Source: Nesterenkonia sp. Act20
GTDB lineage: Bacteria > Actinomycetota > Actinomycetes > Actinomycetales > Micrococcaceae
Assembly: GCF_019173455.1 (NCBI RefSeq)
Contig: NZ_JADPQH010000002.1
Span: 201,490 to 265,489 of the forward strand
Direction: 5' to 3'
DNA length: 64,000 bases
Position numbers and translations under genes: made by a program. The notes below the pieces were generated by a model. That model did no database searches and was not told where the DNA came from. It saw only the letters and a list, made by a program, of their open reading frames with translations. Positions within the stretch are counted from its first letter, which is position 1. Each line of letters opens with the position of its first letter. Shown here in pieces: positions 1 through 64,000 of the stretch.

Positions 1-975
1 CCCGGCCAGCACCGCGGAGAGCAGCACCACGGTCTCATTGGGCGACCAGGCCAGCAGCGCCATGGCGCCGAAGAACATCACCACGGTCGGGTAGATGACG
101 GTGTTGTCGCCGTAGTAATCGTGCAGCCGCCCCACGAAGAGCCGGGTGATGAGCACGACGGCGGCGAAAATGACGAAGTACAGGCTGCCCACGTTGTCCA
201 TGTTCTCGCCGCGGGTGAAGCTGTCCAGAAAGGTGATCACCGAGGCGAAGCCCACGGAGAGCATCATCCCGACCAGCGCCACCGGGATCGCTCGGCGTTC
301 AAAGATGTCTCGCGGCTTGAGCATCAGCCGTCGTCGCAGGGTCTGCTGAGTCGGCGGCATCTCCGGAAGCCGGATCCACAGTGCAAGCACGAGCGCCAGC
401 GCTGCCAGTGCACTGGCTGTGATGAACAGGGCGGGGAAGCCGAGGGATTGGCTGACCTGGATCCCGAGCAGCGGTCCCAGCGCCTGCGGCAGGGAGTTCG
501 CCACCAGGTAGTAACCAGCACCCTCGCCGCGGCGGGAGGGCGGGATCAGCGTGAAGACTCCCGCGTTCAGTGCAGTCTGACCGAAGCCGAAGGCCGCACC
601 CTGCACCATCCTGACCAGGATCAGCACCGCGTAGCTGTCGACGACGAGATAGGCCACCGAGGCCAGCACGAAGAAGACCAGGGTGACCAGCACCGTGCGA
701 CGGCGGCCGAGGAAGTCGACGTACTTGCCGGCGAAGACGCGGGAGACCAGCGCGCCGACCACGAAGGCGGAGGCGGCGAATCCGGCTGCGGTCTGCCCGA
801 CGGAGAACTCACTGGCCGCGTAGACCGCCATGCCGGTGACCAGCATGAAGAAGACCATGCCGAAGCACAGGTTGATCCCGATGGCCAGCAGAAAGCTGCG
901 GGTGAAGAGGGTCTGCGAGCTGCCAGGGCCGTCGCCAGGCTCTGGGGAGGCGGGTTGGGATCTGGAGCGACTCAC
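1..975 (-). CDS. MFS transporter, C-terminal end outside window
   Basis: The reading frame runs from a GTG at 975 to the left edge without a stop, giving 325 codons of a major facilitator superfamily permease. After a Ser/Pro-rich tail of about 30 residues come alternating hydrophobic segments. The loop between helices 2 and 3 reads GKYVDFLGRRRTVL, the conserved MFS loop signature, and a later loop carries LFVGRLHDYYGDN, its repeat in the second half. The substrate cannot be read from the sequence; drug or sugar efflux are both possible. The start is uncertain because no clear Shine-Dalgarno sequence precedes the GTG. The upstream ATG-led frame (MADSSGE...) is a different frame and is not the transporter. 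Confidence 0.85.
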   Translation of the reverse strand, partial: MSRSRSQPASPEPGDGPGSSQTLFTRSFLLAIGINLCFGMVFFMLVTGMAVYAASEFSVGQTAAGFAASAFVVGALVSRVFAGKYVDFLGRRRTVLVTLVFFVLASVAYLVVDSYAVLILVRMVQGAAFGFGQTALNAGVFTLIPPSRRGEGAGYYLVANSLPQALGPLLGIQVSQSLGFPALFITASALAALALVLALWIRLPEMPPTQQTLRRRLMLKPRDIFERRAIPVALVGMMLSVGFASVITFLDSFTRGENMDNVGSLYFVIFAAVVLITRLFVGRLHDYYGDNTVIYPTVVMFFGAMALLAWSPNETVVLLSAVLAG

Positions 976-1033
976 CCGATGAGTCTGCCATGGTTCGCAT
1001 GCTCAACCACAACGTCGTTCAGGTGCCGGACAC

Positions 1034-1330
1034 TCAGTCCCCCGGCCACGTTCCGGTCGCCTTCTGGAACACCCAGGCTCCGCCGCGGTCCACCAGGGCC
1101 TTCGCGAAGGCGAAGATCGATCCCTGGATGGCTGCGGCGAGCAGAACCTCACCGAGGTTGAACTCTGACTGCAGGGCCTGGGGTGCGGCCTTGCCATCGT
1201 TCTTGGAGCCCCATTTCCAGACCTTCTTGAATACCGCTCCCGCGACCGCGCCGGCGATCAGGCTGTTCACCAGACCGATCGGGCGGTAGACCGCCTTGGC
1301 CGCTGTGTTGCTGGAATCCTTCTTGCTCAT
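1034..1330 (-). CDS. DUF4235 family small membrane protein
   Basis: This 98-residue protein has two hydrophobic segments (about residues 20-38 and 62-82) separated by a basic KKVWKWGSK loop, the layout of the actinobacterial DUF4235 family. The function of the family is not known. It follows two other envelope proteins on the same strand (DUF3618 and a holin-like protein), the usual neighbours of this family in actinobacteria, so an envelope or stress role is inferred. A purine-rich GGAAGGAATATTCG precedes the ATG, with GGAAGG about 8 nt upstream. Confidence 0.8.
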   Translation of the reverse strand: MSKKDSSNTAAKAVYRPIGLVNSLIAGAVAGAVFKKVWKWGSKNDGKAAPQALQSEFNLGEVLLAAAIQGSIFAFAKALVDRGGAWVFQKATGTWPGD

Positions 1331-1391
1331 CGAATATTCCTTCCTTGTTCGTGTGCAGAGAAACGCGGTCCAGGTCCGCCTGTTTGGGTCG

Positions 1392-1790
1392 TCAGCGTCT
1401 GGGCCAGCAGATCGCGACGACGGTCGCTACGGCACCGGCCGCCGTCACCCCGAGCCATGCGTTCCGAGTGGGTCTCCCCCGCTCATCCGTGACGCGTCCC
1501 CTGGCATCGGTGAGATACGCCGCGACGTGCTCACGAGCCTCGTCACGCTGCTCCACGAGGCGGCTCTTCGCGACCTGCACCTGCTCACGCGCCTGCTCCT
1601 TGACGTCGAGCTTGCCGGCGAGCGCACCGACGGTCTCGCCGAGTTCACGCCGGGTGCGCTCGAGGTCCGCCTCGAGTTCTGCCACGGAGGCGTCCTTGGG
1701 AGGTTCCGGAGTGTTCACAACCGGGCGCTCGTGTTGGGCTGCTCGAGTCGAGCGCCGCGTCTGCGGATCTTCAGGATTAGGCGTGGTCAT
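1392..1790 (-). CDS. DUF3618 family membrane-anchored protein
   Basis: The 132-residue product has an acidic, Pro-rich N-terminus and then a charged amphipathic segment (SVAELEADLERTRRELGETV), the hallmark of DUF3618. A coiled-coil stretch of about 45 residues follows, and a single C-terminal transmembrane helix ends in a basic WPRR tail. Its start overlaps the end of the upstream holin-like gene by 14 nt, so the two are probably co-translated. Family function is unknown; a structural role at the membrane is inferred from the coiled coil and anchor. Confidence 0.8.
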   Translation of the reverse strand: MTTPNPEDPQTRRSTRAAQHERPVVNTPEPPKDASVAELEADLERTRRELGETVGALAGKLDVKEQAREQVQVAKSRLVEQRDEAREHVAAYLTDARGRVTDERGRPTRNAWLGVTAAGAVATVVAICWPRR

Positions 1791-2187
1791 GGCGGGCGTG
1801 CTCCTTGAGCTCGGCTACATCTCGGTTCACGTTGGTCACGGTCCGCTCAGGGACGGGTGAGAGGTCCTTGACCTTCTTCTTCCCCAAGAGTGCCGCAATC
1901 GCGGCGCCGATGAACAGCACTGCTGTGACGATCAGCCCGGCGGCCCAGGCGGGCAGCACCACTGCCAGCCCCAGGATCGCCGTGGCGATGAGCGCTCCGA
2001 AGCCGAACCACGCCAGGATACCTCCTGCGCCGAGGTACCCAGCGCCGATCCCGCCCCGCTTGGCCTTCGAGGTGAGCTCCGCCTGTGCAAGTTTCAGCTC
2101 GTCCCGGATGAGCCGCGAGGACTGTTCCGAGAGACGAGTCATCAACTCGGCGATGGACGGTTCGGTAGATCGTTCGGTTTGGCTCAC
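1777..2187 (-). CDS. Holin-like superfamily (DUF1469/phage holin) membrane protein
   Basis: The 136-residue protein begins with a soluble helical segment (SIAELMTRLSEQSSRLIRDE) followed by two long hydrophobic helices (about 50-75 and 80-103) and a charged C-terminal tail. This matches the actinobacterial phage-holin-like family (Phage_holin_3_6, DUF1469). Despite the name, chromosomal members next to DUF3618 are not prophage genes, and no phage genes are nearby. It heads the row holin-like, DUF3618, DUF4235 on the minus strand. Confidence 0.8.
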   Translation of the reverse strand: MSQTERSTEPSIAELMTRLSEQSSRLIRDELKLAQAELTSKAKRGGIGAGYLGAGGILAWFGFGALIATAILGLAVVLPAWAAGLIVTAVLFIGAAIAALLGKKKVKDLSPVPERTVTNVNRDVAELKEHARHDHA

Positions 2188-2226
2188 GTGGTGTCCTTCT
2201 TCTTCGGGATCGACATTGCGCGCTCT

Positions 2227-3108
2227 CTACTCCTTCTTCAACTTGTCCTGCACCGCACCGGCGGTCTTCTCTACGGAATTGGGAACCTCTGTCGTCCCGT
2301 AGAAGCGAGCATCCGGGTGAGTCGGAGGCGGCATCGGCACACCCTGGGGCGGAGTCTCCACGTAGCTGAACTCGCCAAGCCCATCCGGGCTCGGCCCTGA
2401 AGCCCAGGAGCCTTCGGCCATGGACTTACCGTCGGAGAAGTTGATCGCCTGGTAGGAGAACTCCCGGTGCTCCTTCTTGATCGGGAAGTTACTCGGCACC
2501 GGCAGCTGCTCCACACCAGAGTCCTGCAGCTCACGAGCCGCCGCCAGCCACTGATTCTGATGGTGGGTGTCCCGCGCCAACAGGAAAGAGAGCAGGTCAC
2601 GCACACCGGCGTCGTCGGTCTGATGGTACAGACGTGCGACAGCGATGCGTCCGTGCATCTCTGCACTGATGTTCGAGGTGAAGTCAGCCAGCAGGTTCCC
2701 ACTGGCGGTCACGTATCCGGCATTCCACGGGTTGCCGTTGCTGTCCACCGGTCGGGCGCCCGCACCGGCCAGGATCGCGTCCTGGACGTCCATCCCTCCG
2801 ACGACCGCGGCGACGGTCGGGTCACTCTGCACGGCGTCGTCGGTGATCCCGTGCGGCGCCTTCTCCAGAAGTTGAGCCACCATGGTCGCGAGCATCTCCA
2901 CATGGCCGAATTCCTCGGCCGCGGTGCTGAACAGCAGGTCCCGGTACTTGCCGGGGATGTGCGCGTTCCAGGCCTGGAAGCTGTACTGCATGGCCACCGT
3001 GATCTCTCCGTACTGACCACCGATGACTTCTTGGAGCTTCCGCGCGTAGACCGCGTCAGGCTTCTCAGGTGTGGCGTTGTACTGCAGGGCCTGCTTATGC
3101 AAGAACAT
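2227..3108 (-). CDS. Manganese catalase
   Basis: At 293 residues this is the length of dimanganese (non-haem) catalases, which convert hydrogen peroxide to water and oxygen. The four-helix ferritin-like core is visible. The first helix carries the Glu of GGQYGEITVAMQY, the second the AEEFGHVEM motif with Glu and His ligands, and the third and fourth carry AEMHGRIAVARLYH and LARDTHHQNQW. The C-terminal part wraps around as in the family (EFSYQAINFSDG). The protein is cytoplasmic. The CBS gene lies upstream in the same direction and the envelope trio downstream, consistent with a stress-response cluster. Confidence 0.93.
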   Translation of the reverse strand: MFLHKQALQYNATPEKPDAVYARKLQEVIGGQYGEITVAMQYSFQAWNAHIPGKYRDLLFSTAAEEFGHVEMLATMVAQLLEKAPHGITDDAVQSDPTVAAVVGGMDVQDAILAGAGARPVDSNGNPWNAGYVTASGNLLADFTSNISAEMHGRIAVARLYHQTDDAGVRDLLSFLLARDTHHQNQWLAAARELQDSGVEQLPVPSNFPIKKEHREFSYQAINFSDGKSMAEGSWASGPSPDGLGEFSYVETPPQGVPMPPPTHPDARFYGTTEVPNSVEKTAGAVQDKLKKE

Positions 3109-3207
3109 GGCTTTCTCCGGCTCAGTTGAGGGTGAGGTGTGTCAAGCAACTGCTGCAGCGCTGTACGCGCCTGGGGTCCTCTGGGTATGCAGTAAGACCA
3201 AAGTGGA

Positions 3208-3747
3208 TCAGACCACCTCTTTTCCATGCGCAGAGGAAGACCGCTCGCTCGCGGAAGACCCTCCGCTGACGATGCCCAGCGCGTCGAAGATGGAGACGGG
3301 CTGCTCCAGACACCAGGTGAAGACGTCATCCTGGTGCAGGATTCCCACTGCCTGCCCCTCTTCGAGGACCAGGAGAGGTTTGACGTCACCGTCGCGGTAC
3401 CGCCCCAGGACACTCTCGATGGACTCCTCGGGCGTGAGGAATTCTGCTGGGGACTGCACCAGGCAGGCGCAGCGCCGGCGCTTCCACCGTTCGGGCTCCT
3501 GGGCGGCCATCGCCGCAAGCGCAGACTCGGTGATCAGTCCCACTGGCTGGTGGGAGAGATCGAGCAGGAGCACCGGGGCCTCGGTGCCGATGACCAGACC
3601 TGCGGCGTCTTCCAGGGAATGGGTCACCGTGATAGCTCGTTCGATCGGCAGCATCAGGTCGCGGACGGTGGCCGTGGCGGCTCGTCTGCCGCGTCCGGTG
3701 GATGCCAAGGCGGCGTAAGGGGCTGGCTGACGTGACATGGACTCCAT
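3208..3747 (-). CDS. CBS-domain protein
   Basis: I chose the ATG at 3747 because AAGGGA lies 5 nt upstream; the open frame extends further but the extra N-terminus looks non-coding. The resulting 179-residue protein has a CBS pair. The first unit begins near TVRDLMLPIERAITVTHSLE and ends near PVGLITESALAAM. The second begins near PAEFLTPEESIESVLGRYRD and ends near AVGILHQDDVFTW. CBS pairs bind adenine nucleotides and regulate partners; no catalytic domain is attached, so the partner is unknown. It is divergent from the GAF-ANTAR gene and upstream of the manganese catalase. Confidence 0.8.
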   Translation of the reverse strand: MESMSRQPAPYAALASTGRGRRAATATVRDLMLPIERAITVTHSLEDAAGLVIGTEAPVLLLDLSHQPVGLITESALAAMAAQEPERWKRRRCACLVQSPAEFLTPEESIESVLGRYRDGDVKPLLVLEEGQAVGILHQDDVFTWCLEQPVSIFDALGIVSGGSSASERSSSAHGKEVV

Positions 3748-3938
3748 GGGTATCCCTTGCGTGGAGAAACAAGAGCCCTTTGGCTGGAGCTGATTTGAGC
3801 GTACCTCAAGACGACGCACACTTCGATACCCCCGGCGGTTCCCAGTATTTTCCGCGCTGTGACACCATTGATTTTCAACGACCACCCGCATTGCGGCGGT
3901 CTCCATCAGAAGCCACATCCTGACGGAAGGAGCTCCCT

Positions 3939-4670
3939 ATGGACGTCTCTGAGACCACACACGATCTTGCAGCGGAGCTGACCCAGGTCCTGCTGAAGGA
4001 TCACGATGTGCCTGCTGTCCTAAAGTCGATCGCAGAACTTGCTGCGCAGCAGCTCTCCGGTGATCGGACGATCCTTTGCGGCATCATTCTCAAGCGCGCC
4101 AAGCGCAACACGGTGGTCGCCACCAGCTCCGCCGAGGCGCAGCAGATGGACGAGCATCAGGCCGGCTTCGACGAAGGACCCTGCCTGGAGGCGCAGAAGA
4201 CCAACAGTGTGATCAGCGTCCCCGATGTCCGTTATGAGCAGCGGTGGCCGAAGTACATGACCGAGGTCCGCGACCACGGACTGCACACCATCCTGGCCGT
4301 GCCGCTGCGGGTCGGGACCACCTCCACCGCGGCGATGAACTTCTACGCCCGGGAGACCGACGCGTTCACCGAGGCCGAGATCGAGATCGCGAAGCACTAC
4401 ACCGCGGTGGCGTCCCAGGTGGTCGCCATTGCGCTGCGGATCGCCCGCTACGCCGATGACGCGGAGGACCGTCGCACGGCGATGGAGTCCCGCACCGCGA
4501 TCGACCTCGCCGTAGGCATCATCATGGCGCAGAACCGATGCAGCCAGGAGGAAGCGGTGGAGATCCTCAAGGCGGCCTCCAACCACAGGAACATCAAGCT
4601 GCGTGAGCTCGCCGAGCAGATCACCACTGCTGTGGGCCAGATGGCCCCGGCCACCAGCTTCGAGCCCTGA
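3939..4670 (+). CDS. GAF-ANTAR transcription antitermination regulator
   Basis: A GAF sensor domain occupies about residues 20-165 (FDEGPCLEAQKTNSVISVPDV and VPLRVGTTSTAAMNFY are typical GAF segments). It is followed by an ANTAR domain (about 175-235, with SRTAIDLAVGIIMAQNRCS). ANTAR domains bind paired RNA hexaloop stem-loops and prevent termination; GAF-ANTAR proteins are common in actinobacteria. The start is well supported by GGAAGGAG 7 nt before the ATG. Its position divergent from the CBS and catalase genes suggests control of stress functions. Its RNA targets were not located. Confidence 0.9.
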   Translation: MDVSETTHDLAAELTQVLLKDHDVPAVLKSIAELAAQQLSGDRTILCGIILKRAKRNTVVATSSAEAQQMDEHQAGFDEGPCLEAQKTNSVISVPDVRYEQRWPKYMTEVRDHGLHTILAVPLRVGTTSTAAMNFYARETDAFTEAEIEIAKHYTAVASQVVAIALRIARYADDAEDRRTAMESRTAIDLAVGIIMAQNRCSQEEAVEILKAASNHRNIKLRELAEQITTAVGQMAPATSFEP

Positions 4671-4711
4671 GCCGACTCCAGCCGGGCACGGCGGCCTGAG
4701 CCGAGGCCGGT

Positions 4712-6298
4712 CTACGTGGTCGGGTAATGCCCGCGCTCGGAGATCTCGAAGCCGTTTCCGGTGAGGGCGTTGTAGCAGGAGACGCGGTCATCCAGGGAGA
4801 CGCAGGCCATGAAGCCGTCGGTGGCCGCCTGATCGATGCCGAGGGTCTCGTTGCCCTCATCATCAACCGGGTTCCCGCAGTCCAGCGCCGCGGCAGCGTC
4901 CACCTGCATCAGGTAGGTGGTGCCCTCGTCACAGCCTTCAGGGGCCACGTATTCGTGCTCATAGGCGGTGCAGCGCAGACCGTCACCGAACTCGCAGGCG
5001 ATGTTCCCGTCCGGCGTGACGAACGAAGACATGGTCGCCGCACCGGAGATGGAGATCGAGCGGTTGACCCAATCCGTGCCCACTGAGTCCATGGTCTCGG
5101 TGGCGGCGGAGGAGTCCGCGCCGTTGCGCGCACCCTGGAACACGGTGGCGGCGTAGACGCTGGAGCATTCGGACTGCAGGTCCGCGAAGGTCTCTTCCAT
5201 CATGGTGGCGTCCTCGCCGGTGAGCGCATCACCCTCGGCGCCCAGGGCGAGGAAGTCGGTGACGCGCGAGGCATCCTCGGACTCCGACTCGCACGTAGAG
5301 TCTGCCGCGAGCGTGGACACAGAGGTCCGCGCCTCAGCGAGCGCCTCCTCAGAGGGCCCCTCTTCCGCAGTGGGCTCCTCGGAGGGCTCTTCCTCGGCGG
5401 AGGCTTCTCCAGACGGCTCCTCTTCGGAAGTCGATTCTTCGGAAGCGATGGGCGCGGGCTCGGCGACCGGCTCGTGCTCGTCGCCGAGAGTGGTGAACAG
5501 CAGCGCACCGATCCCGAGGATGGCGACCAGTGCCAGCGCTACCCCGGCGAGGATCTTGGCTCCGGAGCCCTTGCGCTTGGGCCGTGACTGCTGCTCAGGC
5601 GCAGCCTCATACCGCGCAGCGGGGTAAGCCCCGGTCTCCGCCCCAGCCGACTGCGCAGCGGGATACGCCACGGGAGCCGCGGCCGCTGGCGCCGCGGAAT
5701 AACGGGGAGCGGGTGCTGGCGCGGGACGGCTGCCCAGCGGTTCGAAGCTCTGCGCCTCGGCAGACTCCCCCAGCGGAGGCGGGGTGGGGTGATCGGCAGG
5801 CGCAGGGTTCACCGAGTAGTTATAGGAGTCCGGTTCCGGCTCAGACGCCGGCTCAGGTGTGGGCGCAGAGGCTGAGGCAGCAGATGGGCTCGCGGCCGCA
5901 GCAGGCACCCCGAGGATCTCTGGCTCATGCGGCTCAGCCAGCGGCTCCTCCACCGGTTCCGCCACCGGCTGTGCCGGGAGGTTCGCGGTCTCTTCCTGAT
6001 GCACCGGGATGTCATCGGTGCGGGGATCCCACATCTGGTGCAGCGGATCGGTCTCTGCGGGGGAAGCAACAAAGGGGCCCGAGGCGACGTCGGGACGCTG
6101 CGCGATCGCGGCGTCGATCGCGGGATCTCCGAGCTGACCGAGGGCCTCAACGAGCTCGGCGTAGGCACCCGGGTTCGCCGCGACGGCGGGGCGAAGCTGG
6201 GCATGGTGTTCGGCGATCCAGTGCAGCATCTCCCAGTCGGTGCGGGGGTCTGAGGCGAGTGCTGCGAGATCATCTGGGTCAGGGGTGTTGGTGCTCAC
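4712..6298 (-). CDS. Membrane-anchored protein with N-terminal leucine-rich-variant repeats
   Basis: The GTG at 6298 is preferred over the longer frame because GGGGAC lies just upstream and the conserved part (STNTPDPDDLAALASDPRTD) begins there, giving 528 residues. Residues about 1-65 look like variant leucine-rich repeats (LRV type: DPRTDWEMLHWIAEH, then AVAANPGAYAELVEAL). A long Pro/Ala-rich cytoplasmic linker follows, then one transmembrane helix (about 250-270) and a Glu/Ser-rich stalk with EEPSEEPTAEE repeats. The C-terminal extracytoplasmic domain of about 200 residues has six or more cysteines. Function is unknown. It converges on the GAF-ANTAR gene. Confidence 0.75.
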   Translation of the reverse strand: MSTNTPDPDDLAALASDPRTDWEMLHWIAEHHAQLRPAVAANPGAYAELVEALGQLGDPAIDAAIAQRPDVASGPFVASPAETDPLHQMWDPRTDDIPVHQEETANLPAQPVAEPVEEPLAEPHEPEILGVPAAAASPSAASASAPTPEPASEPEPDSYNYSVNPAPADHPTPPPLGESAEAQSFEPLGSRPAPAPAPRYSAAPAAAAPVAYPAAQSAGAETGAYPAARYEAAPEQQSRPKRKGSGAKILAGVALALVAILGIGALLFTTLGDEHEPVAEPAPIASEESTSEEEPSGEASAEEEPSEEPTAEEGPSEEALAEARTSVSTLAADSTCESESEDASRVTDFLALGAEGDALTGEDATMMEETFADLQSECSSVYAATVFQGARNGADSSAATETMDSVGTDWVNRSISISGAATMSSFVTPDGNIACEFGDGLRCTAYEHEYVAPEGCDEGTTYLMQVDAAAALDCGNPVDDEGNETLGIDQAATDGFMACVSLDDRVSCYNALTGNGFEISERGHYPTT

Positions 6299-6414
6299 CG
6301 TCCCCAGCATACGTCGAGGTTCGGCCCGCAAGCCAAGGCGGAGGACCAGCTCAGCGCACGGGCCTGCACGCGAAGATCCTCAAGTGCTTCTTGAAACCTG
6401 GTGTTTCGCTGAGC

Positions 6415-6442
6415 TTGTTACTATGCGCAGGATGGGTATAAC
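6415..6442 (+). promoter_or_regulatory. Candidate promoter for the glycerol-3-phosphate cytidylyltransferase genes
   Basis: A TTGTTA (6415-6420) and TATAAC (6437-6442) are separated by 16 nt, close to the housekeeping sigma consensus. They lie about 60 nt upstream of the first TagD-like start codon. No terminator is seen between this site and that gene. Confidence 0.45.
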
Positions 6443-6500
6443 AGCCCCGGGCCACATTCGTTCGGCGGCGCGCTGACAGGTTAGGAGAAATGACGCGATC

Positions 6501-6959
6501 ATGAAGCGCATTCTCACGTACGGCACCTTTGACCTCCTCCATTGGGGTCATATCAACCTGCTTCGGCGCGCACGAGCGCAGGGTGACTACCTGATCGTCG
6601 GCGCCAGCACCGACGAGTTCAACACCGCCAAGGGTGCCCGCCGGCCCAGCTATCACCAGTTCGAAGTCCGCAAGACGATGCTCGAGGCCGTCCGCTATGT
6701 GGATCTGGTCATCCCCGAGGAGAACTGGGAACAGAAGGTCGAGGACATCCGCCGCTTCCACATCGACACCGTGGTGATGGGTGACAACTGGAAGGGCTCC
6801 GAGCACTTTGAGCACCTGCGCCGCTTCTGCGACGTCGTGTTCCTGCCGCGGACTCCAGGGTTCTCCACCTCGCAGATCCGCCGCGACCTCCTGGTCGACG
6901 CCGTGGGCCGCCCCGCTGAGGTCACCGTCGTGGACGATTCCCGCATGGTCTCGCTCTGA
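6501..6959 (+). CDS. tagD: Glycerol-3-phosphate cytidylyltransferase (TagD-like), first copy
   Basis: The 152-residue protein has the cytidylyltransferase signatures YGTFDLLHWGHINLL (the HxGH nucleotide-binding motif) and STSQIRRDL (the RTxGIST-like motif). TagD makes CDP-glycerol from CTP and glycerol 3-phosphate for wall teichoic acid. The length is slightly above the usual 130 residues. It is followed 35 nt later by a paralogue. The substrate could instead be another polyol phosphate; the sequence alone does not decide. The AGGAG is about 13 nt from the ATG, rather far. Confidence 0.85.
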   Translation: MKRILTYGTFDLLHWGHINLLRRARAQGDYLIVGASTDEFNTAKGARRPSYHQFEVRKTMLEAVRYVDLVIPEENWEQKVEDIRRFHIDTVVMGDNWKGSEHFEHLRRFCDVVFLPRTPGFSTSQIRRDLLVDAVGRPAEVTVVDDSRMVSL

Positions 6960-6994
6960 TCGTGGACCTACCCGCCGCGAAGGACTGCTGAGCG

Positions 6995-7516
6995 ATGCGC
7001 CGCGTCCTGACCTATGGCACCTATGACCTGCTGCACTGGGGCCATATCCGCCTCCTCCAACGCGCCAAGGACCTCGGGGACTACCTGATAGTGGCGCTGA
7101 GCACCGATGAGTTCAATGAGCTCAAGCCTGGCAAGAAGCCCAGCTATCACTCCTATGAAGTGCGCAAGATGATGCTGGAGTCCATCCGGTTCGTGGACAT
7201 GGTCGTCCCGGAGACCAGCTGGTCGCAGAAGGTCAACGACGTCCAGGACCTCGACGTCGACGTGGTCGTGATGGGCAGCGACTGGGAAGGGTCCCCACGG
7301 TTCGAACACCTGCGTGATCACTGCGAACTGATCTACCTGCCCCGCACCGAGGGAACCTCCACCAGTCAGATCCGTCGGGATCTGCTCTTCGAAGCCATCC
7401 AATACAAGGCCGAAGCCGAAGCGGAGGAACAGGGGCACCAGCGTCAGGAGACGGCTCGGTTCGCCCCCATCCGCGACGACGAGACCCGGTTCCCCCCACC
7501 TCCACGCCGCCACTAG
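6995..7516 (+). CDS. tagD: Glycerol-3-phosphate cytidylyltransferase (TagD-like), second copy
   Basis: This paralogue of the preceding gene keeps YGTYDLLHWGHIRLL and TSTSQIRRDLL. It extends to 173 residues with a charged C-terminal tail (EAEAEEQGHQRQE and a Pro/Arg-rich end) that the first copy lacks. An AAGGA lies 10 nt before the ATG. Two tandem copies may supply two polyol-CDP donors, or one may be regulatory; this is inference. Converges on the phosphatase gene at 7590. Confidence 0.85.
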   Translation: MRRVLTYGTYDLLHWGHIRLLQRAKDLGDYLIVALSTDEFNELKPGKKPSYHSYEVRKMMLESIRFVDMVVPETSWSQKVNDVQDLDVDVVVMGSDWEGSPRFEHLRDHCELIYLPRTEGTSTSQIRRDLLFEAIQYKAEAEAEEQGHQRQETARFAPIRDDETRFPPPPRRH

Positions 7517-7589
7517 ATCGGCGGCACTAGATCGGCGCCGCCGAGAGGACCCCTCAGGGAAAACCCGGCTGGAAAGAAGTCCGAGTGAG

Positions 7590-8336
7590 TCAGGCCAGGC
7601 TGCCGAGCACCTCGGGCGAGAGGTTGAACATCCGCAGCTTCGCATGGGCCCGGATCTGTTCATCGGTGAGCGCGCGGATCGCCTCAGCCTCCTGCTCCGA
7701 GCTCAGCGATTCATCCAGGCCACCCTTGGGCAGCGAGCTGCTCAGCGGCCCGCCATGCAGCGGCACATCGATCACACTGATGGCCCCGGCGGTCACCGAG
7801 ATCACCCGGGTCCGGTCGATCAATCCCAGCGCTTCCAGCAATGCCTTGATCGAGGTCCCATGCGAGACGACGACGGCGGTGCGCAGCGGGTACTTCTCAT
7901 CCGCTGAGTGCGTGGCCGGGGCGTCTGCGGCGGCTCGCACCACGTGGAAGAAGGCAGAGCTCATCCGCTCCACCAGCGCCTCAGGGGCTTCCCCGCCGGG
8001 CGGTGTCCCTTCCCCGGATTTCCACGCCTTGTACAGCTCCGGGTACTGCTCCTTCGCCTGGGCGGTTTTCATGCCTTCCCACTCCCCCAAGTGCTGCTCC
8101 GCGAATTCCGCGATCACCTCGGGGGCATAGTCCAGGCCGAACTCAGCGAAGGTCTGCGCGGTGCGCTCCAGCGTGGAGACGTACCCTCGGGCGGGGTTCT
8201 GCGAGCGCACGTAGCGCCCTGCCGCGCGAGCCTGGGCCCGCCCGGATTCGGCGAGGTCAATCGAGGATTGTCCCTGGAGCCGGTGGGTCTTGTTCCACTC
8301 GGTCTCGCCATGGCGGACCAGCAGGATTCGAATCAC
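7590..8336 (-). CDS. Histidine phosphatase (phosphoglycerate mutase-like) family protein
   Basis: The N-terminus carries the catalytic LVRHGETEWN motif, with the phospho-accepting His at about residue 9. Further conserved pieces are YVSTLERTAQTF, GEWEG and the second catalytic His region VVVSHGTSIKALLEAL. The length of 248 residues fits the family. These enzymes dephosphorylate small metabolites or act as mutases; the substrate is not evident. It is the last gene of a minus-strand set behind the two GT29-like genes, 29 nt downstream, so it may process a sugar phosphate of the same pathway. Confidence 0.85.
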   Translation of the reverse strand: MIRILLVRHGETEWNKTHRLQGQSSIDLAESGRAQARAAGRYVRSQNPARGYVSTLERTAQTFAEFGLDYAPEVIAEFAEQHLGEWEGMKTAQAKEQYPELYKAWKSGEGTPPGGEAPEALVERMSSAFFHVVRAAADAPATHSADEKYPLRTAVVVSHGTSIKALLEALGLIDRTRVISVTAGAISVIDVPLHGGPLSSSLPKGGLDESLSSEQEAEAIRALTDEQIRAHAKLRMFNLSPEVLGSLA

Positions 8337-8365
8337 GGTGTCATGTCACTTTCAGTCAGAGCTCG

Positions 8366-10120
8366 TCAGTGCAGCCCGGAGCTGCGTTCGAGTCGGTCCA
8401 GGTACTCAGCCTCTGGCAGATCCAGCACCTCCGCGGCGACCCCCTGCGGGTTCAGAACGCCCGTGGCGCAGAATGCCTGCATCAGCCGTCGCTCGAACAC
8501 CAGGTCATGGACCATCACGATGTCGTTCAGCGGGGAATGTGGGCCGAAGCCGCTGTGCGTGCGGTACCCGGCTGGGTAGCTGCGTTCCCCGGCGTAGAAG
8601 TCCGCGCCGAACAGCGCGATCTCCGCCGGAGCGAACTGGAGCAGGTCATAGACCATCCGCTGGAGCCCCAGCGAGGTCCCACGGAAGTAGAGGCCGAACT
8701 CGCTGCGGGTGAAGCGCAGCCACTCGGGCTGCTCCTCCACGAGCGTCGCGTAGAAGGGTCGCGCCACCGCGAGCCTCAGGGACCCTGCGGCCACCGACTC
8801 TGCTGCATCTCTCCACATGGATCCGAGGTCCCGGCCGTTGTAGTAAGCAATATCGGTGCGGGTGCCGCTGCGCCGGGCCTCCTCCGCAGAGACAGATCCA
8901 CGCGCTCGGGTGCGCACCACCACGTCATAGGAGTCGATGAGCTCGCCGCAATGCTCCTCGGTGGCGGCGGGCCCGACCACGGCAACGCGCTTCCCCTGCA
9001 CCAGGCCCAGCATGGCGTCATCCCCGGGCAGCGGGAACTCGGCCCGGCGCGCGGCGGCGTGGGCCTGGAGCGGGCCCGCGTCGCCGGAGAACAGCGCGAC
9101 GTCGGCGCGCAGCTTCGCGAGCTGGAGCCGGCTCAGGTCAGTCGCCGCGTCCACCGGCGGCCGGGCTGCGGCGCGTGTCGCCTTCGCCAGCTCCCCCAGC
9201 TGCGCGTAGCCGCCCAACAGGTGCTTGAACCAGAGCGGGGACTCCAGCGGGATCCCGCCGAGCTCCTTGATCCGGTTCCTCGCCATGGCGTCCCGCAGAG
9301 CTGCCGCCACGCGGAAACGCCGCAGGAACTGCAGCCGGACGATCAACACTTCGAGCAGCAGCTGATGCAGCCGGTGTGCCGAGCCGGCCACCGCCTCCAG
9401 CGCTGCCTCGGCCTCCGCGATGCACTCCTGAGTCGGCTCCTGGGTGAAGAGCGGCTCCACCTGGGCCCAGAAGGACGCCTCGGCCAGCGGACCCCGGCCG
9501 GGCTTCAGCTGCGCGGCGCCGGCCCAGATCAGCGGCCAGTCGAAGGTGGAGCGCGCGCCGGCGTTGATGATGCCCTCCACGGCGCGCAGATCATTCGGGT
9601 TCAGCTCCAGTGCCCGCTGGTAGAGCTCAAGTGCGTCCTCGAACCGGGCGATATAGGGCTTCCGATAGGCGGCCGCCAGGGCGACCATCTTGGCAGGCGT
9701 CGGGTCCGCGGTCACGGCAGCGCCCATGAACTCCAGTCCGCGCGTGGTCTCCCCTGCGGCGAAAAGCGCGCGGCCCAGCCTCCATTGCATCGTGGGGTCG
9801 GAGGGGTCTGCGGCGTGGCGGCGTTTCGCGAATGCCAGCTCCTCCGCCGAGCGGACCCGGCCGGAGATCAGTCCCGCGATCGGGTCATAGACCAGCCCGT
9901 GCTCGCCGTGGTCGTCGGTGTGGACGGCATCACTGAGCATCTGGGCCAGCAGACCGCGGTAGGAACCGGACTCCTCGTCCTGCGTCCCTGGCCGGATCCT
10001 GGCCGCGGCGCCGTGCACCGCACGCTGACCTCCGGGAAGCTCCGACACCCGGCGGGCGCCGTATTTGATCACCGCGGCTGCGGCGATCTTCACCCGCAGT
10101 CCATGCAGACTCAGCGCCAT
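8366..10120 (-). CDS. Helical-repeat protein with C-terminal GT29-like (sialyltransferase-like) domain, first paralogue
   Basis: The 584-residue protein has an N-terminal two-thirds of TPR-like helices (RALFAAGETTRGLEFM, EDALELYQRALELNPNDLRAV). The C-terminal part of about 220 residues resembles GT29: KRVAVVGPA followed by GELIDSYDVVVRTRARG recalls sialylmotif L. After it come RTDIAYYNGRDLG, IALFGADFY, and a final MVHDLVFERRLMQAF helix. GT29 enzymes transfer ulosonic acids from CMP donors, and two CMP-ulosonate synthetases are encoded in this locus. The assignment is by motif resemblance only. The start is 3 nt after the stop of a close paralogue. Confidence 0.6.
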   Translation of the reverse strand: MALSLHGLRVKIAAAAVIKYGARRVSELPGGQRAVHGAAARIRPGTQDEESGSYRGLLAQMLSDAVHTDDHGEHGLVYDPIAGLISGRVRSAEELAFAKRRHAADPSDPTMQWRLGRALFAAGETTRGLEFMGAAVTADPTPAKMVALAAAYRKPYIARFEDALELYQRALELNPNDLRAVEGIINAGARSTFDWPLIWAGAAQLKPGRGPLAEASFWAQVEPLFTQEPTQECIAEAEAALEAVAGSAHRLHQLLLEVLIVRLQFLRRFRVAAALRDAMARNRIKELGGIPLESPLWFKHLLGGYAQLGELAKATRAAARPPVDAATDLSRLQLAKLRADVALFSGDAGPLQAHAAARRAEFPLPGDDAMLGLVQGKRVAVVGPAATEEHCGELIDSYDVVVRTRARGSVSAEEARRSGTRTDIAYYNGRDLGSMWRDAAESVAAGSLRLAVARPFYATLVEEQPEWLRFTRSEFGLYFRGTSLGLQRMVYDLLQFAPAEIALFGADFYAGERSYPAGYRTHSGFGPHSPLNDIVMVHDLVFERRLMQAFCATGVLNPQGVAAEVLDLPEAEYLDRLERSSGLH

Positions 10121-10123
10121 GGC

Positions 10124-12103
10124 TCAGGCAGTCCGGGTGGTCAGCGCCGAGGAGGTCTCCAGGCGCGCGATGTACTGCTCCTCGGTCAGGGCGAGCACCT
10201 CGGCGGCCACGCCGTGGGCGTCCAGGATCCCGCTGGCCGCCATGGCCTTGGTGAGCCGGTGTTCGAAGGCGAGGTCATGGGCGAGGACCACCTCGTTGAC
10301 GATCGAGTACGGCCCCATCTGCTGATCCTTGGCCGGACGGTAGCCCTTGCCGAAGGCCTTCTGCCCGCTGAAGAAGTCGATGTTGAAGAGGCTGACCTGC
10401 GCCGGATCGAACTGCAGCACGTCGTAGAGAATCCGCCCGATCCCCATGGGCGGGCCGTGGAAGCCCAACGAGTAGTCGTGGCTGTAGAAGCGCAGCCAGT
10501 CCGGGAGATCCTCCCCGGCGGAGGCCCGGCTCAGTCCACGCCCGATCACCATCTGCAGCCGGCCGGCCTCCACCGCAGCTGAGGCCTCCTCGCGAAAGTC
10601 GTCGATGTCGCGGCCGGAGAAGTAGGCAATGTCGGTGCGACTGCCCAGCCGGGCGCGCTGCTCCTCGTCGAACTCCGTCATCAGCCGGGGTCGGATGATG
10701 ACGTCATAGCTGTCGATCAGCTCCCCGAGCCGGTCCCCGGTATCGGCCGGGCCGACGACGGCGATTCGCTTGCCCCGGATGAGCGTCTCCATCTGGGTCT
10801 CTCCCGGCAGGGGCAGCTCGGCGCGGCGCTGCGCGGAGTACTCCTGGTAGGGCGTGAGGTTGCCGCGGATCAGGTGGGTGTCCGCGGCCATCTTGCGCAG
10901 CCGCTGGCGGTCCACCTCCTGGTGCGGGGTCCAGGGCATGGGTTCGATGCGCTTGAGCGCCTCGTCCTCACGGCCGAGGTAGATCAGCGCGGAGAGCAGC
11001 TTCTGCCGGTGCCGCGTGTGCCCGGCAGAGTTGGTGCCCAGCCAGGTCACCGACCGCTGGGCCAGGTCGCGGCGCAGCGCGAAGGAGCTGCGCATCCGCT
11101 GCAGGAACTGGAGCCGGTAGACGATCAGCGAGGTGGTCGGCCACGACAGCCGCAGGCCGACGGCATGGGCGGCGTCCAGGGCCGCAAGCGCCTCATCCAC
11201 CTCAGCCTCGGATGGAGCGGCGGTGAAGAGCTCGCGCAGGGTGCGCGCCAGGTCCAGCTTCGCGGCGGTGTTGCGGCCCCGGGACGCTTCGAAGAGTTCC
11301 GCGCTGCGCCAGAGCCGCGGCCAGTCCTGGTCGGCACGGCAGCCCATGATGATCACGCCGCGGAAGGCGGTGGGGCTGGTGGGCTTGAGCTGCAGCGCCT
11401 TCTCATAGGCGTCCAGCGAGCGGTCGTAGTCGGCGATGTGCGGCTTGCGGTAGGCCGCTCCCAGGTCCGTCCACCAGGTGGCGCGGTTCTGCCGCTGCAG
11501 GGCGCGCTCCATCAGATCCAGGCCGACGGCGGCGTCGCCGTGTTCGAATTCCAGCTCGCCGCGTTCATGCAGGACGAAGGGGTTCTCCGGGTCGAGCTGC
11601 TCGGCGCGCGCGAGTGCCTCCCGGGCTTCCTCGGTCCGCGGCAAGGGGCCCTCGACCAGCCCGGCCACCGGGTCATGGACGATGTGTCCGCCGGTGGCGC
11701 GCAGCAGGGACCGGGCCAGCGCGACCCAGCGCAGCGCGACCTCGGGCTCCAGCTGCACGGCCCGCTGGCGCATGGCGAGCGCGGCGCCGTACTTCTTGAG
11801 CTTGAAGTACTGGAAGGCCAGGCGCTCCAGCTTGTCCGCGTCCTGCACCGTCGCGATGTCCAGCCGATCCAACACCGCCGAGGCTCCGCGCGGGTTGGCC
11901 TCCAACAGCACCGTGGCGGCCTTGTCCTGGAAGCCCCCGAGGGAGGAGCGCTCCCCCGTCATGGCCGTCTCCAGCTGTGAGGGCGCGACGCGTGAGGTCG
12001 CGAGGACCGCCCGGGCCAAGGCGCGGTCGACGCCGGGGACAGCGGTGGCAGCGCCGACGGTACGTCGACCGAATTCAGCGGCGAGGACTAGTGGTTTCAG
12101 CAT
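10124..12103 (-). CDS. Helical-repeat protein with C-terminal GT29-like (sialyltransferase-like) domain, second paralogue
   Basis: This 659-residue protein is a paralogue of the next gene, with the same order of parts. TPR-like helices (KKYGAALAMRQRAVQLEPEV, SLDAYEKALQLKPTSPTAF) are followed by a GT29-like end (KRIAVVGPADTGDRLGELI, DSYDVIIRPRL, RTDIAYFSGRDID, VSLFNIDFFSG, VVLAHDLAFEHRL). There is no signal peptide, so it acts inside the cell. It and its neighbour differ most in the N-terminal repeats, which may choose acceptor or partner. Specificity for a CMP-ulosonate is inferred from the context. Confidence 0.6.
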   Translation of the reverse strand: MLKPLVLAAEFGRRTVGAATAVPGVDRALARAVLATSRVAPSQLETAMTGERSSLGGFQDKAATVLLEANPRGASAVLDRLDIATVQDADKLERLAFQYFKLKKYGAALAMRQRAVQLEPEVALRWVALARSLLRATGGHIVHDPVAGLVEGPLPRTEEAREALARAEQLDPENPFVLHERGELEFEHGDAAVGLDLMERALQRQNRATWWTDLGAAYRKPHIADYDRSLDAYEKALQLKPTSPTAFRGVIIMGCRADQDWPRLWRSAELFEASRGRNTAAKLDLARTLRELFTAAPSEAEVDEALAALDAAHAVGLRLSWPTTSLIVYRLQFLQRMRSSFALRRDLAQRSVTWLGTNSAGHTRHRQKLLSALIYLGREDEALKRIEPMPWTPHQEVDRQRLRKMAADTHLIRGNLTPYQEYSAQRRAELPLPGETQMETLIRGKRIAVVGPADTGDRLGELIDSYDVIIRPRLMTEFDEEQRARLGSRTDIAYFSGRDIDDFREEASAAVEAGRLQMVIGRGLSRASAGEDLPDWLRFYSHDYSLGFHGPPMGIGRILYDVLQFDPAQVSLFNIDFFSGQKAFGKGYRPAKDQQMGPYSIVNEVVLAHDLAFEHRLTKAMAASGILDAHGVAAEVLALTEEQYIARLETSSALTTRTA

Positions 12104-12266
12104 CGCAGGCGAGTCTACTCAGCACAGGCCCACATGCGAGGCGACACGAAGGGTCAGCCCTGTAACCTGGGGTGAGTCCTCACCAGCGCCGGTGCCAGCT
12201 CCCGATCCCCGCCCGCCAGCTCGTCGAGCTGACTCTTGACGATGTGGAAAGAACCGGAAGACGCCT

Positions 12267-13451
12267 ATGACACTCGAGAAATCCGCACGTGAGTCGCCCT
12301 TTCTGAGGTTCGCCAACGCCGAGTACCGCCGGCGTGGCACCCAGCTCCGCCGGGACCTGTCCAATAAGACCTATGTGCACAGCCTGCTGGAGCACAAGAC
12401 CCTGGGCGGCGCCCGGCTCGGTCTGCCCACGCAGCACGCCGTCCTGCATTCCACCGAGGAGATCACCGCTGAGGTGCTCGGGGACCGGGTGGCGCTGAAG
12501 TTCGCGCACGGCTGGTCCGCCAAGGGAGTCATGCTGCTCGAGCGGGTCGGCGAGGACCGCTATTTCGACAATATGGCCCTGCGTGAATGGACTCTCGAAG
12601 AGATCCGGGAGAAGCAGCAGGCGGTGGCCGCGAAGTTCACACGGAAGGACCCGGCCTGGATCGTCGAGGAGTTCCTCCATGGGGCACAGCCGGGGACGGT
12701 GCCCTTCGATTACAAGTTCTACGTGTTCCAGGGCCAAATTGCGATGGTCGCCCAGATCGACAGAAACACCTCGCCGCCCCGGATGGTCAAGCTCGACGGC
12801 GATTTGAAGCCCTTCTCGGTGGGACGCGACTACTTCCTCCGGCTCAAGGACATCCAGCCGGGGGCGCCCGTGGTGCCGCGCTCCGCGGTGATGCTTTCCC
12901 GCTGGGCCATTGAACTCTCAAAGATGACCGACGCGCCGTTTGTCCGCGTGGACCTCTATGACACCGTGGACGGGCCCTACTTCGGTGAGTTCACCTTCTC
13001 CTCCGGGGCCGAGGTTCGGGGAACGGTGACGTACAGCGACGACATGCTTGCCCGGTTCGATCACCTGTTCCTCGAGGCGCGGAAGCGGCTCAACGGCGAG
13101 GAGGCGGAGCCGCTCACGGGCTGGAGCAAGGCTCTGCAGGACACCGAGGATGAGGTGCTCGCGTCCTACCCGCTGATCGGTCTGACGGCCTATCAGCGCT
13201 TCGCCCACTTCCTCTACAACCGGGGCAGCCTCGGAGGCTTCCGACTGGCCGAGGCGCAGAGCGCGTTGCTGGAGAGCGGTGAGGCCAGCGCCATCAACAC
13301 CTACCTGTGTGAAGCACACATGGCAGCAGGACGCCGCGCGAGAGTGAAGACCGCTCCCCTGGTGCCAGCACTGCTGAGAGTCGGCCGCAAGGTCTACCGG
13401 AAGCTCCGGCAGGTCCGGGCCCAGAAGTCCACGGATGCCAGCGGGACCTAG
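12267..13451 (+). CDS. TupA-like ATP-grasp protein
   Basis: The 394-residue product shows the order of motifs in the TupA-like ATP-grasp family. LKFAHGWSAKGVMLLER is the loop region, PAWIVEEFLHGAQPG and FDYKFYVFQGQIAMV form the ATP-binding core, and FVRVDLYDTVDGPYFGEFTF carries the metal-binding Asp and Glu residues. ATP-grasp enzymes form amide or ester bonds through acyl phosphates, and members of this family sit in teichuronic-acid and capsule loci. Here it is divergent from the GT29-like pair and convergent with a CMP-ulosonate synthetase. A GGAAG sits 6 nt before the ATG. The C-terminal 110 residues are helical and unrecognised. Confidence 0.75.
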   Translation: MTLEKSARESPFLRFANAEYRRRGTQLRRDLSNKTYVHSLLEHKTLGGARLGLPTQHAVLHSTEEITAEVLGDRVALKFAHGWSAKGVMLLERVGEDRYFDNMALREWTLEEIREKQQAVAAKFTRKDPAWIVEEFLHGAQPGTVPFDYKFYVFQGQIAMVAQIDRNTSPPRMVKLDGDLKPFSVGRDYFLRLKDIQPGAPVVPRSAVMLSRWAIELSKMTDAPFVRVDLYDTVDGPYFGEFTFSSGAEVRGTVTYSDDMLARFDHLFLEARKRLNGEEAEPLTGWSKALQDTEDEVLASYPLIGLTAYQRFAHFLYNRGSLGGFRLAEAQSALLESGEASAINTYLCEAHMAAGRRARVKTAPLVPALLRVGRKVYRKLRQVRAQKSTDASGT

Positions 13452-13487
13452 AGGCTCAGACGTATAGAGGCCTCGAGGTCTAGAGCC

Positions 13488-14234
13488 TCAGAGCAGGCTC
13501 ACTCCGCGGTGGGTCCGGGCGAGCGCCATGTCCTCGAGCAGCTGGAACTGCTCGGGCCAGTCGATGTCCAGCACGGCGTTCTCCGGGAGCTCATACATCT
13601 TCGGGTTGGTGCCGACCCGGTCACCGACCTCCCGCATACGTGCGAACGGGATGAAGTAGGCGCCGTGGTTGATCTCGTAGAGCGGCTTGATGTCCTGGCT
13701 GCGGGGCCACTTCTCTGTGGTCGGGTCGTAGTTGAACGGCCCGTTCTCATCCCAGAGGAAGGTCTGCAATTTAGTGACGGTGAGCAGGCTGTCGTGCCCG
13801 GCGTCGGCCGCCTCGCGCCAGGCGCGGATGAGCTCCCGGAAGTACTCGGCCTGCAGGAACGGGTGGGTCACATGGGTCATGCACATGGTGCCGCTGGATT
13901 CCAGGGTGGCCACGTAGTCAATGAACTGACTCATCGGGGTGGAGGACCGGCCGAGCTCGTCCGGGCGCTCCAGCGGGACGAACCTGCTGCCGCCGGCAGT
14001 CTTGGCGAACTCCTCGGTCACGCTGAGTACCAGCGGATCGTTGGAGGAGACGATGATCTTGTCGATCTCTTCCACCACGGCCAGCTGCTGCAGCTTCAGC
14101 TCCAGGAGCCCGCCGGGGATCTCTGCGAAGGGCTTGGTGTTCTTTTGCGGCACCCGCTCGCTGCCAGCGCGGGCGGGGATGACCACGGTGATCGGGCCGA
14201 CGGCGTCTGCTGAGGTCTTTTCTGAGATGCTCAC
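13488..14234 (-). CDS. CMP-ulosonate synthetase (acylneuraminate cytidylyltransferase family), first paralogue
   Basis: The N-terminal PARAGSERVPQKNTKPF is the mononucleotide-binding motif of CMP-NeuAc and CMP-Kdo synthetases. TPMSQFIDYVATLE and MTHVTHPFLQAEYF follow as in NeuA. The enzyme would activate a 3-deoxy-ulosonic acid with CTP. It shares a segment with the second paralogue at 22.6 kb (NYDPTTEKWPRSQ against NYDRSVEKWPRTQ), so the two form a subfamily. It stands alone on its strand, convergent with the TupA-like gene, and is followed upstream by a strong inverted repeat. The ulosonic acid substrate is unknown. Confidence 0.85.
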   Translation of the reverse strand: MSISEKTSADAVGPITVVIPARAGSERVPQKNTKPFAEIPGGLLELKLQQLAVVEEIDKIIVSSNDPLVLSVTEEFAKTAGGSRFVPLERPDELGRSSTPMSQFIDYVATLESSGTMCMTHVTHPFLQAEYFRELIRAWREAADAGHDSLLTVTKLQTFLWDENGPFNYDPTTEKWPRSQDIKPLYEINHGAYFIPFARMREVGDRVGTNPKMYELPENAVLDIDWPEQFQLLEDMALARTHRGVSLL

Positions 14235-14339
14235 AGCCGTCGAGTCTACCCAGCGACGCTCAGGAGTACGTCACTCGCTCCGGCGATCTGGAACGAATAA
14301 AAGTCCTCGCTGTTCGGGCCAAGGATCGTGCCTTCTTTA

Positions 14340-14362
14340 TTGGGCTTCTCCCAGAAGCCCAA
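14340..14362. terminator. Perfect hairpin, candidate terminator
   Basis: TTGGGCTTCT and AGAAGCCCAA form a perfect 10-bp stem with a 3-nt loop (CCC). It lies between the upstream side of the CMP-ulosonate synthetase gene (start 14234) and the end of the bacteriocin-like pair. Only weak A/T runs flank it, so it could also be structural or part of a two-hairpin terminator. Confidence 0.45.
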
Positions 14363-14382
14363 CGAGACTCAATAAATCGAAA

Positions 14383-14428
14383 AACGATGGTGGTCGCTCA
14401 CCCTGCCAAGCGAACGACCACCATCGTT
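14383..14428 (-). terminator. Strong hairpin terminator behind the bacteriocin-like pair
   Basis: AACGATGGTGGTCG (14383-14396) and CGACCACCATCGTT (14415-14428) are perfect 14-bp inverted arms with an 18-nt loop. Read on the minus strand, the stem begins 20 nt after the stop codon of the 68-residue protein and is followed by TTTCGATTTATT, a T-rich tail typical of intrinsic termination. Confidence 0.75.
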
Positions 14429-14447
14429 GGACTGATCGAATCTAGCG

Positions 14448-14654
14448 TTATTCAGAACTGCGCAGAGACCATCCCTGCGTGAAATTGCGGCGAATCCGGC
14501 GCAGTGCCTCGCGGCCACTCGCGGTCATCACCGTGGCACCGATGGCAGCTAGAGCGGCGCTGATGTACAACACGAAGGCCAGGTTCTCCGAGCCAGTGAG
14601 CATCCCAGCGATCACTAAAACTGCGAAGAGCAGTACGAATAGTCCGCCTCGCAT
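14448..14654 (-). CDS. Small two-helix membrane protein, candidate immunity or accessory protein
   Basis: This 68-residue protein consists of two hydrophobic helices (about 4-20 and 25-45) and a basic tail (GREALRRIRRNF). The start is firmly placed by TAGGAGGT 4 nt before the ATG. It begins 14 nt after the stop of a secreted 190-residue protein and is followed by a strong terminator, so the two form a closed transcription unit. Small two-helix proteins next to a secreted hydrophobic peptide are the usual form of bacteriocin immunity proteins. That role is inference; I do not recognise the family. Confidence 0.7.
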   Translation of the reverse strand: MRGGLFVLLFAVLVIAGMLTGSENLAFVLYISAALAAIGATVMTASGREALRRIRRNFTQGWSLRSSE

Positions 14655-14668
14655 ATCGATACCTCCTA

Positions 14669-15241
14669 TTACCAGCCCATGTAAACGGCCAGGGCACCGC
14701 CAGCTCCTGCGATGCAGCTGACAGCGAGGCCTGGCCCGATTTTACCGCCGATGAACTTCACGAGAGCCCAGTACGAGACTCGCTTTTCCAAGATGGAAAG
14801 GATGGCGTCAAAACCGATGACGCCGCCTGTGCATCCTGCGATGGTCGAGGCGATACCACCCAATGCGCCCTTGCTGCTGGATTGGGCCTGAACGCTGGAG
14901 CCGACGCTGACCTCCCCTGCGGAGGCCGCTGCCACTTCTTCTTCCATGGACTCGGCACTGGCCAACTCCACTTCGGAGCCGTCATCCAAGACGACAACGG
15001 CATCGCCTGCAGCGTTGAAGCCGAGAGCATGCGCATCCGTAGTGATCTCCTCTTGGCCCATGGCAGCGAGATCCTCATTGATAGCTTCGCGTGAGGTTGC
15101 GTCCAGGACCTGACTGTTCTCCAAATCAGCCGCAGCCTGTTCCGCGACGGATGGAACACTTGCGGCAGCACCAGCGACCCCGGTCGCCATCAGTGATCCC
15201 GTAACAAGGAGTGCTGGAATTCCTCGAGACAGCGTCTTCAT
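14669..15241 (-). CDS. Secreted protein with a hydrophobic, two-cysteine C-terminal domain (bacteriocin-like)
   Basis: Residues 1-27 form a signal peptide with likely cleavage near GVAGAAA. An acidic middle part (about 30-120, with LDDGSEVELASAESMEEE) resembles a pro-region. A Ser/Gln patch (VQAQSSSKG) leads into a Gly-rich, hydrophobic C-terminus of about 65 residues with Cys137 and Cys176, enough for one disulfide, and ending YMGW. The segment WALVKFIGGKIGPG is cationic and helix-like. This organisation suggests a secreted precursor releasing a membrane-active C-terminal peptide. I do not recognise an exact family. A GGAGAG sits 2 nt before the ATG, and the next gene encodes a small membrane protein. 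Confidence 0.65.
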   Translation of the reverse strand: MKTLSRGIPALLVTGSLMATGVAGAAASVPSVAEQAAADLENSQVLDATSREAINEDLAAMGQEEITTDAHALGFNAAGDAVVVLDDGSEVELASAESMEEEVAAASAGEVSVGSSVQAQSSSKGALGGIASTIAGCTGGVIGFDAILSILEKRVSYWALVKFIGGKIGPGLAVSCIAGAGGALAVYMGW

Positions 15242-15808
15242 AACTCTCCGTTCCCGATACGGTCGCCGACCTCTTCGACGTCCGAGCCTTCGCCCCTTCT
15301 GGACGGTTGCTCAACACAACGAAATCACAGGCAAAACGCAAACTGAAGGATATTCGCTAGATCGATTGGATAATAGCTACTAAAGAAGTAGCAATTTCAA
15401 ATACTAAGAGTTTTAGAGCACTCGTGAAGCACTACTCTCAGACGACTGCCTCAGCCTGGACAAGGGGATCGTGAGAGCGGCGAGGGAACCGGCTAGCCCC
15501 CTATAGCGACAGCTTGACAGTGTTTTGCCCACTTCGCGCCGGCTGCGGACTTCCCGGCCTTGGCCACCAGAAGCGGGTCTTGGCGCTTTACAAGCAGCTC
15601 GGCCGCTTCCCGCGTCGATACCGCTCCGCTCCGCACCGGCAGACGCGTGGCAAGTTCATCCCACCTGGGAGTCCTGAATCCACAGAGGCTCTCGCTCCGA
15701 GAAAAAGGGTCCAGTACTTTGCACACCTGAGTTTCTAAACTGTGCCATCATTTCCGGAGTCAGATCTGGCGCCCCTGTGACGATACTGTCATTGGAACGA
15801 GCCCTCCG
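15242..15808. other. Intergenic region upstream of the bacteriocin-like gene and the GT2 gene
   Basis: About 570 nt without a gene I can support. It is A/T-rich near 15340-15420. On the minus strand TTGAAA (15395-15400) and TATTAT (15370-15375) could form a promoter with a long 19-nt spacer. The spacer holds the inverted repeat GCTACT/AGTAGC (15376-15381 and 15387-15392), which could be an operator. An open frame of 77 codons on the minus strand (15493-15726) has no recognisable features. Confidence 0.4.
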
Positions 15809-17116
15809 ATGGAAGGCTCAACAAGCAATGTTCATGGACATCACCCGCCTCGCGCAGCACTTCGACTGCTGGCACGAAATCGCAGAGGGGCATACGACCA
15901 CTACAGGATGGGACTCGATCAAGAGGTGAGAAGGCTGCTGTGGCAAGGTCAAAGGAGAGTCCTCGACGTGTTTCGTCCGCGCCCTCGCCCCTCCCCGGCC
16001 CGGTACACCCGCAACGCCGACGGGCCGCTGATCACCGTCGGGATCACCAGCTACAACGACGCGGAGAAGATCTCACGTTGCCTAGAGAGCATCGCGGCGC
16101 AGACCCTGGGGGCCGAGCACATCGAAGTGCTCGTCGTGGACGATGGCTCCACGGACAAGACCGTGTCACTCGCCCGCAGCCATGAAAACAGCGGCCCCTG
16201 GGCAGCATTCACCGTTCACCGGCACGGTGCCTCGGGCAGCCCGTCCAAGGGCCGGAACATCATCATGGACGAGGCCACCGGCCAGTTTGTGTTCTTCGTC
16301 GACGCTGATGACTATCTGGGCCCCGAGGCGCTGCAGACGATGACCCAGGCGGCGACGAAGAAACGGGCGGACATCGTAATCGGCCGCTACGTCGGGGTGA
16401 ACCGCTCAGCGCCCAATGTCCTGGAGCCTCGCGGGACGTCCTCGAGCAAGGACTACCACTCCGGCTGGCTCAACAGCCTGCATGTGCAGAAGCTGTTCCG
16501 CACCGCGTTCATTCGCAGCCTGGACTACCGGTTCAACGAGTCGCTCATCTACGCCAGTGATCATCCCTTCATGATCAGCGCGTTCCTGCACGCCGAGCGC
16601 GTCGCCATGGTCGAGGACGTGGACTGCTATTTCCTCACCATGGACGCTCCCGAGACAGAAACTGAGACAGCGACTGGAACTGAGACGGCGTCTGGGACTG
16701 CCAGTGCCTCAGCCACGGCACGGGTGAACGTCTCGCGCGCGGAGATCTCCGCGAAGAAGCAGCTCCAGTTTCTCCACGACTGCTTCGGCATTCTGGCCCT
16801 CGGCCGCGGCCAGGGCGGCCGGACCAGCACCCGGGCTGGCACGATGCGCGCCGACTATTGGAACCGACTGCTGAAGCTGCACCTGCCCATGCTGGTGCTG
16901 CGCAAGAACGACGACGCCGCCATTGTGGAACTGGCTCAGCAGGCCCGCAACATGGCCGAGCTCTATGGCGCCCAGACGCAGCGCTCCCGACTCGCCGAGG
17001 GCGCCCAGACCATGCTCACGGCACTGCAGCAGACCTCACAGGATGACCCGGGAGACGGCGCGAAGCTCACCGCCGCTGCCGAACAGGTCCGAGCTGATGT
17101 CCGCGGATCGGCCTGA
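15809..17116 (+). CDS. GT2 family glycosyltransferase
   Basis: The GT-A core spans about residues 72-290: ITVGITSYNDAEKISRCLES, the nucleotide-binding VLVVDDGSTDKTV, GRNIIMDEATGQFVFFVDADD with the DxD-type metal motif, then the acceptor-side HVQKLFRTAFI. A helical C-terminus follows (about 310-430). Between them is an unusual Glu/Thr/Ala-rich stretch (TETETATGTETASGTASA) encoded by a short imperfect repeat. The start could be the ATG at 15809 or a later ATG at 15908; the catalytic domain is unaffected. It is the only short GT2 enzyme of the locus and is followed 36 nt later by an EamA transporter. Confidence 0.85.
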   Translation: MEGSTSNVHGHHPPRAALRLLARNRRGAYDHYRMGLDQEVRRLLWQGQRRVLDVFRPRPRPSPARYTRNADGPLITVGITSYNDAEKISRCLESIAAQTLGAEHIEVLVVDDGSTDKTVSLARSHENSGPWAAFTVHRHGASGSPSKGRNIIMDEATGQFVFFVDADDYLGPEALQTMTQAATKKRADIVIGRYVGVNRSAPNVLEPRGTSSSKDYHSGWLNSLHVQKLFRTAFIRSLDYRFNESLIYASDHPFMISAFLHAERVAMVEDVDCYFLTMDAPETETETATGTETASGTASASATARVNVSRAEISAKKQLQFLHDCFGILALGRGQGGRTSTRAGTMRADYWNRLLKLHLPMLVLRKNDDAAIVELAQQARNMAELYGAQTQRSRLAEGAQTMLTALQQTSQDDPGDGAKLTAAAEQVRADVRGSA

Positions 17117-17152
17117 CGGCTTGCCCTGAGTCTGCAACCAGGAACCCCTCTC

Positions 17153-18043
17153 ATGCTCCCCTACCTGATGATGATCATGGTCGTGATCTTCTATGCGGGG
17201 AACATCCTGGTCGGTGAATCGCTGAACAGCCTTCCGCCACTGACCATCGCGTTCTGCCGCCTGGTCATCGCCTTTCTCTGCCTCGCACCGCTAGCGGGCA
17301 AGGCCGCCTGGAGGGCACGGGAAGTGTTCCGTGAACAGTGGAAACCCCTGCTGCTGCTGACGCTCACGGGTGTCGCCTTCTTCAACACGTTCATCTACGG
17401 GGCTCTGCGGTTCACCTCCTCCACGAACGTCTCAGTCCTGGAGTCTCTGATTCCTGCGCTGACTCTGGCGCTGAGTGCGCTGCTGCTCCGGGAGAGACTG
17501 CGCTCGGTCCAGTGGTGGGGAGTCGCGCTGTCCCTCTTGGGCGCGCTCTGGGTCATCACCGATGGCCAGCTCCTGCGCCTCGGCGAACTCTCCTGGAACG
17601 TGGGAGACGGCATCATGATCGGGGCGATCATCTCCTGGGCGGTGTACTCCATCGCGGTGACGCGGTACCTGCACCTGTTCCCCAGCTTCAGCGTCGTCCT
17701 CGTCATGACCGGGCTGGGGGCCGTCATTCTGGCGCCACTGGTCGCAGTCGAGTGGATGATACTCGGTGTTCCCACGCTCACGTTGACCGAGCACCTGCCG
17801 GGACTGCTCTACCTGGGGGTCTTCCCGAGCGTGGTGGCGCTGCTGTTCTACAACCGCGCGGTACAACGTCTGGGCGCCGGCAGAGCATCTGTCTTTCTGA
17901 ACTTTCTGCCGGTGGCCACTATGGCAGGAGCCGTCCTGTGGCTGGGCGCGGAGCTGACTGCAGCAAAAATCATCGGGGCACTCGTGGTCATCCTCGGCGT
18001 GCTCCTGGCCACCCGCACCGGCAGAACCCGGGTGACCCGCTAG
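17153..18043 (+). CDS. EamA/DMT family transporter
   Basis: The 296-residue protein has ten predicted hydrophobic helices in two repeats of five, the EamA layout. Typical marks are PPLTIAFCRLVIA in the first repeat, ALRFTSSTNVSVLESLIPALT near helix 3-4, and LGVFPSVVALLFYNRAVQRLGAGRASVFL in the second. DMT proteins export metabolites or amino acids, and some move sugars or nucleotide sugars. Lying 36 nt after a glycosyltransferase gene, it may carry a precursor or a lipid-linked intermediate, but that is only positional. It converges on the next minus-strand set. Confidence 0.9.
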   Translation: MLPYLMMIMVVIFYAGNILVGESLNSLPPLTIAFCRLVIAFLCLAPLAGKAAWRAREVFREQWKPLLLLTLTGVAFFNTFIYGALRFTSSTNVSVLESLIPALTLALSALLLRERLRSVQWWGVALSLLGALWVITDGQLLRLGELSWNVGDGIMIGAIISWAVYSIAVTRYLHLFPSFSVVLVMTGLGAVILAPLVAVEWMILGVPTLTLTEHLPGLLYLGVFPSVVALLFYNRAVQRLGAGRASVFLNFLPVATMAGAVLWLGAELTAAKIIGALVVILGVLLATRTGRTRVTR

Positions 18044-18086
18044 CCAGCGAACCGAGTGCCGCCGGCCTCCGTCGCGCCAGGGCGCC

Positions 18087-18515
18087 TTACCGCTGAGCGC
18101 TCTCCTCGCCGGCTGACTCTGCCCGCAGCCGGGCGATCTCGTCTTCAACGTACTGACGGTGGTCTTCGAATCCGGCGAGCGTGCGTGCCTCGCTGGTGCG
18201 CAGTCGGGCTTCGGTGGCGTCGAGGGTGCGGTTGATCTGGATGGTGCGCTCGTCGATGCGCCGGAACATCGCCGTGGTGCGCGCGGGCCTGACGCTCGCC
18301 TCCAAGTCGGTGAGCCTCCCGCGAATCCCAGAAGAGGTGTGGGTCATGGCCGCCAGGGTCAGAATCACCAGCGCCGAGAACAGACCGAAGCTAACGATCC
18401 CGGCGACGGCGGCGAAGACCCAAAGCTGCATCAGCACCGCGATCAGGGTGACCACCAGTGAGACCCCGTAGAGCGCGATCAGCCCGAGCTGTTCTTTGGA
18501 GAGTCCTCGAGTCAT
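18087..18515 (-). CDS. Small membrane protein with two helices and a coiled coil
   Basis: The ATG at 18515 overlaps the TGA of the upstream glycosyltransferase in an ATGA, so the two are translationally coupled. The 142-residue protein has two transmembrane helices (about 10-30 and 33-56) and then a charged helical segment (TDLEASVRPARTTAMFRRID, later EARLRTSEARTLAGFEDH) likely to form a coiled coil. No family is recognised. Similar two-helix coiled-coil proteins follow the other two long GT2 enzymes of this locus, which suggests a partner or anchor. A longer frame on the same strand upstream of this ATG is antisense-like and not part of the gene. Confidence 0.75.
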   Translation of the reverse strand: MTRGLSKEQLGLIALYGVSLVVTLIAVLMQLWVFAAVAGIVSFGLFSALVILTLAAMTHTSSGIRGRLTDLEASVRPARTTAMFRRIDERTIQINRTLDATEARLRTSEARTLAGFEDHRQYVEDEIARLRAESAGEESAQR

Positions 18516-21010
18516 AGGGCCAGTGTCTCCCGATCCGGTGTGGTCATGGTCTGCTCGGCCAGCTGGCCGATGAAGTCTGCATAGGCGGTCCACTCGTGCC
18601 TCCGGGCGAGGGCCAGTCCGCGTGCGGCCTGTTCGGCAAACAGCTGCTCGTCGGCGCTGTAGCGACGAATCAGCGGCTGAACGTCCTCCGCCTGGGCATA
18701 GAGTGCGGCGCGTCCGTAGACCGGCTCGAAGGCCGGAGGGAGGACCGCGACGGCGCCACTGGCCATCGCCTCCAAGACGGCCCGCTCCGGGTGATCGGGC
18801 GGAGTCTGCGCGTAGTGCACGAAGAAGTCCACGGCGCGGTAGAACCCTGCCCGGGATGCCTCTCCAGGTTCGAAGGCCACCCAATTGGCGGGCAGATGAC
18901 GGACGTTCAGAGCGCGCTGGGCGGCTGCAGGGTCCCCATAGAGGCGGACATCGGTGTTCTCCTCGGCAGGCCAGCGTGCGAGCGTCTCGGAGGCGTGAGC
19001 GGGCCAGTCTTCGCGGGTGACTCCGGCCCAGCGGCCGATCACGGGGCGCCGGGAGGAGAGGCTGCGGCGCCTCCTCGCGGCGCCGGGAGCGAAGGGACTG
19101 GTGTAGCTGAATGCGCTGATGTCCTCGGCCGGCAGCAGCTTGTTCAGGGCCGTTCGGACACGCGCGGTGCTCGGCACCCACTGGGCGCGGCGTCCGAAAT
19201 AAGCCTCTGCATGCCGGGCGCACTCCTCCGGCAGGTACTTGACCTTGGATTCGGCGTCGCGGGGCGGCGCCTCTGCGGCCACCACCACCTGCTCAGGGGT
19301 GAACGCCGTGGACCCGGCGGGCATGAATTGGAGGAGCTCGGGATTGCGCACCAGCAGCAGCCCCACCGCGTGGAAGTCTTCGTCGGCAAGGACCAGCTGG
19401 ACCTGACCGGTGGAGATGAGCTTCTCGATCGGGGCGCAGTGTGTCCGGGCGTAGCGGGCCAGGTGCAGCGCGTTGTCCAGGTGCAGCACGCCGACGCGCT
19501 GACCGGCCTGCAGCAGATGGTGGATCTCCTCGAGGGCGCTGATCTGTTCGGGGCCGTATTCGCACCAGTCGGCGGCGATCACCACGTCCAACCGGGGGCC
19601 AGGTGGCGGAGGCTGGGTGAACCGTGCCGGGACGTGGACTGGAGCGTCCTCTCCGGTGCTGAGCCGCAGTTGCTCCGGTGTGGCCCGGGTGTGCCAGGTC
19701 TTATAAGCGCTCCAGAACGCCCGCCGGGCAGGGTGCTGCCAGCCGGGGCGGAAGTCCGCGCGGGAGAGTGAGTCGGGGAGGATCCGCATAAAGATCAGCG
19801 GCTCTTTGATCAGCCCGACGGGTTTGCGGACGTAGGCGGCCAGTCTGTTCCGCAGCTCGTTATCCGCTGCCTTGCGGGCGGGCAGATAGCCGCCGAGTTC
19901 GCGGAGGAGCTGGGTGGGCGCCATGAGGGTGGGGGCGCTGGGGATATAGGGCAGGTAGCCGCGGCGGATGCGCACCAGATCCTCGGTCATGTTCACCGTG
20001 TAGACCTGGTTGCCCGGCTGGTCCGGGTGTCGCAGGAGGTCGCTGACCTGTTTCTCGATCCGCTGGGGGTGGGACCAGTCGTCGGCGTCCTGGCCGGTGA
20101 TGTACTCCCCTCGCGCCTGAGCGATTCCGACGTTGCGGGCGGCATAGGTGCCGCCGTTGGTGGCGAGCCTGATGACGCGGACCCGCTGGTCCAGGGCCTC
20201 GAGCTCATCGAGAATGGGCGCATAGTCCGCCGGAGAGGCGTCGTCGAGGATGAGCAGCTCCAGGTTCTGCCAGGTCTGCTCCAGGATGGAGCGCGCTGAC
20301 TGGAGCACGTCCTCTCGCTGCGGCTGGAACGCCGTCATGATCACGGTGACCAGCGGATCGGCGGGCCCCTCCCCCACGCGCGGTGCGTCGGGGTCTGGTG
20401 TGGAGGTGAGCAGGTTGAACGGGATGCCGTCTCCCGGGCGCAGCGTGACCGGAGCCAGGTCATAGTCGTCGAACTGCCGGTTGAACCGTTCCTGCCACCG
20501 CTGGACTGAAAGCCCGTCGCCGCCTCGGATGAACGGGCTGCGGGAATCGGTGACCAGGTAGTCGAAGTGGAAGGAGCGCACCTCGGGGTGCTCGGCAAAG
20601 AGCTGCTCCAGGTCAGCGAAGCGCTCCTGTTCGAAGAGCAGCTCGGCCTCAAGCTTGAGCAGCTGCCGCCTGTTGGTCGGCCAGTCCCTGGGCCGGTGGT
20701 TGATCAGCTGCAGCGCGGCCGTGGCAAACTCGGTATCGGTGGGCTCGGTGTTCTGCAGGGCGCAGACACCTGCGAGCCGGGCGAGCCAATCCACGCTCAG
20801 CGAGTAGCTGGAGACGGAGCCCTCAAGGACCTTCCCCACGGTTTCTGCGTATCCCATGGTCCCGTGGGAGGCGCCGGAGGCAAGGATCTCGCGCATGTGG
20901 ACGGAGGCGCCACGCAGGGCGGTGCTCTCAAGTTCAGCGATGCGCCCTGCTCCTCGGGAGATGTAGCCCTGGATCATGCCGGCGCGCCAGAGGTCCTCAG
21001 TGCTGTCCAA
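18512..21010 (-). CDS. Two-domain glycosyltransferase: GT2 followed by GT4-like
   Basis: A TTG at 21010 is the likely start, because AGGAGAGG lies 7 nt before it and the frame beyond looks non-coding; this gives 832 residues. Residues about 1-200 are helical. The GT2 domain (about 220-420) carries VTVIMTAFQPQRED, LELLILDDASPADY, GGTYAARNVGIAQARGEYI and TGQDADDWSHP. After a linker, residues about 640-830 hold a GT4-like domain (RPVIGRWAG and LEAMASGAVAVLPPAFEPVYG). The protein has no membrane helices. Its stop overlaps the next gene by 4 nt. It is a paralogue of the genes at 31,964 and 41,029. Confidence 0.8.
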   Translation of the reverse strand: MDSTEDLWRAGMIQGYISRGAGRIAELESTALRGASVHMREILASGASHGTMGYAETVGKVLEGSVSSYSLSVDWLARLAGVCALQNTEPTDTEFATAALQLINHRPRDWPTNRRQLLKLEAELLFEQERFADLEQLFAEHPEVRSFHFDYLVTDSRSPFIRGGDGLSVQRWQERFNRQFDDYDLAPVTLRPGDGIPFNLLTSTPDPDAPRVGEGPADPLVTVIMTAFQPQREDVLQSARSILEQTWQNLELLILDDASPADYAPILDELEALDQRVRVIRLATNGGTYAARNVGIAQARGEYITGQDADDWSHPQRIEKQVSDLLRHPDQPGNQVYTVNMTEDLVRIRRGYLPYIPSAPTLMAPTQLLRELGGYLPARKAADNELRNRLAAYVRKPVGLIKEPLIFMRILPDSLSRADFRPGWQHPARRAFWSAYKTWHTRATPEQLRLSTGEDAPVHVPARFTQPPPPGPRLDVVIAADWCEYGPEQISALEEIHHLLQAGQRVGVLHLDNALHLARYARTHCAPIEKLISTGQVQLVLADEDFHAVGLLLVRNPELLQFMPAGSTAFTPEQVVVAAEAPPRDAESKVKYLPEECARHAEAYFGRRAQWVPSTARVRTALNKLLPAEDISAFSYTSPFAPGAARRRRSLSSRRPVIGRWAGVTREDWPAHASETLARWPAEENTDVRLYGDPAAAQRALNVRHLPANWVAFEPGEASRAGFYRAVDFFVHYAQTPPDHPERAVLEAMASGAVAVLPPAFEPVYGRAALYAQAEDVQPLIRRYSADEQLFAEQAARGLALARRHEWTAYADFIGQLAEQTMTTPDRETLAL

Positions 21011-21062
21011 AATGCGCCCTCTCCTCTGCTGCCCCTCCAGCTGCGTTTCGTCCCGCAGCACT

Positions 21063-21956
21063 CTACGCGGTCCAGTCCTCGAGCATAGTGACACCGCGGT
21101 CAATCGTGTCCACGAATCGGGCGCGGCCCGGGGGCTCGTGAAAGGGTGCCGCGGAGTACTCTTCGAAGCGGACCCGTTCCGCGTTGGGGCCACCCTGGAC
21201 GGAGTCTCTGAAGGGCAGATAGTGCTTCACGTAATGGTGTTCATCGCGGACGTTCTGCACCACCAGCGCGTAGTTCTGACGCGGCTCTGAGTAGGTTGTG
21301 ATGGCGGAGACGCGGCTGCCGAGCGCCAGCAGCCATTTTCGGCGAGACCTGTCTCGCTGTTCGAGCGCAGGCATGATGCGTCGAATGTAGCTGGCCTGCG
21401 CCTTCCAGTGATACCTGTTCAGCGCGGTCTGAGCGTTGAAGGAGATCGCCAGGCTTCCGGGAAGATGCGGGGCGACTTGAAGTGCGGCGAAACCCCCTCC
21501 GGAAGACCCGACCAAGACTATCTGGTCGGCACCGGCCGCCTCCGCCGCCTTAGTGATGACCTCCCCCAGCAACGGATAAAGCTCCACTCCCTCCCACCCC
21601 AGATACCAAGCGAGCAGCAGCTTGGAATCAACCGTGAGTGTGGGGTCAGACAAAAACAGACAGGAGTACTCAGTGCGTTCATCCAGCGTGCGGAGCCACT
21701 CGAAGCGGGGCAGGTGATGACGTCCGTTGAGCATGGCCCCGTGAAACACGACGACGAGCGCGCGGCTGCCCTTGTTCAGCAGCAACGCGTCCAGGCGGCC
21801 CCGGTCGTCAAGGGCGACAGCGTAGCGCAGCGCACCCCGCTGGGCACTGAACACCAGCTCTGCAGGGAAATCAAAGCGCACTACCGGGACGGAGATGCCG
21901 CCCCGATCTGGGGCGACGACGGGTTCAGTGTTCATGATCAGCGACAAGTATGCCAT
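21063..21956 (-). CDS. Alpha/beta hydrolase of the polysaccharide-locus type, first paralogue
   Basis: I chose the ATG at 21956, 22 nt after the HAD gene, giving 297 residues; an ATG at 21935 is also possible. The nucleophile elbow is GSSGGGFAAL with the catalytic Ser, preceded by the VVVFHGAMLNGR strand and the oxyanion region. A late RDEHHYVKHYLPF region may provide the catalytic His. It resembles the protein at 27,921 (both have FHGA, an elbow GSSGGGFA and a WY-containing segment before it). Such hydrolases may add or remove acyl groups on the polymer; the substrate is not known. Confidence 0.75.
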   Translation of the reverse strand: MAYLSLIMNTEPVVAPDRGGISVPVVRFDFPAELVFSAQRGALRYAVALDDRGRLDALLLNKGSRALVVVFHGAMLNGRHHLPRFEWLRTLDERTEYSCLFLSDPTLTVDSKLLLAWYLGWEGVELYPLLGEVITKAAEAAGADQIVLVGSSGGGFAALQVAPHLPGSLAISFNAQTALNRYHWKAQASYIRRIMPALEQRDRSRRKWLLALGSRVSAITTYSEPRQNYALVVQNVRDEHHYVKHYLPFRDSVQGGPNAERVRFEEYSAAPFHEPPGRARFVDTIDRGVTMLEDWTA

Positions 21957-21978
21957 CAAACCCAGACTCGCCGGATCG

Positions 21979-22635
21979 CTAGAGGAGGGTCTGCAGACTC
22001 TCCACGCTGGCGATGTCGTTCCGCTGGCACCACGCTTTCCACCCGGGGACTTCGGTCCATCCGGAGATGAAGATGAAGTCGAGTCCAGCTTTAGTGGACG
22101 CCCTGTAATCGTAGGTGCTGTCGCCGAGGAACAGCGCGGGTCCGGAGATATTCTCTCGCTCCAGTTCCCGGGCAAGGATGGCGTCTTTCGTGTCCGGGCT
22201 GCCGAAGATGCCGCCATCGAAGTGCTCGTGGATGCCGCGAGTCGTGAAGATCTCGCGAATCTCTTCTTGGTCTCCTCCAGAGACGATCAGCCACTGGGAC
22301 GCTTTGGTGGCTTCGCGCAGCTCGTCCAAGCCTGGGGCGATCTCGCATGCCATCAGACCGGTGCGAACATGCCCAGCGTAGGTCTCCAGCAGAGAATCCA
22401 GTCCCGGACCTTGGCTACCATCGACCATTTCGTCAAGGAAGAGCGCGAACTTCTTGTAGCGGGAGATCCCACCATTGGCCACGTGGAATTCGACCATCCG
22501 CTGCGCCGCTTCCTCACCGTAGGCCAGGGCGGTCTGGTAGAAGGCCTGGGTCTTGACCTTGTTGGAGTCGAGAACCACCCCGTCACAGTCGAAGACCAGC
22601 GTCGGGTACTTCGAGAGCTCAACCGGTGAGCTCAC
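21979..22635 (-). CDS. HAD superfamily hydrolase
   Basis: This 218-residue haloacid-dehalogenase-like protein shows motif I FDCDGVVLDSN, with the nucleophile Asp and the acid Asp two residues later. Motif II is IVSGGDQEE, and motifs III and IV are the Lys/Asp regions around DTKDAIL and FLGDSTYDY. A helical cap lies between I and II. It is probably a phosphatase for a sugar or ulosonate phosphate. The GTG start overlaps the stop of the CMP-ulosonate synthetase by 4 nt, which couples it to the aldolase pathway. Substrate is inferred. Confidence 0.85.
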   Translation of the reverse strand: MSSPVELSKYPTLVFDCDGVVLDSNKVKTQAFYQTALAYGEEAAQRMVEFHVANGGISRYKKFALFLDEMVDGSQGPGLDSLLETYAGHVRTGLMACEIAPGLDELREATKASQWLIVSGGDQEEIREIFTTRGIHEHFDGGIFGSPDTKDAILARELERENISGPALFLGDSTYDYRASTKAGLDFIFISGWTEVPGWKAWCQRNDIASVESLQTLL

Positions 22636-23324
22636 AGCTCCACGAGGCCCTTCTGCAGGAGCGTCTCCCCCACGATGAAGTCCGCGTTCCAGTCGATGTC
22701 GTGGCTGACCAGCTTGTCCAGGGAGTACAGGTACGGGTGCTCGCCAATGCGGTCATCGAGCTCCTGGTAGACCTGCGCCGGGGCGAGGAACACGCCACTG
22801 TTGACCTCATGGACAGGTTCCAGCGTCTGCGTGCGTGGCCATTTCTCCACGGACCGGTCATAGTTCATCGGACGTTCGCGCTGCCAGAGGAAACCGTGGA
22901 TTTCGGTGGTCGTCATCAAGGAGTCATAGCCAGCGGCGAGCTGCTCCTGGTAAGCAGCGATGATCTTGTCGTACTGGGCAGCGGTGATGAACGGGCTGGT
23001 GACATGCGTCCACAGAATGTGCCCCTCCCCGATCAGCTCCAGAGCGTGGGCCACCAGCTGGTCGGTGCTGGTCGCGCTCGAGGACAGCTCCTCGGCACGC
23101 CGGTGCACTCGGAGCTTCGGGCTGTCCAGGGTCTGTGCGTAGGTGAGGATTTCCTCATCGTTGGTGGACAGGACGACTTCGTCTACACGGTCGCTAGAGA
23201 AGAGCTGCTTGAGCTTGATCTCGATCAGTCCATGCTGAACATCCGCGAAAGGCTTGATGTTCTTGCGCGGGACGCGCTGACTGCCGGCCCGGCACGGAAG
23301 GAAGGCGGTGACGCGTTCGCTCAT
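22632..23324 (-). CDS. CMP-ulosonate synthetase (acylneuraminate cytidylyltransferase family), second paralogue
   Basis: The 230-residue protein begins with LPCRAGSQRVPRKNIKPF, the nucleotide-binding motif of NeuA-like enzymes, and continues with SATSTDQLVAHALELIGEG and WTHVTSPFITAAQYD. It shares the NYD...KWPR.Q motif with the paralogue at 13,488. The ATG overlaps the upstream aldolase stop by 4 nt (ATGA) and its own stop overlaps the HAD gene by 4 nt. That tight coupling says the aldolase product is probably the acid activated here. The exact acid, Kdn-like, Kdo-like or other, cannot be read from the sequence. Confidence 0.85.
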   Translation of the reverse strand: MSERVTAFLPCRAGSQRVPRKNIKPFADVQHGLIEIKLKQLFSSDRVDEVVLSTNDEEILTYAQTLDSPKLRVHRRAEELSSSATSTDQLVAHALELIGEGHILWTHVTSPFITAAQYDKIIAAYQEQLAAGYDSLMTTTEIHGFLWQRERPMNYDRSVEKWPRTQTLEPVHEVNSGVFLAPAQVYQELDDRIGEHPYLYSLDKLVSHDIDWNADFIVGETLLQKGLVEL

Positions 23325-24958
23325 CGGATCATTCCGTAGACGCTCTTCTGGACGTCCACATCGTATTTGGTAGGGGTGATCGAGGTCAGCTGCACCGAAG
23401 TCTCTTCCTCCGTGTAACGGCGGACCACGCTGTTCATCTCCTCATTACGCGCATCTTCTCCGGGGTAGCCGTCGAATCCTGCGAGGTGGAGACTCTTTGC
23501 CTTGCCGCTGGCGATGACAGCAAAGGCATACGCCATCACCAGCGAGGTCGGCGCGACGCAGTGCGTATCCCCGAAGCTGAAGGTGTCTGGCTGCACGCGG
23601 AGCCCGAAGTCCAAGACTTCTTTGTTCCCCAGCGCGTCCTTCGCATCCTGCGGCAACATCGAGTAGGGCGCGATCAACGGCTGAGGCAGACGCACATGCT
23701 CCTCGGCGTCGGCCAGCAGTCGGATGGGATGGGAAGCGACCCGCACATCGATGAGCTCGGAAGAGACTGAGGTCTGCGTATTCAGCGCGACGACAAACGG
23801 CTTGTGCTCCTTGATGAAGGACTCGAGTGCGAGCTGGTGGTCAGCGACGCCGGGGCCGGTTCCGAGCAGCAGCACGTCGCGATCCTTGAAGAGGCTCTGG
23901 GGGTTCCAGCTACCCTTCGCGTCCTCGCCATAGAACTGCCGAGCTGCATCCATGGTCTGGACATCAAACTTCGCGCCGCCTTCAACGCGAAGGTGCCCGA
24001 TCACGGAGAGCACATCTTCCTCGTCGTACCGCGCATCATTGAGCATGAACTGGATGTAGGTCGGGTGGATGCTGTATTTGCCGGCCAGGTAGTAGAACGG
24101 GTTGGTTCCCCATCCGTAGTGGGCCTGCATCGGCTTGAAGTGCTCGCGAAGCAAGTTCATCAGCGGCACGAAGTTCGGGTTCTTGCCCCTCCGGGCGGCC
24201 ATTTCAATGGCAAGCTCTTCGGTGCGGGCATTGCCGGGCCCACGGCCCATGCCGGTGACCGTCGAATCGATCCACTCGACGCCCTCGTCCATCGCGCGCA
24301 GCGAGTTGGAGAGGGCCAGCCCCATGTTGTCGTGGGTGTGAATGCCCATGGGTCCGGACCATTCAGTTCGGATCCACTGAATGATCTGGGCCGTCTGCTC
24401 CGGGGACATGCCGCCGAAGCTGTCGGCAAAATAGAGGACATCGAGCGGGTACTGAGCGGCGGTGCGCGCGAGCCGCTTGATGTCCTCTTCGCTGCGGTCA
24501 GCGACCTGCATGAGGTTGAAGCCGACCTTGTAACCGCGCTCTTTCAGCCAGTCTGTGGCGGGAACGGCGGCTTCGAACTCGTGGACATGGCAGGCAACAC
24601 GGACAAGCTCTACGGGTGAATCCTCCGCTGTGACGGGGAACAGCCGTTCAAGCGCGTCGATCTGAGGCATGGTCTTGCCGGTCAGCTCGCCTCCGTTGAC
24701 CATGACTCCGATCATCACTGAACTGGGAAGCGGAAGGCTGCGAAGGAAGTCATCGGTGGTGAAAGCACAGGGACCTTGGTACCCAGAGTCCTTCAGCGTG
24801 CGGAAGCCTAGCTCGAGCGCGTCCACACCTGCCGCCGGCAGCGCGTTCAGATAGTCCAGGATGAGCTCTCGGGAGAAGTCCCAAGAGTTGTAGTACCCAC
24901 CATCTCTAAAAGTGCAGTCGAGGAACGTCGGCATTGCAGAACTGGTCGAATTAGTCAC
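23321..24958 (-). CDS. HMGL-type aldolase fused to a GT42/DUF115-like C-terminal domain
   Basis: Residues about 10-300 form an HMG-CoA-lyase-like TIM barrel. LDCTFRDGGYYNSWDF holds the metal and substrate Asp-Gly-Gly signature seen in pyruvate aldolases, and GIHTHDNMGLALSN gives the HxH metal ligands and Asn. This class condenses or cleaves pyruvate with an aldehyde. Residues about 345-545 are a separate Rossmann-like domain (DVLLLGTGPGVADHQLAL, SLHLAGFDGYPGEDA) resembling DUF115 and GT42 sialyltransferases. The start is a GTG at 24958 with AGGA 8 nt upstream. It heads a coupled set with the cytidylyltransferase and HAD genes. A sugar-ulosonate synthase role is inferred from that. Confidence 0.75.
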   Translation of the reverse strand: MTNSTSSAMPTFLDCTFRDGGYYNSWDFSRELILDYLNALPAAGVDALELGFRTLKDSGYQGPCAFTTDDFLRSLPLPSSVMIGVMVNGGELTGKTMPQIDALERLFPVTAEDSPVELVRVACHVHEFEAAVPATDWLKERGYKVGFNLMQVADRSEEDIKRLARTAAQYPLDVLYFADSFGGMSPEQTAQIIQWIRTEWSGPMGIHTHDNMGLALSNSLRAMDEGVEWIDSTVTGMGRGPGNARTEELAIEMAARRGKNPNFVPLMNLLREHFKPMQAHYGWGTNPFYYLAGKYSIHPTYIQFMLNDARYDEEDVLSVIGHLRVEGGAKFDVQTMDAARQFYGEDAKGSWNPQSLFKDRDVLLLGTGPGVADHQLALESFIKEHKPFVVALNTQTSVSSELIDVRVASHPIRLLADAEEHVRLPQPLIAPYSMLPQDAKDALGNKEVLDFGLRVQPDTFSFGDTHCVAPTSLVMAYAFAVIASGKAKSLHLAGFDGYPGEDARNEEMNSVVRRYTEEETSVQLTSITPTKYDVDVQKSVYGMIR

Positions 24959-24980
24959 ACGAGCATCCTACCGGCTGACC

Positions 24981-25994
24981 TCAATTATCCAGGGCCTCTG
25001 AACTCATGCTGGCAGCAGCCTCCAAGAAGTTGCGCTTCAGAATCACGAAGGACTCAGGGTGTTCGTTAGCTGAAATACGCAACGATTCACGAAGAGTTTT
25101 GTCGATTAGAGCCTCGGAAACCTTCCCGCCACCTCGAACCAAGCGCATCGACTCCAACACGTCACGATGGAAACTGCCAAGCTCCGAAAAATGCGCAAAA
25201 ACCCCGGTGGCACCTTGTGCGCTCAATTGGAACAGCTGGCGGGCAAGCTTCGCATTCGCAGCCGCCTCTTCCTCCAAACCCGCCAACTTGTACAAGAGCG
25301 TCAGAACCCGCAGACCCTTGCCCATATTAAAAGCCAGGATGAAGAACGACTGGAAACTTTTCTGCGCAAGGAGGTCCCGCAAAGAAGATACTGTTCTGAT
25401 AAACCCTAGCGTGTCACCACGAGCGAGATACACATGCCAAAGAGTGGTGAGGACGGAGACTTGCAGGTGCTCCCGGTTGTTGCGTGGCGTCTTTTCGAGG
25501 TCACCAGAAGGCAGCACAATGAGTGCACGGAGGAGCATCCGCTCAGCCTCATCCAAGTATAGTGGGTCCCCTAATTCCACAGCCTTGTAGCCACACACCA
25601 CTGCCGCAGAAACGCGGTATCCTGACGTTCCTCGAAAATATTCGAAAGTTTGTTTCCCGACAAAAAAATCAACGCGCGGAATATTCGGACGGCTTCTTTT
25701 CGACTTAAAAGACTGCTCGAATTCTTTGTCGGTCGCGTGGAACAGTTCATCTAGAGAGGCTAAAACTGTGCCCTCAGCAGATCGCAGCAACTTGAAACTT
25801 CGAATGGGAAGCTGCCCTTCCGGAAAGTCGAACCGGAGCACGCCATTTGAGCATCGGGAACTTAGGTAATACTCCTGGCCGTCAGTACCTTCTACTACAA
25901 CTGCACAGTCTGCTAATTGTTCCACCGGCACATCCTCCGCTCCTTCCCTCCGGAGCCCAACTGTCGCGCGCACGAAGTCATATTCCCAACCCAC
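24981..25994 (-). CDS. Protein of unknown function in the glycopolymer locus
   Basis: The GTG at 25994 is set by GGAGG 6-7 nt upstream. The 337-residue protein has a beta-rich N-terminus (about 1-80, with EYYLSSRCSNGVLRFDFPEG). The rest is largely helical (LYLDEAERMLLRALIVLPSG, HVYLARGDTLGFIRTVSSL) with a TPR-like feel. There is no signal peptide or membrane helix. Base composition is more A/T-rich than the genes to its left. I do not recognise the family. Its stop lies 22 nt before the aldolase gene. Confidence 0.7.
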   Translation of the reverse strand: MGWEYDFVRATVGLRREGAEDVPVEQLADCAVVVEGTDGQEYYLSSRCSNGVLRFDFPEGQLPIRSFKLLRSAEGTVLASLDELFHATDKEFEQSFKSKRSRPNIPRVDFFVGKQTFEYFRGTSGYRVSAAVVCGYKAVELGDPLYLDEAERMLLRALIVLPSGDLEKTPRNNREHLQVSVLTTLWHVYLARGDTLGFIRTVSSLRDLLAQKSFQSFFILAFNMGKGLRVLTLLYKLAGLEEEAAANAKLARQLFQLSAQGATGVFAHFSELGSFHRDVLESMRLVRGGGKVSEALIDKTLRESLRISANEHPESFVILKRNFLEAAASMSSEALDN

Positions 25995-26389
25995 TAAAAA
26001 CCTCCAATGACAGATCGCCCTCCGGAACTCACCAAAAATGTAACCTGAGCGGAATCCGAGGTCAGCAAAGAACGCTACTCAACGCGTCATCCAACACAAG
26101 TCCCAGCCATTCCGCGACAGAATTCATCAAGCAACCATGGCGCCACGTTCCACTCCACGGAGGTCCGGTCGAAACCCAAGAGCACTCTTCCGTTGGCAAC
26201 TCGAAACCCGAAGTACCCTCTAGGGTACAAATGGACACCGAGGAAGCTGTCACTTGTGAGCCAAGTAAGCTCTGCCCATTACGCCCACGGCGGTCGTGGC
26301 ATCCATACACTTAGCTCCGCGCCCCGACGCTAGCAACGGGGACTGACCACCAGCTGTAAATGATGTATCAGTTTCACATGGATATATCA
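25995..26389. other. Intergenic region, A/T-rich
   Basis: About 395 nt with no supportable gene. An inverted repeat lies next to the stop of the coiled-coil gene: AATGATGTATC (26359-26369) and GATATATCATT (26381-26391) pair with one mismatch and an 11-nt loop. It may act as a terminator for the minus-strand genes upstream. An 82-codon open frame on the minus strand (26062-26310) has no recognisable features. Confidence 0.4.
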
Positions 26390-26803
26390 TTAACGGGAAA
26401 GAAGCTTTCGTGCCAGCTTACGCAACTGACGCAACGGCTTTGTGAAGCGCCACGAATACGTTTGCCTCATCCGACGAAGCTGACCCTGGTCCTTACGTTG
26501 CTGCTCGAGGAGCTTTGTAACACGTAGTTCGAGATTCGTGATCTTTTCAGATTGGCGTTCGATCGTTGACGCGTCTTGCTCGGCCTGCTCTTCGGCCGCT
26601 CGCAACCACCGATACCGAGTCCTCGCCTTATGTTGCCACGTATCCAGCTCAAGCCGATTGGCGGCTCGTTCGCCCTCGATTAGGCGGGTGAGTGCCAGTG
26701 TCTCCCTAAAGCGGGTCTCACGTTCGTCCAGCAAGGCTGCATGGCAATCGTCGGGTGCCCCGGACAGAGCGCAACTGTCCAAAAGATCTTTGGAAGAATC
26801 CAA
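26390..26803 (-). CDS. Coiled-coil protein with a C-terminal membrane-binding motif
   Basis: The 137-residue product starts at a TTG (26803) with CAGGAG about 10 nt upstream. It is almost entirely helical with heptad-like charged segments (ERQSEKITNLELRVTKLLEQ). The C-terminus YSWRFTKPLRQLRKLARKLL matches a SWRxTxPLR motif often found at the ends of coiled-coil segments in polysaccharide glycosyltransferases, where an amphipathic basic helix may bind the membrane. It has no enzyme domain. Its first residues (LDSSKDL) resemble those of the 832-residue glycosyltransferase (LDSTEDL), which also starts with TTG. Confidence 0.7.
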   Translation of the reverse strand: MDSSKDLLDSCALSGAPDDCHAALLDERETRFRETLALTRLIEGERAANRLELDTWQHKARTRYRWLRAAEEQAEQDASTIERQSEKITNLELRVTKLLEQQRKDQGQLRRMRQTYSWRFTKPLRQLRKLARKLLSR

Positions 26804-26866
26804 GATTCGGCCACTCCTGCCTGTGCGTGCGTTAGTTTACTGATGGAACACTCGACACCTAAGCAT

Positions 26867-27901
26867 CTAAACCGGCTGACTCACGTCCAGCCTTCCTTCG
26901 TCACATATTAGCTCCCCATCATCGGCAGCGTCTTGCTGAGCAACGAACGTTTCACCAAGTCGCCCAGAAAAGAAGTGATCCATCACAACATCCACGCCGA
27001 ACTGGTTAACGTTGCGCAGATCCGGGTCATAGAACATTCCCCGGGAGGCCGGAGCAGTAATGATCTCGTACGACGGAAAGTAGGAGATGTCTTCGTTCTC
27101 GCTCGCCAAATCACCGGCGACCGCTCTAAGCACAGACTTCGAATAAGTAGTAGCAACTAGTACGTGATTTTTGCTCGCCGTGGCAGCAAGCGGAACAGGC
27201 GACACCGTGAGAAGCATTCTAGCTTTGGGATTAACTTCCTTAAGCAATTTCCAAAACTCGCGCATATCTTGCATGACCTGGCTATAACGCAGGTTTCTGA
27301 ATTGGTACTTACGTTTATCGTAATCACCCGCGAGGGTCCCCGGCGCTACAGGATAAATGGTTCCATCCGAGGTGGACTCCCAACCCTCGGTAAGTCCGAG
27401 CGTGAATACGAAGAGGTCCAGGTCGCGGAACATGCGCCTCACGGCCGCCAGGTGACCTTGTCGCAAATCGAGCACGTCACTTGGACTCTCCTGACCTACT
27501 GGATCGACGGATGGGCGTAGCGCATCGTAGAACCGACCGTCCTTTTCCCATACCACCTCCTCAGGCTGCCTCTCACCATGGGCCTCCAAAAACAACTGCC
27601 GGAGCTGGCGTGAGGTGTAGATATTCCCGTATCGGGCCGAAAAAACACCGAACCCCCAGCGGCGGGCCTCGTCCTTGCTCGGGAAGGAAACCACAGGCGG
27701 CTCCACATCGAGGAAGCGCGCACCACGTTGCTGCAAGTTCCGTCCAATGTGCTGTGCGAAGCAACTGCCCGCGGTCGCGATCTTGTCTTCCAGACCCAGC
27801 TGTATGGGATCCCATAGCTGCTCCAGGTCCGCGAAGTGACGACTGCCTACAGAGGCACGCCAGAACGCAGGGGTGTCAAGTCCCTTATATGGATGAGTCA
27901 C
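26867..27901 (-). CDS. GSCFA domain protein (SGNH-like esterase family)
   Basis: The 344-residue protein has the signature AGSCFAQHIGRNLQQRG, which names the GSCFA family and carries the catalytic Ser. A later FVFTLGLTEGWES and a C-terminal region with Asp and His (YDPDLRNVNQFGVDVVMDHF) complete an SGNH-like pattern. Family members are found in exopolysaccharide loci and may be acyl transferases or esterases acting on polymer substituents. The start is a GTG at 27901 with only a weak ribosome-binding site, 19 nt after the hydrolase stop, so it is probably co-translated. Confidence 0.85.
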   Translation of the reverse strand: MTHPYKGLDTPAFWRASVGSRHFADLEQLWDPIQLGLEDKIATAGSCFAQHIGRNLQQRGARFLDVEPPVVSFPSKDEARRWGFGVFSARYGNIYTSRQLRQLFLEAHGERQPEEVVWEKDGRFYDALRPSVDPVGQESPSDVLDLRQGHLAAVRRMFRDLDLFVFTLGLTEGWESTSDGTIYPVAPGTLAGDYDKRKYQFRNLRYSQVMQDMREFWKLLKEVNPKARMLLTVSPVPLAATASKNHVLVATTYSKSVLRAVAGDLASENEDISYFPSYEIITAPASRGMFYDPDLRNVNQFGVDVVMDHFFSGRLGETFVAQQDAADDGELICDEGRLDVSQPV

Positions 27902-27920
27902 TTCTTATTCACCAAATCTC

Positions 27921-28880
27921 TCAACTAATCGAGGACTGCTTGAGAAGCCCTGCCTTGACGACTTTCGCCATTCCTATATCACTTTCGGAAGTCACCCGGG
28001 TAGAAGTCTCTTCACGACGCGTCGAGCCCGAAACAGACTGGGACGCCAGCATTGCAGATGTGGCGAGGAGGTCTTCGACACCGAGACTTGGTGACGTGAG
28101 CGCGGTCCTCAACCATCTTGTGTAGCCTTCCGCAGGAACTGCACCACCATGACCGGGCTTTCCCCAATAGTCCGAGGAAAGGATGACCTTCTCATCCTCC
28201 GGCTCACCAGTCTTGTAACAAGCTGTCAAGAATGGTGTTAGCTGAAGCGCGTTGTGCTTAAAGTCGCCCTGACTCTGCACATAGACAACGCTATTGTTAA
28301 AACCTGATGCGTAAAGAGATGTTACATCAAGACACGTCTCTTTAGAGGCTTGCTCTAGCGATCTTCCTGGCCAGCATTGCTGCAGGTAGTTCACCACGGC
28401 TCCCGGCGAAAAATGTCTCTCCAAGTTCGTCTGCGGCACCATCACCAACGCCAGACTTTCGGGATCGTGGTACGAGAAGTAGAGAGCCGCGAAACCACCG
28501 CCCGAACTGCCGAGGTAAATAGTCCGTGAGGGCGAGAGGCTCGACTTCACAGCTGCAATGAACTCGAGGAGGACTGACTGCACGTCTAGCCCCTCATGAC
28601 CCGCATACCAGCTACAGGAAAATCCGTCTCGTGACATCATGGTCGGATCACAAATCGAGATCTGATGAGCATTATCACTGAATGACTTTAAATTTGCCTG
28701 AAAAGCTGGCAGGGGTCGGAGATCACGTTTGACTGCGCCATGAAAGCGGATCACGAGCGGCGCGGAATCGAAGGGCGCACGAATAAATTTAAAGTGAACT
28801 TCTGTGCCATTTAAGGTTACGTAATCCTGAATCTCTTGTCCAGGTGCAACATTTAGGCGATTCGTAATTTCTTGGATCAT
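27921..28880 (-). CDS. Alpha/beta hydrolase of the polysaccharide-locus type, second paralogue
   Basis: This 319-residue protein resembles the hydrolase at 21,063. It has VIRFHGAVKRDLRPLPAF, then CSWYAGHEGLDVQSVLLEFI, and the nucleophile elbow YLGSSGGGFAALYFSYHD. There is no signal peptide, so it acts in the cytoplasm, perhaps on a nucleotide-linked or lipid-linked sugar. It sits between a GT4 gene and a GSCFA gene, with a 1-nt gap to the GT4 stop. GAGGAA lies 4 nt before the ATG. The region is A/T-rich compared with its paralogue. Confidence 0.78.
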   Translation of the reverse strand: MIQEITNRLNVAPGQEIQDYVTLNGTEVHFKFIRAPFDSAPLVIRFHGAVKRDLRPLPAFQANLKSFSDNAHQISICDPTMMSRDGFSCSWYAGHEGLDVQSVLLEFIAAVKSSLSPSRTIYLGSSGGGFAALYFSYHDPESLALVMVPQTNLERHFSPGAVVNYLQQCWPGRSLEQASKETCLDVTSLYASGFNNSVVYVQSQGDFKHNALQLTPFLTACYKTGEPEDEKVILSSDYWGKPGHGGAVPAEGYTRWLRTALTSPSLGVEDLLATSAMLASQSVSGSTRREETSTRVTSESDIGMAKVVKAGLLKQSSIS

Positions 28881-28881
28881 T

Positions 28882-30135
28882 TTATTCCTCGAGAATTCTC
28901 AGCTTGGGAAACACCCGCAATACATTGCTGCCTGCGAATCGTTCAACTGCGTCGCTGGCGATTCGCTCAAGTTGTTCTATGTGAGCTTCGACGGTGTACC
29001 GCTTGTGCCGCTCAAACGCTTTGTTGGATATACGTACTAGCACTTCTGGCGATAGCGTCGCCAACGTGCTTGCGACATTCGGCCCAGTGTACTCGTCTAG
29101 CAGGAAACCCGAGATGCCATCTTCCAGGATTTCTGCAGGCCCAGGAGCGTAACTTGCCGCTATCACTGGGACACCGTACGACAAGGCTTCCGCCACGGCA
29201 TTGCCGAAGGACTCCTTTTTAGAAGGAGCCAGCAGTACCGCAAGATCGCTGAACATGACATCAGGACTTCTCTCGTTCAGAACTATCTCAAATTGATCGT
29301 CCAGGCCCTCTGCGGTGACCAACGATCGGAAAGCGGTATAATCTGGAGAATTCTTGCCATCTGTGGTGAAAACTTTAATTGCACCCCAGTGACTGCCTTT
29401 CAACTGTCTCGCAATATCGATTAATTTTTCACTATCTTTGGCGTGAAAATCAATTCTTCCAACATACCCGAGACGCGTATTTTTTCCAGGACTGAATTCA
29501 TTTACTGCTCGCTGTTCAACAGGGGCAAAACCCTTAACCTGACCGTGAATACCTAATTGTCTCTGAAAATTAATGTCACCTTCAGAAAATGACATTATGG
29601 CCATCGCTTTGAATTCCTCGACATATTTGCGATCTTTTAGCACCAGAGAATCTTGCAGCATAAAAGCCATTTGTCCAGCGCACACGTATATGACAGGAAA
29701 CTGCTGTATTTGCTCCCGAATTTTCAGGGGGAACGCTCGAAGAGAGTTATTGGAAATAACCATTGCGGTGTCGCTCGTAAGCCACGTGTCCATGGTGCGC
29801 TCGAAATTTTCCGAGTCGGCCGCGAAACTTACTTCGTTCTGAAGCGAGCCCCCGTTCACGGCGCGCGCAGTCAGCGCGACATACTCGATTTCCCTACCTT
29901 GGCCGTGTGCGAGAACCTTTCGAGTTCTAGAAGACATGCCCCCGATGGTCGAGATGTCGGGAACTACTAGCACGACTCTCTTCAGTCGGCGATCAGACGG
30001 TAGTGGCATCCTTCCCATGAGCTGGCCGAATTGTCTGTAGTGCTCGCAGGGGTCCATTCCAAGTTCTCTGACGTCCGGATAGGCGCTCTGGTACCACGCG
30101 GGGTCGAACTGATCGTCAGCACAGACAGTGATCAC
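28882..30135 (-). CDS. GT4 family glycosyltransferase
   Basis: The N-terminal 40 residues (FDPAWYQSAYPDVRELGMDP and GRMPLP) are the short polysaccharide-locus motif of the YxxxYPDV type. A GT-B enzyme follows. The N-terminal Rossmann half has VVLVVPDISTIGGMSSRTRK. The C-terminal half has GYVGRIDFHAKDSEKLID, an acidic-residue motif in LLAPSKKESFGNAVAEAL, and SYGVPVIAASYAPGPAEIL. The GTG start lacks a Shine-Dalgarno sequence, but its GTGA overlaps the stop of a short upstream frame, suggesting coupling. Length 417 fits GT4. Sugar specificity is unknown. Confidence 0.85.
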   Translation of the reverse strand: MITVCADDQFDPAWYQSAYPDVRELGMDPCEHYRQFGQLMGRMPLPSDRRLKRVVLVVPDISTIGGMSSRTRKVLAHGQGREIEYVALTARAVNGGSLQNEVSFAADSENFERTMDTWLTSDTAMVISNNSLRAFPLKIREQIQQFPVIYVCAGQMAFMLQDSLVLKDRKYVEEFKAMAIMSFSEGDINFQRQLGIHGQVKGFAPVEQRAVNEFSPGKNTRLGYVGRIDFHAKDSEKLIDIARQLKGSHWGAIKVFTTDGKNSPDYTAFRSLVTAEGLDDQFEIVLNERSPDVMFSDLAVLLAPSKKESFGNAVAEALSYGVPVIAASYAPGPAEILEDGISGFLLDEYTGPNVASTLATLSPEVLVRISNKAFERHKRYTVEAHIEQLERIASDAVERFAGSNVLRVFPKLRILEE

Positions 30136-30395
30136 GGGGCAGTCTCAATCTTCAGGTAGGTCTGGGGTAGTCGTCGGCCAACGAACCCGGTGGCTCCGAA
30201 GAAGACGAACGAAGCTCCGAGACTACACGCTGTATGTGCCTCAAGACATGCCATACCCAGCCGACGGGCCATACTGGGCGGTGGACAATGAACTTCTCGG
30301 GCTGTATTCCACAACTTATGGACCAAAAGGTCGAACTGATCGGCGTAGCCTTGAACACCCTGTTGGACCACTACCCTACCCCCGTTGTTCCCCAT
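30132..30395 (-). CDS. Short open frame bridging two genes, possibly translated
   Basis: This 87-codon frame overlaps the end of the methyltransferase gene by 20 nt. Its TGA overlaps the GTG start of the GT4 gene by 4 nt, while the GT4 gene has no Shine-Dalgarno sequence of its own. That arrangement suggests ribosomes pass through the frame. The product (with CPPPSMARRLGMACLEAHTA) has no recognisable domain and may be a leader, a decayed gene, or not translated at all. Confidence 0.35.
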   Translation of the reverse strand: MGNNGGRVVVQQGVQGYADQFDLLVHKLWNTAREVHCPPPSMARRLGMACLEAHTACSLGASFVFFGATGFVGRRLPQTYLKIETAP

Positions 30396-31980
30396 TCCTT
30401 TGAATCACACCCAACCTACTGATAGCCATGTCTCGCTGTTCGAACTCGGTATTGGCGGACAACCACTGCTCTAGAATTTCCTGCTCCTCTCCACGGTGAG
30501 TGTCGTCCAGGACGACGACAGCGTTGCGCGCAAGTCTCGCTTTGAGCACTGGGAGAGCAGGGAATCGTGCTGCGTCACCTACTCCCTTCGGGGGACCATC
30601 TACAAGTAGGAAATCAATATCCCGAGTATCACCCAGGGCAGACTCGGAATACCACTCAAAGTCTCGTCCATCAACGACGATCTTCTCCAACGGTGCAAAA
30701 CGGCACTCCACGACGTCGGTCAGGCCATGTCGAGCAACCGCTTCTTGAGTAAGTTTGAGGTATTTGTCTAGGTGGTCCAGTGAAATCACTTTGGCCCCGT
30801 ACTGACGAGCGATATGGCCCATCCACACGGTAGAAGCACCACTGCCTAGTTCAACGATCATCTTGGGACGCGTCTGCTCTAATAGCGCGACCAGGTGCAA
30901 CAGCGCCTCCGGATCCATTGCAGACCCACCCGTTGCGGGTAGACCAACCGGTGGGTTCGGCACTTTGGGAACTAGCTGGAGAAGCGCTTGTACTTGGCGA
31001 GTCTCTTCCCGCGACATCAGGGTCACATGACGAGAAATCTTCTGCTCGAGTCGTTCCGAAGCGCTATCGAACTTCGCAACTGAGGCACTGCCTACCTCTG
31101 AGACCCGCTTGGACAACCTCTCCTCTTGCCTTTGCATCTCTGCCCGCAACTCTCGAACCAGCCCCTCGGCATGCCCTTGATCTTCTTCCACGCTGTTACG
31201 CGAAGCTGTCAGGCGGCGGTCATGTTCCTTGAGCAATGACAAAGCGCTTTCCACACTAATTTCCTGAGCTTCGATGGCAGTCCTTGCAATTTCCCAGCGT
31301 TCTGCAGACCGAAGACGTTCAGTCTCAGTGATACTCAAAATTCTACGCTCAGACTGCTCCACACGCGCCTTCAACTGGAGAACCGCATCGTTATCCTTGA
31401 GCAGTTTCAGTATTCTTCGCTCCCCAGCCCTGGCGCTACTCGCCTCTTCAGCGAAAAGACGAACTGATTCATTCAGTAGATCCTTGACTGCAGGGAACTC
31501 AGAGCGGGCGAGATTGAGTGTCTTCTTGCCCCTGAGGTCGAGATCCTCCAGTGCGGTCTTGATCTCTTCAATGCTGGCGCTGTCAGGACGCGACGTCAAT
31601 GCGGACGACAACCCTGAGATTCTCGCTCTTAACTCCTCGGTCTCGGACTTTGCGCTGTTCGCGACCTCCAGTTGGTGGAGCTTCAACTCCTGAAATTGGC
31701 GATCAACCTCCACGCTATGTTTACCAACTATTCCGGAGAACTTCCTCGTAGTTGCCTCAACATGATCCAACAGGTCTTTGCCGGAGCTCTCGAGCCTGAC
31801 CAACGAAGCGCGGTTCGCATCGACGCTGACGATGACTCGCGCGCCAGCGCACACTGCGGCCCCTAACGACGAGTAGCCGGCCAATGCAGCGATACCCCAG
31901 TTCTCAGTCAGAACCGACACAGCGCCAACAACCACACTCACGGCGACAATGACTACAAATACCCTATAGCTCCGAGACAT
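30376..31980 (-). CDS. Membrane coiled-coil protein with C-terminal SAM-dependent methyltransferase domain
   Basis: The first 55 residues hold two transmembrane helices. A very long coiled coil follows to about residue 310 (SAKSETEELRARISGL, SVESALSLLKEHDRRLTASR). Residues about 345-534 form a class I methyltransferase. The SAM-binding loop is MIVELGSGASTVWMG, followed by VISLDHLDKYLKLTQEA, FLLVDGPPKGVGDAARFPAL and AVVVLDDTHR, close to the Methyltransf_24/CmcI type. The gene overlaps the preceding glycosyltransferase by 17 nt. It probably methylates the polymer, perhaps as a terminator of chain growth held at the membrane; that role is inference. Confidence 0.8.
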   Translation of the reverse strand: MSRSYRVFVVIVAVSVVVGAVSVLTENWGIAALAGYSSLGAAVCAGARVIVSVDANRASLVRLESSGKDLLDHVEATTRKFSGIVGKHSVEVDRQFQELKLHQLEVANSAKSETEELRARISGLSSALTSRPDSASIEEIKTALEDLDLRGKKTLNLARSEFPAVKDLLNESVRLFAEEASSARAGERRILKLLKDNDAVLQLKARVEQSERRILSITETERLRSAERWEIARTAIEAQEISVESALSLLKEHDRRLTASRNSVEEDQGHAEGLVRELRAEMQRQEERLSKRVSEVGSASVAKFDSASERLEQKISRHVTLMSREETRQVQALLQLVPKVPNPPVGLPATGGSAMDPEALLHLVALLEQTRPKMIVELGSGASTVWMGHIARQYGAKVISLDHLDKYLKLTQEAVARHGLTDVVECRFAPLEKIVVDGRDFEWYSESALGDTRDIDFLLVDGPPKGVGDAARFPALPVLKARLARNAVVVLDDTHRGEEQEILEQWLSANTEFEQRDMAISRLGVIQRNGEQRG

Positions 31981-34468
31981 AATGACCCCTAAGATCCCCG
32001 ACTTTTAGTGCCGACACTGGCATTCGCAATTCTCGCGCTATAAATCTGATATAAGCAACCCTTGGAAATCGGTTGATTACACATCGCACGGCCCTATCAG
32101 ATTGCCGCCTATAATCATCCCAGTCTGACCAATAATTAATGATTATCGATGGAACATCAACTTGCTCTGCATACACTGCACCATCCCCAAAAATCGGCTC
32201 AAACTCTGGGGCTAAAATAACCACACACCCAGTTGCCATCGCTTCAAGGACCTCGCGGTAGTGGTCTCCAGGCCACTGGGCGCTCTGGAAATAGACGAAG
32301 AAATCGATCGACGAATAAAAAACTCGTGGTTCGATCTCCGACTCGTCAAAAACAACCCAGGTCTCCGAATTTTGCTCTAGTAGTCGTTGTTTTGGCCCGA
32401 AATTGAGACTTCCCAGGATTCGCACGTCTGCATTTCGCACAGGGGTCCAGGCATCCCTGCGTTGCCCACATGCTTCTGGCCACGAGGACGCTATGCCCTG
32501 CGAGTGACGGCCCAAGACCGGCATGGTATTGCGGCGCCTGCTGCGTGGTACCGTCCACTCTTCAGGAAAGATGGCATGGGGTAGGACTTCCTTGCGCAAG
32601 TCACACTCTGAAACTCCCATCCCAGTTAGCATGCTTTGTATCGACTCGTTGGCCGCGACCCAAGCCGGCGAAACACCGAAGTGCAGCTTGACGTTGCGAG
32701 ACACATCCAGTGGCAGGTATGACAGCTCTGATCCATCGAGGTTCGCGGGTGCTTGAGAAGCCACCACTAAGAGTCTTCGAACCTGTAACTTCGACGGCCC
32801 ACGCGGGGCGAACTGCATCACTTCCGGATCCTTTATCACGATGATTCCGATCACTCCGTCGTCGTCGTCGAAAATCTGCGACACGACCCCCTCGTGAATT
32901 AGCTTCTGAATTTCGTCCGCTAGGGGCACGGCTTCCATCGAGGGGGACCATATAGACTCAAATTGGAGCAAACCAACGGCCAAGCCCTCATCCGTGAGGG
33001 ACCTGAGCTGTTCCGCAGCAGAACGTAAATGCCCCGAGGAACCCCGGAAATCCCCAGCGAGCACCACATCTAGGTGTCTTGCGGGAGGGGTCAACACTCG
33101 AAGGCGATCAGGAACCGGGATAGGAAGTGTCTCAGCTTCCCTGCGGGGCACATGATGCTCAGTCACATTAGCTGTCCGATGCCAATAACTCACTTCACTC
33201 CAAAATGCACGCCTCGCTGGGTGTGACCAACCGGGTCTAAAATCACTCCGCGACAACGACTCAGACGTAGACCGGATAAGGTAAAGCGGCTCATCGAGTT
33301 TCGTGACGGTTGCACCAGTATGGCACTCGATCCGGCGACGGAACTCCCCATCTGCTCCTCTACGGATTGCTAGGTATCCCCCGAGTTCGTCGGCGATCGA
33401 ACTGGGGATCATCAAACTAACTTCGCAACGTCGGAGCGGGTTTAATCCACGTTGTATACGCACTAGCGTCATATTCGCGCGAATGGCAGAAGTCGTCACT
33501 CCCGGCGCTTCAGGATTAGCCTGGAGATACCGAACTTGAGTCAGCAAGCGATCAGGGTGTGACCAGTCATCAGAATCCTGCCCCGTAATATAGTCCCCGG
33601 TAGCCGCCTCCATGCCAAAGTTTCTCGCCCGATACGTTCCACCGTTCTCCTTGAGAGTGAGGATGCTTACGCGCGGATCCATGCTGCTAGCAGCTTCCAA
33701 CACTTTTTTAAATTGAGCAGGGCTGGAGTCATCAACAATTATTAACTCGAGATTGCGCCACGATTGGTTCAGGATTGATCGAACTGCACATAGGAACGTT
33801 TCGCGTTGCGGCCGGAATGATGTCATTATGACCGAAATTTTAGGCCCAGGCGGGTCTGGAGCAAGCAGGCAATCAGTAGTAATTGCATCAAAAGGATCTA
33901 CTTTAGATGAAGAAAGATATATCGGACGCAAATTGAACTTTTCAAATGGAGAATTAAAATTGTCTATCCACTCACTGTACGAATGATTTTTGTTCAGGAA
34001 TGGACTATTAATGTCTGCGCTCAGATATCCGTGAAACAAACTATCAATGTCGCGATTTCTTTTAACGAGAGACAATGCTTCCTGGAGTAGCCCTTCTTCG
34101 GTGAGCAGCTCGACTTGCAGCCTGTGGAAGCGCCTATGCTTTTTATCTGTAGCGAGTTCCGGATTGGAAACCTCGAAGAACCGCAAAGCATCTAGTCTAT
34201 CGCTCGGCTCGAAATCCTGTAATGCGCAAACTCGTGCAAGCCTGGCCAACCACAAGTAGTCCAACCCCGACTCTTGAGCTGATTGGAGGTTCTCAGTGAG
34301 CCACGCAAAATCACCTCGACCCTTGGTGGCGCCGTATGCGAAGAGGTCCCGGACACCAACCGACTCGGAGAGCAGGGCATACGACTCAGCGATGTCAGCG
34401 TTGGCTTCCAAGCGCCTGAACGCGCTCTCAAGAAGTGCCCCGCGATCGAAGTTCTGGTCCTGGTACAT
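31964..34468 (-). CDS. Two-domain glycosyltransferase: GT2 followed by GT4-like
   Basis: I set the start at ATG 34468 because GAAGGAG lies 5 nt upstream, although the frame stays open for 99 more codons. The 834-residue protein has the architecture of the gene at 18,512. A helical N-terminus (LDYLWLARLARVCALQD against the paralogue's VDWLARLAGVCALQN) leads into a GT2 domain (about 210-400) with KISVIMTSFRPQRET, LELIIVDDSSPAQF, GGTYRARNFGMEAATGDYI and TGQDSDDWSHP. A GT4-like end follows with MPVLGRHSQG and LEAMATGCVVILAPEFEPIFG. It is A/T-rich and overlaps the methyltransferase gene. Confidence 0.82.
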   Translation of the reverse strand: MYQDQNFDRGALLESAFRRLEANADIAESYALLSESVGVRDLFAYGATKGRGDFAWLTENLQSAQESGLDYLWLARLARVCALQDFEPSDRLDALRFFEVSNPELATDKKHRRFHRLQVELLTEEGLLQEALSLVKRNRDIDSLFHGYLSADINSPFLNKNHSYSEWIDNFNSPFEKFNLRPIYLSSSKVDPFDAITTDCLLAPDPPGPKISVIMTSFRPQRETFLCAVRSILNQSWRNLELIIVDDSSPAQFKKVLEAASSMDPRVSILTLKENGGTYRARNFGMEAATGDYITGQDSDDWSHPDRLLTQVRYLQANPEAPGVTTSAIRANMTLVRIQRGLNPLRRCEVSLMIPSSIADELGGYLAIRRGADGEFRRRIECHTGATVTKLDEPLYLIRSTSESLSRSDFRPGWSHPARRAFWSEVSYWHRTANVTEHHVPRREAETLPIPVPDRLRVLTPPARHLDVVLAGDFRGSSGHLRSAAEQLRSLTDEGLAVGLLQFESIWSPSMEAVPLADEIQKLIHEGVVSQIFDDDDGVIGIIVIKDPEVMQFAPRGPSKLQVRRLLVVASQAPANLDGSELSYLPLDVSRNVKLHFGVSPAWVAANESIQSMLTGMGVSECDLRKEVLPHAIFPEEWTVPRSRRRNTMPVLGRHSQGIASSWPEACGQRRDAWTPVRNADVRILGSLNFGPKQRLLEQNSETWVVFDESEIEPRVFYSSIDFFVYFQSAQWPGDHYREVLEAMATGCVVILAPEFEPIFGDGAVYAEQVDVPSIIINYWSDWDDYRRQSDRAVRCVINRFPRVAYIRFIARELRMPVSALKVGDLRGHYVSEL

Positions 34469-35000
34469 ACTCGCTCCTTCACAATACTCCGGGACTGATC
34501 CTAGACCAGGACGCAAGCCAACTACATTGCCCACTTCGCCTGCGGTTCGAGACACTCGCATGTGACCCCTCGAGCGATTCGCCTCTAGTGAAGGGTTCGA
34601 TCGATCGGACCAAGGAGTATCGCGCAAGTTAACGTCGTACTTCTTATCGAGGCCCGCAGCTGAACCACCACGGTCAATCCTTCTACAGGAACACATACCC
34701 GACATCCTAAAAAGTGGTGACATCCTTCGGGCGCTAGCATTCACGTGGACCTGCGACTCCTCCATTCAGTAGCTCGCAGAACCTGAATCCGTAAAACGTC
34801 TTCGCAACCGCGAGGCGAGGAACGCCTACGACGGTGAGTACGTGACGCAGCTCGACAGTAATTGCGACGTGCACACCGTTTCCATCCTCTCCGCAACGTC
34901 ACGAGGCTGTTCGGCTAGAGTCGTATCGGCCTTCGCGGCTTCGGCTGGATTACGTATAGGATCTGTGGGACATCAAGTTAGCCAGACGTAAGGGGCACCA
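34469..35000. other. Intergenic region between divergent glycopolymer genes
   Basis: About 530 nt lie between the GT2/GT4-like gene and the UDP-sugar dehydrogenase. The minus frame of the GT gene stays open for about 300 nt here but its product looks non-coding. I see no strong hairpin or repeat. The two divergent promoters must lie here; I cannot place them with confidence. Confidence 0.35.
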
Positions 35001-36278
35001 GTGGCCGCGGAAGAGAATCAGCAAACTGCCACCGTAATCGGACAGGGCTATGTTGGACTGCCCCTCGCACAGGCCATCTGTGCGGTCGGCGTTAAGGTTT
35101 ATGGTTACGAAATTTCTACCAGCCGGGTTGAGGCACTTAACAGCGGCACCTCTCATATAGACGACCTGAGCGACGATGAGTTGCGAGGAATGATCTCCGA
35201 GGGTTACGAGGCTTCGAGCTCGCCAGGGGTGATTGCAGAAGCCGACTTCATCGTGATCTGTGTTCCGACCCCATTGGATGAAGGGGGCGGGCCAGATCTG
35301 CGTGCAGTGGAAGCTGCTACTCGGACAATCGCGGATCATCTAAAGCCCGGCGCCACGGTCCTGTTGGAATCCACCACCTACCCGGGAACCACCGAAGATG
35401 TAGTGTTGCCAATTCTTGAGGGCGGGGGAAACGTACATGGTCGCGACTTTTTCCTAGCATTCTCCCCCGAACGTGTTGATCCAGGCTCCAGTAGCTATGG
35501 GATTACAAACACCCCCAAGCTAGTAGGCGGAATTACCGCAATTGCAACGGCCAGGGCGACTGCATTCTATGAACAATTCGTAGATACCGTTGTTCCACTC
35601 TCCGGTGCAAAAGAAGCAGAGACGGCTAAGCTCCTCGAGAACACCTATCGCCATGTAAACATTGCTCTTGTGAACGAGATGGCGCGTTTTTGCCACGATC
35701 TAGACATCAACATCTGGGAAGTGATTCGTGGGGCCGCCACGAAGCCTTTCGGTTTTCAGAAATTTACGCCCGGCCCAGGCGTCGGTGGCCATTGCATCCC
35801 GATCGATCCAAATTACTTGAGCTTTCAAGTCAAGAAGACCCTTGGTTACCAGTTCCGCTTCGTTGAATTGGCCCAGGAAGTCAATAACTCTATGCCGCAG
35901 TACGTAGGTAGCCGAATTTCAGACTTGCTCAATGAGCAGGGCAAGCCGCTCAACGGGGCGAAAATTCTGTTGCTCGGAGTAACTTATAAGCCTGACATTG
36001 CGGATCAACGGGAGTCCCCGGCCGTCCCAGTGGCTAAGGTGCTAAGGCAGAAGAAGGCCGATGTCACTTTCCACGATCCTCTTGTTGAAGAATGGCGGCT
36101 AGAGGGAGGGAACCTTCATCGGGTCGAGGACCTGGACAGTGCGATCACCAATGCTGACATTGTCGTACTGCTGCAGCACCACCGTGACTACGACATAGAT
36201 GCGCTTGCACTCAAGGCGAAGGTCTTTTTTGATACGCGTGGGGGCGCCTCCAACGGGAACAATGTACACAGGCTCTAG
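35001..36278 (+). CDS. UDP-sugar dehydrogenase (WecC/UDP-ManNAc dehydrogenase type)
   Basis: This 425-residue enzyme oxidises a UDP-hexose to a UDP-hexuronate in two NAD-dependent steps. The NAD-binding glycine motif is TVIGQGYVGLPLAQAI. VLLESTTYPGTTEDVVLPIL and AFSPERVDPG follow. The central region is ETAKLLENTYRHVNIALVNE, and the catalytic Cys lies in PGPGVGGHCIPIDP. The C-terminal domain begins near ILLLGVTYKPDIADQRESPA. WecC-type enzymes act on UDP-ManNAc, and the PGPGVGGHCIPIDP form fits that group, but UDP-GalNAc or UDP-Glc remain possible. AAGGGG lies 5 nt before the GTG start. Confidence 0.9.
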   Translation: MAAEENQQTATVIGQGYVGLPLAQAICAVGVKVYGYEISTSRVEALNSGTSHIDDLSDDELRGMISEGYEASSSPGVIAEADFIVICVPTPLDEGGGPDLRAVEAATRTIADHLKPGATVLLESTTYPGTTEDVVLPILEGGGNVHGRDFFLAFSPERVDPGSSSYGITNTPKLVGGITAIATARATAFYEQFVDTVVPLSGAKEAETAKLLENTYRHVNIALVNEMARFCHDLDINIWEVIRGAATKPFGFQKFTPGPGVGGHCIPIDPNYLSFQVKKTLGYQFRFVELAQEVNNSMPQYVGSRISDLLNEQGKPLNGAKILLLGVTYKPDIADQRESPAVPVAKVLRQKKADVTFHDPLVEEWRLEGGNLHRVEDLDSAITNADIVVLLQHHRDYDIDALALKAKVFFDTRGGASNGNNVHRL

Positions 36279-37171
36279 CCAGCTGAGGCTCATGTTTGCA
36301 AAAGAGTGAAATACTCTCTCACTTCCCTCCCATCCACTCGAGCAACTGCTCGTCGTTGCGGTCGATCCTGCGGCGCAGGCCTCTCTCGCAAAATTGGGGT
36401 TTGCAAGGGTTCGATTTCGCTGATTTTCTTGGATGCACCGTGGTTATTTCAAGTGTGATGAAGGCGAGACCAAGACAGACCATCAGGGTCAACCAGCCTC
36501 GGCGATATTGTACCGAGCACTTGGTTCGGAGGGGTATGAGTCGCCCGTGAGCGATGAAGGGAGCTGGGGAGATACCAGAGGACTGTATGTGGAGAACCGT
36601 GACCCAGCTCGTCGAACACCCTAAGTCGGTCCGGCCGAAGGTGCGCGGCTTGTCCCTCATCAATGAATGTCATGTTGGAGCCAGAGCACCCAGCGGCCCC
36701 GAGGCGGTAGCTCCGGCCCATGAGAACCTCTAGCTTCTGCCCGCAAAAGTGGCTCCAGAGGGGACTGCACTCTGAATCTAGACAACGGTCGAGAATGTGT
36801 AGCTGGCCACCCTGACGTTGGCCCAAGTTCACAACGCTAGAGGCCTTCTACGACCTACGTGACAGGCGCTTATGGAAGTCCGACACCCCCGTCTATAGTG
36901 ACAAACCGATGGCGAATGGGGTGGCGGAAGCCCGACGACGGAGGTCTCCGTAAGATCCTCGGCGGTTCACAAATAGTAAAGAACCTGAAGCTCGGGAGAG
37001 AGGTCGACTATGGGAATCCACTCCCACGGAGTCCATGCGGTAGTGCTACCAGGTGCCCGAAAAAGGGAGACAGCACCCTCGGCGTAGAGCGCTCAGCTTA
37101 GGGTCACTGAACTCCAAGTAGCTGGTGGTGGGATCTACGACCGAGACGACTGGCGGTCCAAGTTCGAGCCG
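36279..37171. other. Long non-coding or decayed region
   Basis: Nearly 900 nt without a gene I can support. Several frames of 60-130 codons exist on both strands (for example 36449-36832 minus and 36859-37101 plus), but none has recognisable motifs, a good ribosome-binding site or coding-like composition. It may be the remains of a lost gene inside the A/T-rich part of the locus. I see no terminal inverted repeats of an insertion sequence. Confidence 0.4.
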
Positions 37172-38212
37172 TCAGTCACTTCGCGTGCCTAAGGCCGATG
37201 AAGCTAGGTGCGCTGTAGAGAAGTTTTGCACCGCAAGAGTTAGACTTCGCTCAGTTTCTCTGCGGATACGGAATCCACCTGTGGCCGTCACCTCCCACGT
37301 CCCGTCAAATGACCGCGAGATCGCCGCAGTGCCGAGTTCAGAATTCCATAGCTTGATCGGCGCTGCAAAGATTTGGTATGTCTGCACTGGACGGTCAAAG
37401 CCGTCGCAGATCGCGCGCCTCATCGCGAACTCGGCGTCACTCTGCACAGGTGCCGAGTTTGACCTAAAGGTAACGAGATTCCAGCCGCGCTCCAAAGCGT
37501 CGTCCCTCAGTCCGTACGCGTCTGCGTCATCTGCTACTAAAGCGACTTGACTTTCTTGGTTGACTACCATCACTTCAATATCAGAGAACGGTTCTGCGTC
37601 AATCCGGTGTGAAGTCTCCCCTGTCGGTACACTGTCCAACCAACCGCGCAGCCAAGGATGGATACCGCTATCAGTCGCGAGCCCATTGCACTCGAGGTGC
37701 GTCTGGGCAGTAGAAACAAGCAAGCGGTCTAGCCCGAGGAATGCTCCGAGGTTCGCAAGCTCCGCCACGGCCTCATTGACTGATCGAGCAGCGAAGACAA
37801 ATGAGGTACCGTACATCCGACGTGCCCACTCCACTCGAGACCCCGCCATGTCTAGCCAGTTTCTATCCGAAAGAGACCACCAGGCACTCTCGCGAAAACA
37901 GTGTTCGACAGGCCAGTCGAAGTCTTTAGCAATACTCTCCGAACCTGACTCTGAGAAGAGAACGACTTTGAAAGCGCCAGACGCTTTCTCCAACAGTTCG
38001 ATCGCTTCGAACAGTGGTCGGTGAAAATTACGAGTCGCGGCGCTAGATACTACCATTACAGCCGGAAGAGTGTCATAACCACGCGCACTTTTAACTTTAC
38101 GCGGTCCGAACTTCAACGATTTCCGTATCCTCGGCTGGTGAATAACACTTTCACGAACCCAAGCTTCCAGGCTCTGGCTCCAAGAATATTTGTCATTCAA
38201 AAGTCCACTCAT
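37172..38212 (-). CDS. Unrecognised protein, possibly glycosyltransferase-like
   Basis: The 346-residue product starts in an ATGA overlap with the upstream two-domain glycosyltransferase, so it is translationally coupled to it. The N-terminus has a strand-helix pattern (PAVMVVSSAATRNFHRPLFE, then FKVVLFSESGSESIAKDFD) like the Rossmann start of a GT-B protein. The C-terminal third is beta-rich (FDGTWEVTATGGFRIRRETE). There is no membrane helix. I do not recognise a family, and the coupling is the only clue to a polymer role. Confidence 0.65.
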   Translation of the reverse strand: MSGLLNDKYSWSQSLEAWVRESVIHQPRIRKSLKFGPRKVKSARGYDTLPAVMVVSSAATRNFHRPLFEAIELLEKASGAFKVVLFSESGSESIAKDFDWPVEHCFRESAWWSLSDRNWLDMAGSRVEWARRMYGTSFVFAARSVNEAVAELANLGAFLGLDRLLVSTAQTHLECNGLATDSGIHPWLRGWLDSVPTGETSHRIDAEPFSDIEVMVVNQESQVALVADDADAYGLRDDALERGWNLVTFRSNSAPVQSDAEFAMRRAICDGFDRPVQTYQIFAAPIKLWNSELGTAAISRSFDGTWEVTATGGFRIRRETERSLTLAVQNFSTAHLASSALGTRSD

Positions 38213-40377
38213 AACGTTTGCCCCATCAAAAGTTTCGCAGCTTGCGAACCACCATTTGTTTTATCGACAGTGCCCAGGCGCATCCGCATCTCCGCCAGTT
38301 CGCTTGCGTCCGTCATTCTCTGCAACGCAGCGTACAGTGCTTCAGGCGCATCATCAGAGGCGCAAATCCCCATGCGGTTGTCCTGAGCCCATCGTGCGCG
38401 AGCGACTTGATCGTCCGTCCGGGTAGCGTCATTCGGAATCCAGATTGTCGGCAACCCACCGCGAGTCCACTCATGGAAGGCGTTGTAGCCTGCCGCAGAG
38501 ACCGAGAAGTCAAACGCGCGAGTGTACTTCGCGAGTGGGTAAACCTGGAGTGTCTCAACCCCTTGCACCGACTCACCGTAGGCAATGGGGGGTTTCGTCA
38601 CGACCACTCTCCAATCCGGGGCGTGCGCCGCAAACCAAGCAAGAACATTCTCTTGGAGAGAGCCGATGTCATTGATATTCCCCGCACCTAGCGTGACGAG
38701 AACAACCCGATCGTCGGGGCCGTATCCAAGTTCAAGTCGAGCCGCTTCGCGAGACATAAGCTCATTTTCAGAGAGTAGCGTGATAGGAGCAATCTTCACT
38801 GCATCGCTCAGGGTGGTAGTTGGACCCGAATCGTAGTCAGCGGCCAGCTCGCCAGGTTCGATTACCGCATCGAAATCAGGGGCCCAACTGAGTGGGCGCA
38901 GGGTGGTGCCTTGCTTCCACATTGGACGACGCATCCAGACTGAGTGAAGTCCCTTTTTTCCGAACGCTTCGCGCAAGCTCGGATAGGGCCATGTGCCATC
39001 AAACACGAGCGTGTCTGGCTGAACCTCGTCGAGAAGTATTTCGAAGCGTTCCGCCGAGTACTTCCGCCATGCATTCGCCTCCATGCCCAGCCCGTCACGA
39101 GAACCCACATACTCATACGGCATTCCATACCGGCCAACGATATCGACGGCTTTGGATAAGGAGGCGAAGACTGGCTCCGCTTCGTCGGGAAGCCGTGTCG
39201 CCACGGACAAGAGCCGGGTCAGGTGTCCCATCCCAGCACCGTTGCTCGTCACGAAAAGGATTCTGCGCTTCCTCTCCGGGCCGACAGGTGGGACACGGAA
39301 CGAATAACCTTCGGTCGAGGCGGTGGGGTTTACCCCCAAGGCTTCCAATCTCTCATGCTGAAGACGGGGGTGGAATCGTTGAACAAACTTCTGACCCTTT
39401 CGAGATTGCTCGAAGAACTCGTCGGGATTCTTATAATAGGAGCCAACCAGTTTCGCAACGTCGCCCGGCTCCCCATAGATTGCAGAATCTCCATAGGTCT
39501 CACGCAGGTACTCCGGCAGAATCACAACGGCTCCCGAGGCAAGGGCTTCCATCACCGCACGCCCAAAGGCCTCTCGCCAGTCCGGATGGTGGAAGTACAC
39601 CCAAAAGTCTATGCGCTTCAAGAACTCCCACGGGGCCTCTCCCCCGAAAGGAACTACGTTCCACGATCTTGGGGCTCTTCCAAGAACCTTCGCGGCGGCG
39701 CTGGCACCGCCGAGAACTTCGACCCGAACCGAGTCGTCCTCCGGGTAGGCGGACAGTATGTCCTCGGCTCGCGCCGGCCACTTCGCAGCCTGGGGACGTG
39801 AGTGGCGACCAATGACCGGACGATCACCGACGAATGTCCCACGAACAGCGACTTCTTCAGGCAACGGCAAGAGGTTGAGCCAGTAGTCGTCGGACCACTC
39901 GATCATAACCCCCTGCTGCCGAATACTATGGGCTACCACTGGACCAATCGGTGCCCAAAGAGGGGCAACCCCGAACATGGCACGCAGCTTCTTATCAACA
40001 GCCGAGACATCATAAAAATAGTTCCCGGAACCATCCACCGCCGCGTTGTTAGCAACCATAACGACCCGGTCGGCAGTAACGTTCGGGAATACAGCCAGAG
40101 TCTGCTCTACAACACTAGGGTGCCGGATAATAATGACTTGCGCGTGGAGATGACTGTGCTGGCTCGCGATACGCACTCTCGGGTGACGACTAACCGAACG
40201 CAGATTCTCACTCCAGCCAGAGACTTTACCCACCAGGTCGCTGGGGGCGTGAATGAGGTGGGTTCTGTATCCAGCTTGAGCTTGCGCCCGGATCTCTTCA
40301 GCGACGCTGTGCGTTGTTCCACCGGGAAGCCTGAAGTCAGTGATGTGGATAACATCGGTGTCGTATCTGGTTCTCAT
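38209..40377 (-). CDS. Fusion glycosyltransferase: GT4-like followed by GT28/MurG-like
   Basis: The 722-residue protein joins two GT-B parts. Residues about 1-355 resemble the GT4-like end of the large GT2 enzymes (RPVIGRHSRPQAAKWP, FWVYFHHPDWREAFGRAVME, ALASGAVVILPEYLRETYGD). Residues about 370-722 form a second GT-B with a MurG-like N-terminus (ILFVTSNGAGMGHLTRLL) and C-terminus (VVLVTLGAGNINDI, FSVSAAGYNAFHEWTRGGLP, TIWIPNDATRTDDQVARA). It lies between coupled genes on both sides (4-nt overlaps with 37,172 and 40,374). Two different sugar transfers by one chain are likely; sugars are not known. Confidence 0.8.
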   Translation of the reverse strand: MRTRYDTDVIHITDFRLPGGTTHSVAEEIRAQAQAGYRTHLIHAPSDLVGKVSGWSENLRSVSRHPRVRIASQHSHLHAQVIIIRHPSVVEQTLAVFPNVTADRVVMVANNAAVDGSGNYFYDVSAVDKKLRAMFGVAPLWAPIGPVVAHSIRQQGVMIEWSDDYWLNLLPLPEEVAVRGTFVGDRPVIGRHSRPQAAKWPARAEDILSAYPEDDSVRVEVLGGASAAAKVLGRAPRSWNVVPFGGEAPWEFLKRIDFWVYFHHPDWREAFGRAVMEALASGAVVILPEYLRETYGDSAIYGEPGDVAKLVGSYYKNPDEFFEQSRKGQKFVQRFHPRLQHERLEALGVNPTASTEGYSFRVPPVGPERKRRILFVTSNGAGMGHLTRLLSVATRLPDEAEPVFASLSKAVDIVGRYGMPYEYVGSRDGLGMEANAWRKYSAERFEILLDEVQPDTLVFDGTWPYPSLREAFGKKGLHSVWMRRPMWKQGTTLRPLSWAPDFDAVIEPGELAADYDSGPTTTLSDAVKIAPITLLSENELMSREAARLELGYGPDDRVVLVTLGAGNINDIGSLQENVLAWFAAHAPDWRVVVTKPPIAYGESVQGVETLQVYPLAKYTRAFDFSVSAAGYNAFHEWTRGGLPTIWIPNDATRTDDQVARARWAQDNRMGICASDDAPEALYAALQRMTDASELAEMRMRLGTVDKTNGGSQAAKLLMGQTL

Positions 40378-40976
40378 TTGTTGCTTTGCTCCAAAATTGC
40401 GAAAAGTGCGTTGCGCAACGACGACCGATCTTGGTTCGGGATCGGAGTGACGTTTTGGTTAGGTTTCTCTTGTTTTAAGGCGGGGTCCACTGACAGTCTT
40501 TGATTTTTTTCTAGCTTATCCACTTTGGCACCAAGATACCGGTAGAGAGAATTATGCTTCTCGCGCAAACGCTTACGAGTAAGCTCGTGCAAGTCCCTGT
40601 TCTTACGTGCGATTAACACTAGATTGTTATGCTTTTCGCGTATGCGCTTCCGAGTCAGGTCGTGCAAAAATTCTTCCCGTACTTTGAGACTGATTATCTC
40701 TTCCTGCAGACTCTCGATACGCGTTGCGAGACCCTGAATCTGTTTTGATTCCTGTGTAGCTCGTCTCGATAGGTGCAGAACACGAGTATTCGCCCGGTAG
40801 GTGAACCACAGTGCTACCAGCACAAGTAAGTGCGTCCCCGCCATGAGCACAAACAGAGACTCCAAGATCGCATCTCCAATGAACAGACGTGCTGCCGTGC
40901 CTAAAGTTGATACAACGACTAGCAAGGTTGCAATAATCACTATCCGCGCTGGCTTCGTGATGGAACGCTTGGGCAT
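40374..40976 (-). CDS. Small membrane protein with two helices and a repeated basic coiled coil
   Basis: The 200-residue protein has two transmembrane helices (about 11-33 and 39-62) and then a basic helical region with an internal repeat: DLTRKRIREKHNNL is followed about 20 residues later by ELTRKRLREKHNSL. The C-terminus is polar (KQEKPNQNVTPIPNQ). It matches the design of the two-helix coiled-coil proteins that follow the other long GT2 enzymes. Its stop overlaps the start of the 722-residue glycosyltransferase by 4 nt, and it starts 52 nt after the 1360-residue enzyme. Confidence 0.75.
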   Translation of the reverse strand: MPKRSITKPARIVIIATLLVVVSTLGTAARLFIGDAILESLFVLMAGTHLLVLVALWFTYRANTRVLHLSRRATQESKQIQGLATRIESLQEEIISLKVREEFLHDLTRKRIREKHNNLVLIARKNRDLHELTRKRLREKHNSLYRYLGAKVDKLEKNQRLSVDPALKQEKPNQNVTPIPNQDRSSLRNALFAILEQSNK

Positions 40977-41028
40977 ATTTCGGATTCACTTTCCGGTAGA
41001 ACTAGCTTCTGGATCGCGGAGTTTGAGA

Positions 41029-44000
41029 TCAGTACTGGCGGTTGACCCCGAGGCGACTGAGACGCCAAAGATACGCCTCGGGGGTGCACTCGCGCTGGAT
41101 AAACCTCACGGCCTTCGACTGTTGCTCTGCGTACCTCTCTGGATGCCAGATGCGCTCAATCGTAGTCTGAACCTCCGAGGGGTTTGCGTAGACCGCGGCC
41201 TCCCTGAACACCGGTTCGAAATGCGGTGGTAGAACGCAGACCACTCCGTAGCTCATCGCCTCCAGAATGGCCATGCCAAATGCTTCGAGCCAACCGTCGC
41301 TGTGAAAGTACACGAAGAAGTCCAGCTTGTCGGATAGATACTCCTCCACGGAGATCTCGTTGAAGGCGTAAATCTCCCAGGAGGGCGGCTTTCTCGAGAG
41401 GAAACCCTTCTGTACGGGCACCTTGGTACCACCCAGTATGCAGACGTTTGCAGACCCGTCCGCCGGGTAAACCTGCTCGAAGACCTTGCGGTCAGAGGGC
41501 CACTTTGCCGCATCGTCCCGTGCGTGCCGGCCAATAGTCGGGCGCCCCGCCCTGTAGCGGTTCTGCGCCGCCTGTTCTTTGAGCTCGATGATCCCCTTCC
41601 AAGAAAAGCTCGTGAGATCCGAAGTCGGCATCAGCGGCGCGATCATCGTGCCGATCTGTTCGCTCTGTGGTGCCCAGAGGGGGCGCACGCCGAACAGCCG
41701 CTCGATATTGCGTGTGACAACTCCGATGTCGTAGCTGCGCCGTTCCCCGCTCGGCTCAAATGGCGGGTGATTAGACACGACTACGACTTTCTTGGGCTTG
41801 AGCCCCGCGACCGTATCGGGAACCACCTGCACAGCTGTGGGCCACCGCACCACAAGAAGGTCAGCTTCAGCCTCGCTCTCCAGGGACAGTCGATCCACTT
41901 GTCCTGCGAGCACCAGATCATCGATCTTGCGGCTGAACTGTCGCTTGGACGCGGACGGGATCAACCCGTTTTGGAATGGGATCACGCCCACCCGCAGTCC
42001 CGCGTTCAGGCAGACCGAAATCTCATTGAAGAGGGACGTGGAGTTTCCTGCGAGGAAACCAAACTCCGAGGCGAACACCACATCGTATTGAGCGGGACCC
42101 TCCGGTCGTGCTCCCGGGAGATAAGCCGCAGGTGCGACGAAGCGGCGCTCAACCGGTGCTTTCGGCATGTACGGAGACTCACCGGATTCCCTTATCTCTC
42201 GGTGCCAGCTTTTATAGCCACGCAGGTAGGCCCGACGTTCTGGTGCGAGGAAACCGACTCCCATGTCATCCCGGGTGAGGTTCGCTCCGTTCATGAGAGC
42301 GAAGGCCATTGGTGCCCTAGTGATGGGTTCCACGGTGATCCCGTAGTAGTTCTCGATGCGACTCTTGAACTCCGAGTCTCCGGACTTTCGAACGGTGTCC
42401 CAGTAACCGAGGTCGGCCAACACCGGGTCACGTCGGAACATCAGCGAAGCCATGGACGGGTAGACGACTCGTCCCGTCGCGGAACGCAGTACGAAACTGA
42501 GCCGCTCATCCACGCGGACCCAGTTGGTCATGTTGGCCACACGCTCCGGGGACGTCTGGAAGTCTCGGACCTGCAGCTCGATCTGTTGCGGGTGGTGCCA
42601 GTCGTCCTTGTCCGCCACGGTGATCAAGTCCCCTGTGGCGAGATCCAGTGCCTCGTTGCGGACAGAGTAGGACCCGCGGTTGACATCTTTCAGCACCAGT
42701 CGGATTCGGGCGTCTCGAGCTGCGAGGTCCAGCAGTTGCTGCCGGTACGCAGTGGGCTGGCCGCGGTCGTCCTGCTCCGGGGAGCAGTCGTCGATCATGA
42801 TGATCTCTAGGTTTCGCCAGGTCTGGCGCAGGAGGGAATCTACAGCGATGTCGGTGGCCGCGCTGGGTTCGTAAATCGGCATGATCACGGTGACCAACGG
42901 CGCGTCGTCATCAAACGGGGCCGGCGGCAAGTCAGTTGTGACGTTGTAGAAGCTGATGTGGTCGTCCCGCATAGAGATCGGGGCGACCTCGTCCTCTTCC
43001 AGGAGCTCACTGAAGCCAGCTAGCCACGCATCGGCGTAACTGGAGGTTCCTGTGACGTGCGGATTCACCGCGTTCAGTGCCAAAAAGTTCTGTGAGTAGT
43101 CATGCTCAGGGTCGCGGTCTTCTGCGGTCAAGACTCGCACCGAGTCCTCGAACTCGCCGCGCCACCGCAGCAGGTCACCATAGAAGGCGCGATCAGCGTC
43201 TTTGACATCCTCTACGCCGTGCCATTTCTCGATCATGGAGTAAAGCGTCAGCGCATCGAGGTGGTCCGTCTCGTCGCGGGGAGCGGCGAAGAGAAACTGC
43301 GCCATTGCGAGCAAGCCCGACTTCCAGTGTTCTTCGACGAGCATGTCTGCAGCCGCATCACGGAAGAGGCGTGCGCGGTAAGACTCGAGCACTCCGTGGA
43401 GCTGGCCGAAATCGTAGCGGCCCTTGGAGGCTGCGTAGGCGAGCACGTCGCGGGCCCCGCCGTTGCGGTTACGAATCGCGTTGGTAGTGAACCACTTGAG
43501 TCGGCCTGGATTGGAGCGAAGCTCGTGAACCCAGTACCAGACGGCGCCGTGTGCTGGTTCAAGCCCCGTTACTCGCTTCTCAGAACCGAGAACAGTGCCA
43601 AGGTCCTCCAACGAGATCTCGACCTTCGCGCGCTTGTACAGTCCAAGGAAGGATTCAATAAACTCGATCCTTCCAGCGCGCCGCGCGTTTCCCAGTAGGT
43701 TCAGCACGTGGCGGGACTCAGAGGCATCGAGCGCCTGGTGAAGCAGAAACTCGTCTGTCGGACGGAAACCTTTGTCCTCCCATATCACCTTCTCACCGCG
43801 GTCATGCACGGCGAGTAGCCGCAGATGGGTCGTTTGGTCAGCTAAGGCGGAAGATGGAAGGGCGAGACTGTAGCCTGCACGGCGAATGCCGTGTTGGAGT
43901 TTCGCATACTTGTTTTTCTGGGTAGCGGGACTGCGAATGACCTCCGCATTCTCGGTCGCGCCAACTGCTTGAAGAACGAGCTCCACAGGAAAGTCGAGTC

Positions 44001-45111
44001 CGGCCGTGTGGAAGGCCCATCCGGTGAAGGCGCCACCGTCGAGTGTGAATTCAGAGACTAGGAGCTCGCCATTACTGTCCTGAACGATAGTCTCAGGGAG
44101 TCCTGCCGGTCGGCGGCCGGTGGTGTCCCCCAGCCGGACGTCATAAGTGCTGCCGACAGGCGCGCCTGGCATGAACAGCGGAACAGACTCCGAGAAGCGT
44201 CCCTCTAGCGGAACCTCTCCCGCGTACCGCTGGGTCCCTGCGGCTTCTGGTTCGCCCTCAGGAGGTTCGGTCACGGCTGTGAGGATCACTTCAGCCTCGC
44301 CCAAGCGCAGGACAAGCCTCCGGTGCTGGATCTCACCCGTCAGCGCGATGGAGGCGTAGCACTCTGTCAATGCGAGACGGCTGACTGTGATCTCCTTGCG
44401 AACCCTGGGGGACTTAAGCCAGGTCGAAGAGGTGTCGGGGGCGTCTTGCCGAAGCCGCTGGGCCTCTCGAGCCGCGGCGTCGCTGTGTTCTGCCGCAAGT
44501 TCAAGCGTGTAGTCCAGTACCGGCACGGGGGCGTGGGGCTCATGTCCAACGAAGACCTGCACGCGATGCATCTGGTCGTCGAAGAAGCTGGAAGGAATCT
44601 GCGTGGCGTGCATATACCCGAATGGCGCGTCGAACTTCAGCGAGCCGCGCTTCCACGGAAGTTCCCGCCTATCGGTCCGACCCTCATCAATAACCGTGCC
44701 ATCGACAGTGACGCGTGCGTAGGCCGGTTGAGTCTCGGCGCTGGCCCACCCAGCGACCTGCCCTTGGGGAGTGACCCTGTAGTCGGCACTCAGCACTTCT
44801 GCGCCGACCACCCGGGCGTCAGTGGTGTCCATCCGGTCTTCAATGAGGACCTCCCCCGATCCACGGTGGACGAGGGCGACGTTGTGCTTTTCACCGTTCC
44901 AGAAATGGGGCGGAAGCGTCCCCAGGAAACCCACGTTCCGGGTGCTGAACTCTTCGGACGAGAGTTCGTCGCGGAAGATGTTGCAAGTCAGTGCAGACAC
45001 CGTCTCCCCGTTGACCACAAGGTCCAGAACGGAGTTGCCTTGATCCGCTTCGGGGTCATAGGCCCAGCCGCTGATCCGATGGGCCTGGTAGTTGACAATC
45101 TTGAACTTCAT
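41029..45111 (-). CDS. Very large glycosyltransferase: beta-sandwich N-terminus, GT2, GT4-like
   Basis: The ATG at 45111 (MKFKIVNYQAHRISGWAYD) is preferred over the longer frame, giving 1360 residues. The first 210 residues hold two beta-sandwich repeats of the GWA type found in big polysaccharide proteins (SGWAYDPEAD, later VAGWASAETQPAYARVTVDG). A third beta-rich part and a helical part follow. The GT2 domain (about 745-950) has PLVTVIMPIYEPSAATD, LEIIMIDDCSPEQ, GSYSVRNEALDLATGDLI and TVADKDDWHHP. The GT4-like domain (about 1090-1360) has RPTIGRHARDDAAKWP and LEAMSYGVVCVLPPHFEPVF. No membrane helix is seen. It is the longest of three paralogous enzymes. Confidence 0.82.
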   Translation of the reverse strand: MKFKIVNYQAHRISGWAYDPEADQGNSVLDLVVNGETVSALTCNIFRDELSSEEFSTRNVGFLGTLPPHFWNGEKHNVALVHRGSGEVLIEDRMDTTDARVVGAEVLSADYRVTPQGQVAGWASAETQPAYARVTVDGTVIDEGRTDRRELPWKRGSLKFDAPFGYMHATQIPSSFFDDQMHRVQVFVGHEPHAPVPVLDYTLELAAEHSDAAAREAQRLRQDAPDTSSTWLKSPRVRKEITVSRLALTECYASIALTGEIQHRRLVLRLGEAEVILTAVTEPPEGEPEAAGTQRYAGEVPLEGRFSESVPLFMPGAPVGSTYDVRLGDTTGRRPAGLPETIVQDSNGELLVSEFTLDGGAFTGWAFHTAGLDFPVELVLQAVGATENAEVIRSPATQKNKYAKLQHGIRRAGYSLALPSSALADQTTHLRLLAVHDRGEKVIWEDKGFRPTDEFLLHQALDASESRHVLNLLGNARRAGRIEFIESFLGLYKRAKVEISLEDLGTVLGSEKRVTGLEPAHGAVWYWVHELRSNPGRLKWFTTNAIRNRNGGARDVLAYAASKGRYDFGQLHGVLESYRARLFRDAAADMLVEEHWKSGLLAMAQFLFAAPRDETDHLDALTLYSMIEKWHGVEDVKDADRAFYGDLLRWRGEFEDSVRVLTAEDRDPEHDYSQNFLALNAVNPHVTGTSSYADAWLAGFSELLEEDEVAPISMRDDHISFYNVTTDLPPAPFDDDAPLVTVIMPIYEPSAATDIAVDSLLRQTWRNLEIIMIDDCSPEQDDRGQPTAYRQQLLDLAARDARIRLVLKDVNRGSYSVRNEALDLATGDLITVADKDDWHHPQQIELQVRDFQTSPERVANMTNWVRVDERLSFVLRSATGRVVYPSMASLMFRRDPVLADLGYWDTVRKSGDSEFKSRIENYYGITVEPITRAPMAFALMNGANLTRDDMGVGFLAPERRAYLRGYKSWHREIRESGESPYMPKAPVERRFVAPAAYLPGARPEGPAQYDVVFASEFGFLAGNSTSLFNEISVCLNAGLRVGVIPFQNGLIPSASKRQFSRKIDDLVLAGQVDRLSLESEAEADLLVVRWPTAVQVVPDTVAGLKPKKVVVVSNHPPFEPSGERRSYDIGVVTRNIERLFGVRPLWAPQSEQIGTMIAPLMPTSDLTSFSWKGIIELKEQAAQNRYRAGRPTIGRHARDDAAKWPSDRKVFEQVYPADGSANVCILGGTKVPVQKGFLSRKPPSWEIYAFNEISVEEYLSDKLDFFVYFHSDGWLEAFGMAILEAMSYGVVCVLPPHFEPVFREAAVYANPSEVQTTIERIWHPERYAEQQSKAVRFIQRECTPEAYLWRLSRLGVNRQY

Positions 45112-45188
45112 AAACCTGCGATCCCGTGTGCGTGGTAAGAGCAAGACAACCGAGCGTCAGGCTATCAAAGCCCTCCATCGGTCCTGGG

Positions 45189-46760
45189 TCAGTGGGGTGA
45201 GGGCACCTGGTACTTGTGGTGCTCGCTGTCCGTGATTTTTTTCTGGGTGGAACCCACCAGCACTTCTGCTTTCCGGATTGCTGCGACGTACTCGGTGAAA
45301 GCGTCGCTGTTGAGGTCCACGGCGACGGCATCAAAATGCGCCCACGCTGTGTTGCCGAGCTTCACGTGTTTCTCCACCATGCGAGCCCCAGCCGCCACCG
45401 CGAGTGCTGAGGCCATCCACCCAAAATCGTGGCTGGAGTATCCGGGGATCAGCTGAGGGTGTTCCTTCGCGAGTTCGCTGTAGTGCCGCACCACACCCAC
45501 ATTGGTGTGCTCATCGGGAGTCGGATAAGCAGAATTGCAGTGCAGCAGATACAGCTTGTCCTGCTTCTTGAAGGTCTCCAGGACCCATTCCTCATACCGG
45601 TGGTCGGTCATGCCAGTGGAGAGGACAAGTGATCCCGTGTAGCGCTCGGCGACGTGGCTCAGGTACTGCTTGTGCTCGGAGATCGTGGAGGGGAGCTTGA
45701 TCATCGGCACATTGAGATCCAGCATGAACTCGAAAGAGGGCTGGTCGAGCACTGAGGCGAACCAGCCGATACCCAGATCCGCGCAAAGGTCGTCCAGGAA
45801 ACGGAACCCCTCGTGGTCGAGCTCCAACTGATTGCGGTACTCCCCGAAGGTGGACCCGAAAGGGGACCTGTAGGGCTGTGCCAGCTGCTCCCGGGTGTAG
45901 AAGGAGGCGACTTCGCGTTTCTGTACCTTGACCCAGTCTGCTCCGGCTTCGTGGGCAGCGCGGACAAGTTTCTCGAGCCGTTCGAAATCGCCGAAGTGAT
46001 TGGTTGTGATCTCCGCAGTGACCTCCACCCCCTGAACCTCGGGCGCTGCGGGGCGCGCGGTTGGCTCAGCCGGCGCGGTGACGGACACGATGTGCTGCTC
46101 GTTGAGCTCTTTGGGGCCCAGGGTGGAGAAGTCCTTGGTGCCCACATGGTGCACGCTCAGCTCGGAATCCTCCAACGTGTAGAGCGCATTCCTGAGGACA
46201 TATTCTTGCATCGCGATGCCAGCGGCCCGTCGGCTGTCCAGGTCTGGGGCGAACGTCGTCGTCGCCGACTTGGCGTGGCCGGATCCAGGGGTGAAGTCGA
46301 AGCCCACCATGTAGACGGTCTGGGTCCGGCCCTTGGATTCGGCCACAGTGCGCGCCACCTCCAGCGCGGTGAGGAAGATGGCTTCCTCGATGGCGATCTC
46401 TTCCCGGTTCTGGAAGCGCAGCAGGACAAGGTCTTCCTCATCATTGCTCAGCGGTTGGAAGGGTAGCTTCACGACTCTGCGTCCTGGGGCCACCAGGTCG
46501 GTGGAGGTGACGTACGCCTGGGAGCGCATTCCTTCGGCCTGGACCGACTCTGCCACCCAGTCCTCGTAGAAGATGGAGATGTCCATCGGGTGGATGCGTT
46601 CGGCATCGTTGATGCCGATGGTCAGATTGCCCTCGAAGACTCGGGAATGGACTTCCTCAGCCGAGGGACCCTTGCCGAGGATGACGATCGTATCGGTGGT
46701 GTACCTCGACGCGATATCTGCGGCCAGGCTCGAGATATCGTCCGTCGTACGGTTCGTCAT
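45189..46760 (-). CDS. neuB: NeuB-type ulosonate synthase with N-terminal GT42/DUF115-like domain
   Basis: The 523-residue protein has two parts. Residues about 18-210 form a Rossmann-like domain (TIVILGKGPSAEEVHSR, TIGINDAERIHPMDISIFYE, VYMVGFDFTPG) resembling GT42 sialyltransferases and DUF115 proteins. Residues about 245-505 are a NeuB TIM barrel: VTAEITTNHFGDFERLEKLV, DWVKVQKRE, FYTREQL, KLPSTISEHKQYL, LVLSTGMTD, LLHCNSAYP, GYSSHDFGW and ARMVEKHVKL. NeuB condenses phosphoenolpyruvate with an N-acyl-mannosamine or related sugar. No SAF antifreeze-like domain follows the barrel, which is unusual. ATG 46760 has GAGG 8-9 nt upstream. Confidence 0.85.
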   Translation of the reverse strand: MTNRTTDDISSLAADIASRYTTDTIVILGKGPSAEEVHSRVFEGNLTIGINDAERIHPMDISIFYEDWVAESVQAEGMRSQAYVTSTDLVAPGRRVVKLPFQPLSNDEEDLVLLRFQNREEIAIEEAIFLTALEVARTVAESKGRTQTVYMVGFDFTPGSGHAKSATTTFAPDLDSRRAAGIAMQEYVLRNALYTLEDSELSVHHVGTKDFSTLGPKELNEQHIVSVTAPAEPTARPAAPEVQGVEVTAEITTNHFGDFERLEKLVRAAHEAGADWVKVQKREVASFYTREQLAQPYRSPFGSTFGEYRNQLELDHEGFRFLDDLCADLGIGWFASVLDQPSFEFMLDLNVPMIKLPSTISEHKQYLSHVAERYTGSLVLSTGMTDHRYEEWVLETFKKQDKLYLLHCNSAYPTPDEHTNVGVVRHYSELAKEHPQLIPGYSSHDFGWMASALAVAAGARMVEKHVKLGNTAWAHFDAVAVDLNSDAFTEYVAAIRKAEVLVGSTQKKITDSEHHKYQVPSPH

Positions 46761-47391
46761 CGACAAAGACCTCACAGTTGTGTTCTCGGGCTAGGGGCAG
46801 GCCAGCAAGCACGTCCCAGGAGTACGCCCCCACCGGGTTCGTGAAAGAGGCCAAACGGCCGGTGACGACACCGAAGAAATTGTACACAGCGGCACCATAA
46901 ATCCGAGCTTGGGGAGCCTCCGCGATCCGATCGACCAGCGTCTGGTCCATTCCAGACGAAAAGCCCGCAATGCGTGACTGAGCGTATTTCAGCGTGTCAC
47001 CGCTGATGATGCGTTGGCCCAACTCGGGCAGGGCGATCATGCTGGCGGAGTGGACCCCGCTGTGGAAGATGCTGATGGCAGTTCCCCATTCGACCAGCGA
47101 AGACGCGAAGTTCTCCGTGCCATCAATGGGATCAACTACAGCCACCCAACCCGTAGGTTTCGCTTCCCATCCGGCTGATTCCTCTTCCCCGACGAACGTG
47201 AGATTGGACAGCCTTGCCCGCAGTAGTGTCTCGAGCTCCTGCTGCAGCAGGAGGTCAGCCGCGGTCACCGGGGTGTCATCTGCCTTGAACTCCAGCTCAG
47301 TGCGCAGAGCATCTAGCTTCGGCATGAGGGAATCCAGGAGGTCACTGGCCTCGATGAGGGCGGCGCGGGCTGTCTGAGTGTGCAGTTCCAT
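46657..47391 (-). CDS. Inositol-monophosphatase-like phosphatase
   Basis: The 244-residue protein shows the IMPase metal-binding motifs: FVGEEESAGW with the Glu pair, WVAVVDPIDGTENFASSL with the DPIDGT core, and the late GAYSWDVLAGLPLAREHNC with its WD. These Mg-dependent phosphatases act on inositol or sugar phosphates. It directly precedes the NeuB fusion gene and overlaps it by 104 nt in another frame, which is long for such pairs. It may remove the phosphate from a NeuB product; this is inference. The last 20 residues (RVEVHHRYDRHPRQGSLG) look poorly conserved. Confidence 0.8.
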   Translation of the reverse strand: MELHTQTARAALIEASDLLDSLMPKLDALRTELEFKADDTPVTAADLLLQQELETLLRARLSNLTFVGEEESAGWEAKPTGWVAVVDPIDGTENFASSLVEWGTAISIFHSGVHSASMIALPELGQRIISGDTLKYAQSRIAGFSSGMDQTLVDRIAEAPQARIYGAAVYNFFGVVTGRLASFTNPVGAYSWDVLAGLPLAREHNCEVFVDDEPYDGRYLEPGRRYRVEVHHRYDRHPRQGSLG

Positions 47392-47427
47392 CGCCGCCCA
47401 TCCTATGCGCGGGATATCCTGGCCGGT

Positions 47428-48489
47428 ATGTCATCTGAGGTGCACCAATCCGCTTCCCCCATTTCGCAGTTCATCAGCCAAGTCATCGAACCTCAGCGAA
47501 ATGAGATGCACCACTGGAAGAACACCCTGAAACATCAGGGGATTCTGCTGGAGGACGCGCAGAAACGTCGCCGCATCACACCCGCCAAGATGGGACCGAG
47601 CTTCCTGCTCGTGCATCGGGGGCGGCGCATCGGCGGCATTGACAGCCGCACCACCACACTTGTCAGCGGCCAGGCTCGAGACGCCACGCAGTCCGTCCAG
47701 CTGAGCCACGCGTACCTCCGTGCTTCTTCAGTCAGCACCTCCGCCGGCCGGTCCTTCCACGTCTCTCAGTACGACGCCGCGGACAAGTATCGCGATCAAT
47801 CCGGCACTCCAGTGACCGCCCGGCCCGCCTCAGAGCGCGCCAAACCCGTGACCTCGCTCGCCGTCTCATCCAAAGAAGACCTACGACGCGAGTGGGACCG
47901 ATCGACGCAGGCTTTGGCCCATCTGAAAAGCGTCAATCAACTGATCCACATCGAGCAGTACTCGCCGAACCTGGCGCTGCGCATCTATGTTGTGGCGGAA
48001 GAAACCGTAGCCGCGGTGGCGCGAGTACCGTTCTACATCGCCGGGGATGGGCGTTCCACGGTCCGCCAGCTGTTGAGAAAGGAAAGGGAAAGGCGAGAGT
48101 CCTCTGAGTATCTTCGCTCCAGAGTCCTTGCCGTGGGCGAAGAGCACCTCAAGCAGATGGGAGTGACCCTGGAGCAGACATTGAGCGGGGGTGAAATCCG
48201 CGTACTGCGCACGGCCCCTGAAGCCGAAGTCGGTGGAGGATTCTCGGTGGACGTGTTTCCGGATCTCAGCGATGACCTCAAGAGTCTGGCTATCGATGCC
48301 ATGTGGGCCTTCCCCGGACTGACCGGCACCGCGGTGGACATTCTTACGCCGTCACTGGATAGTGCGGAGGGTGCCACCGTTTCGAATGTGGTGCCCACGG
48401 CCGATGTCAGCGAATTTCTCTACCCGGCGTACGGAGAACCGCGGCGGTGTGGTGTCAGTATCATCGATCACATGATTCGGCGCTCTTAG
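47428..48489 (+). CDS. ATP-grasp protein related to cyanophycin synthetase-type ligases
   Basis: The ATG at 47428 gives 353 residues; an earlier ATG at 47380 is possible. The middle part shows ATP-grasp features: VNQLIHIEQYSPNLALRIYV, then VAAVARVPFYIAGDGRSTVRQLL, which closely follows the cyanophycin-synthetase and RimK-like strand and GDG loop. The Asp/Asn metal residues appear in the GGGFSVDVFPDLSDD region. It probably forms an amide bond on a small molecule or polymer. It is divergent from the IMPase gene and upstream of glmM. The family is less certain than the fold. Confidence 0.7.
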   Translation: MSSEVHQSASPISQFISQVIEPQRNEMHHWKNTLKHQGILLEDAQKRRRITPAKMGPSFLLVHRGRRIGGIDSRTTTLVSGQARDATQSVQLSHAYLRASSVSTSAGRSFHVSQYDAADKYRDQSGTPVTARPASERAKPVTSLAVSSKEDLRREWDRSTQALAHLKSVNQLIHIEQYSPNLALRIYVVAEETVAAVARVPFYIAGDGRSTVRQLLRKERERRESSEYLRSRVLAVGEEHLKQMGVTLEQTLSGGEIRVLRTAPEAEVGGGFSVDVFPDLSDDLKSLAIDAMWAFPGLTGTAVDILTPSLDSAEGATVSNVVPTADVSEFLYPAYGEPRRCGVSIIDHMIRRS

Positions 48490-48595
48490 CACTTCAAGGC
48501 TCCCCGGGTAGGTCCGTCGGCGAGACATCACTGCCGTATTCTCTGGGAAGAACTCCATCGATTTGCGGTCAACGGAGCCGTGGAAGGAACTGATG

Positions 48596-49951
48596 ATGAG
48601 ACTTTTCGGCACTGACGGTGTGCGTGGTGTGGCCAATGGGCTGCTCACCGCGGAACTCGCCCTCACCCTCTCCCAGTCAGCAGCGACCGTCCTGGGCCAC
48701 CAACAGGTGACCCCCGGCACCAGACCCACCGCGGTCGTCGCCCGTGACCCCCGCATCTCCGGAGAGTTCATCTCCGCCGCCGTCTCCGCCGGTCTGGCCA
48801 GCGCCGGAGTCGATGTCTACGACGCAGGAGTGCTGCCCACCCCCGCCGCCGCGTTCTTAGTCGATGACATCGACGCGGACTTCGGGGTGATGATCTCCGC
48901 CTCGCACAACCCCGCCCCGGATAACGGGATCAAGTTCCTCGCCCGCGGGGGCCATAAGCTCGACGACGCCGCTGAAGACGCCATCGAGACCCAGCTGGGC
49001 CGTGAGCCAGCCCGGCCCACCGGGGCCGACGTCGGGAGGGTCCGCCGGTTCGCTGACGCCGAAGACCGCTACCTGGTGCACCTGTTGCGCTCCATGGACG
49101 GGGTGAGTCTGAAGGGACTGAAGATCGTGCTGGACTGCGCCCACGGTGCCGCTGCCGGGGTCTCACCCCAGGCGTTCACCGACGCCGGGGCTGAGGTCAT
49201 CGTGATCGGGGCAGACCCGGATGGGCTGAACATCAACGACGGGTACGGGTCGACTCATCTGGGCCCGCTGCAAGACGCGGTGCTGGCCCATGGGGCGGAT
49301 CTGGGGATCGCTCACGACGGGGATGCTGACCGGTGTCTCGCGGTGGATCACACCGGAGAGATCATCGATGGGGATCAGATCATGGGGGTCCTGGCGATCG
49401 CGCAGAAGGACGCCGGCACCCTGGTCGAGGACACCCTGGTGGTCACGGTCATGTCCAACCTCGGGCTGAAGCTGGGTATGGAAGCAGCTGGGGTCAACCT
49501 GGTCGAGACCGCGGTCGGGGACCGGTATGTGCTGGCTGCGATGCGGGCGAACGGGTACAACCTGGGTGGGGAGCAGTCCGGGCATCTGATCTTCGCGGAC
49601 TGGGCGACCACCGGGGATGGTCTGTTGACCGGGTTGCAGCTGGCGTCTCGGGTGGCCGCCACCGGTAAGACGGCTCGGGTGTTGGCGGCGGAGGCGATGA
49701 CGAAGCTTCCGCAGGTGTTGATCAATGTCCAGGGTGTGGATCGGACTCGGGCGAAGACCCATGCCCCGCTGCAGGACGCTGTGGCCCGGGCTGAGGCGCG
49801 TCTGGGGGAGACGGGTCGGGTGTTGCTGCGTCCGTCGGGGACCGAGCCGGTGGTGCGGGTGATGGTCGAGGCCGCGACTGCGGAGCTGGCCCTGTCGGAG
49901 TCCGAGGCGCTAGCCGAGATCGTCAAAGCCGAACTCGCCCTCTCGGAGTAG
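48596..49951 (+). CDS. glmM: Phosphoglucosamine mutase
   Basis: GlmM converts glucosamine 6-phosphate to glucosamine 1-phosphate, the precursor of UDP-GlcNAc for the cell wall. The start is the second of two adjacent ATGs, because the family begins [11 protein letters not shown] and GGAAGGA lies 6-7 nt upstream. The catalytic phosphoserine lies in [17 protein letters not shown] ([10 protein letters not shown]). The metal-binding loop is [13 protein letters not shown], the sugar loop is [10 protein letters not shown], and the phosphate-binding loop is [18 protein letters not shown]. The 451-residue length is usual. The C-terminus carries a short repeat [12 protein letters not shown] / AELALSE. 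Confidence 0.97.
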
Positions 49952-49971
49952 GAGTCCACTCCCCCGCAGGT

Positions 49972-50694
49972 TTACACCAGCGCGGTGAGGATCGTCGCGG
50001 AGGCGATGGAGTTGATCGTCACGTGCAGCACCAGCGGTCCCCAGAGGTTGCGGTGGAAGATCCGCAGCAGAGCGAGGCCCAGCCCGAGGGTGAAGAAGTA
50101 AGGCACCAGTACGAGGACCGCGTGGACCACGGAGAACAGCGCAGTGGTGATGACGACCGCCAGCACCACACCCCACCGGCCCCGGATGCTCCCGAAGAGG
50201 ATGCCGCGGAAGAACATCTCCTCCCACAGCGGGGTCAGCACGGCGATGGCGAGGAACGCCAGGATGGCGAAGGCGGGGTGTATCCCGACGGCGAAGTCGC
50301 CCATGGAGCCGCCGGCGTCACCATTCGCGCCGCCGGTGAGCATGGAGGTCACGAGCTGCACGGTCAGCGCGGCGAGGACCACCACCGGCACCTGCCACAG
50401 CAGGTGCAGCAGCCGCCAGGAGGGCCGCACGAACCCGAGCGCACGCCAGGAGGAGCTGGACCGCCGAATCAGCTGCCGCAGCGCGACCAGGACCAGCACA
50501 GCATGGATGATCACTGCCAGCACGATCGCCGGGACCGCGAGCTGATCGGGATCCTCTGGAATGAACAGCAGCGCAAGCGTGCCGCCGAACACGACCGCGG
50601 TGATCACGATGATCCACAGTGCGGCGAGTCCCGCCAGTTTCAGCGAGGGCGACTGCTCCCCTGCTGCCAGCGAAGTCTCCGCTGAGGTGGTCAC
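49972..50694 (-). CDS. CPBP family intramembrane metalloprotease
   Basis: The 240-residue membrane protein has about seven hydrophobic segments and the conserved CPBP (Abi) motif LTPLWEEMFFRGILFGSIRG. Two further conserved sites are the FSVVHAVLVL histidine and the C-terminal HVTINSIA. These glutamate-type proteases process prenylated or other membrane peptides. The first codon overlaps the end of the racemase gene by 4 nt. The substrate is not evident. Confidence 0.88.
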   Translation of the reverse strand: MTTSAETSLAAGEQSPSLKLAGLAALWIIVITAVVFGGTLALLFIPEDPDQLAVPAIVLAVIIHAVLVLVALRQLIRRSSSSWRALGFVRPSWRLLHLLWQVPVVVLAALTVQLVTSMLTGGANGDAGGSMGDFAVGIHPAFAILAFLAIAVLTPLWEEMFFRGILFGSIRGRWGVVLAVVITTALFSVVHAVLVLVPYFFTLGLGLALLRIFHRNLWGPLVLHVTINSIASATILTALV

Positions 50695-51419
50695 AGGCTG
50701 TTGGCCTTGGTGACCACGCGGTTGGCCAGCAGCACCGCGGGATCCACCAGCGGACGCGGGGACTCTTCGGTGGTCATGGCCAGCGGGATCTCGGTGCAGG
50801 CCGCCACGATCACGTCAGCGCCCTTCTCGACCAAGGACTGCGCCACCCGTACCAGGGAGACGCGCAGCTCAGGCCCGAGGTCCCCGGCCTTCACGGCGTA
50901 GATGGCTTCCATGACCGTGTGCTGATCCGCCGCCTCGGGGACGATCGGCTTCACCCCGTACTCGGCGAGGCTGTCCTGGTACAACCCTGCTGTGAGCGTG
51001 GCGTCGGTGGCGAGCAGGCCGGCGGCCTTCACATAGGGCAGCGCGCTGAGGTGCTCTGCGGTGACCTCGATCATGGAGACGTACTCGAGGTCCACCTGCT
51101 CGCGGACCCGCGGCAGGAAGGCGTGGGATCCGTTGCAGGCGGCCACGTAGAACGCAGCCCCTGCGGCTTTGAGCTGCTGAGCGCCCTCGACGAGCTTCGG
51201 CGTGGGGTCCTCTCCGTGGCCGACGATCGCCTGGGAGCGGTCGGGCACGGTGGGGTCGGCCCAGATCATCACTCGCAGGTGCTGCTGGTCCGTGGCGGCC
51301 GGGGTGGCCGCGATCAGCTTGGAATAGAAGTCCACGGTGGCGGCAGGACCCATTCCGCCCAGGATCCCCACGAGGGGACCCTGGGCGGAGGGGTCTGCGG
51401 CAGTGTTGTCACTGGTCAT
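50691..51419 (-). CDS. Aspartate/glutamate racemase family protein
   Basis: The 242-residue protein has the racemase start GILGGMGPAATVDFYSKLI and two catalytic Cys sites, VAACNGSHAFLPRV and VIVAACTEIPLAM. The fold is two alpha/beta halves. In the family, aspartate or hydantoin substrates are racemised without cofactor. The first Cys motif has CNGS where CNTA is common, so substrate range may differ. It overlaps the CPBP gene by 4 nt and lies 63 nt from the DUF1461 gene. Confidence 0.87.
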   Translation of the reverse strand: MTSDNTAADPSAQGPLVGILGGMGPAATVDFYSKLIAATPAATDQQHLRVMIWADPTVPDRSQAIVGHGEDPTPKLVEGAQQLKAAGAAFYVAACNGSHAFLPRVREQVDLEYVSMIEVTAEHLSALPYVKAAGLLATDATLTAGLYQDSLAEYGVKPIVPEAADQHTVMEAIYAVKAGDLGPELRVSLVRVAQSLVEKGADVIVAACTEIPLAMTTEESPRPLVDPAVLLANRVVTKANSL

Positions 51420-51481
51420 CAGCGTTGAGTGTACTCGGGGCGCGAGGGTGAGTCCGCGCCGTCGTCGTACTGTCGGGGGCC

Positions 51482-53134
51482 TCAGCCCACCGCCGTGGTG
51501 CTGCGCCGGTCATGATCACGGTCATGGCCGTAATCCCGGCTGCGGGTCGAGTCATCGGTGTACTCACCGTTGCTCTGGTTCAGCTCCTCGACCAGCTTGG
51601 CCTTGCGGCGCTCATGCACCTCGGCCAGGCGTGCGGCGCGGCGTGCACGGCGGCGCTTGGTCGGCCAGGTGGCGATGAGCAGGATCAGCGAGAAGATCAC
51701 TGCCAGGGCGACCACGGCGACGCCGGCGTCGATCCAGAACTGCTCAGGGTAGAGCTGGATCAGCGTGGACTCGGCCGGGAAGGTCCAGGTGCCATCGGCG
51801 AAGAAGATCCGGTGGAACTCGGCGAAGAAGAACTGCCAGTCGATGATCGCCAGCACGGCGGCCGCGATGATGATGCCCAGTGTCACCCAGGCGCCGGCGA
51901 AGAGGCCGCGGGCCACTCCCCCGGGACGCCAGGCGCGCAGCAGCGTCGCCAGGATCAAGGTGATGACCAGCAGCGCCAGGCCGATGATCATGACCCAGAA
52001 CAGCACGAACTTCACGTCCACCATGTGGGAGACCTCTTCCGCGGTGAACAGCGCTTCGCCGCCCGGAGCGAGATCGCCCAGGTAGCGGGAGTCCGCGAGG
52101 TTGGTCAGGAAGTCGGTGCCGTAGGAACCGTAGGTCAGCCGGTCATCGGCGTTGAGGTTATAGGTGCCGTCCGGGATCCAGGGGCGGTTGTACGCCACCC
52201 AGAGGAACAGCGGGGAGGCGACCAGTCGCACGGCGGCGACCAGCAGCAGGATCGGGGTGAAGATCGCGATCAGCACCTGGAAGAACCGGGAGACTCCGCG
52301 CTTGGAGCGGGAGACCTCTTCATCGAGATCCTCGTTGGTGATGGACTCGTCCGAGCCGTAGGCCGGACGGGTGGGGCTGGAGGCGTGGCGGCGGGGGTGA
52401 TCCACCGAGCCTGCTCCTGCTGCAGCGCCTGCGCCGGCCGCTGTTCCGGCTGCGGCACCTGCGCCGGCACCAGCAGCTGCGCCAGTGCCTGATCCCGTGG
52501 CGGGCACGACCGCGGTGTCATCGTCCTTCGCGGTGGCATCGTGCCGGTCCCGGCGACGCTGCTCGCGGCGGCTGAGCTCCGCGGCGTTCTCCGTGGGCTG
52601 ATGCGTGTCCGCCGGGCCGTCGGTAGCCGGAGTCGGGCTCGGGGTGTTGGTGTCGGGTGTGTGGGGTGCCGACGCGTGGGGCGCGGAGGCCGCTCCGACT
52701 GCTGTACCTGCACCGCCGGCGACCGGCGTGCCCGTCGCGGCCGCACCGGTGAACCGGGTGGTGTCCTCCAGCGAGCGGGTCTCCTGGTTAGGCCGGACCT
52801 CGTTCAAGGAGCGCGTGGCGTTGGGGTTCTCCGGCGGAGTGTCCCGCGCCGGCGCGCCCTGGCTGGGGATGTTCTGGGTGGCGTCGTCGTCGGCCATGTC
52901 ATGGCGTCCCGGGGCGGCCTCAGGCTGGCGCGCTGCAGGCATGGCCTGGGTCGCCTGGTCATCGGCGGCACCGGACGACTGCTGCGCCGGGCGCTGCTCG
53001 CGCTCCTTGCTCAGCGTCTCCTCCGGAAAATCGGGCTCTTCGGATGCGAAGGCACCGTAATCCAGTCCGGATTCAAAATCTTCGTTCTCGTCGGCAGGCC
53101 TTCCGGCCTCGTTCCGATCGGAATTCGCGCTCAT
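51482..53134 (-). CDS. DUF1461 (TIGR01906) membrane protein with long disordered N-terminus
   Basis: The ATG at 53134 is supported by GGAGAGG about 6 nt upstream; it gives 550 residues. Residues 1-290 are rich in Ala, Pro, Thr, Asp and Gly (TQAMPAARQPEAAPG, GTGAAAGAGAGAAAG) and are disordered. The membrane part has four helices with an extracellular loop between the first two (YNRPWIPDGTYNLNADDRLT, then LGDLAPGGEALFTAEEVSHM). Helices 2 and 3 follow (VLFWVMIIGLALLVIT), and a basic tail (RRRARRAARLAEV) ends it. This fits the TIGR01906 family of unknown function. Confidence 0.8.
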   Translation of the reverse strand: MSANSDRNEAGRPADENEDFESGLDYGAFASEEPDFPEETLSKEREQRPAQQSSGAADDQATQAMPAARQPEAAPGRHDMADDDATQNIPSQGAPARDTPPENPNATRSLNEVRPNQETRSLEDTTRFTGAAATGTPVAGGAGTAVGAASAPHASAPHTPDTNTPSPTPATDGPADTHQPTENAAELSRREQRRRDRHDATAKDDDTAVVPATGSGTGAAAGAGAGAAAGTAAGAGAAAGAGSVDHPRRHASSPTRPAYGSDESITNEDLDEEVSRSKRGVSRFFQVLIAIFTPILLLVAAVRLVASPLFLWVAYNRPWIPDGTYNLNADDRLTYGSYGTDFLTNLADSRYLGDLAPGGEALFTAEEVSHMVDVKFVLFWVMIIGLALLVITLILATLLRAWRPGGVARGLFAGAWVTLGIIIAAAVLAIIDWQFFFAEFHRIFFADGTWTFPAESTLIQLYPEQFWIDAGVAVVALAVIFSLILLIATWPTKRRRARRAARLAEVHERRKAKLVEELNQSNGEYTDDSTRSRDYGHDRDHDRRSTTAVG

Positions 53135-53152
53135 ATCTGCCTCTCCACGCAT

Positions 53153-53573
53153 TACTGACTCCTCTCAACAGTATGAGCGAGCGGGCCCGAAAGTGGGGAT
53201 GAAGCGCGGAGAGTCGGACAGCTGTGTGGCGCGGATCCTTTCGTCAGGCGCTGAATCCTCAATGAATCTCCGCACCTCAACCACGAGGCTGAACAAACAA
53301 TGAAAACTCCTGTCACGTTCCATGGACACTGACTCAACTTTGACCTAAGCTGAACCTGCCGCAAGTTTGCAGGTTTGGCAAGTTTGTTAGATACGCAAAA
53401 CTGTTAGACAAGCAAAACTATTTTTCAGACATGCATCTATCGGCACTAAGAACCCTGAACCACCCTTCTGCGCGAACCCGGGCAGAATCCCTCCTGAGTG
53501 CACCAGATTCCGGCCCGCTGAGCGTTTCCGCACAGAGCCTTTGACGCACCGGGAATTACTAGAAAGCAGCATC
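53153..53573. other. Divergent intergenic region between the DUF1461 and WxL-like genes
   Basis: This 420-nt region separates two divergent genes and holds the tandem 17-bp repeats at 53361-53428. No gene fits. The A/T content rises around the repeats, which is typical of a promoter region. I cannot assign a -35/-10 pair with confidence. Confidence 0.5.
53361..53428. repeat. Four degenerate 17-bp tandem repeats, candidate operator
   Basis: The 68 nt split into four 17-nt units, each beginning GCAA: GCAAGTTTGCAGGTTTG, GCAAGTTTGTTAGATAC, GCAAAACTGTTAGACAA and GCAAAACTATTTTTCAG. The first two share GCAAGTTTG, units 2 and 3 share GTTAGA, and units 3 and 4 share GCAAAACT. They lie 146 nt upstream of the WxL-like gene. 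Such an array could bind a regulator cooperatively. Confidence 0.6.
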
Positions 53574-54128
53574 ATGCGCACCTCCGTCAAGACCGTCACC
53601 GTCAGCTCCCTCCTGGTCGCTTCATTCTTCGTCACCCCGGCGGCCTTCGCCGCCGACAGCACAGCCACGGCCACCGTCACCGGCGGGCAGCTGACGGCTT
53701 CTGCTGAAAACGTGGTGCTCGGCGAAGTCGCCACGTCACACACAACCGAGACCTCCCCCGGCGTCGTGACTGTCGGCGTCAACGACGAGAGGGGCACCGG
53801 CGAGGGCTGGAGCGTGACTCAGAGCGTCGGAGACTTCAGCTACACCGGCGACAACGCAGGTGACCCGATTGTGGCGGCCAACTTCGCCGTGACCTCCGTG
53901 GGAGACATCACCCGTGAAGCTGGCGTGGATGGTATTGAGACCGTCACCGCTGGCGGCGCAGGCACTCTCGACGCCGAGCGTACGGTGCTCTCAGCCGCCG
54001 CCGACGGCGGCGAAGGATCCTACTCCGCCCCCGTAAACGTGGCGCTGACCGTCCCGGAAGGCAGCCGCGCCGGCACATACGCCGCCACGCTCACCACCAC
54101 CACCGCTGCTGCGCCAGCCATCAACTGA
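53574..54128 (+). CDS. Secreted WxL-like domain protein
   Basis: The ATG at 53574 gives 184 residues: a signal peptide (about 1-27, cleavage near AAFAA) and then a beta-rich domain. Its layout resembles the WxL domain: a TATVTGGQLTASAE start, the tryptophan motif GEGWSVTQSVGDF, and the C-terminal VPEGSRAGTYAATLTTT strand. The tryptophan motif here is WxV rather than WxL. WxL domains bind peptidoglycan and are best known from Firmicutes. It leads a cluster with a second such protein and a DUF916-type membrane protein. The family call is by pattern and is moderate. Confidence 0.65.
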   Translation: MRTSVKTVTVSSLLVASFFVTPAAFAADSTATATVTGGQLTASAENVVLGEVATSHTTETSPGVVTVGVNDERGTGEGWSVTQSVGDFSYTGDNAGDPIVAANFAVTSVGDITREAGVDGIETVTAGGAGTLDAERTVLSAAADGGEGSYSAPVNVALTVPEGSRAGTYAATLTTTTAAAPAIN

Positions 54129-54165
54129 TCAGCGGCACACGCGCGATAGCGCATCCTGAGGGCCC

Positions 54166-54195
54166 TGCGTCCGGCGTTTAACATCGCCGGACGCA
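54166..54195. terminator. Perfect hairpin between the two WxL-like genes
   Basis: TGCGTCCGGCG (54166-54176) and CGCCGGACGCA (54185-54195) form an 11-bp perfect stem with an 8-nt loop. It lies 38 nt after the first WxL-like stop. It is followed by a second, separate hairpin. No T-run follows, so it may also stabilise mRNA or attenuate rather than terminate. Confidence 0.55.
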
Positions 54196-54200
54196 AGGCC

Positions 54201-54239
54201 GGGACCAGGGTCAGACTCCAGGGGTAGGACCCTGGTCCC
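54201..54239. terminator. Second perfect hairpin between the two WxL-like genes
   Basis: GGGACCAGGGTC (54201-54212) and GACCCTGGTCCC (54228-54239) are a perfect 12-bp inverted pair with a 15-nt loop. It directly follows the first hairpin, and together they could lower expression of the downstream genes relative to the first. No T-run follows. Confidence 0.55.
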
Positions 54240-54352
54240 ATCCTTCAGGGTCTATACCAATGGGCAGGTTCTTCCAACGCGATGGGAATCGCGTCGGCAG
54301 ACCGAAGCCACCGAGCATATCGGCGTCGCCTGCGAACTCAAGGAGTACCGAG

Positions 54353-55126
54353 ATGAATCGCTCTGGGGGTGTAGTCGCGTTTTTCTCCACCATCCTGCTT
54401 GTTTCTGCCGCTCCACTGACGACGGCCTCCGCAACGACATCGACGGATCTGCAGGACTTGTGGTTCCCAGCCACCTCCTACTCGCACGAATCCCAGGTCA
54501 TCACGGGCCAGATGGAACTCTCAACGGCGGACACTTCTGACCCCTCCGCTGGTAATGACAGTGGCTGGGGGGTCACCATGCAGGCTTCGGCTCTCCAGTA
54601 CAGTGGTCGCCATTCCGGTGAGACCGTTGAAGCCACAGACCTCTCCGTCATCTCCGTCGACGCCCCGGTGGTGACTGAATCACTTGGAGTGACACCAGAC
54701 TCGACTGCAGGGCCCAAGCTTCCGGACCACTCCCCCGCTGGTTCCCTCGACACACCCCGACTCGTGCTCACGGCCGAGCCGGGATACGCACGCGGGTCCT
54801 ACGTTCAGGGAGTGCTGCTGTCCCTAACGCTTCCGCCGGGTGCACGGAGCGGGACCTATACAGGCACGATTACAACCACGGTCAGCCCAACTCTGAACAT
54901 CTCCGCCGAACCGAACACGAACCCGAGCTCAAGCACGGAGCCGGAGCTTGCACCGGAGACTGAGCCAACCGCAGAGGTCACCGCGGAGCCGACACCAGCA
55001 CCCTCGCCACAGCCGGAGCCCTCGCCAGAGCCGGAGCCCGAGCCCACCGTCGAACCGACTCCGGCCACAGTGCTCGAGCAGAGCTCGGAACCCGAACCCA
55101 CTGCGAGTACCAGCCCTGCCCCCTAA
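54353..55126 (+). CDS. Secreted WxL-like domain protein with Pro/Glu-rich tail
   Basis: The ATG at 54353 has AAGGAG 8 nt upstream and gives 257 residues. A signal peptide (about 1-28) is followed by a domain like that of the preceding protein, with the tryptophan motif NDSGWGVTMQASALQYSG and the ending LPPGARSGTYTGTITTT. The last 65 residues are Pro/Glu/Thr-rich (QPEPSPEPEPEPTVEP), a wall-spanning or stalk-like tail without an LPxTG signal. It is upstream of the DUF916-type gene by 77 nt, so the three form a set. Confidence 0.65.
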   Translation: MNRSGGVVAFFSTILLVSAAPLTTASATTSTDLQDLWFPATSYSHESQVITGQMELSTADTSDPSAGNDSGWGVTMQASALQYSGRHSGETVEATDLSVISVDAPVVTESLGVTPDSTAGPKLPDHSPAGSLDTPRLVLTAEPGYARGSYVQGVLLSLTLPPGARSGTYTGTITTTVSPTLNISAEPNTNPSSSTEPELAPETEPTAEVTAEPTPAPSPQPEPSPEPEPEPTVEPTPATVLEQSSEPEPTASTSPAP

Positions 55127-55203
55127 GTGGGACAGATGAGCCGGACTCGACACACTGAACCCCTCCCCCTGACAGCCGAACTCCCGAAGGAAGTAACAAC
55201 ACC

Positions 55204-56223
55204 GTGCCGAACCCCTTGCGCTGGAGCCTAGCTCCGCTGCTGCTGGCCCTCAGCCTCATCCTGGTCCCCACCCAGGCGACTGCCAGCACAGAGGAGACCG
55301 AGGAGTCGGTCAACCTCAGCCTCCAGCCGGTGGACCACCCCGGGTCCTACTTCGCTCTCACAATGGAGCCAGGAGAGAGCCAGGAGCTGACCTTCGCACA
55401 GGCCAACAACGGTGAAGCTGAGCTGGACGTCATCGTCTACCCGGCGGATGCTTACACGCTAGTCAACGGTGGCTTTGGAGCGAGGGAGAGCGGGAGCGAG
55501 ACAACCGGGACGACCACCTGGCTCGACTATGGGTCGGAAGAGCTCACCCTGCAGGCCGGACAGACCAGGGAAAGCTCCATCACTTTGACGGTGCCGCCGG
55601 AGACCCCGCCGGGCCAATACATCACCAGCCTCGTCCTGCAGAACGCCGAGCCCTTAGAAGGATCCGGCGACGTCGCACTGAACCAGACCGTCCGTCAGGC
55701 AATGCCCATCACCATCGAGGTGCCCGGTGAGCTAGATCCGGCCTTCGAACTCGGTGGAGCCAGCCACAAGCATGCGGCCAGCCGGTCAGTGATCGAAGTG
55801 GAACTCACGAACACTGGAACCGCGCATCTGGAACCGGCTGGTGATTTCACGATCAAGGACGAGGGCGGAGAGACCGTGAGCGAAGCCAGTGTCGCTCTGG
55901 GCGATGTCATCGCTGGTACGCAGACCACCGTTGAGGTGACCTTAGACGGAGCCTTGGAGCCAGGAGAATACACCGCTAGTGGGTCCATGACCGACGCCGA
56001 CAGCGAGATCAGCGCAGCCCTCGAGGGGCAGCGTTTCACCGTGGAGGAGGCCGCGGTCCCCCCTTCGGACAACACCAATGCCGAACAGAGCGATCTCCCC
56101 GGAATCAGTCAGGCGCCCCTCCCCAGCGTCCTGATCTACATCCTCGGGGCGACCGTGCTGATCCTGCTTGGGTTGGTCATCTACCTCATCCTGCGAAGCC
56201 GCAAGGCAAGCCGATCAAGCTGA
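55204..56223 (+). CDS. DUF916-type membrane protein (WxL locus)
   Basis: This 339-residue protein starts at a GTG with GAAGGAAG 9-10 nt upstream. It has a signal peptide, then a beta-rich extracellular part: SYFALTMEPGESQELTF with an Ig-like first domain, ITLTVPPETPPGQYITSLVL, and a second Ig-like region (TGTAHLEPAGDFTIKDEGG). A single transmembrane helix (about 308-332) and a basic end (RSRKASRSS) finish it. This matches the WxL-locus companion family with a peptidoglycan-binding DUF916 domain. In Firmicutes such proteins form complexes with WxL proteins. Confidence 0.75.
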   Translation: MPNPLRWSLAPLLLALSLILVPTQATASTEETEESVNLSLQPVDHPGSYFALTMEPGESQELTFAQANNGEAELDVIVYPADAYTLVNGGFGARESGSETTGTTTWLDYGSEELTLQAGQTRESSITLTVPPETPPGQYITSLVLQNAEPLEGSGDVALNQTVRQAMPITIEVPGELDPAFELGGASHKHAASRSVIEVELTNTGTAHLEPAGDFTIKDEGGETVSEASVALGDVIAGTQTTVEVTLDGALEPGEYTASGSMTDADSEISAALEGQRFTVEEAAVPPSDNTNAEQSDLPGISQAPLPSVLIYILGATVLILLGLVIYLILRSRKASRSS

Positions 56224-56288
56224 CGAGGAGCTAGCGCGTCACTACCGTGAGTAGACCCCCGGCGAACCGTCAGATGAACATCCGGGCC

Positions 56289-57278
56289 TCAGGCTGTCAG
56301 CTCCACCGCGCCGGCGTCGTACTTTCCGAGATCCCCGGTGACCCCTGCCCGGTGCGCTCGGCCGCCCAGCACCAGGGTGTAGACCCAGTACGCGGCGAGC
56401 ACGGCAGCGCCGATCCCGATCCGCAGCCAGTGCGGCAGCTCTGAGGGAGTCACGAAGCCCTCCACGATCCCGGAGATCAGCAGCACCAGGACCAGCCCGA
56501 AGGCCACGGTGATCAGTTTGCGGCCCTCGGCGGCCAGCGCGGCGGAACGGCGCATCTGCCCCGGGGCGACCCAGGCCCAGAAGATGCGCAGCCCGGCGGC
56601 TCCGGCGATGAAGATCGCGGTGATCTCCATGAGCCCGTGCGGGAGGATGTAGAGCCAGAAGGTGGATGCCTCGCCCTGTTCGGCCATGATCCCGGCGGCC
56701 ATGCCCAGCCCCTGGGCGTTCATGAACAGCACGAAGGGCACGAAGATCCCGCTGATCCCGAAGGCCACCTCCTGGGCGGCGATCCAGGCGTTGTTGGTCC
56801 ACACCTGGGCGGCGAAGCTGGAGTTGGGGTTCTCCGAGTAGTAGTTGACGAACTCGGTGCCGGCGTAGGCCTGCCGGTCCCCTTCTGGGACAAGCAGATC
56901 TATCTGTGGGTGGTTCGCCGTCCACAGCGCGAACCCGACTGCCACCGCGATGAACGCGGCTCCGAGGATCACGGTGAGCCAGCGGATCCGGTAGAACGCC
57001 ACCGGCAGGGTCTGGGTGAAGAAGTAGGCGCTGGAGACGAAGACGTTCTCCCCCGCCCCGGTCAGGTGCGCCCGCGCCCGGCCCAGGGGTGCCGAGAGTA
57101 AGGGCACCACCGGGGAGTCCGGCTCGGCGGCGCGGATCATGGACAGGTGTGTGGAGGTCCGTTCGTAGAGGCGCAGCATCTCATCGGCCTCGGGTGCGCT
57201 GAGCCGACGGCGAGAGGCCAGCTGGGAGAGCCGGTCCCATTCGTGCTGGTGCACGGCGATGAAGGCGTCGATATCCAC
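56289..57278 (-). CDS. SpoIIM/stage II sporulation protein M-like membrane protein
   Basis: The GTG at 57278 is chosen because family members begin with a (V/M)DIDAFIAVHQHEWDRL-like segment. The 329-residue protein has an N-terminal helical domain (DEMLRLYERTSTHLSMIRA) and about five membrane helices with a loop carrying FVNYYSENPNSSFAAQVW, then FWLYILPHGLMEITAIFIAG. This is the SpoIIM-like (DUF95) fold found widely in non-sporulating actinobacteria next to RDD-family genes; here an RDD gene lies 1.6 kb away. The function outside sporulation is unknown. Confidence 0.85.
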   Translation of the reverse strand: MDIDAFIAVHQHEWDRLSQLASRRRLSAPEADEMLRLYERTSTHLSMIRAAEPDSPVVPLLSAPLGRARAHLTGAGENVFVSSAYFFTQTLPVAFYRIRWLTVILGAAFIAVAVGFALWTANHPQIDLLVPEGDRQAYAGTEFVNYYSENPNSSFAAQVWTNNAWIAAQEVAFGISGIFVPFVLFMNAQGLGMAAGIMAEQGEASTFWLYILPHGLMEITAIFIAGAAGLRIFWAWVAPGQMRRSAALAAEGRKLITVAFGLVLVLLISGIVEGFVTPSELPHWLRIGIGAAVLAAYWVYTLVLGGRAHRAGVTGDLGKYDAGAVELTA

Positions 57279-57345
57279 GGGATGAGAGTATCGCGATCTG
57301 CCCGTCCTCTTGCGGGGCTCCACCGCCCGCCGTAGCGTGCCGAAC

Positions 57346-57960
57346 ATGGATACTCCTCTGAAGGCCCTCGTTCTGAACTGCACGCTCAAGCCCTCCCCCG
57401 GTGCATCCAGCACCGACGTGATCACCGACCAGCTGCTGGCCGAGCTGGACTCCCACGGCGTCGCCGGGGAGACCATCCGCGTGGTGGATTACGACGACGT
57501 CAAACCCGGCGTGGAAGCAGATATGGGCCACGGGGATCAGTTCCCCGAGATCCTGGAGCGCATCAAGGCCGCCGACATCCTAGTGTTCGGCACTCCCACC
57601 TGGGTGGGCCACATGTCCAGCGTGGCGCAGCGCGTGCTGGAGCGCCTGGACTCGGCGCTCTCCGAGACCGATGAGGCGGGCCGCCCGATCATGTTCGGCA
57701 AGGTCGCGATCGTCGCCGTCGTCGGCAATGAGGACGGCGCCCACAAGATCATCGCGGACGCCTTTCAGGGACTCAACGACATCGGCTTCACCATCCCGGC
57801 CCAGGGTGGGACCTACTGGAACCACGAGGCGATGAACCCCAAGGACTATAAGGACCTCGAGGAGACTCCCGCCGCCGTGGCCGCGACCAACAAGACCGCC
57901 ACTACCAACGCGGTGCACCTGGCCCGCCAGCTCAGCCAGGCACAGTACCCGGGGAACTGA
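57346..57960 (+). CDS. Flavodoxin/NADPH-dependent FMN reductase family protein
   Basis: The 204-residue protein (start ATG 57346) has the flavin-binding start LVLNCTLKPSPGASSTDVI and the FMN loop DILVFGTPTWVGHMSSVAQR, with the C-terminal VAVVGNEDGAHKI loop and GTYWNHE. It is an NAD(P)H-dependent flavin oxidoreductase of the WrbA/flavodoxin-like type. Its substrate is not evident. It is divergent from the SpoIIM-like gene and 124 nt upstream of a PEP-mutase-like gene. Confidence 0.88.
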   Translation: MDTPLKALVLNCTLKPSPGASSTDVITDQLLAELDSHGVAGETIRVVDYDDVKPGVEADMGHGDQFPEILERIKAADILVFGTPTWVGHMSSVAQRVLERLDSALSETDEAGRPIMFGKVAIVAVVGNEDGAHKIIADAFQGLNDIGFTIPAQGGTYWNHEAMNPKDYKDLEETPAAVAATNKTATTNAVHLARQLSQAQYPGN

Positions 57961-58084
57961 CCCTGATGCCTGACCACAGCTGAACGGAGTCCCTGGCTCT
58001 GGTCTGCTGCAGGTAGTTCTGACCTCGGGCTTCATACGGGGCGGTGTGCTTCCCAGTGGAGGCGCACTGTGCAAGCATGCGGAG

Positions 58085-58858
58085 ATGACTACCTCACAGG
58101 AACGCGCCCAGCTGCTGCTCGATCTCCACCACCGGGACGCCCCGGTCATCCTTCCCACCGTCTGGGACGTCTGGTCCGCCGAGACCTGCGCCGCCGCAGG
58201 CTTCTCGGCCCTGACCATCGGAAGCCACCCGGTGGCCGACTCACTGGGCCAGGCCGACGGTGAGGGCATGGAGCTCGACGAGGTCCTCGCCGTGGTCCGT
58301 CGGATCACCGACGTGGTGGACCTCCCGGTCTCGGTGGACCTGGAGTCCGGCTACGACACCCCGGCCGAGGAGCTCGTGCACAAGACCCTGGAGGCCGGTG
58401 CTGTTGGCATCAACATCGAGGACACCGTCCACTCCATGGACGAAATGCGCTCCCCACAGGAGCACGGCGCCTACATCGCCCAGATCCGGGCCGCCGCCGA
58501 TGCCGCTGGCACCCACTTGGTCATCAATGGGCGCACCGACGCCTTCACCACCGATGAGGCCCCAGAGGCTCAGCTGGAGGACGCGCTGACCCGGCTGCGT
58601 CTGCTGGAAGAGGCCGGCGCCGATTCGCTCTACCCGGTGAAGGTGCCGTCCAAGGAATACCTCGCCCGGATCCTCAATGCGGTGAGCACCCCGGTGAACG
58701 TCACGGCTCATCCGGTCAACGGTGCAGTGCCTGAGTGGATGAGCCTGGAGGAGATCACCCGCATGGGCGTCAAGCGTGTCTCCTTCGGACCGCTGCTGCA
58801 GCGCAGCCTCACCGATGCCATGAGCGAGATCCTCAAGCCCTGGACGCCCGCCGCCTAG
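58085..58858 (+). CDS. Isocitrate lyase/phosphoenolpyruvate mutase family protein
   Basis: The 257-residue protein has the TIM-barrel motifs of the family: ILPTVWDVWSAETCAAAGFS, LPVSVDLESGYDTPAEEL with its metal-binding Asp and Glu, VGINIEDTVHS and VINGRTDAF. Members include carboxyvinyl-carboxyphosphonate mutases and lyases of small oxo-acids. The ATG at 58085 has GCGGAG directly before it, which is close for a Shine-Dalgarno site. Substrate is unknown. Confidence 0.85.
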   Translation: MTTSQERAQLLLDLHHRDAPVILPTVWDVWSAETCAAAGFSALTIGSHPVADSLGQADGEGMELDEVLAVVRRITDVVDLPVSVDLESGYDTPAEELVHKTLEAGAVGINIEDTVHSMDEMRSPQEHGAYIAQIRAAADAAGTHLVINGRTDAFTTDEAPEAQLEDALTRLRLLEEAGADSLYPVKVPSKEYLARILNAVSTPVNVTAHPVNGAVPEWMSLEEITRMGVKRVSFGPLLQRSLTDAMSEILKPWTPAA

Positions 58859-58924
58859 TCATTCGGGAGAAACTCGGTGCAAACGCGCAAGTTCCAGCGG
58901 TCCCGCTGACGCTAGGCTTGGCGG

Positions 58925-59737
58925 ATGCGCAATGTCATCACCGGAGAGGGAGTCGAGCTGGAGCTTCCAGCCGCCTCGCTGATCACCCGGGCGGCTTCCC
59001 TGATCGTGGACCTGATCGTCTACTGGTTCGCTCTGCTCGCGTACGTGATCCTCTCCGGGATGGCGGCCGCCGTCGCCTTCTCGAATCCGGCGCTGGAAGC
59101 GGCGGTGACCCTGGGCGGGGCGGTGCTCTGCCTGGTGGTGGTGCCGATGACCGTGGAGACGCTCTCGCGTGGGCGGTCGGTGGGCCGGCTCATCTTCGGA
59201 ACCCGCGTAGTGCGCGACGACGGCGGCGCGATCCGGCTGCGACATGCCGCCATCCGTGCGCTGGTCGGCTTCGGGGAGATCTACCTGACCTTCGGCATGG
59301 TGCCGCTCTTCGCGGGTATGTTCAGCCGGCGCACCAAGCGGCTGGGCGATATGGTCGCCGGCACCTACGTGATCCGAGTCCGCCAGCCCGCGGTGAAGCC
59401 GATGATGCTTCCGGTGCCTCCGCAGCTGACCTCTTGGACCCAGATCGCTGATCTGGGCCGCCTCCCTGATCCGGTGGCGGCCCGGGTCTCACGATTGCTC
59501 CGCACGGTGCAGGAGTCCCCCAAGGGGCACAACACCGAAGCCTTGGAGCACGCGGCGAACCGGCTGGCCAACGAAGTGGCCGCCTATGTGGCACCCCCGG
59601 CGCCGCCGTCGTCGGCCACTGACTTTCTGGTCGCGGTCATGGCCGAGCGCCGCAATCGCGAGTACCGGCGCCTGCGCGCCCAGGCCGAGCGCCAGCACAG
59701 GCTGAGCCAGCGCCTGCACCAGCTGCCCTACGCCTGA
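58925..59737 (+). CDS. RDD family membrane protein
   Basis: The N-terminal half is an RDD domain: LITRAASLIVDLIVYWFALL (first helix with the Arg and Asp), GRSVGRLIFGTRVVRDDGG (the loop), and RRTKRLGDMVAGTYVIRVRQ (the conserved end). The rest, about 110 residues, is soluble and helical with basic patches (RRNREYRRLRAQAERQHR). RDD proteins are of uncertain function, often near SpoIIM-like genes, as here. It converges on a strong inverted repeat. Confidence 0.88.
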   Translation: MRNVITGEGVELELPAASLITRAASLIVDLIVYWFALLAYVILSGMAAAVAFSNPALEAAVTLGGAVLCLVVVPMTVETLSRGRSVGRLIFGTRVVRDDGGAIRLRHAAIRALVGFGEIYLTFGMVPLFAGMFSRRTKRLGDMVAGTYVIRVRQPAVKPMMLPVPPQLTSWTQIADLGRLPDPVAARVSRLLRTVQESPKGHNTEALEHAANRLANEVAAYVAPPAPPSSATDFLVAVMAERRNREYRRLRAQAERQHRLSQRLHQLPYA

Positions 59738-59749
59738 GCCGGTCTTCCT

Positions 59750-59801
59750 GGCTGGTTGAGTCATCCGGGCGTTACGTTCGCACCGGATTACTCAACCAGC
59801 C
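59750..59801. terminator. Large intergenic hairpin between convergent genes
   Basis: GGCTGGTTGAGTCATCCGG (59750-59768) and CCGGATTACTCAACCAGCC (59783-59801) form a 19-bp stem with one mismatch and a 14-nt loop. It lies between the RDD gene and the small membrane gene that converges on it. No T-run follows on either strand, so it could be a bidirectional terminator without a poly-U or a copy of a genome-wide repeat. Confidence 0.7.
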
Positions 59802-59828
59802 GGGAAAGGGCATGCGATTCCTTTTGGT

Positions 59829-59984
59829 TTACCAGTAGTGCTTACGGCCACCGACTGCGCGGCCGAGGGATCCCAGGATCCACAGGATGACGCCGACGAC
59901 GAGCAGGATGATGCCGATCGTCCAGAGGATGGACACGTCAATGACGGCTCCCACGATCAGGAGAATGAGTCCGAGAATAATCAC
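59829..59984 (-). CDS. Small hydrophobic protein (DUF6131-like)
   Basis: The GTG at 59984 with GAAAGGAA 7-8 nt upstream is preferred to the longer frame. The 51-residue product has two hydrophobic helices (IILGLILLIVGAVIDV, then IGIILLVVGVILWIL) and ends in GRKHYW. Such tiny two-helix proteins are common in actinobacteria and grouped as DUF6131. The function is not known. Confidence 0.7.
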   Translation of the reverse strand: MIILGLILLIVGAVIDVSILWTIGIILLVVGVILWILGSLGRAVGGRKHYW

Positions 59985-60088
59985 GAGGTAATTCCTTTCT
60001 TTGCGGCGCGGAAATCGCACCTCTTGTATTGAGGCTACCGGTGCAGGTCAAACCTAGGAAGCAGCGCGCCGTGAAGACACCAAGCGCA

Positions 60089-60589
60089 TTAACCGGAGGG
60101 TCTCGCCTGAGGCTTTCCCCTCCGGCCCAACCGGTCCCGAGCCCGTTCCCGGTCACGGACCACCGGCACCGAGGAGGTCGCCTCGCTAAGGCCCGCCACC
60201 GGTGTGTCCACGTAGACCGATTCCACCTGCTCCGCGACGAAGGTCTCGTGCCAGATCCCCACCACGCCCGGGACCTTCAACGCGCCTCGGTTGAAGGCCG
60301 CCCAAGCCGGCCGATGAAGTCCTTCCCGATCCGAGGCGTAGCTGTAGAGCTTCTCGGCGGATGACCAGTACTGGATGCACAGCGGACCACCCCGACCGAA
60401 AGCCAGCCGGTAACCGAGCAGCCCTGAATCGGGATCCGCGGTGAGCTCCTCGAGCATCTTCGGCATGGCCGCAAACACCGGGAACCAGGTTCGCACTCGC
60501 CACGGCCGGTTGATGGTCATGCCGATGATGAACACCACCACCTCACCCTCATGCTGGTGCGTGTGCCGCCCCTTCTTCACCTCTCGCAT
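60089..60589 (-). CDS. DUF4188 family protein (monooxygenase-like)
   Basis: The ATG at 60589 is supported by GAGGAG 7 nt upstream, giving 166 residues. The protein contains VVVFIIGMTINRPWRVRTWF and LGYRLAFGRGGPLCIQYWSS, the conserved parts of DUF4188, which has a dimeric alpha/beta-barrel fold related to antibiotic monooxygenases. A WHETF segment and a basic tail follow. The role is not known. It is divergent from the aldehyde dehydrogenase gene. Confidence 0.82.
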   Translation of the reverse strand: MREVKKGRHTHQHEGEVVVFIIGMTINRPWRVRTWFPVFAAMPKMLEELTADPDSGLLGYRLAFGRGGPLCIQYWSSAEKLYSYASDREGLHRPAWAAFNRGALKVPGVVGIWHETFVAEQVESVYVDTPVAGLSEATSSVPVVRDRERARDRLGRRGKPQARPSG

Positions 60590-60708
60590 CTGACGCTCCT
60601 CGATGTGGTGCCGCCGCCGTCGTGAAGGCTCACCCCAATGCTCGCGCAGGATCACGTCCCGGACCATAGAAACCGGCCGCAGTGCAAGGGCACTCTGAGA
60701 ACTGAGTG

Positions 60709-60737
60709 TTGCGCATCACATCACCACATCGTAAAAT
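60709..60737 (+). promoter_or_regulatory. Candidate promoter of the aldehyde dehydrogenase gene
   Basis: TTGCGC (60709-60714) and TAAAAT (60732-60737) are spaced by 17 nt. The start codon GTG at 60773 lies 36 nt after the -10 element, with GGAGGAG 6 nt before it. The -10 overlaps a palindrome that resembles one in the amine oxidase promoter. Confidence 0.55.
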
Positions 60738-60751
60738 GAACGTGAATCATT
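60735..60751. promoter_or_regulatory. Candidate TetR operator at the aldehyde dehydrogenase promoter
   Basis: AATGAACGTGAATCATT is an inverted repeat (AATGA / TCATT with a 7-nt centre) that begins inside the -10 element. A similar 17-mer (AATGAATGTAGTTAATT, 12 of 17 identical) sits at the same offset in the amine oxidase promoter at 62978. A TetR-family gene lies between the two, so it is the likely regulator. Confidence 0.5.
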
Positions 60752-60772
60752 ATCTGAGTGGAGGAGACCCTT

Positions 60773-62203
60773 GTGAGCTCGCGGCTTGAGAATTTCATCA
60801 ATGGATCATTCGTCGAGGCCACGGGCGCCTCGAACATGGACGTCGTCAACCCCGTCAACGGGGAGCGCGTGGCCCTCTCCCCCATCTCCGAAGCCTCCGA
60901 CGTCGACGCTGCCTTCGCCGCGGCACGCGAGGCTTTCGCGTCCTGGAAGTCCGTGACGCCCTCCGAACGGCAGCGCTGCCTGCTGGCCCTGGCGGACTCA
61001 ATGGAGGCACACTCCGAGGAGCTGGTCGAAGCCCAGCACCGCAACACCGGGCAGCCGCGGCGGATCATCGCCGAGGAGGAGGTCGCCGCGGGCGCGGATC
61101 AGCTGCGCTTCTTCGCCGGCGCCGCCCGCCTGCTCGAGGGCCGCGGCGCCGCGGAGTACATGGAGGGACACACCTCCTATGTGCGCCGCGAGCCCCTCGG
61201 CGTCGTCGCGCAGATCACGCCCTGGAACTTTCCGCTCATGATGGCGATCTGGAAGATCGGGCCCGCCCTGGCGGCCGGCAACACCATCGTGCTCAAGCCT
61301 GCCGAATCCACTCCCGAATCCACACTGGTCCTCGCCCGCCTGGCCGGTGAGGTCTTCCCCGCCGGTGTGCTCAACGTGGTCCTCGGCGATGGGAGCACCG
61401 GGAAGCTGCTCACCGAGCATGACACGCCGGCGATGGTCGCGATCACCGGTTCGGTGCGCGCGGGCCAGCACGTCGCCGCCTCAGCTGCGGAGAAGGTCAA
61501 GCGCACCCACCTCGAACTCGGCGGCAAGGCCCCCGCCGTGGTCTTCGCCGACGCAGACCTGCCTAAGGCGGCCGAGGCCCTGATCACCTTCGGCACCTTC
61601 AACGCCGGCCAGGACTGCACAGCAGTCACCCGCGTGATCGTTGAGGACAGCATCCATGACGAGTTCGTGGAGCTACTCGCCGCTGAGGCGCGCAAGGCGA
61701 CCACCGGAGAGGCCGACGACGCGAGGAACGACTTCGGTCCGCTGAACAACGTGCGCCACTACGAGACGGTCTGCACGAAGCTCAAGAACATCCCGGCCCA
61801 CGCCACCGTGGTGACCGGAGGCGCGCCGTCGGAGGACGCCACGGGCTTCTTCGTCGAACCCACCATCATCACGGGGGTCCGTCAGGAGGATGAGCTGGTC
61901 CAGGAGGAGACCTTCGCGCCGGTGCTCACCGTGCAGCGCTTCTCCACCGAGGAGGAGGCCATCGAGCTCTCCAACGGCGTGGAATACGCGCTGGCCTCCA
62001 GCGTCTGGACCTCGAACCACACCCGCGCCATGCGCTTCACCCGAGACCTCGATTTCGGCTGCGTCTGGGTCAACACGCACCTGCTGCTCGTCGCGGAGAT
62101 GCCGCACGGCGGCTTCAAATCCTCGGGCTACGGCAAGGACCTGTCGAACTATTCAGTCGAGGAGTACACCCGGGTCAAGCACATCATGCACGCTCTGAAC
62201 TGA
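60773..62203 (+). CDS. Aldehyde dehydrogenase, gamma-aminobutyraldehyde dehydrogenase-like
   Basis: The GTG at 60773 follows GGAGGAG and starts VSSRLENFINGSFVEA; it gives 476 residues. NAD-dependent ALDH motifs are all present: the QITPWNFPLMMAIWKIGPAL cofactor segment, KPAESTPESTL, ITGSVRAGQHVAA, LELGGKAPAVVF with the catalytic Glu, and FGTFNAGQDCTAVTRVIVED with the catalytic Cys. EETFAPVLTVQRF and the ending GYGKDLSNYSVEEYTRVKHI match 4-aminobutyraldehyde dehydrogenases. With the adjacent flavin amine oxidase, it would take putrescine through 4-aminobutanal to GABA. Its end overlaps the TetR gene by 20 nt, convergent. Confidence 0.88.
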   Translation: MSSRLENFINGSFVEATGASNMDVVNPVNGERVALSPISEASDVDAAFAAAREAFASWKSVTPSERQRCLLALADSMEAHSEELVEAQHRNTGQPRRIIAEEEVAAGADQLRFFAGAARLLEGRGAAEYMEGHTSYVRREPLGVVAQITPWNFPLMMAIWKIGPALAAGNTIVLKPAESTPESTLVLARLAGEVFPAGVLNVVLGDGSTGKLLTEHDTPAMVAITGSVRAGQHVAASAAEKVKRTHLELGGKAPAVVFADADLPKAAEALITFGTFNAGQDCTAVTRVIVEDSIHDEFVELLAAEARKATTGEADDARNDFGPLNNVRHYETVCTKLKNIPAHATVVTGGAPSEDATGFFVEPTIITGVRQEDELVQEETFAPVLTVQRFSTEEEAIELSNGVEYALASSVWTSNHTRAMRFTRDLDFGCVWVNTHLLLVAEMPHGGFKSSGYGKDLSNYSVEEYTRVKHIMHALN

Positions 62204-62849
62204 CCCGTCGGCGCAGGCCGTCGATCAGCGCGTCGAGAGCCATCTCGAAGGCGCGATCGGCGGAGCCGCGGGCATCAGCCGCGCGCAGGGCAGCCGCCTC
62301 GGCGAAGGCCGGCGCCATGTCCAAAAGGCCTCCAGGGTCAAAGATGTCCGCCGGGGCGGAGGCGTCGAAGGCGGCGCCGAACACCAGCGCCTCGATCCCC
62401 ACGATCATGTCCACCGCCTCGCGCTGCTCGATCCCGGCGGAGTGCAGCGCGGTGAAGACCCGCTCATACATCTTCACCGACTGCGGCGCATCGGCGATGG
62501 GCAGCACCGCGATCAGCGGAATCAGCTCGGTGTGCTCGATGTAGCAGTCGCGGTAGGAACGTGCCCAGTGGCGCAGACCCTCCGGCCAGTCCAGGCGATC
62601 AAACGCGCTGTAGTCGATCTGCTCGTTGAGCCGGTCCTGGATCAGCACCAGGACATCGTGCTTGGAGGACACATGGTTGTACAGCGCGGAAGCGGAGACG
62701 CCCAGCTTTCGCGCGAGCCCCGCCATCGTGAGGTGGTCATACCCGCGCTCGGCCACCAGCTCCATGGCCTCGCCGGCAATCGCGCTGCGGGAGAGGACCG
62801 GGGAGGTGGGCCGTCCTCGCCGACGAGAGGTGGTTTTCTCCTCTGACAC
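62184..62849 (-). CDS. TetR family transcriptional regulator
   Basis: The 221-residue protein starts at a GTG with AAGGA 7-8 nt upstream. The N-terminus is basic (SRRRGRPTSPVLSR) and the helix-turn-helix reads GYDHLTMAGLARKLGVSASA followed by LYNHVSSKHDVLVLI, a TetR signature. The ligand domain is helical (about 85-215). It is transcribed away from the amine oxidase gene and towards the aldehyde dehydrogenase gene, so repression of these by an amine-derived inducer is the simplest model. Confidence 0.9.
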   Translation of the reverse strand: MSEEKTTSRRRGRPTSPVLSRSAIAGEAMELVAERGYDHLTMAGLARKLGVSASALYNHVSSKHDVLVLIQDRLNEQIDYSAFDRLDWPEGLRHWARSYRDCYIEHTELIPLIAVLPIADAPQSVKMYERVFTALHSAGIEQREAVDMIVGIEALVFGAAFDASAPADIFDPGGLLDMAPAFAEAAALRAADARGSADRAFEMALDALIDGLRRRVSSERA

Positions 62850-62951
62850 TGCTCGGTCCTTTGCTCGAAACGGTCTTTCCTTCGGCGGCTCAATCTACAG
62901 CGAACTCCACCCTCCACCATGTAACAGGCTCATGAACTTCTCGGCGAAGGC

Positions 62952-62994
62952 TTGACATCGGCTCGACGCTGTCCGTTAATGAATGTAGTTAATT
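62952..62994 (+). promoter_or_regulatory. Candidate amine oxidase promoter with overlapping operator
   Basis: TTGACA (62952-62957) and GTTAAT (62975-62980) are spaced by 17 nt. AATGAATGTAGTTAATT (62978-62994) begins 3 nt into the -10, exactly as the similar site does at the aldehyde dehydrogenase promoter. The ATG at 63015 follows with GAAGGGGAA 4-5 nt upstream. Confidence 0.55.
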
Positions 62995-63014
62995 TAAATG
63001 TGAAGGGGAACACT

Positions 63015-64000
63015 ATGGAGACCACGAGATCAGTGGGCAGCGTCGAGGCGCTGGAGGCCGACGTCGTCGTCGTCGGTGGTGGTCCGGCCGGGCTGATGGC
63101 GGCACGCACGCTGCAGGCCGCCGGACATTCGGCGATCGTGCTGGAGGCCCGTGACCGCGTGGGCGGGCGCACCTGGTCCAAGGAGATCGACGGGGCCTTC
63201 TTGGAGATCGGCGGCCAGTGGGTCTCCCCCGATCAGACCGAGCTCCTCGGCCTCGTCGAAGAGCTCGGCATGGGCACCTTCTCCCGCTACCGCGAGGGCG
63301 CGAACATCTACCTGGACCGGGACGGCGAGCGCCACGAGTACACCGGGGACATGTTCCCCGCCGCGGAGCACACCGTCGCGGAGATGGAACGCATCATCGG
63401 CATCCTCGATGAGCTCGCAGCCGCTATCGGTCCCGCAGAACCCTGGGCACACCCGAAGGCGCGCGAGCTGGACACGGTGACCTTCAACGCATGGTTGCGC
63501 GAACAGACCGAGGACGCCGCCGCCCGGGAGAACATCGCGATCTTCCTCGCCGGGGGGATGCTCACCAAACCCGACCACGCCTTCTCCGCGCTGCAGGCAG
63601 TGCTGATGGCGGCCTCGGCGGGCTCCTTCAGCAACCTGGTGGACGAGGACTTCATCCTGGACCGCCGGGTGATCGGCGGGATGCAGAGCGTCTCCGAGAC
63701 CATGGCCTCCCGGCTGTCCGAGGGCTCCGTGCACCTGGAGACCCCGGTGCGCACCATCACCTGGAACGACGACGGCGGCGCGACCGTCTTCTCGGACAGG
63801 GTCACCGTGCGCGCCCAGCAGGTGATCCTCGCTGTACCGCCGAACCTCTACTCACGGATCAGCTTCGAACCGCCGCTCCCCCGCCTGCAGCATCAGATGC
63901 ACCAGCACCAGTCCATGGGCCTGGTGATCAAGGTCCACGCGGTGTACGACACGCCGTTCTGGCGGGACAAGGGCCTCTCCGGCACCGGGTTCGGACCCAA
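63015..64000 (+). CDS. Flavin-containing amine oxidase (putrescine oxidase-like), C-terminal end outside window
   Basis: The frame runs from ATG 63015 to the right edge without a stop (328 codons). The N-terminal FAD-binding motif is VVVVGGGPAGLMAARTLQAA, followed by VLEARDRVGGRTWSKEI and GGQWVSPDQTELLGLVEEL. It continues RRVIGGMQSVSETMASRL and QVILAVPPNLYSRISFEP, as in flavin monoamine oxidases and bacterial putrescine oxidases. The FAD-linked enzyme would oxidise an amine to an aldehyde with hydrogen peroxide release. The neighbouring aldehyde dehydrogenase suggests putrescine as substrate, but this is inferred. Confidence 0.85.
   Translation, partial: METTRSVGSVEALEADVVVVGGGPAGLMAARTLQAAGHSAIVLEARDRVGGRTWSKEIDGAFLEIGGQWVSPDQTELLGLVEELGMGTFSRYREGANIYLDRDGERHEYTGDMFPAAEHTVAEMERIIGILDELAAAIGPAEPWAHPKARELDTVTFNAWLREQTEDAAARENIAIFLAGGMLTKPDHAFSALQAVLMAASAGSFSNLVDEDFILDRRVIGGMQSVSETMASRLSEGSVHLETPVRTITWNDDGGATVFSDRVTVRAQQVILAVPPNLYSRISFEPPLPRLQHQMHQHQSMGLVIKVHAVYDTPFWRDKGLSGTGFGP

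Follow-up and report, generated by a model that had tools for sequence, protein, structure and literature searches.

Many bacterial surfaces carry ulosonic acids (sialic acids, Kdo, Kdn), and the synthases known to make them are of NeuB- or KdsA-type, both PEP-dependent. KdsB-type and NeuA/PseF-type CMP synthetases both activate 3-deoxy-2-ulosonic acids. The enzyme described here is proposed to make the same class of product and to supply it to the same CMP synthetases, but it belongs to the HMGL family and its proposed substrate is pyruvate, whereas NeuB and KdsA are of another sequence family. We found no description of an HMGL-type ulosonate route in the literature searched (at abstract level).

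The 4-hydroxy-2-oxovalerate aldolases DmpG/BphI (1nvm, 4lrt, 4jn6, 8ih7) have the same barrel, with a TM by target of 0.75–0.80, and the R-D pair, the HxH site and S180 in common; the protein here differs in having Tyr22 for DmpG His21, another partner domain, no communication domain and a polysaccharide context. The closest solved structure is 3dxi, the N-terminal domain of the putative aldolase BVU_2661 from Bacteroides vulgatus (phmmer 8.9e-49; Foldseek 7.1e-23 and TM by target 0.89 against the barrel). Its title implies a further domain and gives no function, the crystal holds the N-terminal part only, and our literature search found no paper on it. The flagellin glycosyltransferase Maf, MptE and the GT42 enzymes CstI/CstII share their fold, a GPS loop and a GFD-Y motif with the C-terminal domain, which differs in that it has about 200 residues, shows no conserved His by sequence alignment where the GT42 base is expected, and is fused to a synthase. 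Another capsule ulosonate synthase with an extra domain is the NeuB of Serratia marcescens KL1/KL2, which has a COG1082 domain; KDN was found in that capsule, and sialic acid was about 4-fold lower in neuB mutants (PMC9000132); the synthase and the added domain are both different from ours.

The window, by which we mean the whole analysed stretch of 64,000 nt from Nesterenkonia sp. Act20, contains the following features.

23321..24958, minus strand: fused protein of an HMGL (DmpG-type) pyruvate aldolase barrel and a Maf/MptE/GT42-like domain, the proposed ulosonate synthase (ORF, Pfam, predicted structure)
23969..24928, minus strand: aldolase barrel with helical extension, residues 11–330 (conserved R18, D19, S180, H207 and H209; Y22 where DmpG has His)
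23324..23917, minus strand: C-terminal Rossmann domain of Maf/MptE(DUF115)/GT42 fold, residues 348–545 (D496 in 61/61, R or K at position 413 in 61/61, T528 in 59/61)
22632..23324, minus strand: CMP-ulosonate synthetase, NeuA/PseF-type, 230 aa (Pfam, NCBIfam, PDB)
21979..22635, minus strand: HAD-IA phosphatase, 218 aa, the proposed ulosonate-phosphate phosphatase (Pfam, NCBIfam)
13488..14234, minus strand: the genome's other CMP-ulosonate synthetase, also NeuA/PseF-type and presumably the partner of NeuB (Pfam, NCBIfam)
45189..46775, minus strand: second ulosonate synthase of the window, a NeuB with an N-terminal Rossmann-like domain carrying a GPS motif (no other NeuB turned up in this genome)
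46657..47391, minus strand: inositol-monophosphatase-family phosphatase adjoining the NeuB fusion

By the ORF list and its translation, the fused gene runs on the minus strand from a GTG start at 24958 to 23321 and encodes 545 aa; the plus strand over 23321–24958 is broken up by stops. The sequence-only reading, which gave no strand, had this gene overlap a CMP-ulosonate synthetase gene by 4 nt and that one in turn a HAD phosphatase gene, and the coordinates bear out both overlaps: the synthetase starts at 23324, with the aldolase frame closing at 23321, and the synthetase ends at 22632 with the HAD gene starting at 22635. Pfam on the three proteins gave HMGL-like at 1.2e-28, CTP_transf_3 at 1.9e-12 and HAD at 2.4e-11. 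The synthetase scores 47.9 bits for PF02348 (cut-off 22.6) and matches NeuA in the PDB at 3e-15, and it falls under the NCBIfam PseF equivalog cut-off (65.2 vs 205.7). For the HAD phosphatase we found no PDB relative at E 0.001. The predicted structure of the fused protein has a mean pLDDT of 94.0, falling below 50 only at residues 1–4.

Pfam and the predicted fold agree with the earlier assignment of the N-terminal barrel as an HMGL/DmpG-type pyruvate aldolase, and its signatures are in the translation (RDGGYYN at residues 18–24, HTHDN at 207–211). The fused protein scores 100.7 bits for PF00682 (HMGL-like; gathering cut-off 29), and in Pfam it matches HMGL alone, with neither PF03102 nor the KdsA family. 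R18 and D19 are present in 61/61 rows and H207 and H209 in 60/61 rows of a first alignment of relatives; in a larger one R18, D19 and S180 are in 67/67 fused barrels and H207 and H209 in 66/67. As judged from these alignments, R-D, HxH and S180 are the conserved metal- and pyruvate-site residues. The His of the R-D-G-S-H motif of DmpG, which we take to be catalytic, is present in 3/3 DmpG rows; at that position 66/67 fused rows have Tyr (Y22).

The C-terminal motifs of the sequence-only reading are also where they should be (LLLGTGPGVADHQ at residues 363–375 and LHLAGFDGYPGE at 490–501), and its description of a GT42/DUF115-like domain stands as far as the fold goes. The nearest solved fold to the predicted domain is the Maf glycosyltransferase 5mu5 (Z 14.7, rmsd 3.1, 185 aligned), then SteA (Z 12.8), MptE 8sd5 (Z 12.0, rmsd 3.3, 161 aligned, Foldseek 1.7e-4 with the predicted model), CstII 2drj (Z 10.2, rmsd 3.9, 166 aligned) and CstI 2p56 (Z 10.1), so the domain did not turn out to belong to an unrelated family. 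The best PDB profile matches are GT42 sialyltransferases at E 0.0011, and D496 (61/61) and Y498 (Y in 51, F in 9) line up with the D and Y of CstII 'GIDFY'. In Pfam searches, PF06002 (GT42) was found in 1/60 domains, at 0.006, and PF01973 (MptE-like/DUF115) in 32/60 at E up to 0.1 (best 9.4e-10), with the window protein matching neither.

The fused gene is not there by chance, since full-length relatives keep both domains: one in a congener at 94% identity, others in three further genomes from the same phylum at 42–47%, and others on Leisingera plasmids at 57.7%, where the three-gene order is kept. We sampled loci from the best 80 of at least 582 relatives, found with two barrel motifs; carriers span several phyla, with marine SAR11 and gut Bacteroidota among the matches listed. 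Loci and genomes are given below by our L and G numbers. Within this best-80 sample, 59 fused loci (window included) had room on both sides, and in 53 of these a same-strand CMP synthetase lies no more than 2.5 kb away (6/59 have none). A HAD of the window's type, searched for with a profile seeded with the window's HAD, is in 39/59, and 38/59 have both it and the synthetase. Adding a second HAD type brings the HAD count to 42/59, leaving 17/59 with neither type. A CMP synthetase lies within 100 bp of 46/76 fused genes as against 39/713 other ORFs of the same loci, a difference whose p values are overstated, since the loci share ancestry. Lone barrels, which lack the C-terminal domain, had a CMP synthetase in 0/10 loci (L028–L031, L079, L085, L100, L105, L109, L111); L031 is counted there although it falls on the DmpG side of the tree, and L091, which is outside this count, also has none in its locus.

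The fused counts leave out L039 (split gene), L077 (broken), L081 and L091 (short frames) and the lone barrels L079, L085, L100, L105, L109 and L111, and L004 and L026, with short flanks, were used in the tree only. A wider set of 77 loci includes L087, which is another kind of fusion, and L080, truncated at a contig end, neither of which is in the 59; L080 is also inside the 76 genes of the 100-bp count. L054, a doubtful case, was kept in the domain set; one of its frames is odd in that it matches CMP synthetase as well as HAD. The commonest neighbours include what look, from their opening sequences, like NAD-dependent epimerases and aminotransferases, and another is presumably of the WbsX type by the same kind of look; none of the neighbourhood families recurs widely enough to name the aldehyde substrate.

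The synthetase that accompanies the aldolase is not always of the same type. Typed by best BLAST score against three seeds per type, the 77 loci have 44 KdsB-type and 24 NeuA/PseF-type synthetases, 1 ambiguous one, and 8 cases with none or a far one (best 80 of at least 582). Since the synthetase switches between the two types while the aldolase stays, we believe that the aldolase supplies the ulosonate. In L087, on a Bacteroidetes contig, a barrel and a KdsB-type synthetase form a single ORF (PF02348 at 7.2e-42).

We also counted synthases against synthetases. A profile search of all ORFs found NeuB in 11 of the 77 loci (best 80 of at least 582), with PF03102 confirmed for ten NeuB proteins of nine loci and L071 and L108 resting on the profile. 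Ten of the eleven have two CMP synthetases, and L108, with its NeuB cut by a contig end, has one. The 66 loci with no NeuB in the analysed slice have one CMP synthetase in 55 cases, none in 6 and two in 5 (L053, L060, L076, L082 and the locus from the window, where NeuB lies beyond the slice). NeuB as a hidden source of acid for the cassette was rejected on this distribution. The window's own genome has two CMP synthetases and one NeuB, a third PF02348 match being GlmU by sequence, and a profile search of it gave no PF00793 and no KdsA match, which leaves one of the two synthetases lacking a conventional supplier of its substrate. Across 30 genomes of the genus, CMP-synthetase domains equal NeuB plus aldolase copies in 25 (10 of these with zero on both sides), and in 6/6 genomes with the aldolase the synthetase directly adjoins it. 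The exceptions are G594, G165, G600 and G605, with an extra tandem CMP domain, and G595, which has a synthetase with neither synthase. This tally was made by hand; GlmU-like matches were excluded on how long the frame was and where the match lay (by sequence in L116 alone), and two neighbouring pieces in G601 were taken as one CMP synthetase.

With these observations we think it likely that the barrel acts as a pyruvate-dependent ulosonate synthase in place of NeuB or KdsA. The claim that the aldolase builds a 3-deoxy-ulosonic acid very probably holds, given the swapped synthetase types, the barrel-synthetase fusion and the genome accounting. From there we infer which reaction takes place, that the substrate is phosphorylated, how the steps follow one another and what the fused domain does. 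The metal-dependent aldolase would condense pyruvate, as its enolate, with a sugar aldehyde that is probably phosphorylated, giving a 3-deoxy-2-ulosonic acid (phosphate); the HAD phosphatase would take the phosphate off; and the CMP synthetase would activate the free acid, which could then be built into a surface polysaccharide. For the C-terminal domain, the most likely role is to bind CMP-ulosonate or a cytidine nucleotide and to control or help the synthase, with a transferase role being possible.

It is very improbable that the barrel is a catabolic 4-hydroxy-2-oxovalerate aldolase, or an isopropylmalate/citramalate-type synthase, that sits near polysaccharide genes by accident. PF00682 and the DmpG-like fold would fit such an enzyme, but the protein reaches the cut-off of none of the 24 listed NCBIfam models and scores 104.3 bits against 286 for TIGR03217, the equivalog for the aldolase with that non-sugar substrate. 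At E up to 0.01 the window protein has no match to the communication domain PF07836, which is present in the DmpG-like L005, and Tyr22 stands in place of the DmpG His. Among 20 nearby window proteins scanned there is no aldehyde dehydrogenase (one lies 36 kb off, at 60758–62203), and the cassette is conserved across phyla. On score, absent communication domain and neighbourhood we rejected the catabolic DmpG reading; the acyl-CoA condensing synthases (isopropylmalate, citramalate, homocitrate) were rejected as well, all being far under their NCBIfam cut-offs. We also consider it unlikely that the HMGL enzyme has an auxiliary part in carbon-chain chemistry, such as making or trimming the aldehyde, with the ulosonate coming from another aldolase or a chromosomal KdsA. 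For this there are HpcH/HpaI aldolases in seven loci (L025, L034, L036, L061, L068, L103, L104) and a DHDPS-type aldolase in L072, which makes 8 loci with a second pyruvate aldolase in all, where the HMGL enzyme may carry out a different step, and KdsA occurs in all three Gram-negative hosts tested (those of L033, L035 and L046) and in Bacillus sp. ISL-41, so Kdo is available there in the usual way. But the other 69/77 loci have no HpcH/HpaI aldolase in the analysed slice (best 80 of at least 582; the DHDPS type was searched for in part of the loci), and four Gram-positive genomes, G329 (100% complete), G410, G258 (96%) and Rossellomorea, have the aldolase beside a KdsB-type synthetase with no KdsA over the cut-off in a profile search. 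The lack of KdsA in the window's own genome and the direct fusion in L087 also speak for the barrel as the synthase itself.

Somewhat more credible, though still doubtful, is a true glycosyltransferase role for the fused domain, as a Maf/GT42-like enzyme using CMP-ulosonate; one protein would then both make and transfer the sugar. The Maf, MptE and CstII folds, the GT42 profile matches and the aligned D496 and Y498 favor it. We assume that the catalytic His base of GT42 comes after the GIDFY motif, that is between Y498 and T528 here, and in the sequence alignment no column in residues 498–528 has 15 or more His among 61 rows; the His columns of the domain are elsewhere, at 374 and 410. The domain is also kept in unrelated loci and phyla, although the acceptors there should differ. 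Because the alignment shows no conserved His there and the loci are very different, 'sialyltransferase-like' is valid for the predicted fold alone, and we do not regard transfer of a CMP-sugar, which the sequence-only reading had also suggested, or a sialyltransferase function as established. SteA, which is titled a cell-division regulator, is as near as MptE, so the fold leaves the function unfixed.

The NeuB fusion of the window, whose true start is probably downstream of the listed one, bears on what such a domain might do. Compared as single sequences, its N-terminal domain and the aldolase C-terminal domain give an hhalign probability of 7.5%; with 8 homologues this rises to 90.2% (E 1.6e-6), over 47 columns only. 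The N-terminal domain has no PDB profile match, PF01973 appears in 2/8 of its homologues at 0.048, and across 396 genomes of the phylum we found it in this genome only. The comparison is suggestive of a relationship between the two domains, not proof of one. That a similar domain seems to be joined to NeuB suggests that such domains serve the synthesis of ulosonates or its control. The adjoining phosphatase is 38–40% identical to those of Enterobacter/E. coli operons, and the window frames at 8366–10120 and 10124–12103 had no significant BLAST match to the 596- and 607-aa proteins of those operons.

The route had been called unusual, which fits the lack of any description in the literature searched, but the cassette is common across phyla. 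In our judgment the chances are about even for the full picture: a CMP-ulosonate route free of NeuB and KdsA in several phyla, starting with an HMGL-type aldolase, in which the unrelated HMGL and NeuB synthases of this window each gained a domain of the CMP-sialyltransferase fold group that senses or hands on the CMP-sugar, and with a product that may be an ulosonic acid so far undescribed in nature. The cassette consists of three small proteins, which makes the question directly testable. If the reading is true, surveys based on NeuB and KdsA miss part of the ulosonic-acid producers, including SAR11 and gut Bacteroidota, and the family would be a widespread third type of synthase and a pyruvate-based enzyme for making rare sugars.

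The window covers a polysaccharide locus, in which the aldolase is surrounded by several glycosyltransferases, a GSCFA protein, a TupA-like ATP-grasp protein, a second CMP synthetase and a NeuB. The genome that carries it is 2.93 Mb and 97% complete and probably belongs to Actinomycetota: within a plasmid collection, its GlmM is closest to those of Nonomuraea and Tsukamurella (62-63%), and the following match falls to 48%. Three of the genes are:

24958 to 23321, minus strand: fused aldolase gene, an open frame of 545 residues
45189-46775, minus strand: NeuB fusion, an N-terminal GPS-motif domain fused to NeuB
46657-47391, minus strand: inositol-monophosphatase-type phosphatase, adjoining the NeuB fusion

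The sequence-only reading had the aldolase, CMP synthetase and HAD genes coupled by 4-nt overlaps. Both are present, one where the aldolase gene ends and the gene for a CMP synthetase of 230 residues begins, the other between that gene and a 218-residue HAD phosphatase gene, and Pfam confirms all three proteins (HMGL-like 1.2e-28, CTP_transf_3 1.9e-12, HAD 2.4e-11).

Elsewhere in the window, all on the minus strand, are large glycosyltransferase proteins of similar make-up (18512-21193, 41029-45144 and 31964-34765, the last judged from sequence only) and two paralogous TPR proteins (8366-10120 and 10124-12103) that share 38.5% identity and a C-terminal VVGP motif. One of the pair matches GT29, though very weakly (0.26), and we regard both as candidate CMP-ulosonate transferases. 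A GSSGGGFAAL motif is shared by two proteins that lack Pfam matches (21063-22217 and 27921-28880, minus) and that, going by this motif, may be alpha/beta-hydrolase-like; the true start of the former is probably downstream of the listed one, because the listed frame overlaps the HAD gene. An aldehyde dehydrogenase (PF00171; 60758-62203, plus) lies 36 kb from the aldolase with no sign of a connection.

The barrel had been read as a pyruvate aldolase, and this holds up: beyond the HMGL match, its closest solved structure is the N-terminal domain of a putative Bacteroides aldolase (3dxi; phmmer 8.9e-49, Foldseek 7.1e-23), followed by DmpG-type 4-hydroxy-2-oxovalerate aldolases (TM by target 0.75-0.80), and the predicted model is confident (pLDDT 94.0). 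R18, D19 and S180 are invariant in 67/67 fused relatives and H207/H209 are retained in 66; we take these positions to correspond to the DmpG metal and pyruvate residues. The protein is far from the DmpG equivalog cut-off (104.3 against 286 bits), and the DmpG communication domain is not among its Pfam matches. Where the DmpG R-D-G-S motif continues with histidine, 66 of the 67 have Tyr22, and W26, W283 and Y289 (67, 67 and 65 of 67) are absent from the three DmpG rows. Together, the missed cut-off, the absent domain, the residue differences and the kept site mark a branch distinct from the DmpG aldolases, with an active site that is apparently whole.

We sampled the best 80 of at least 582 relatives, scanning a single genome for each species. 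In this sample, the 61 aligned full-length rows comprise the window and members of Pseudomonadota, Bacillota, Bacteroidota, Omnitrophota and Myxococcota; more fused relatives occur within the window's own phylum. Of the 59 sampled fused loci flanked by 2.5 kb or more on either side (window included), 53 have a same-strand CMP synthetase within 2.5 kb, 39 a HAD of the window's type, 38 both, and 42 a HAD when a second HAD type is counted too. A CMP synthetase lies within 100 bp of 46/76 fused genes versus 39/713 other ORFs in the same loci, a comparison in which the fused loci are related by descent and not independent, so that we give its p values no weight. We found no CMP synthetase around lone barrels, which have no C-terminal domain, in 10/10 loci. 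Lone barrels of the same family (L028:7974-8996, L029:8001-9026, L100, L105, L079, L085) apparently belong to another pathway; those on Mesorhizobium and Paraburkholderia plasmids adjoin SDR and HAD-IA genes, and L029 also has a phosphoserine aminotransferase. In Candidatus Symbiopectobacterium endolongispinus (L077:8968-10587) the aldolase gene is fragmented into multiple frames, whereas those of the HAD and the CMP synthetase persist.

In the barrel tree, fused rows do not form one clade and require at least three changes of the fused label. The window gene and its congener fall among Pseudomonadota, in a group with Vreelandella (Halomonadaceae) that has 100/99 support; judged by that position, the window aldolase is a lateral acquisition.

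The partner synthetase varies in kind. Across 77 loci from the best 80 of at least 582 relatives, the nearest one is KdsB-type in 44, NeuA/PseF-type in 24, ambiguous in 1 and none or far in 8. Synthetases of L027, L033, L061 and L068 each score above threshold for one or more NCBIfam KdsB subfamily models, with only L068 passing the kdsB equivalog; the top PDB match in L033 is 3-deoxy-manno-octulosonate cytidylyltransferase (1gq9, 6.7e-42), and those of the window synthetase are NeuA proteins. A 4.2 kb contig from an uncultured Bacteroidetes (L087:1118-2896, plus) has the HMGL barrel and a KdsB-type synthetase in one ORF (PF02348, 7.2e-42), followed by a HAD-like ORF (by sequence). Both synthetase kinds use 3-deoxy-2-ulosonic acids, and therefore their constant partner, the aldolase, should make one.

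Counts of synthases and synthetases bear on the same question. In that sample of the best 80 of at least 582, 11 of 77 loci are positive for the NeuB profile; ten of these have two CMP synthetases, and one has a single synthetase (L108, where the contig end truncates NeuB). The 66 loci without NeuB have one synthetase in 55 cases, none in 6 and two in 5, among them the window slice, outside which the window NeuB lies. The window's genome has one NeuB and three PF02348 proteins, one of them GlmU by sequence, thus two CMP synthetases for one NeuB; searches of this genome for PF00793 proteins and KdsA found neither. In a hand count of 30 genus genomes, with GlmU-like matches excluded, the number of CMP-synthetase domains matches the summed NeuB and aldolase copies in 25; in ten of those both numbers are zero. 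The exceptions are G594, G165, G600 and G605, with two CMP domains within one ORF, and G595, with a synthetase and neither NeuB nor aldolase. The tandem-domain congeners (L127, L128) have NeuB and lack the aldolase. A synthetase directly adjoins the aldolase in all six aldolase genomes of the genus, two of which are only 62% and 79% complete. KdsA over the cut-off is absent from four genomes with the aldolase and a KdsB-type synthetase (G329, G410, G258 and Rossellomorea); three have only a distant KdsA-profile match (116-128 of 314 bits, 365-386-residue frame), probably DAHP synthase. KdsA is present in three Gram-negative hosts and Bacillus sp. ISL-41.

We therefore think it likely that the barrel is an ulosonate synthase. 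It would join pyruvate to a sugar (phosphate) aldehyde to give a 3-deoxy-2-ulosonic acid (phosphate), on which the HAD and then the CMP synthetase would act. Some loci depart from this: an HpcH/HpaI aldolase is in or near the cassette in seven (L025, L034, L036, L061, L068, L103, L104) and a DHDPS-type aldolase in L072, and of the 59 fused loci from the best 80 of at least 582 relatives, 17 lack a HAD of either type and 6 a CMP synthetase within 2.5 kb. Such loci may share out the steps differently. An LdpA-like iron-sulfur protein also occurs in L061, L068 and L103, and a similar-looking one in L062 and L025. We found no description of an HMGL-type ulosonate route in the literature searched. 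The nearest published parallel that we met is the domain-fused NeuB of KDN-containing Serratia capsules (PMC9000132).

The C-terminal domain had been read as a GT42/DUF115 Rossmann domain, and the fold part of this stands. Modelled alone, with very high confidence (pLDDT 97.5), it is closest to Maf glycosyltransferase (Z 14.7), SteA (12.8) and MptE pyrophosphokinase (12.0), with CstII (10.2) and CstI (10.1) lower and mammalian sialyltransferases at 7-8, values at which the resemblance may be no more than a common arrangement. MptE-like PF01973 is matched by 32/60 C-terminal domains (best 9.4e-10), the window protein itself having no match. The conserved D496 (61/61), R or K at 413 (61/61), T528 (59/61), Y532 (57/61) and E507 (54/61) suggest a working ligand site. 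A transferase would suit the top PDB sequences for the profile of 60 domains, which are GT42 sialyltransferases (E 0.0011), but the 61-row alignment has no conserved histidine between Y498 and T528, where the GT42 catalytic base would presumably lie. We consider a transferase doubtful; that the domain senses or assists seems to us evenly balanced, and what remains goes to some other role.

The NeuB fusion may bear on this choice. Its N-terminal extension of about 240 residues contains a GKGPS loop and a VGFDFT motif. The fusion is matched in 19/30 genus genomes (own included), 18 as 523-614-residue frames and G601 as pieces; among 396 genomes of the phylum we found it nowhere but in its own. 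Enterobacter and E. coli plasmids (L124, L125) carry relatives with 44% identity, whose neighbours are again an inositol-monophosphatase-type phosphatase and also a CMP synthetase. Profile comparison of its N-terminal domain with the aldolase C-terminal domain gives 90.2% probability over just 47 columns. Should these two be kin, one kind of domain would sit on two unrelated ulosonate synthases, and this would be easier to reconcile with control or hand-off than with acceptor-specific transfer.
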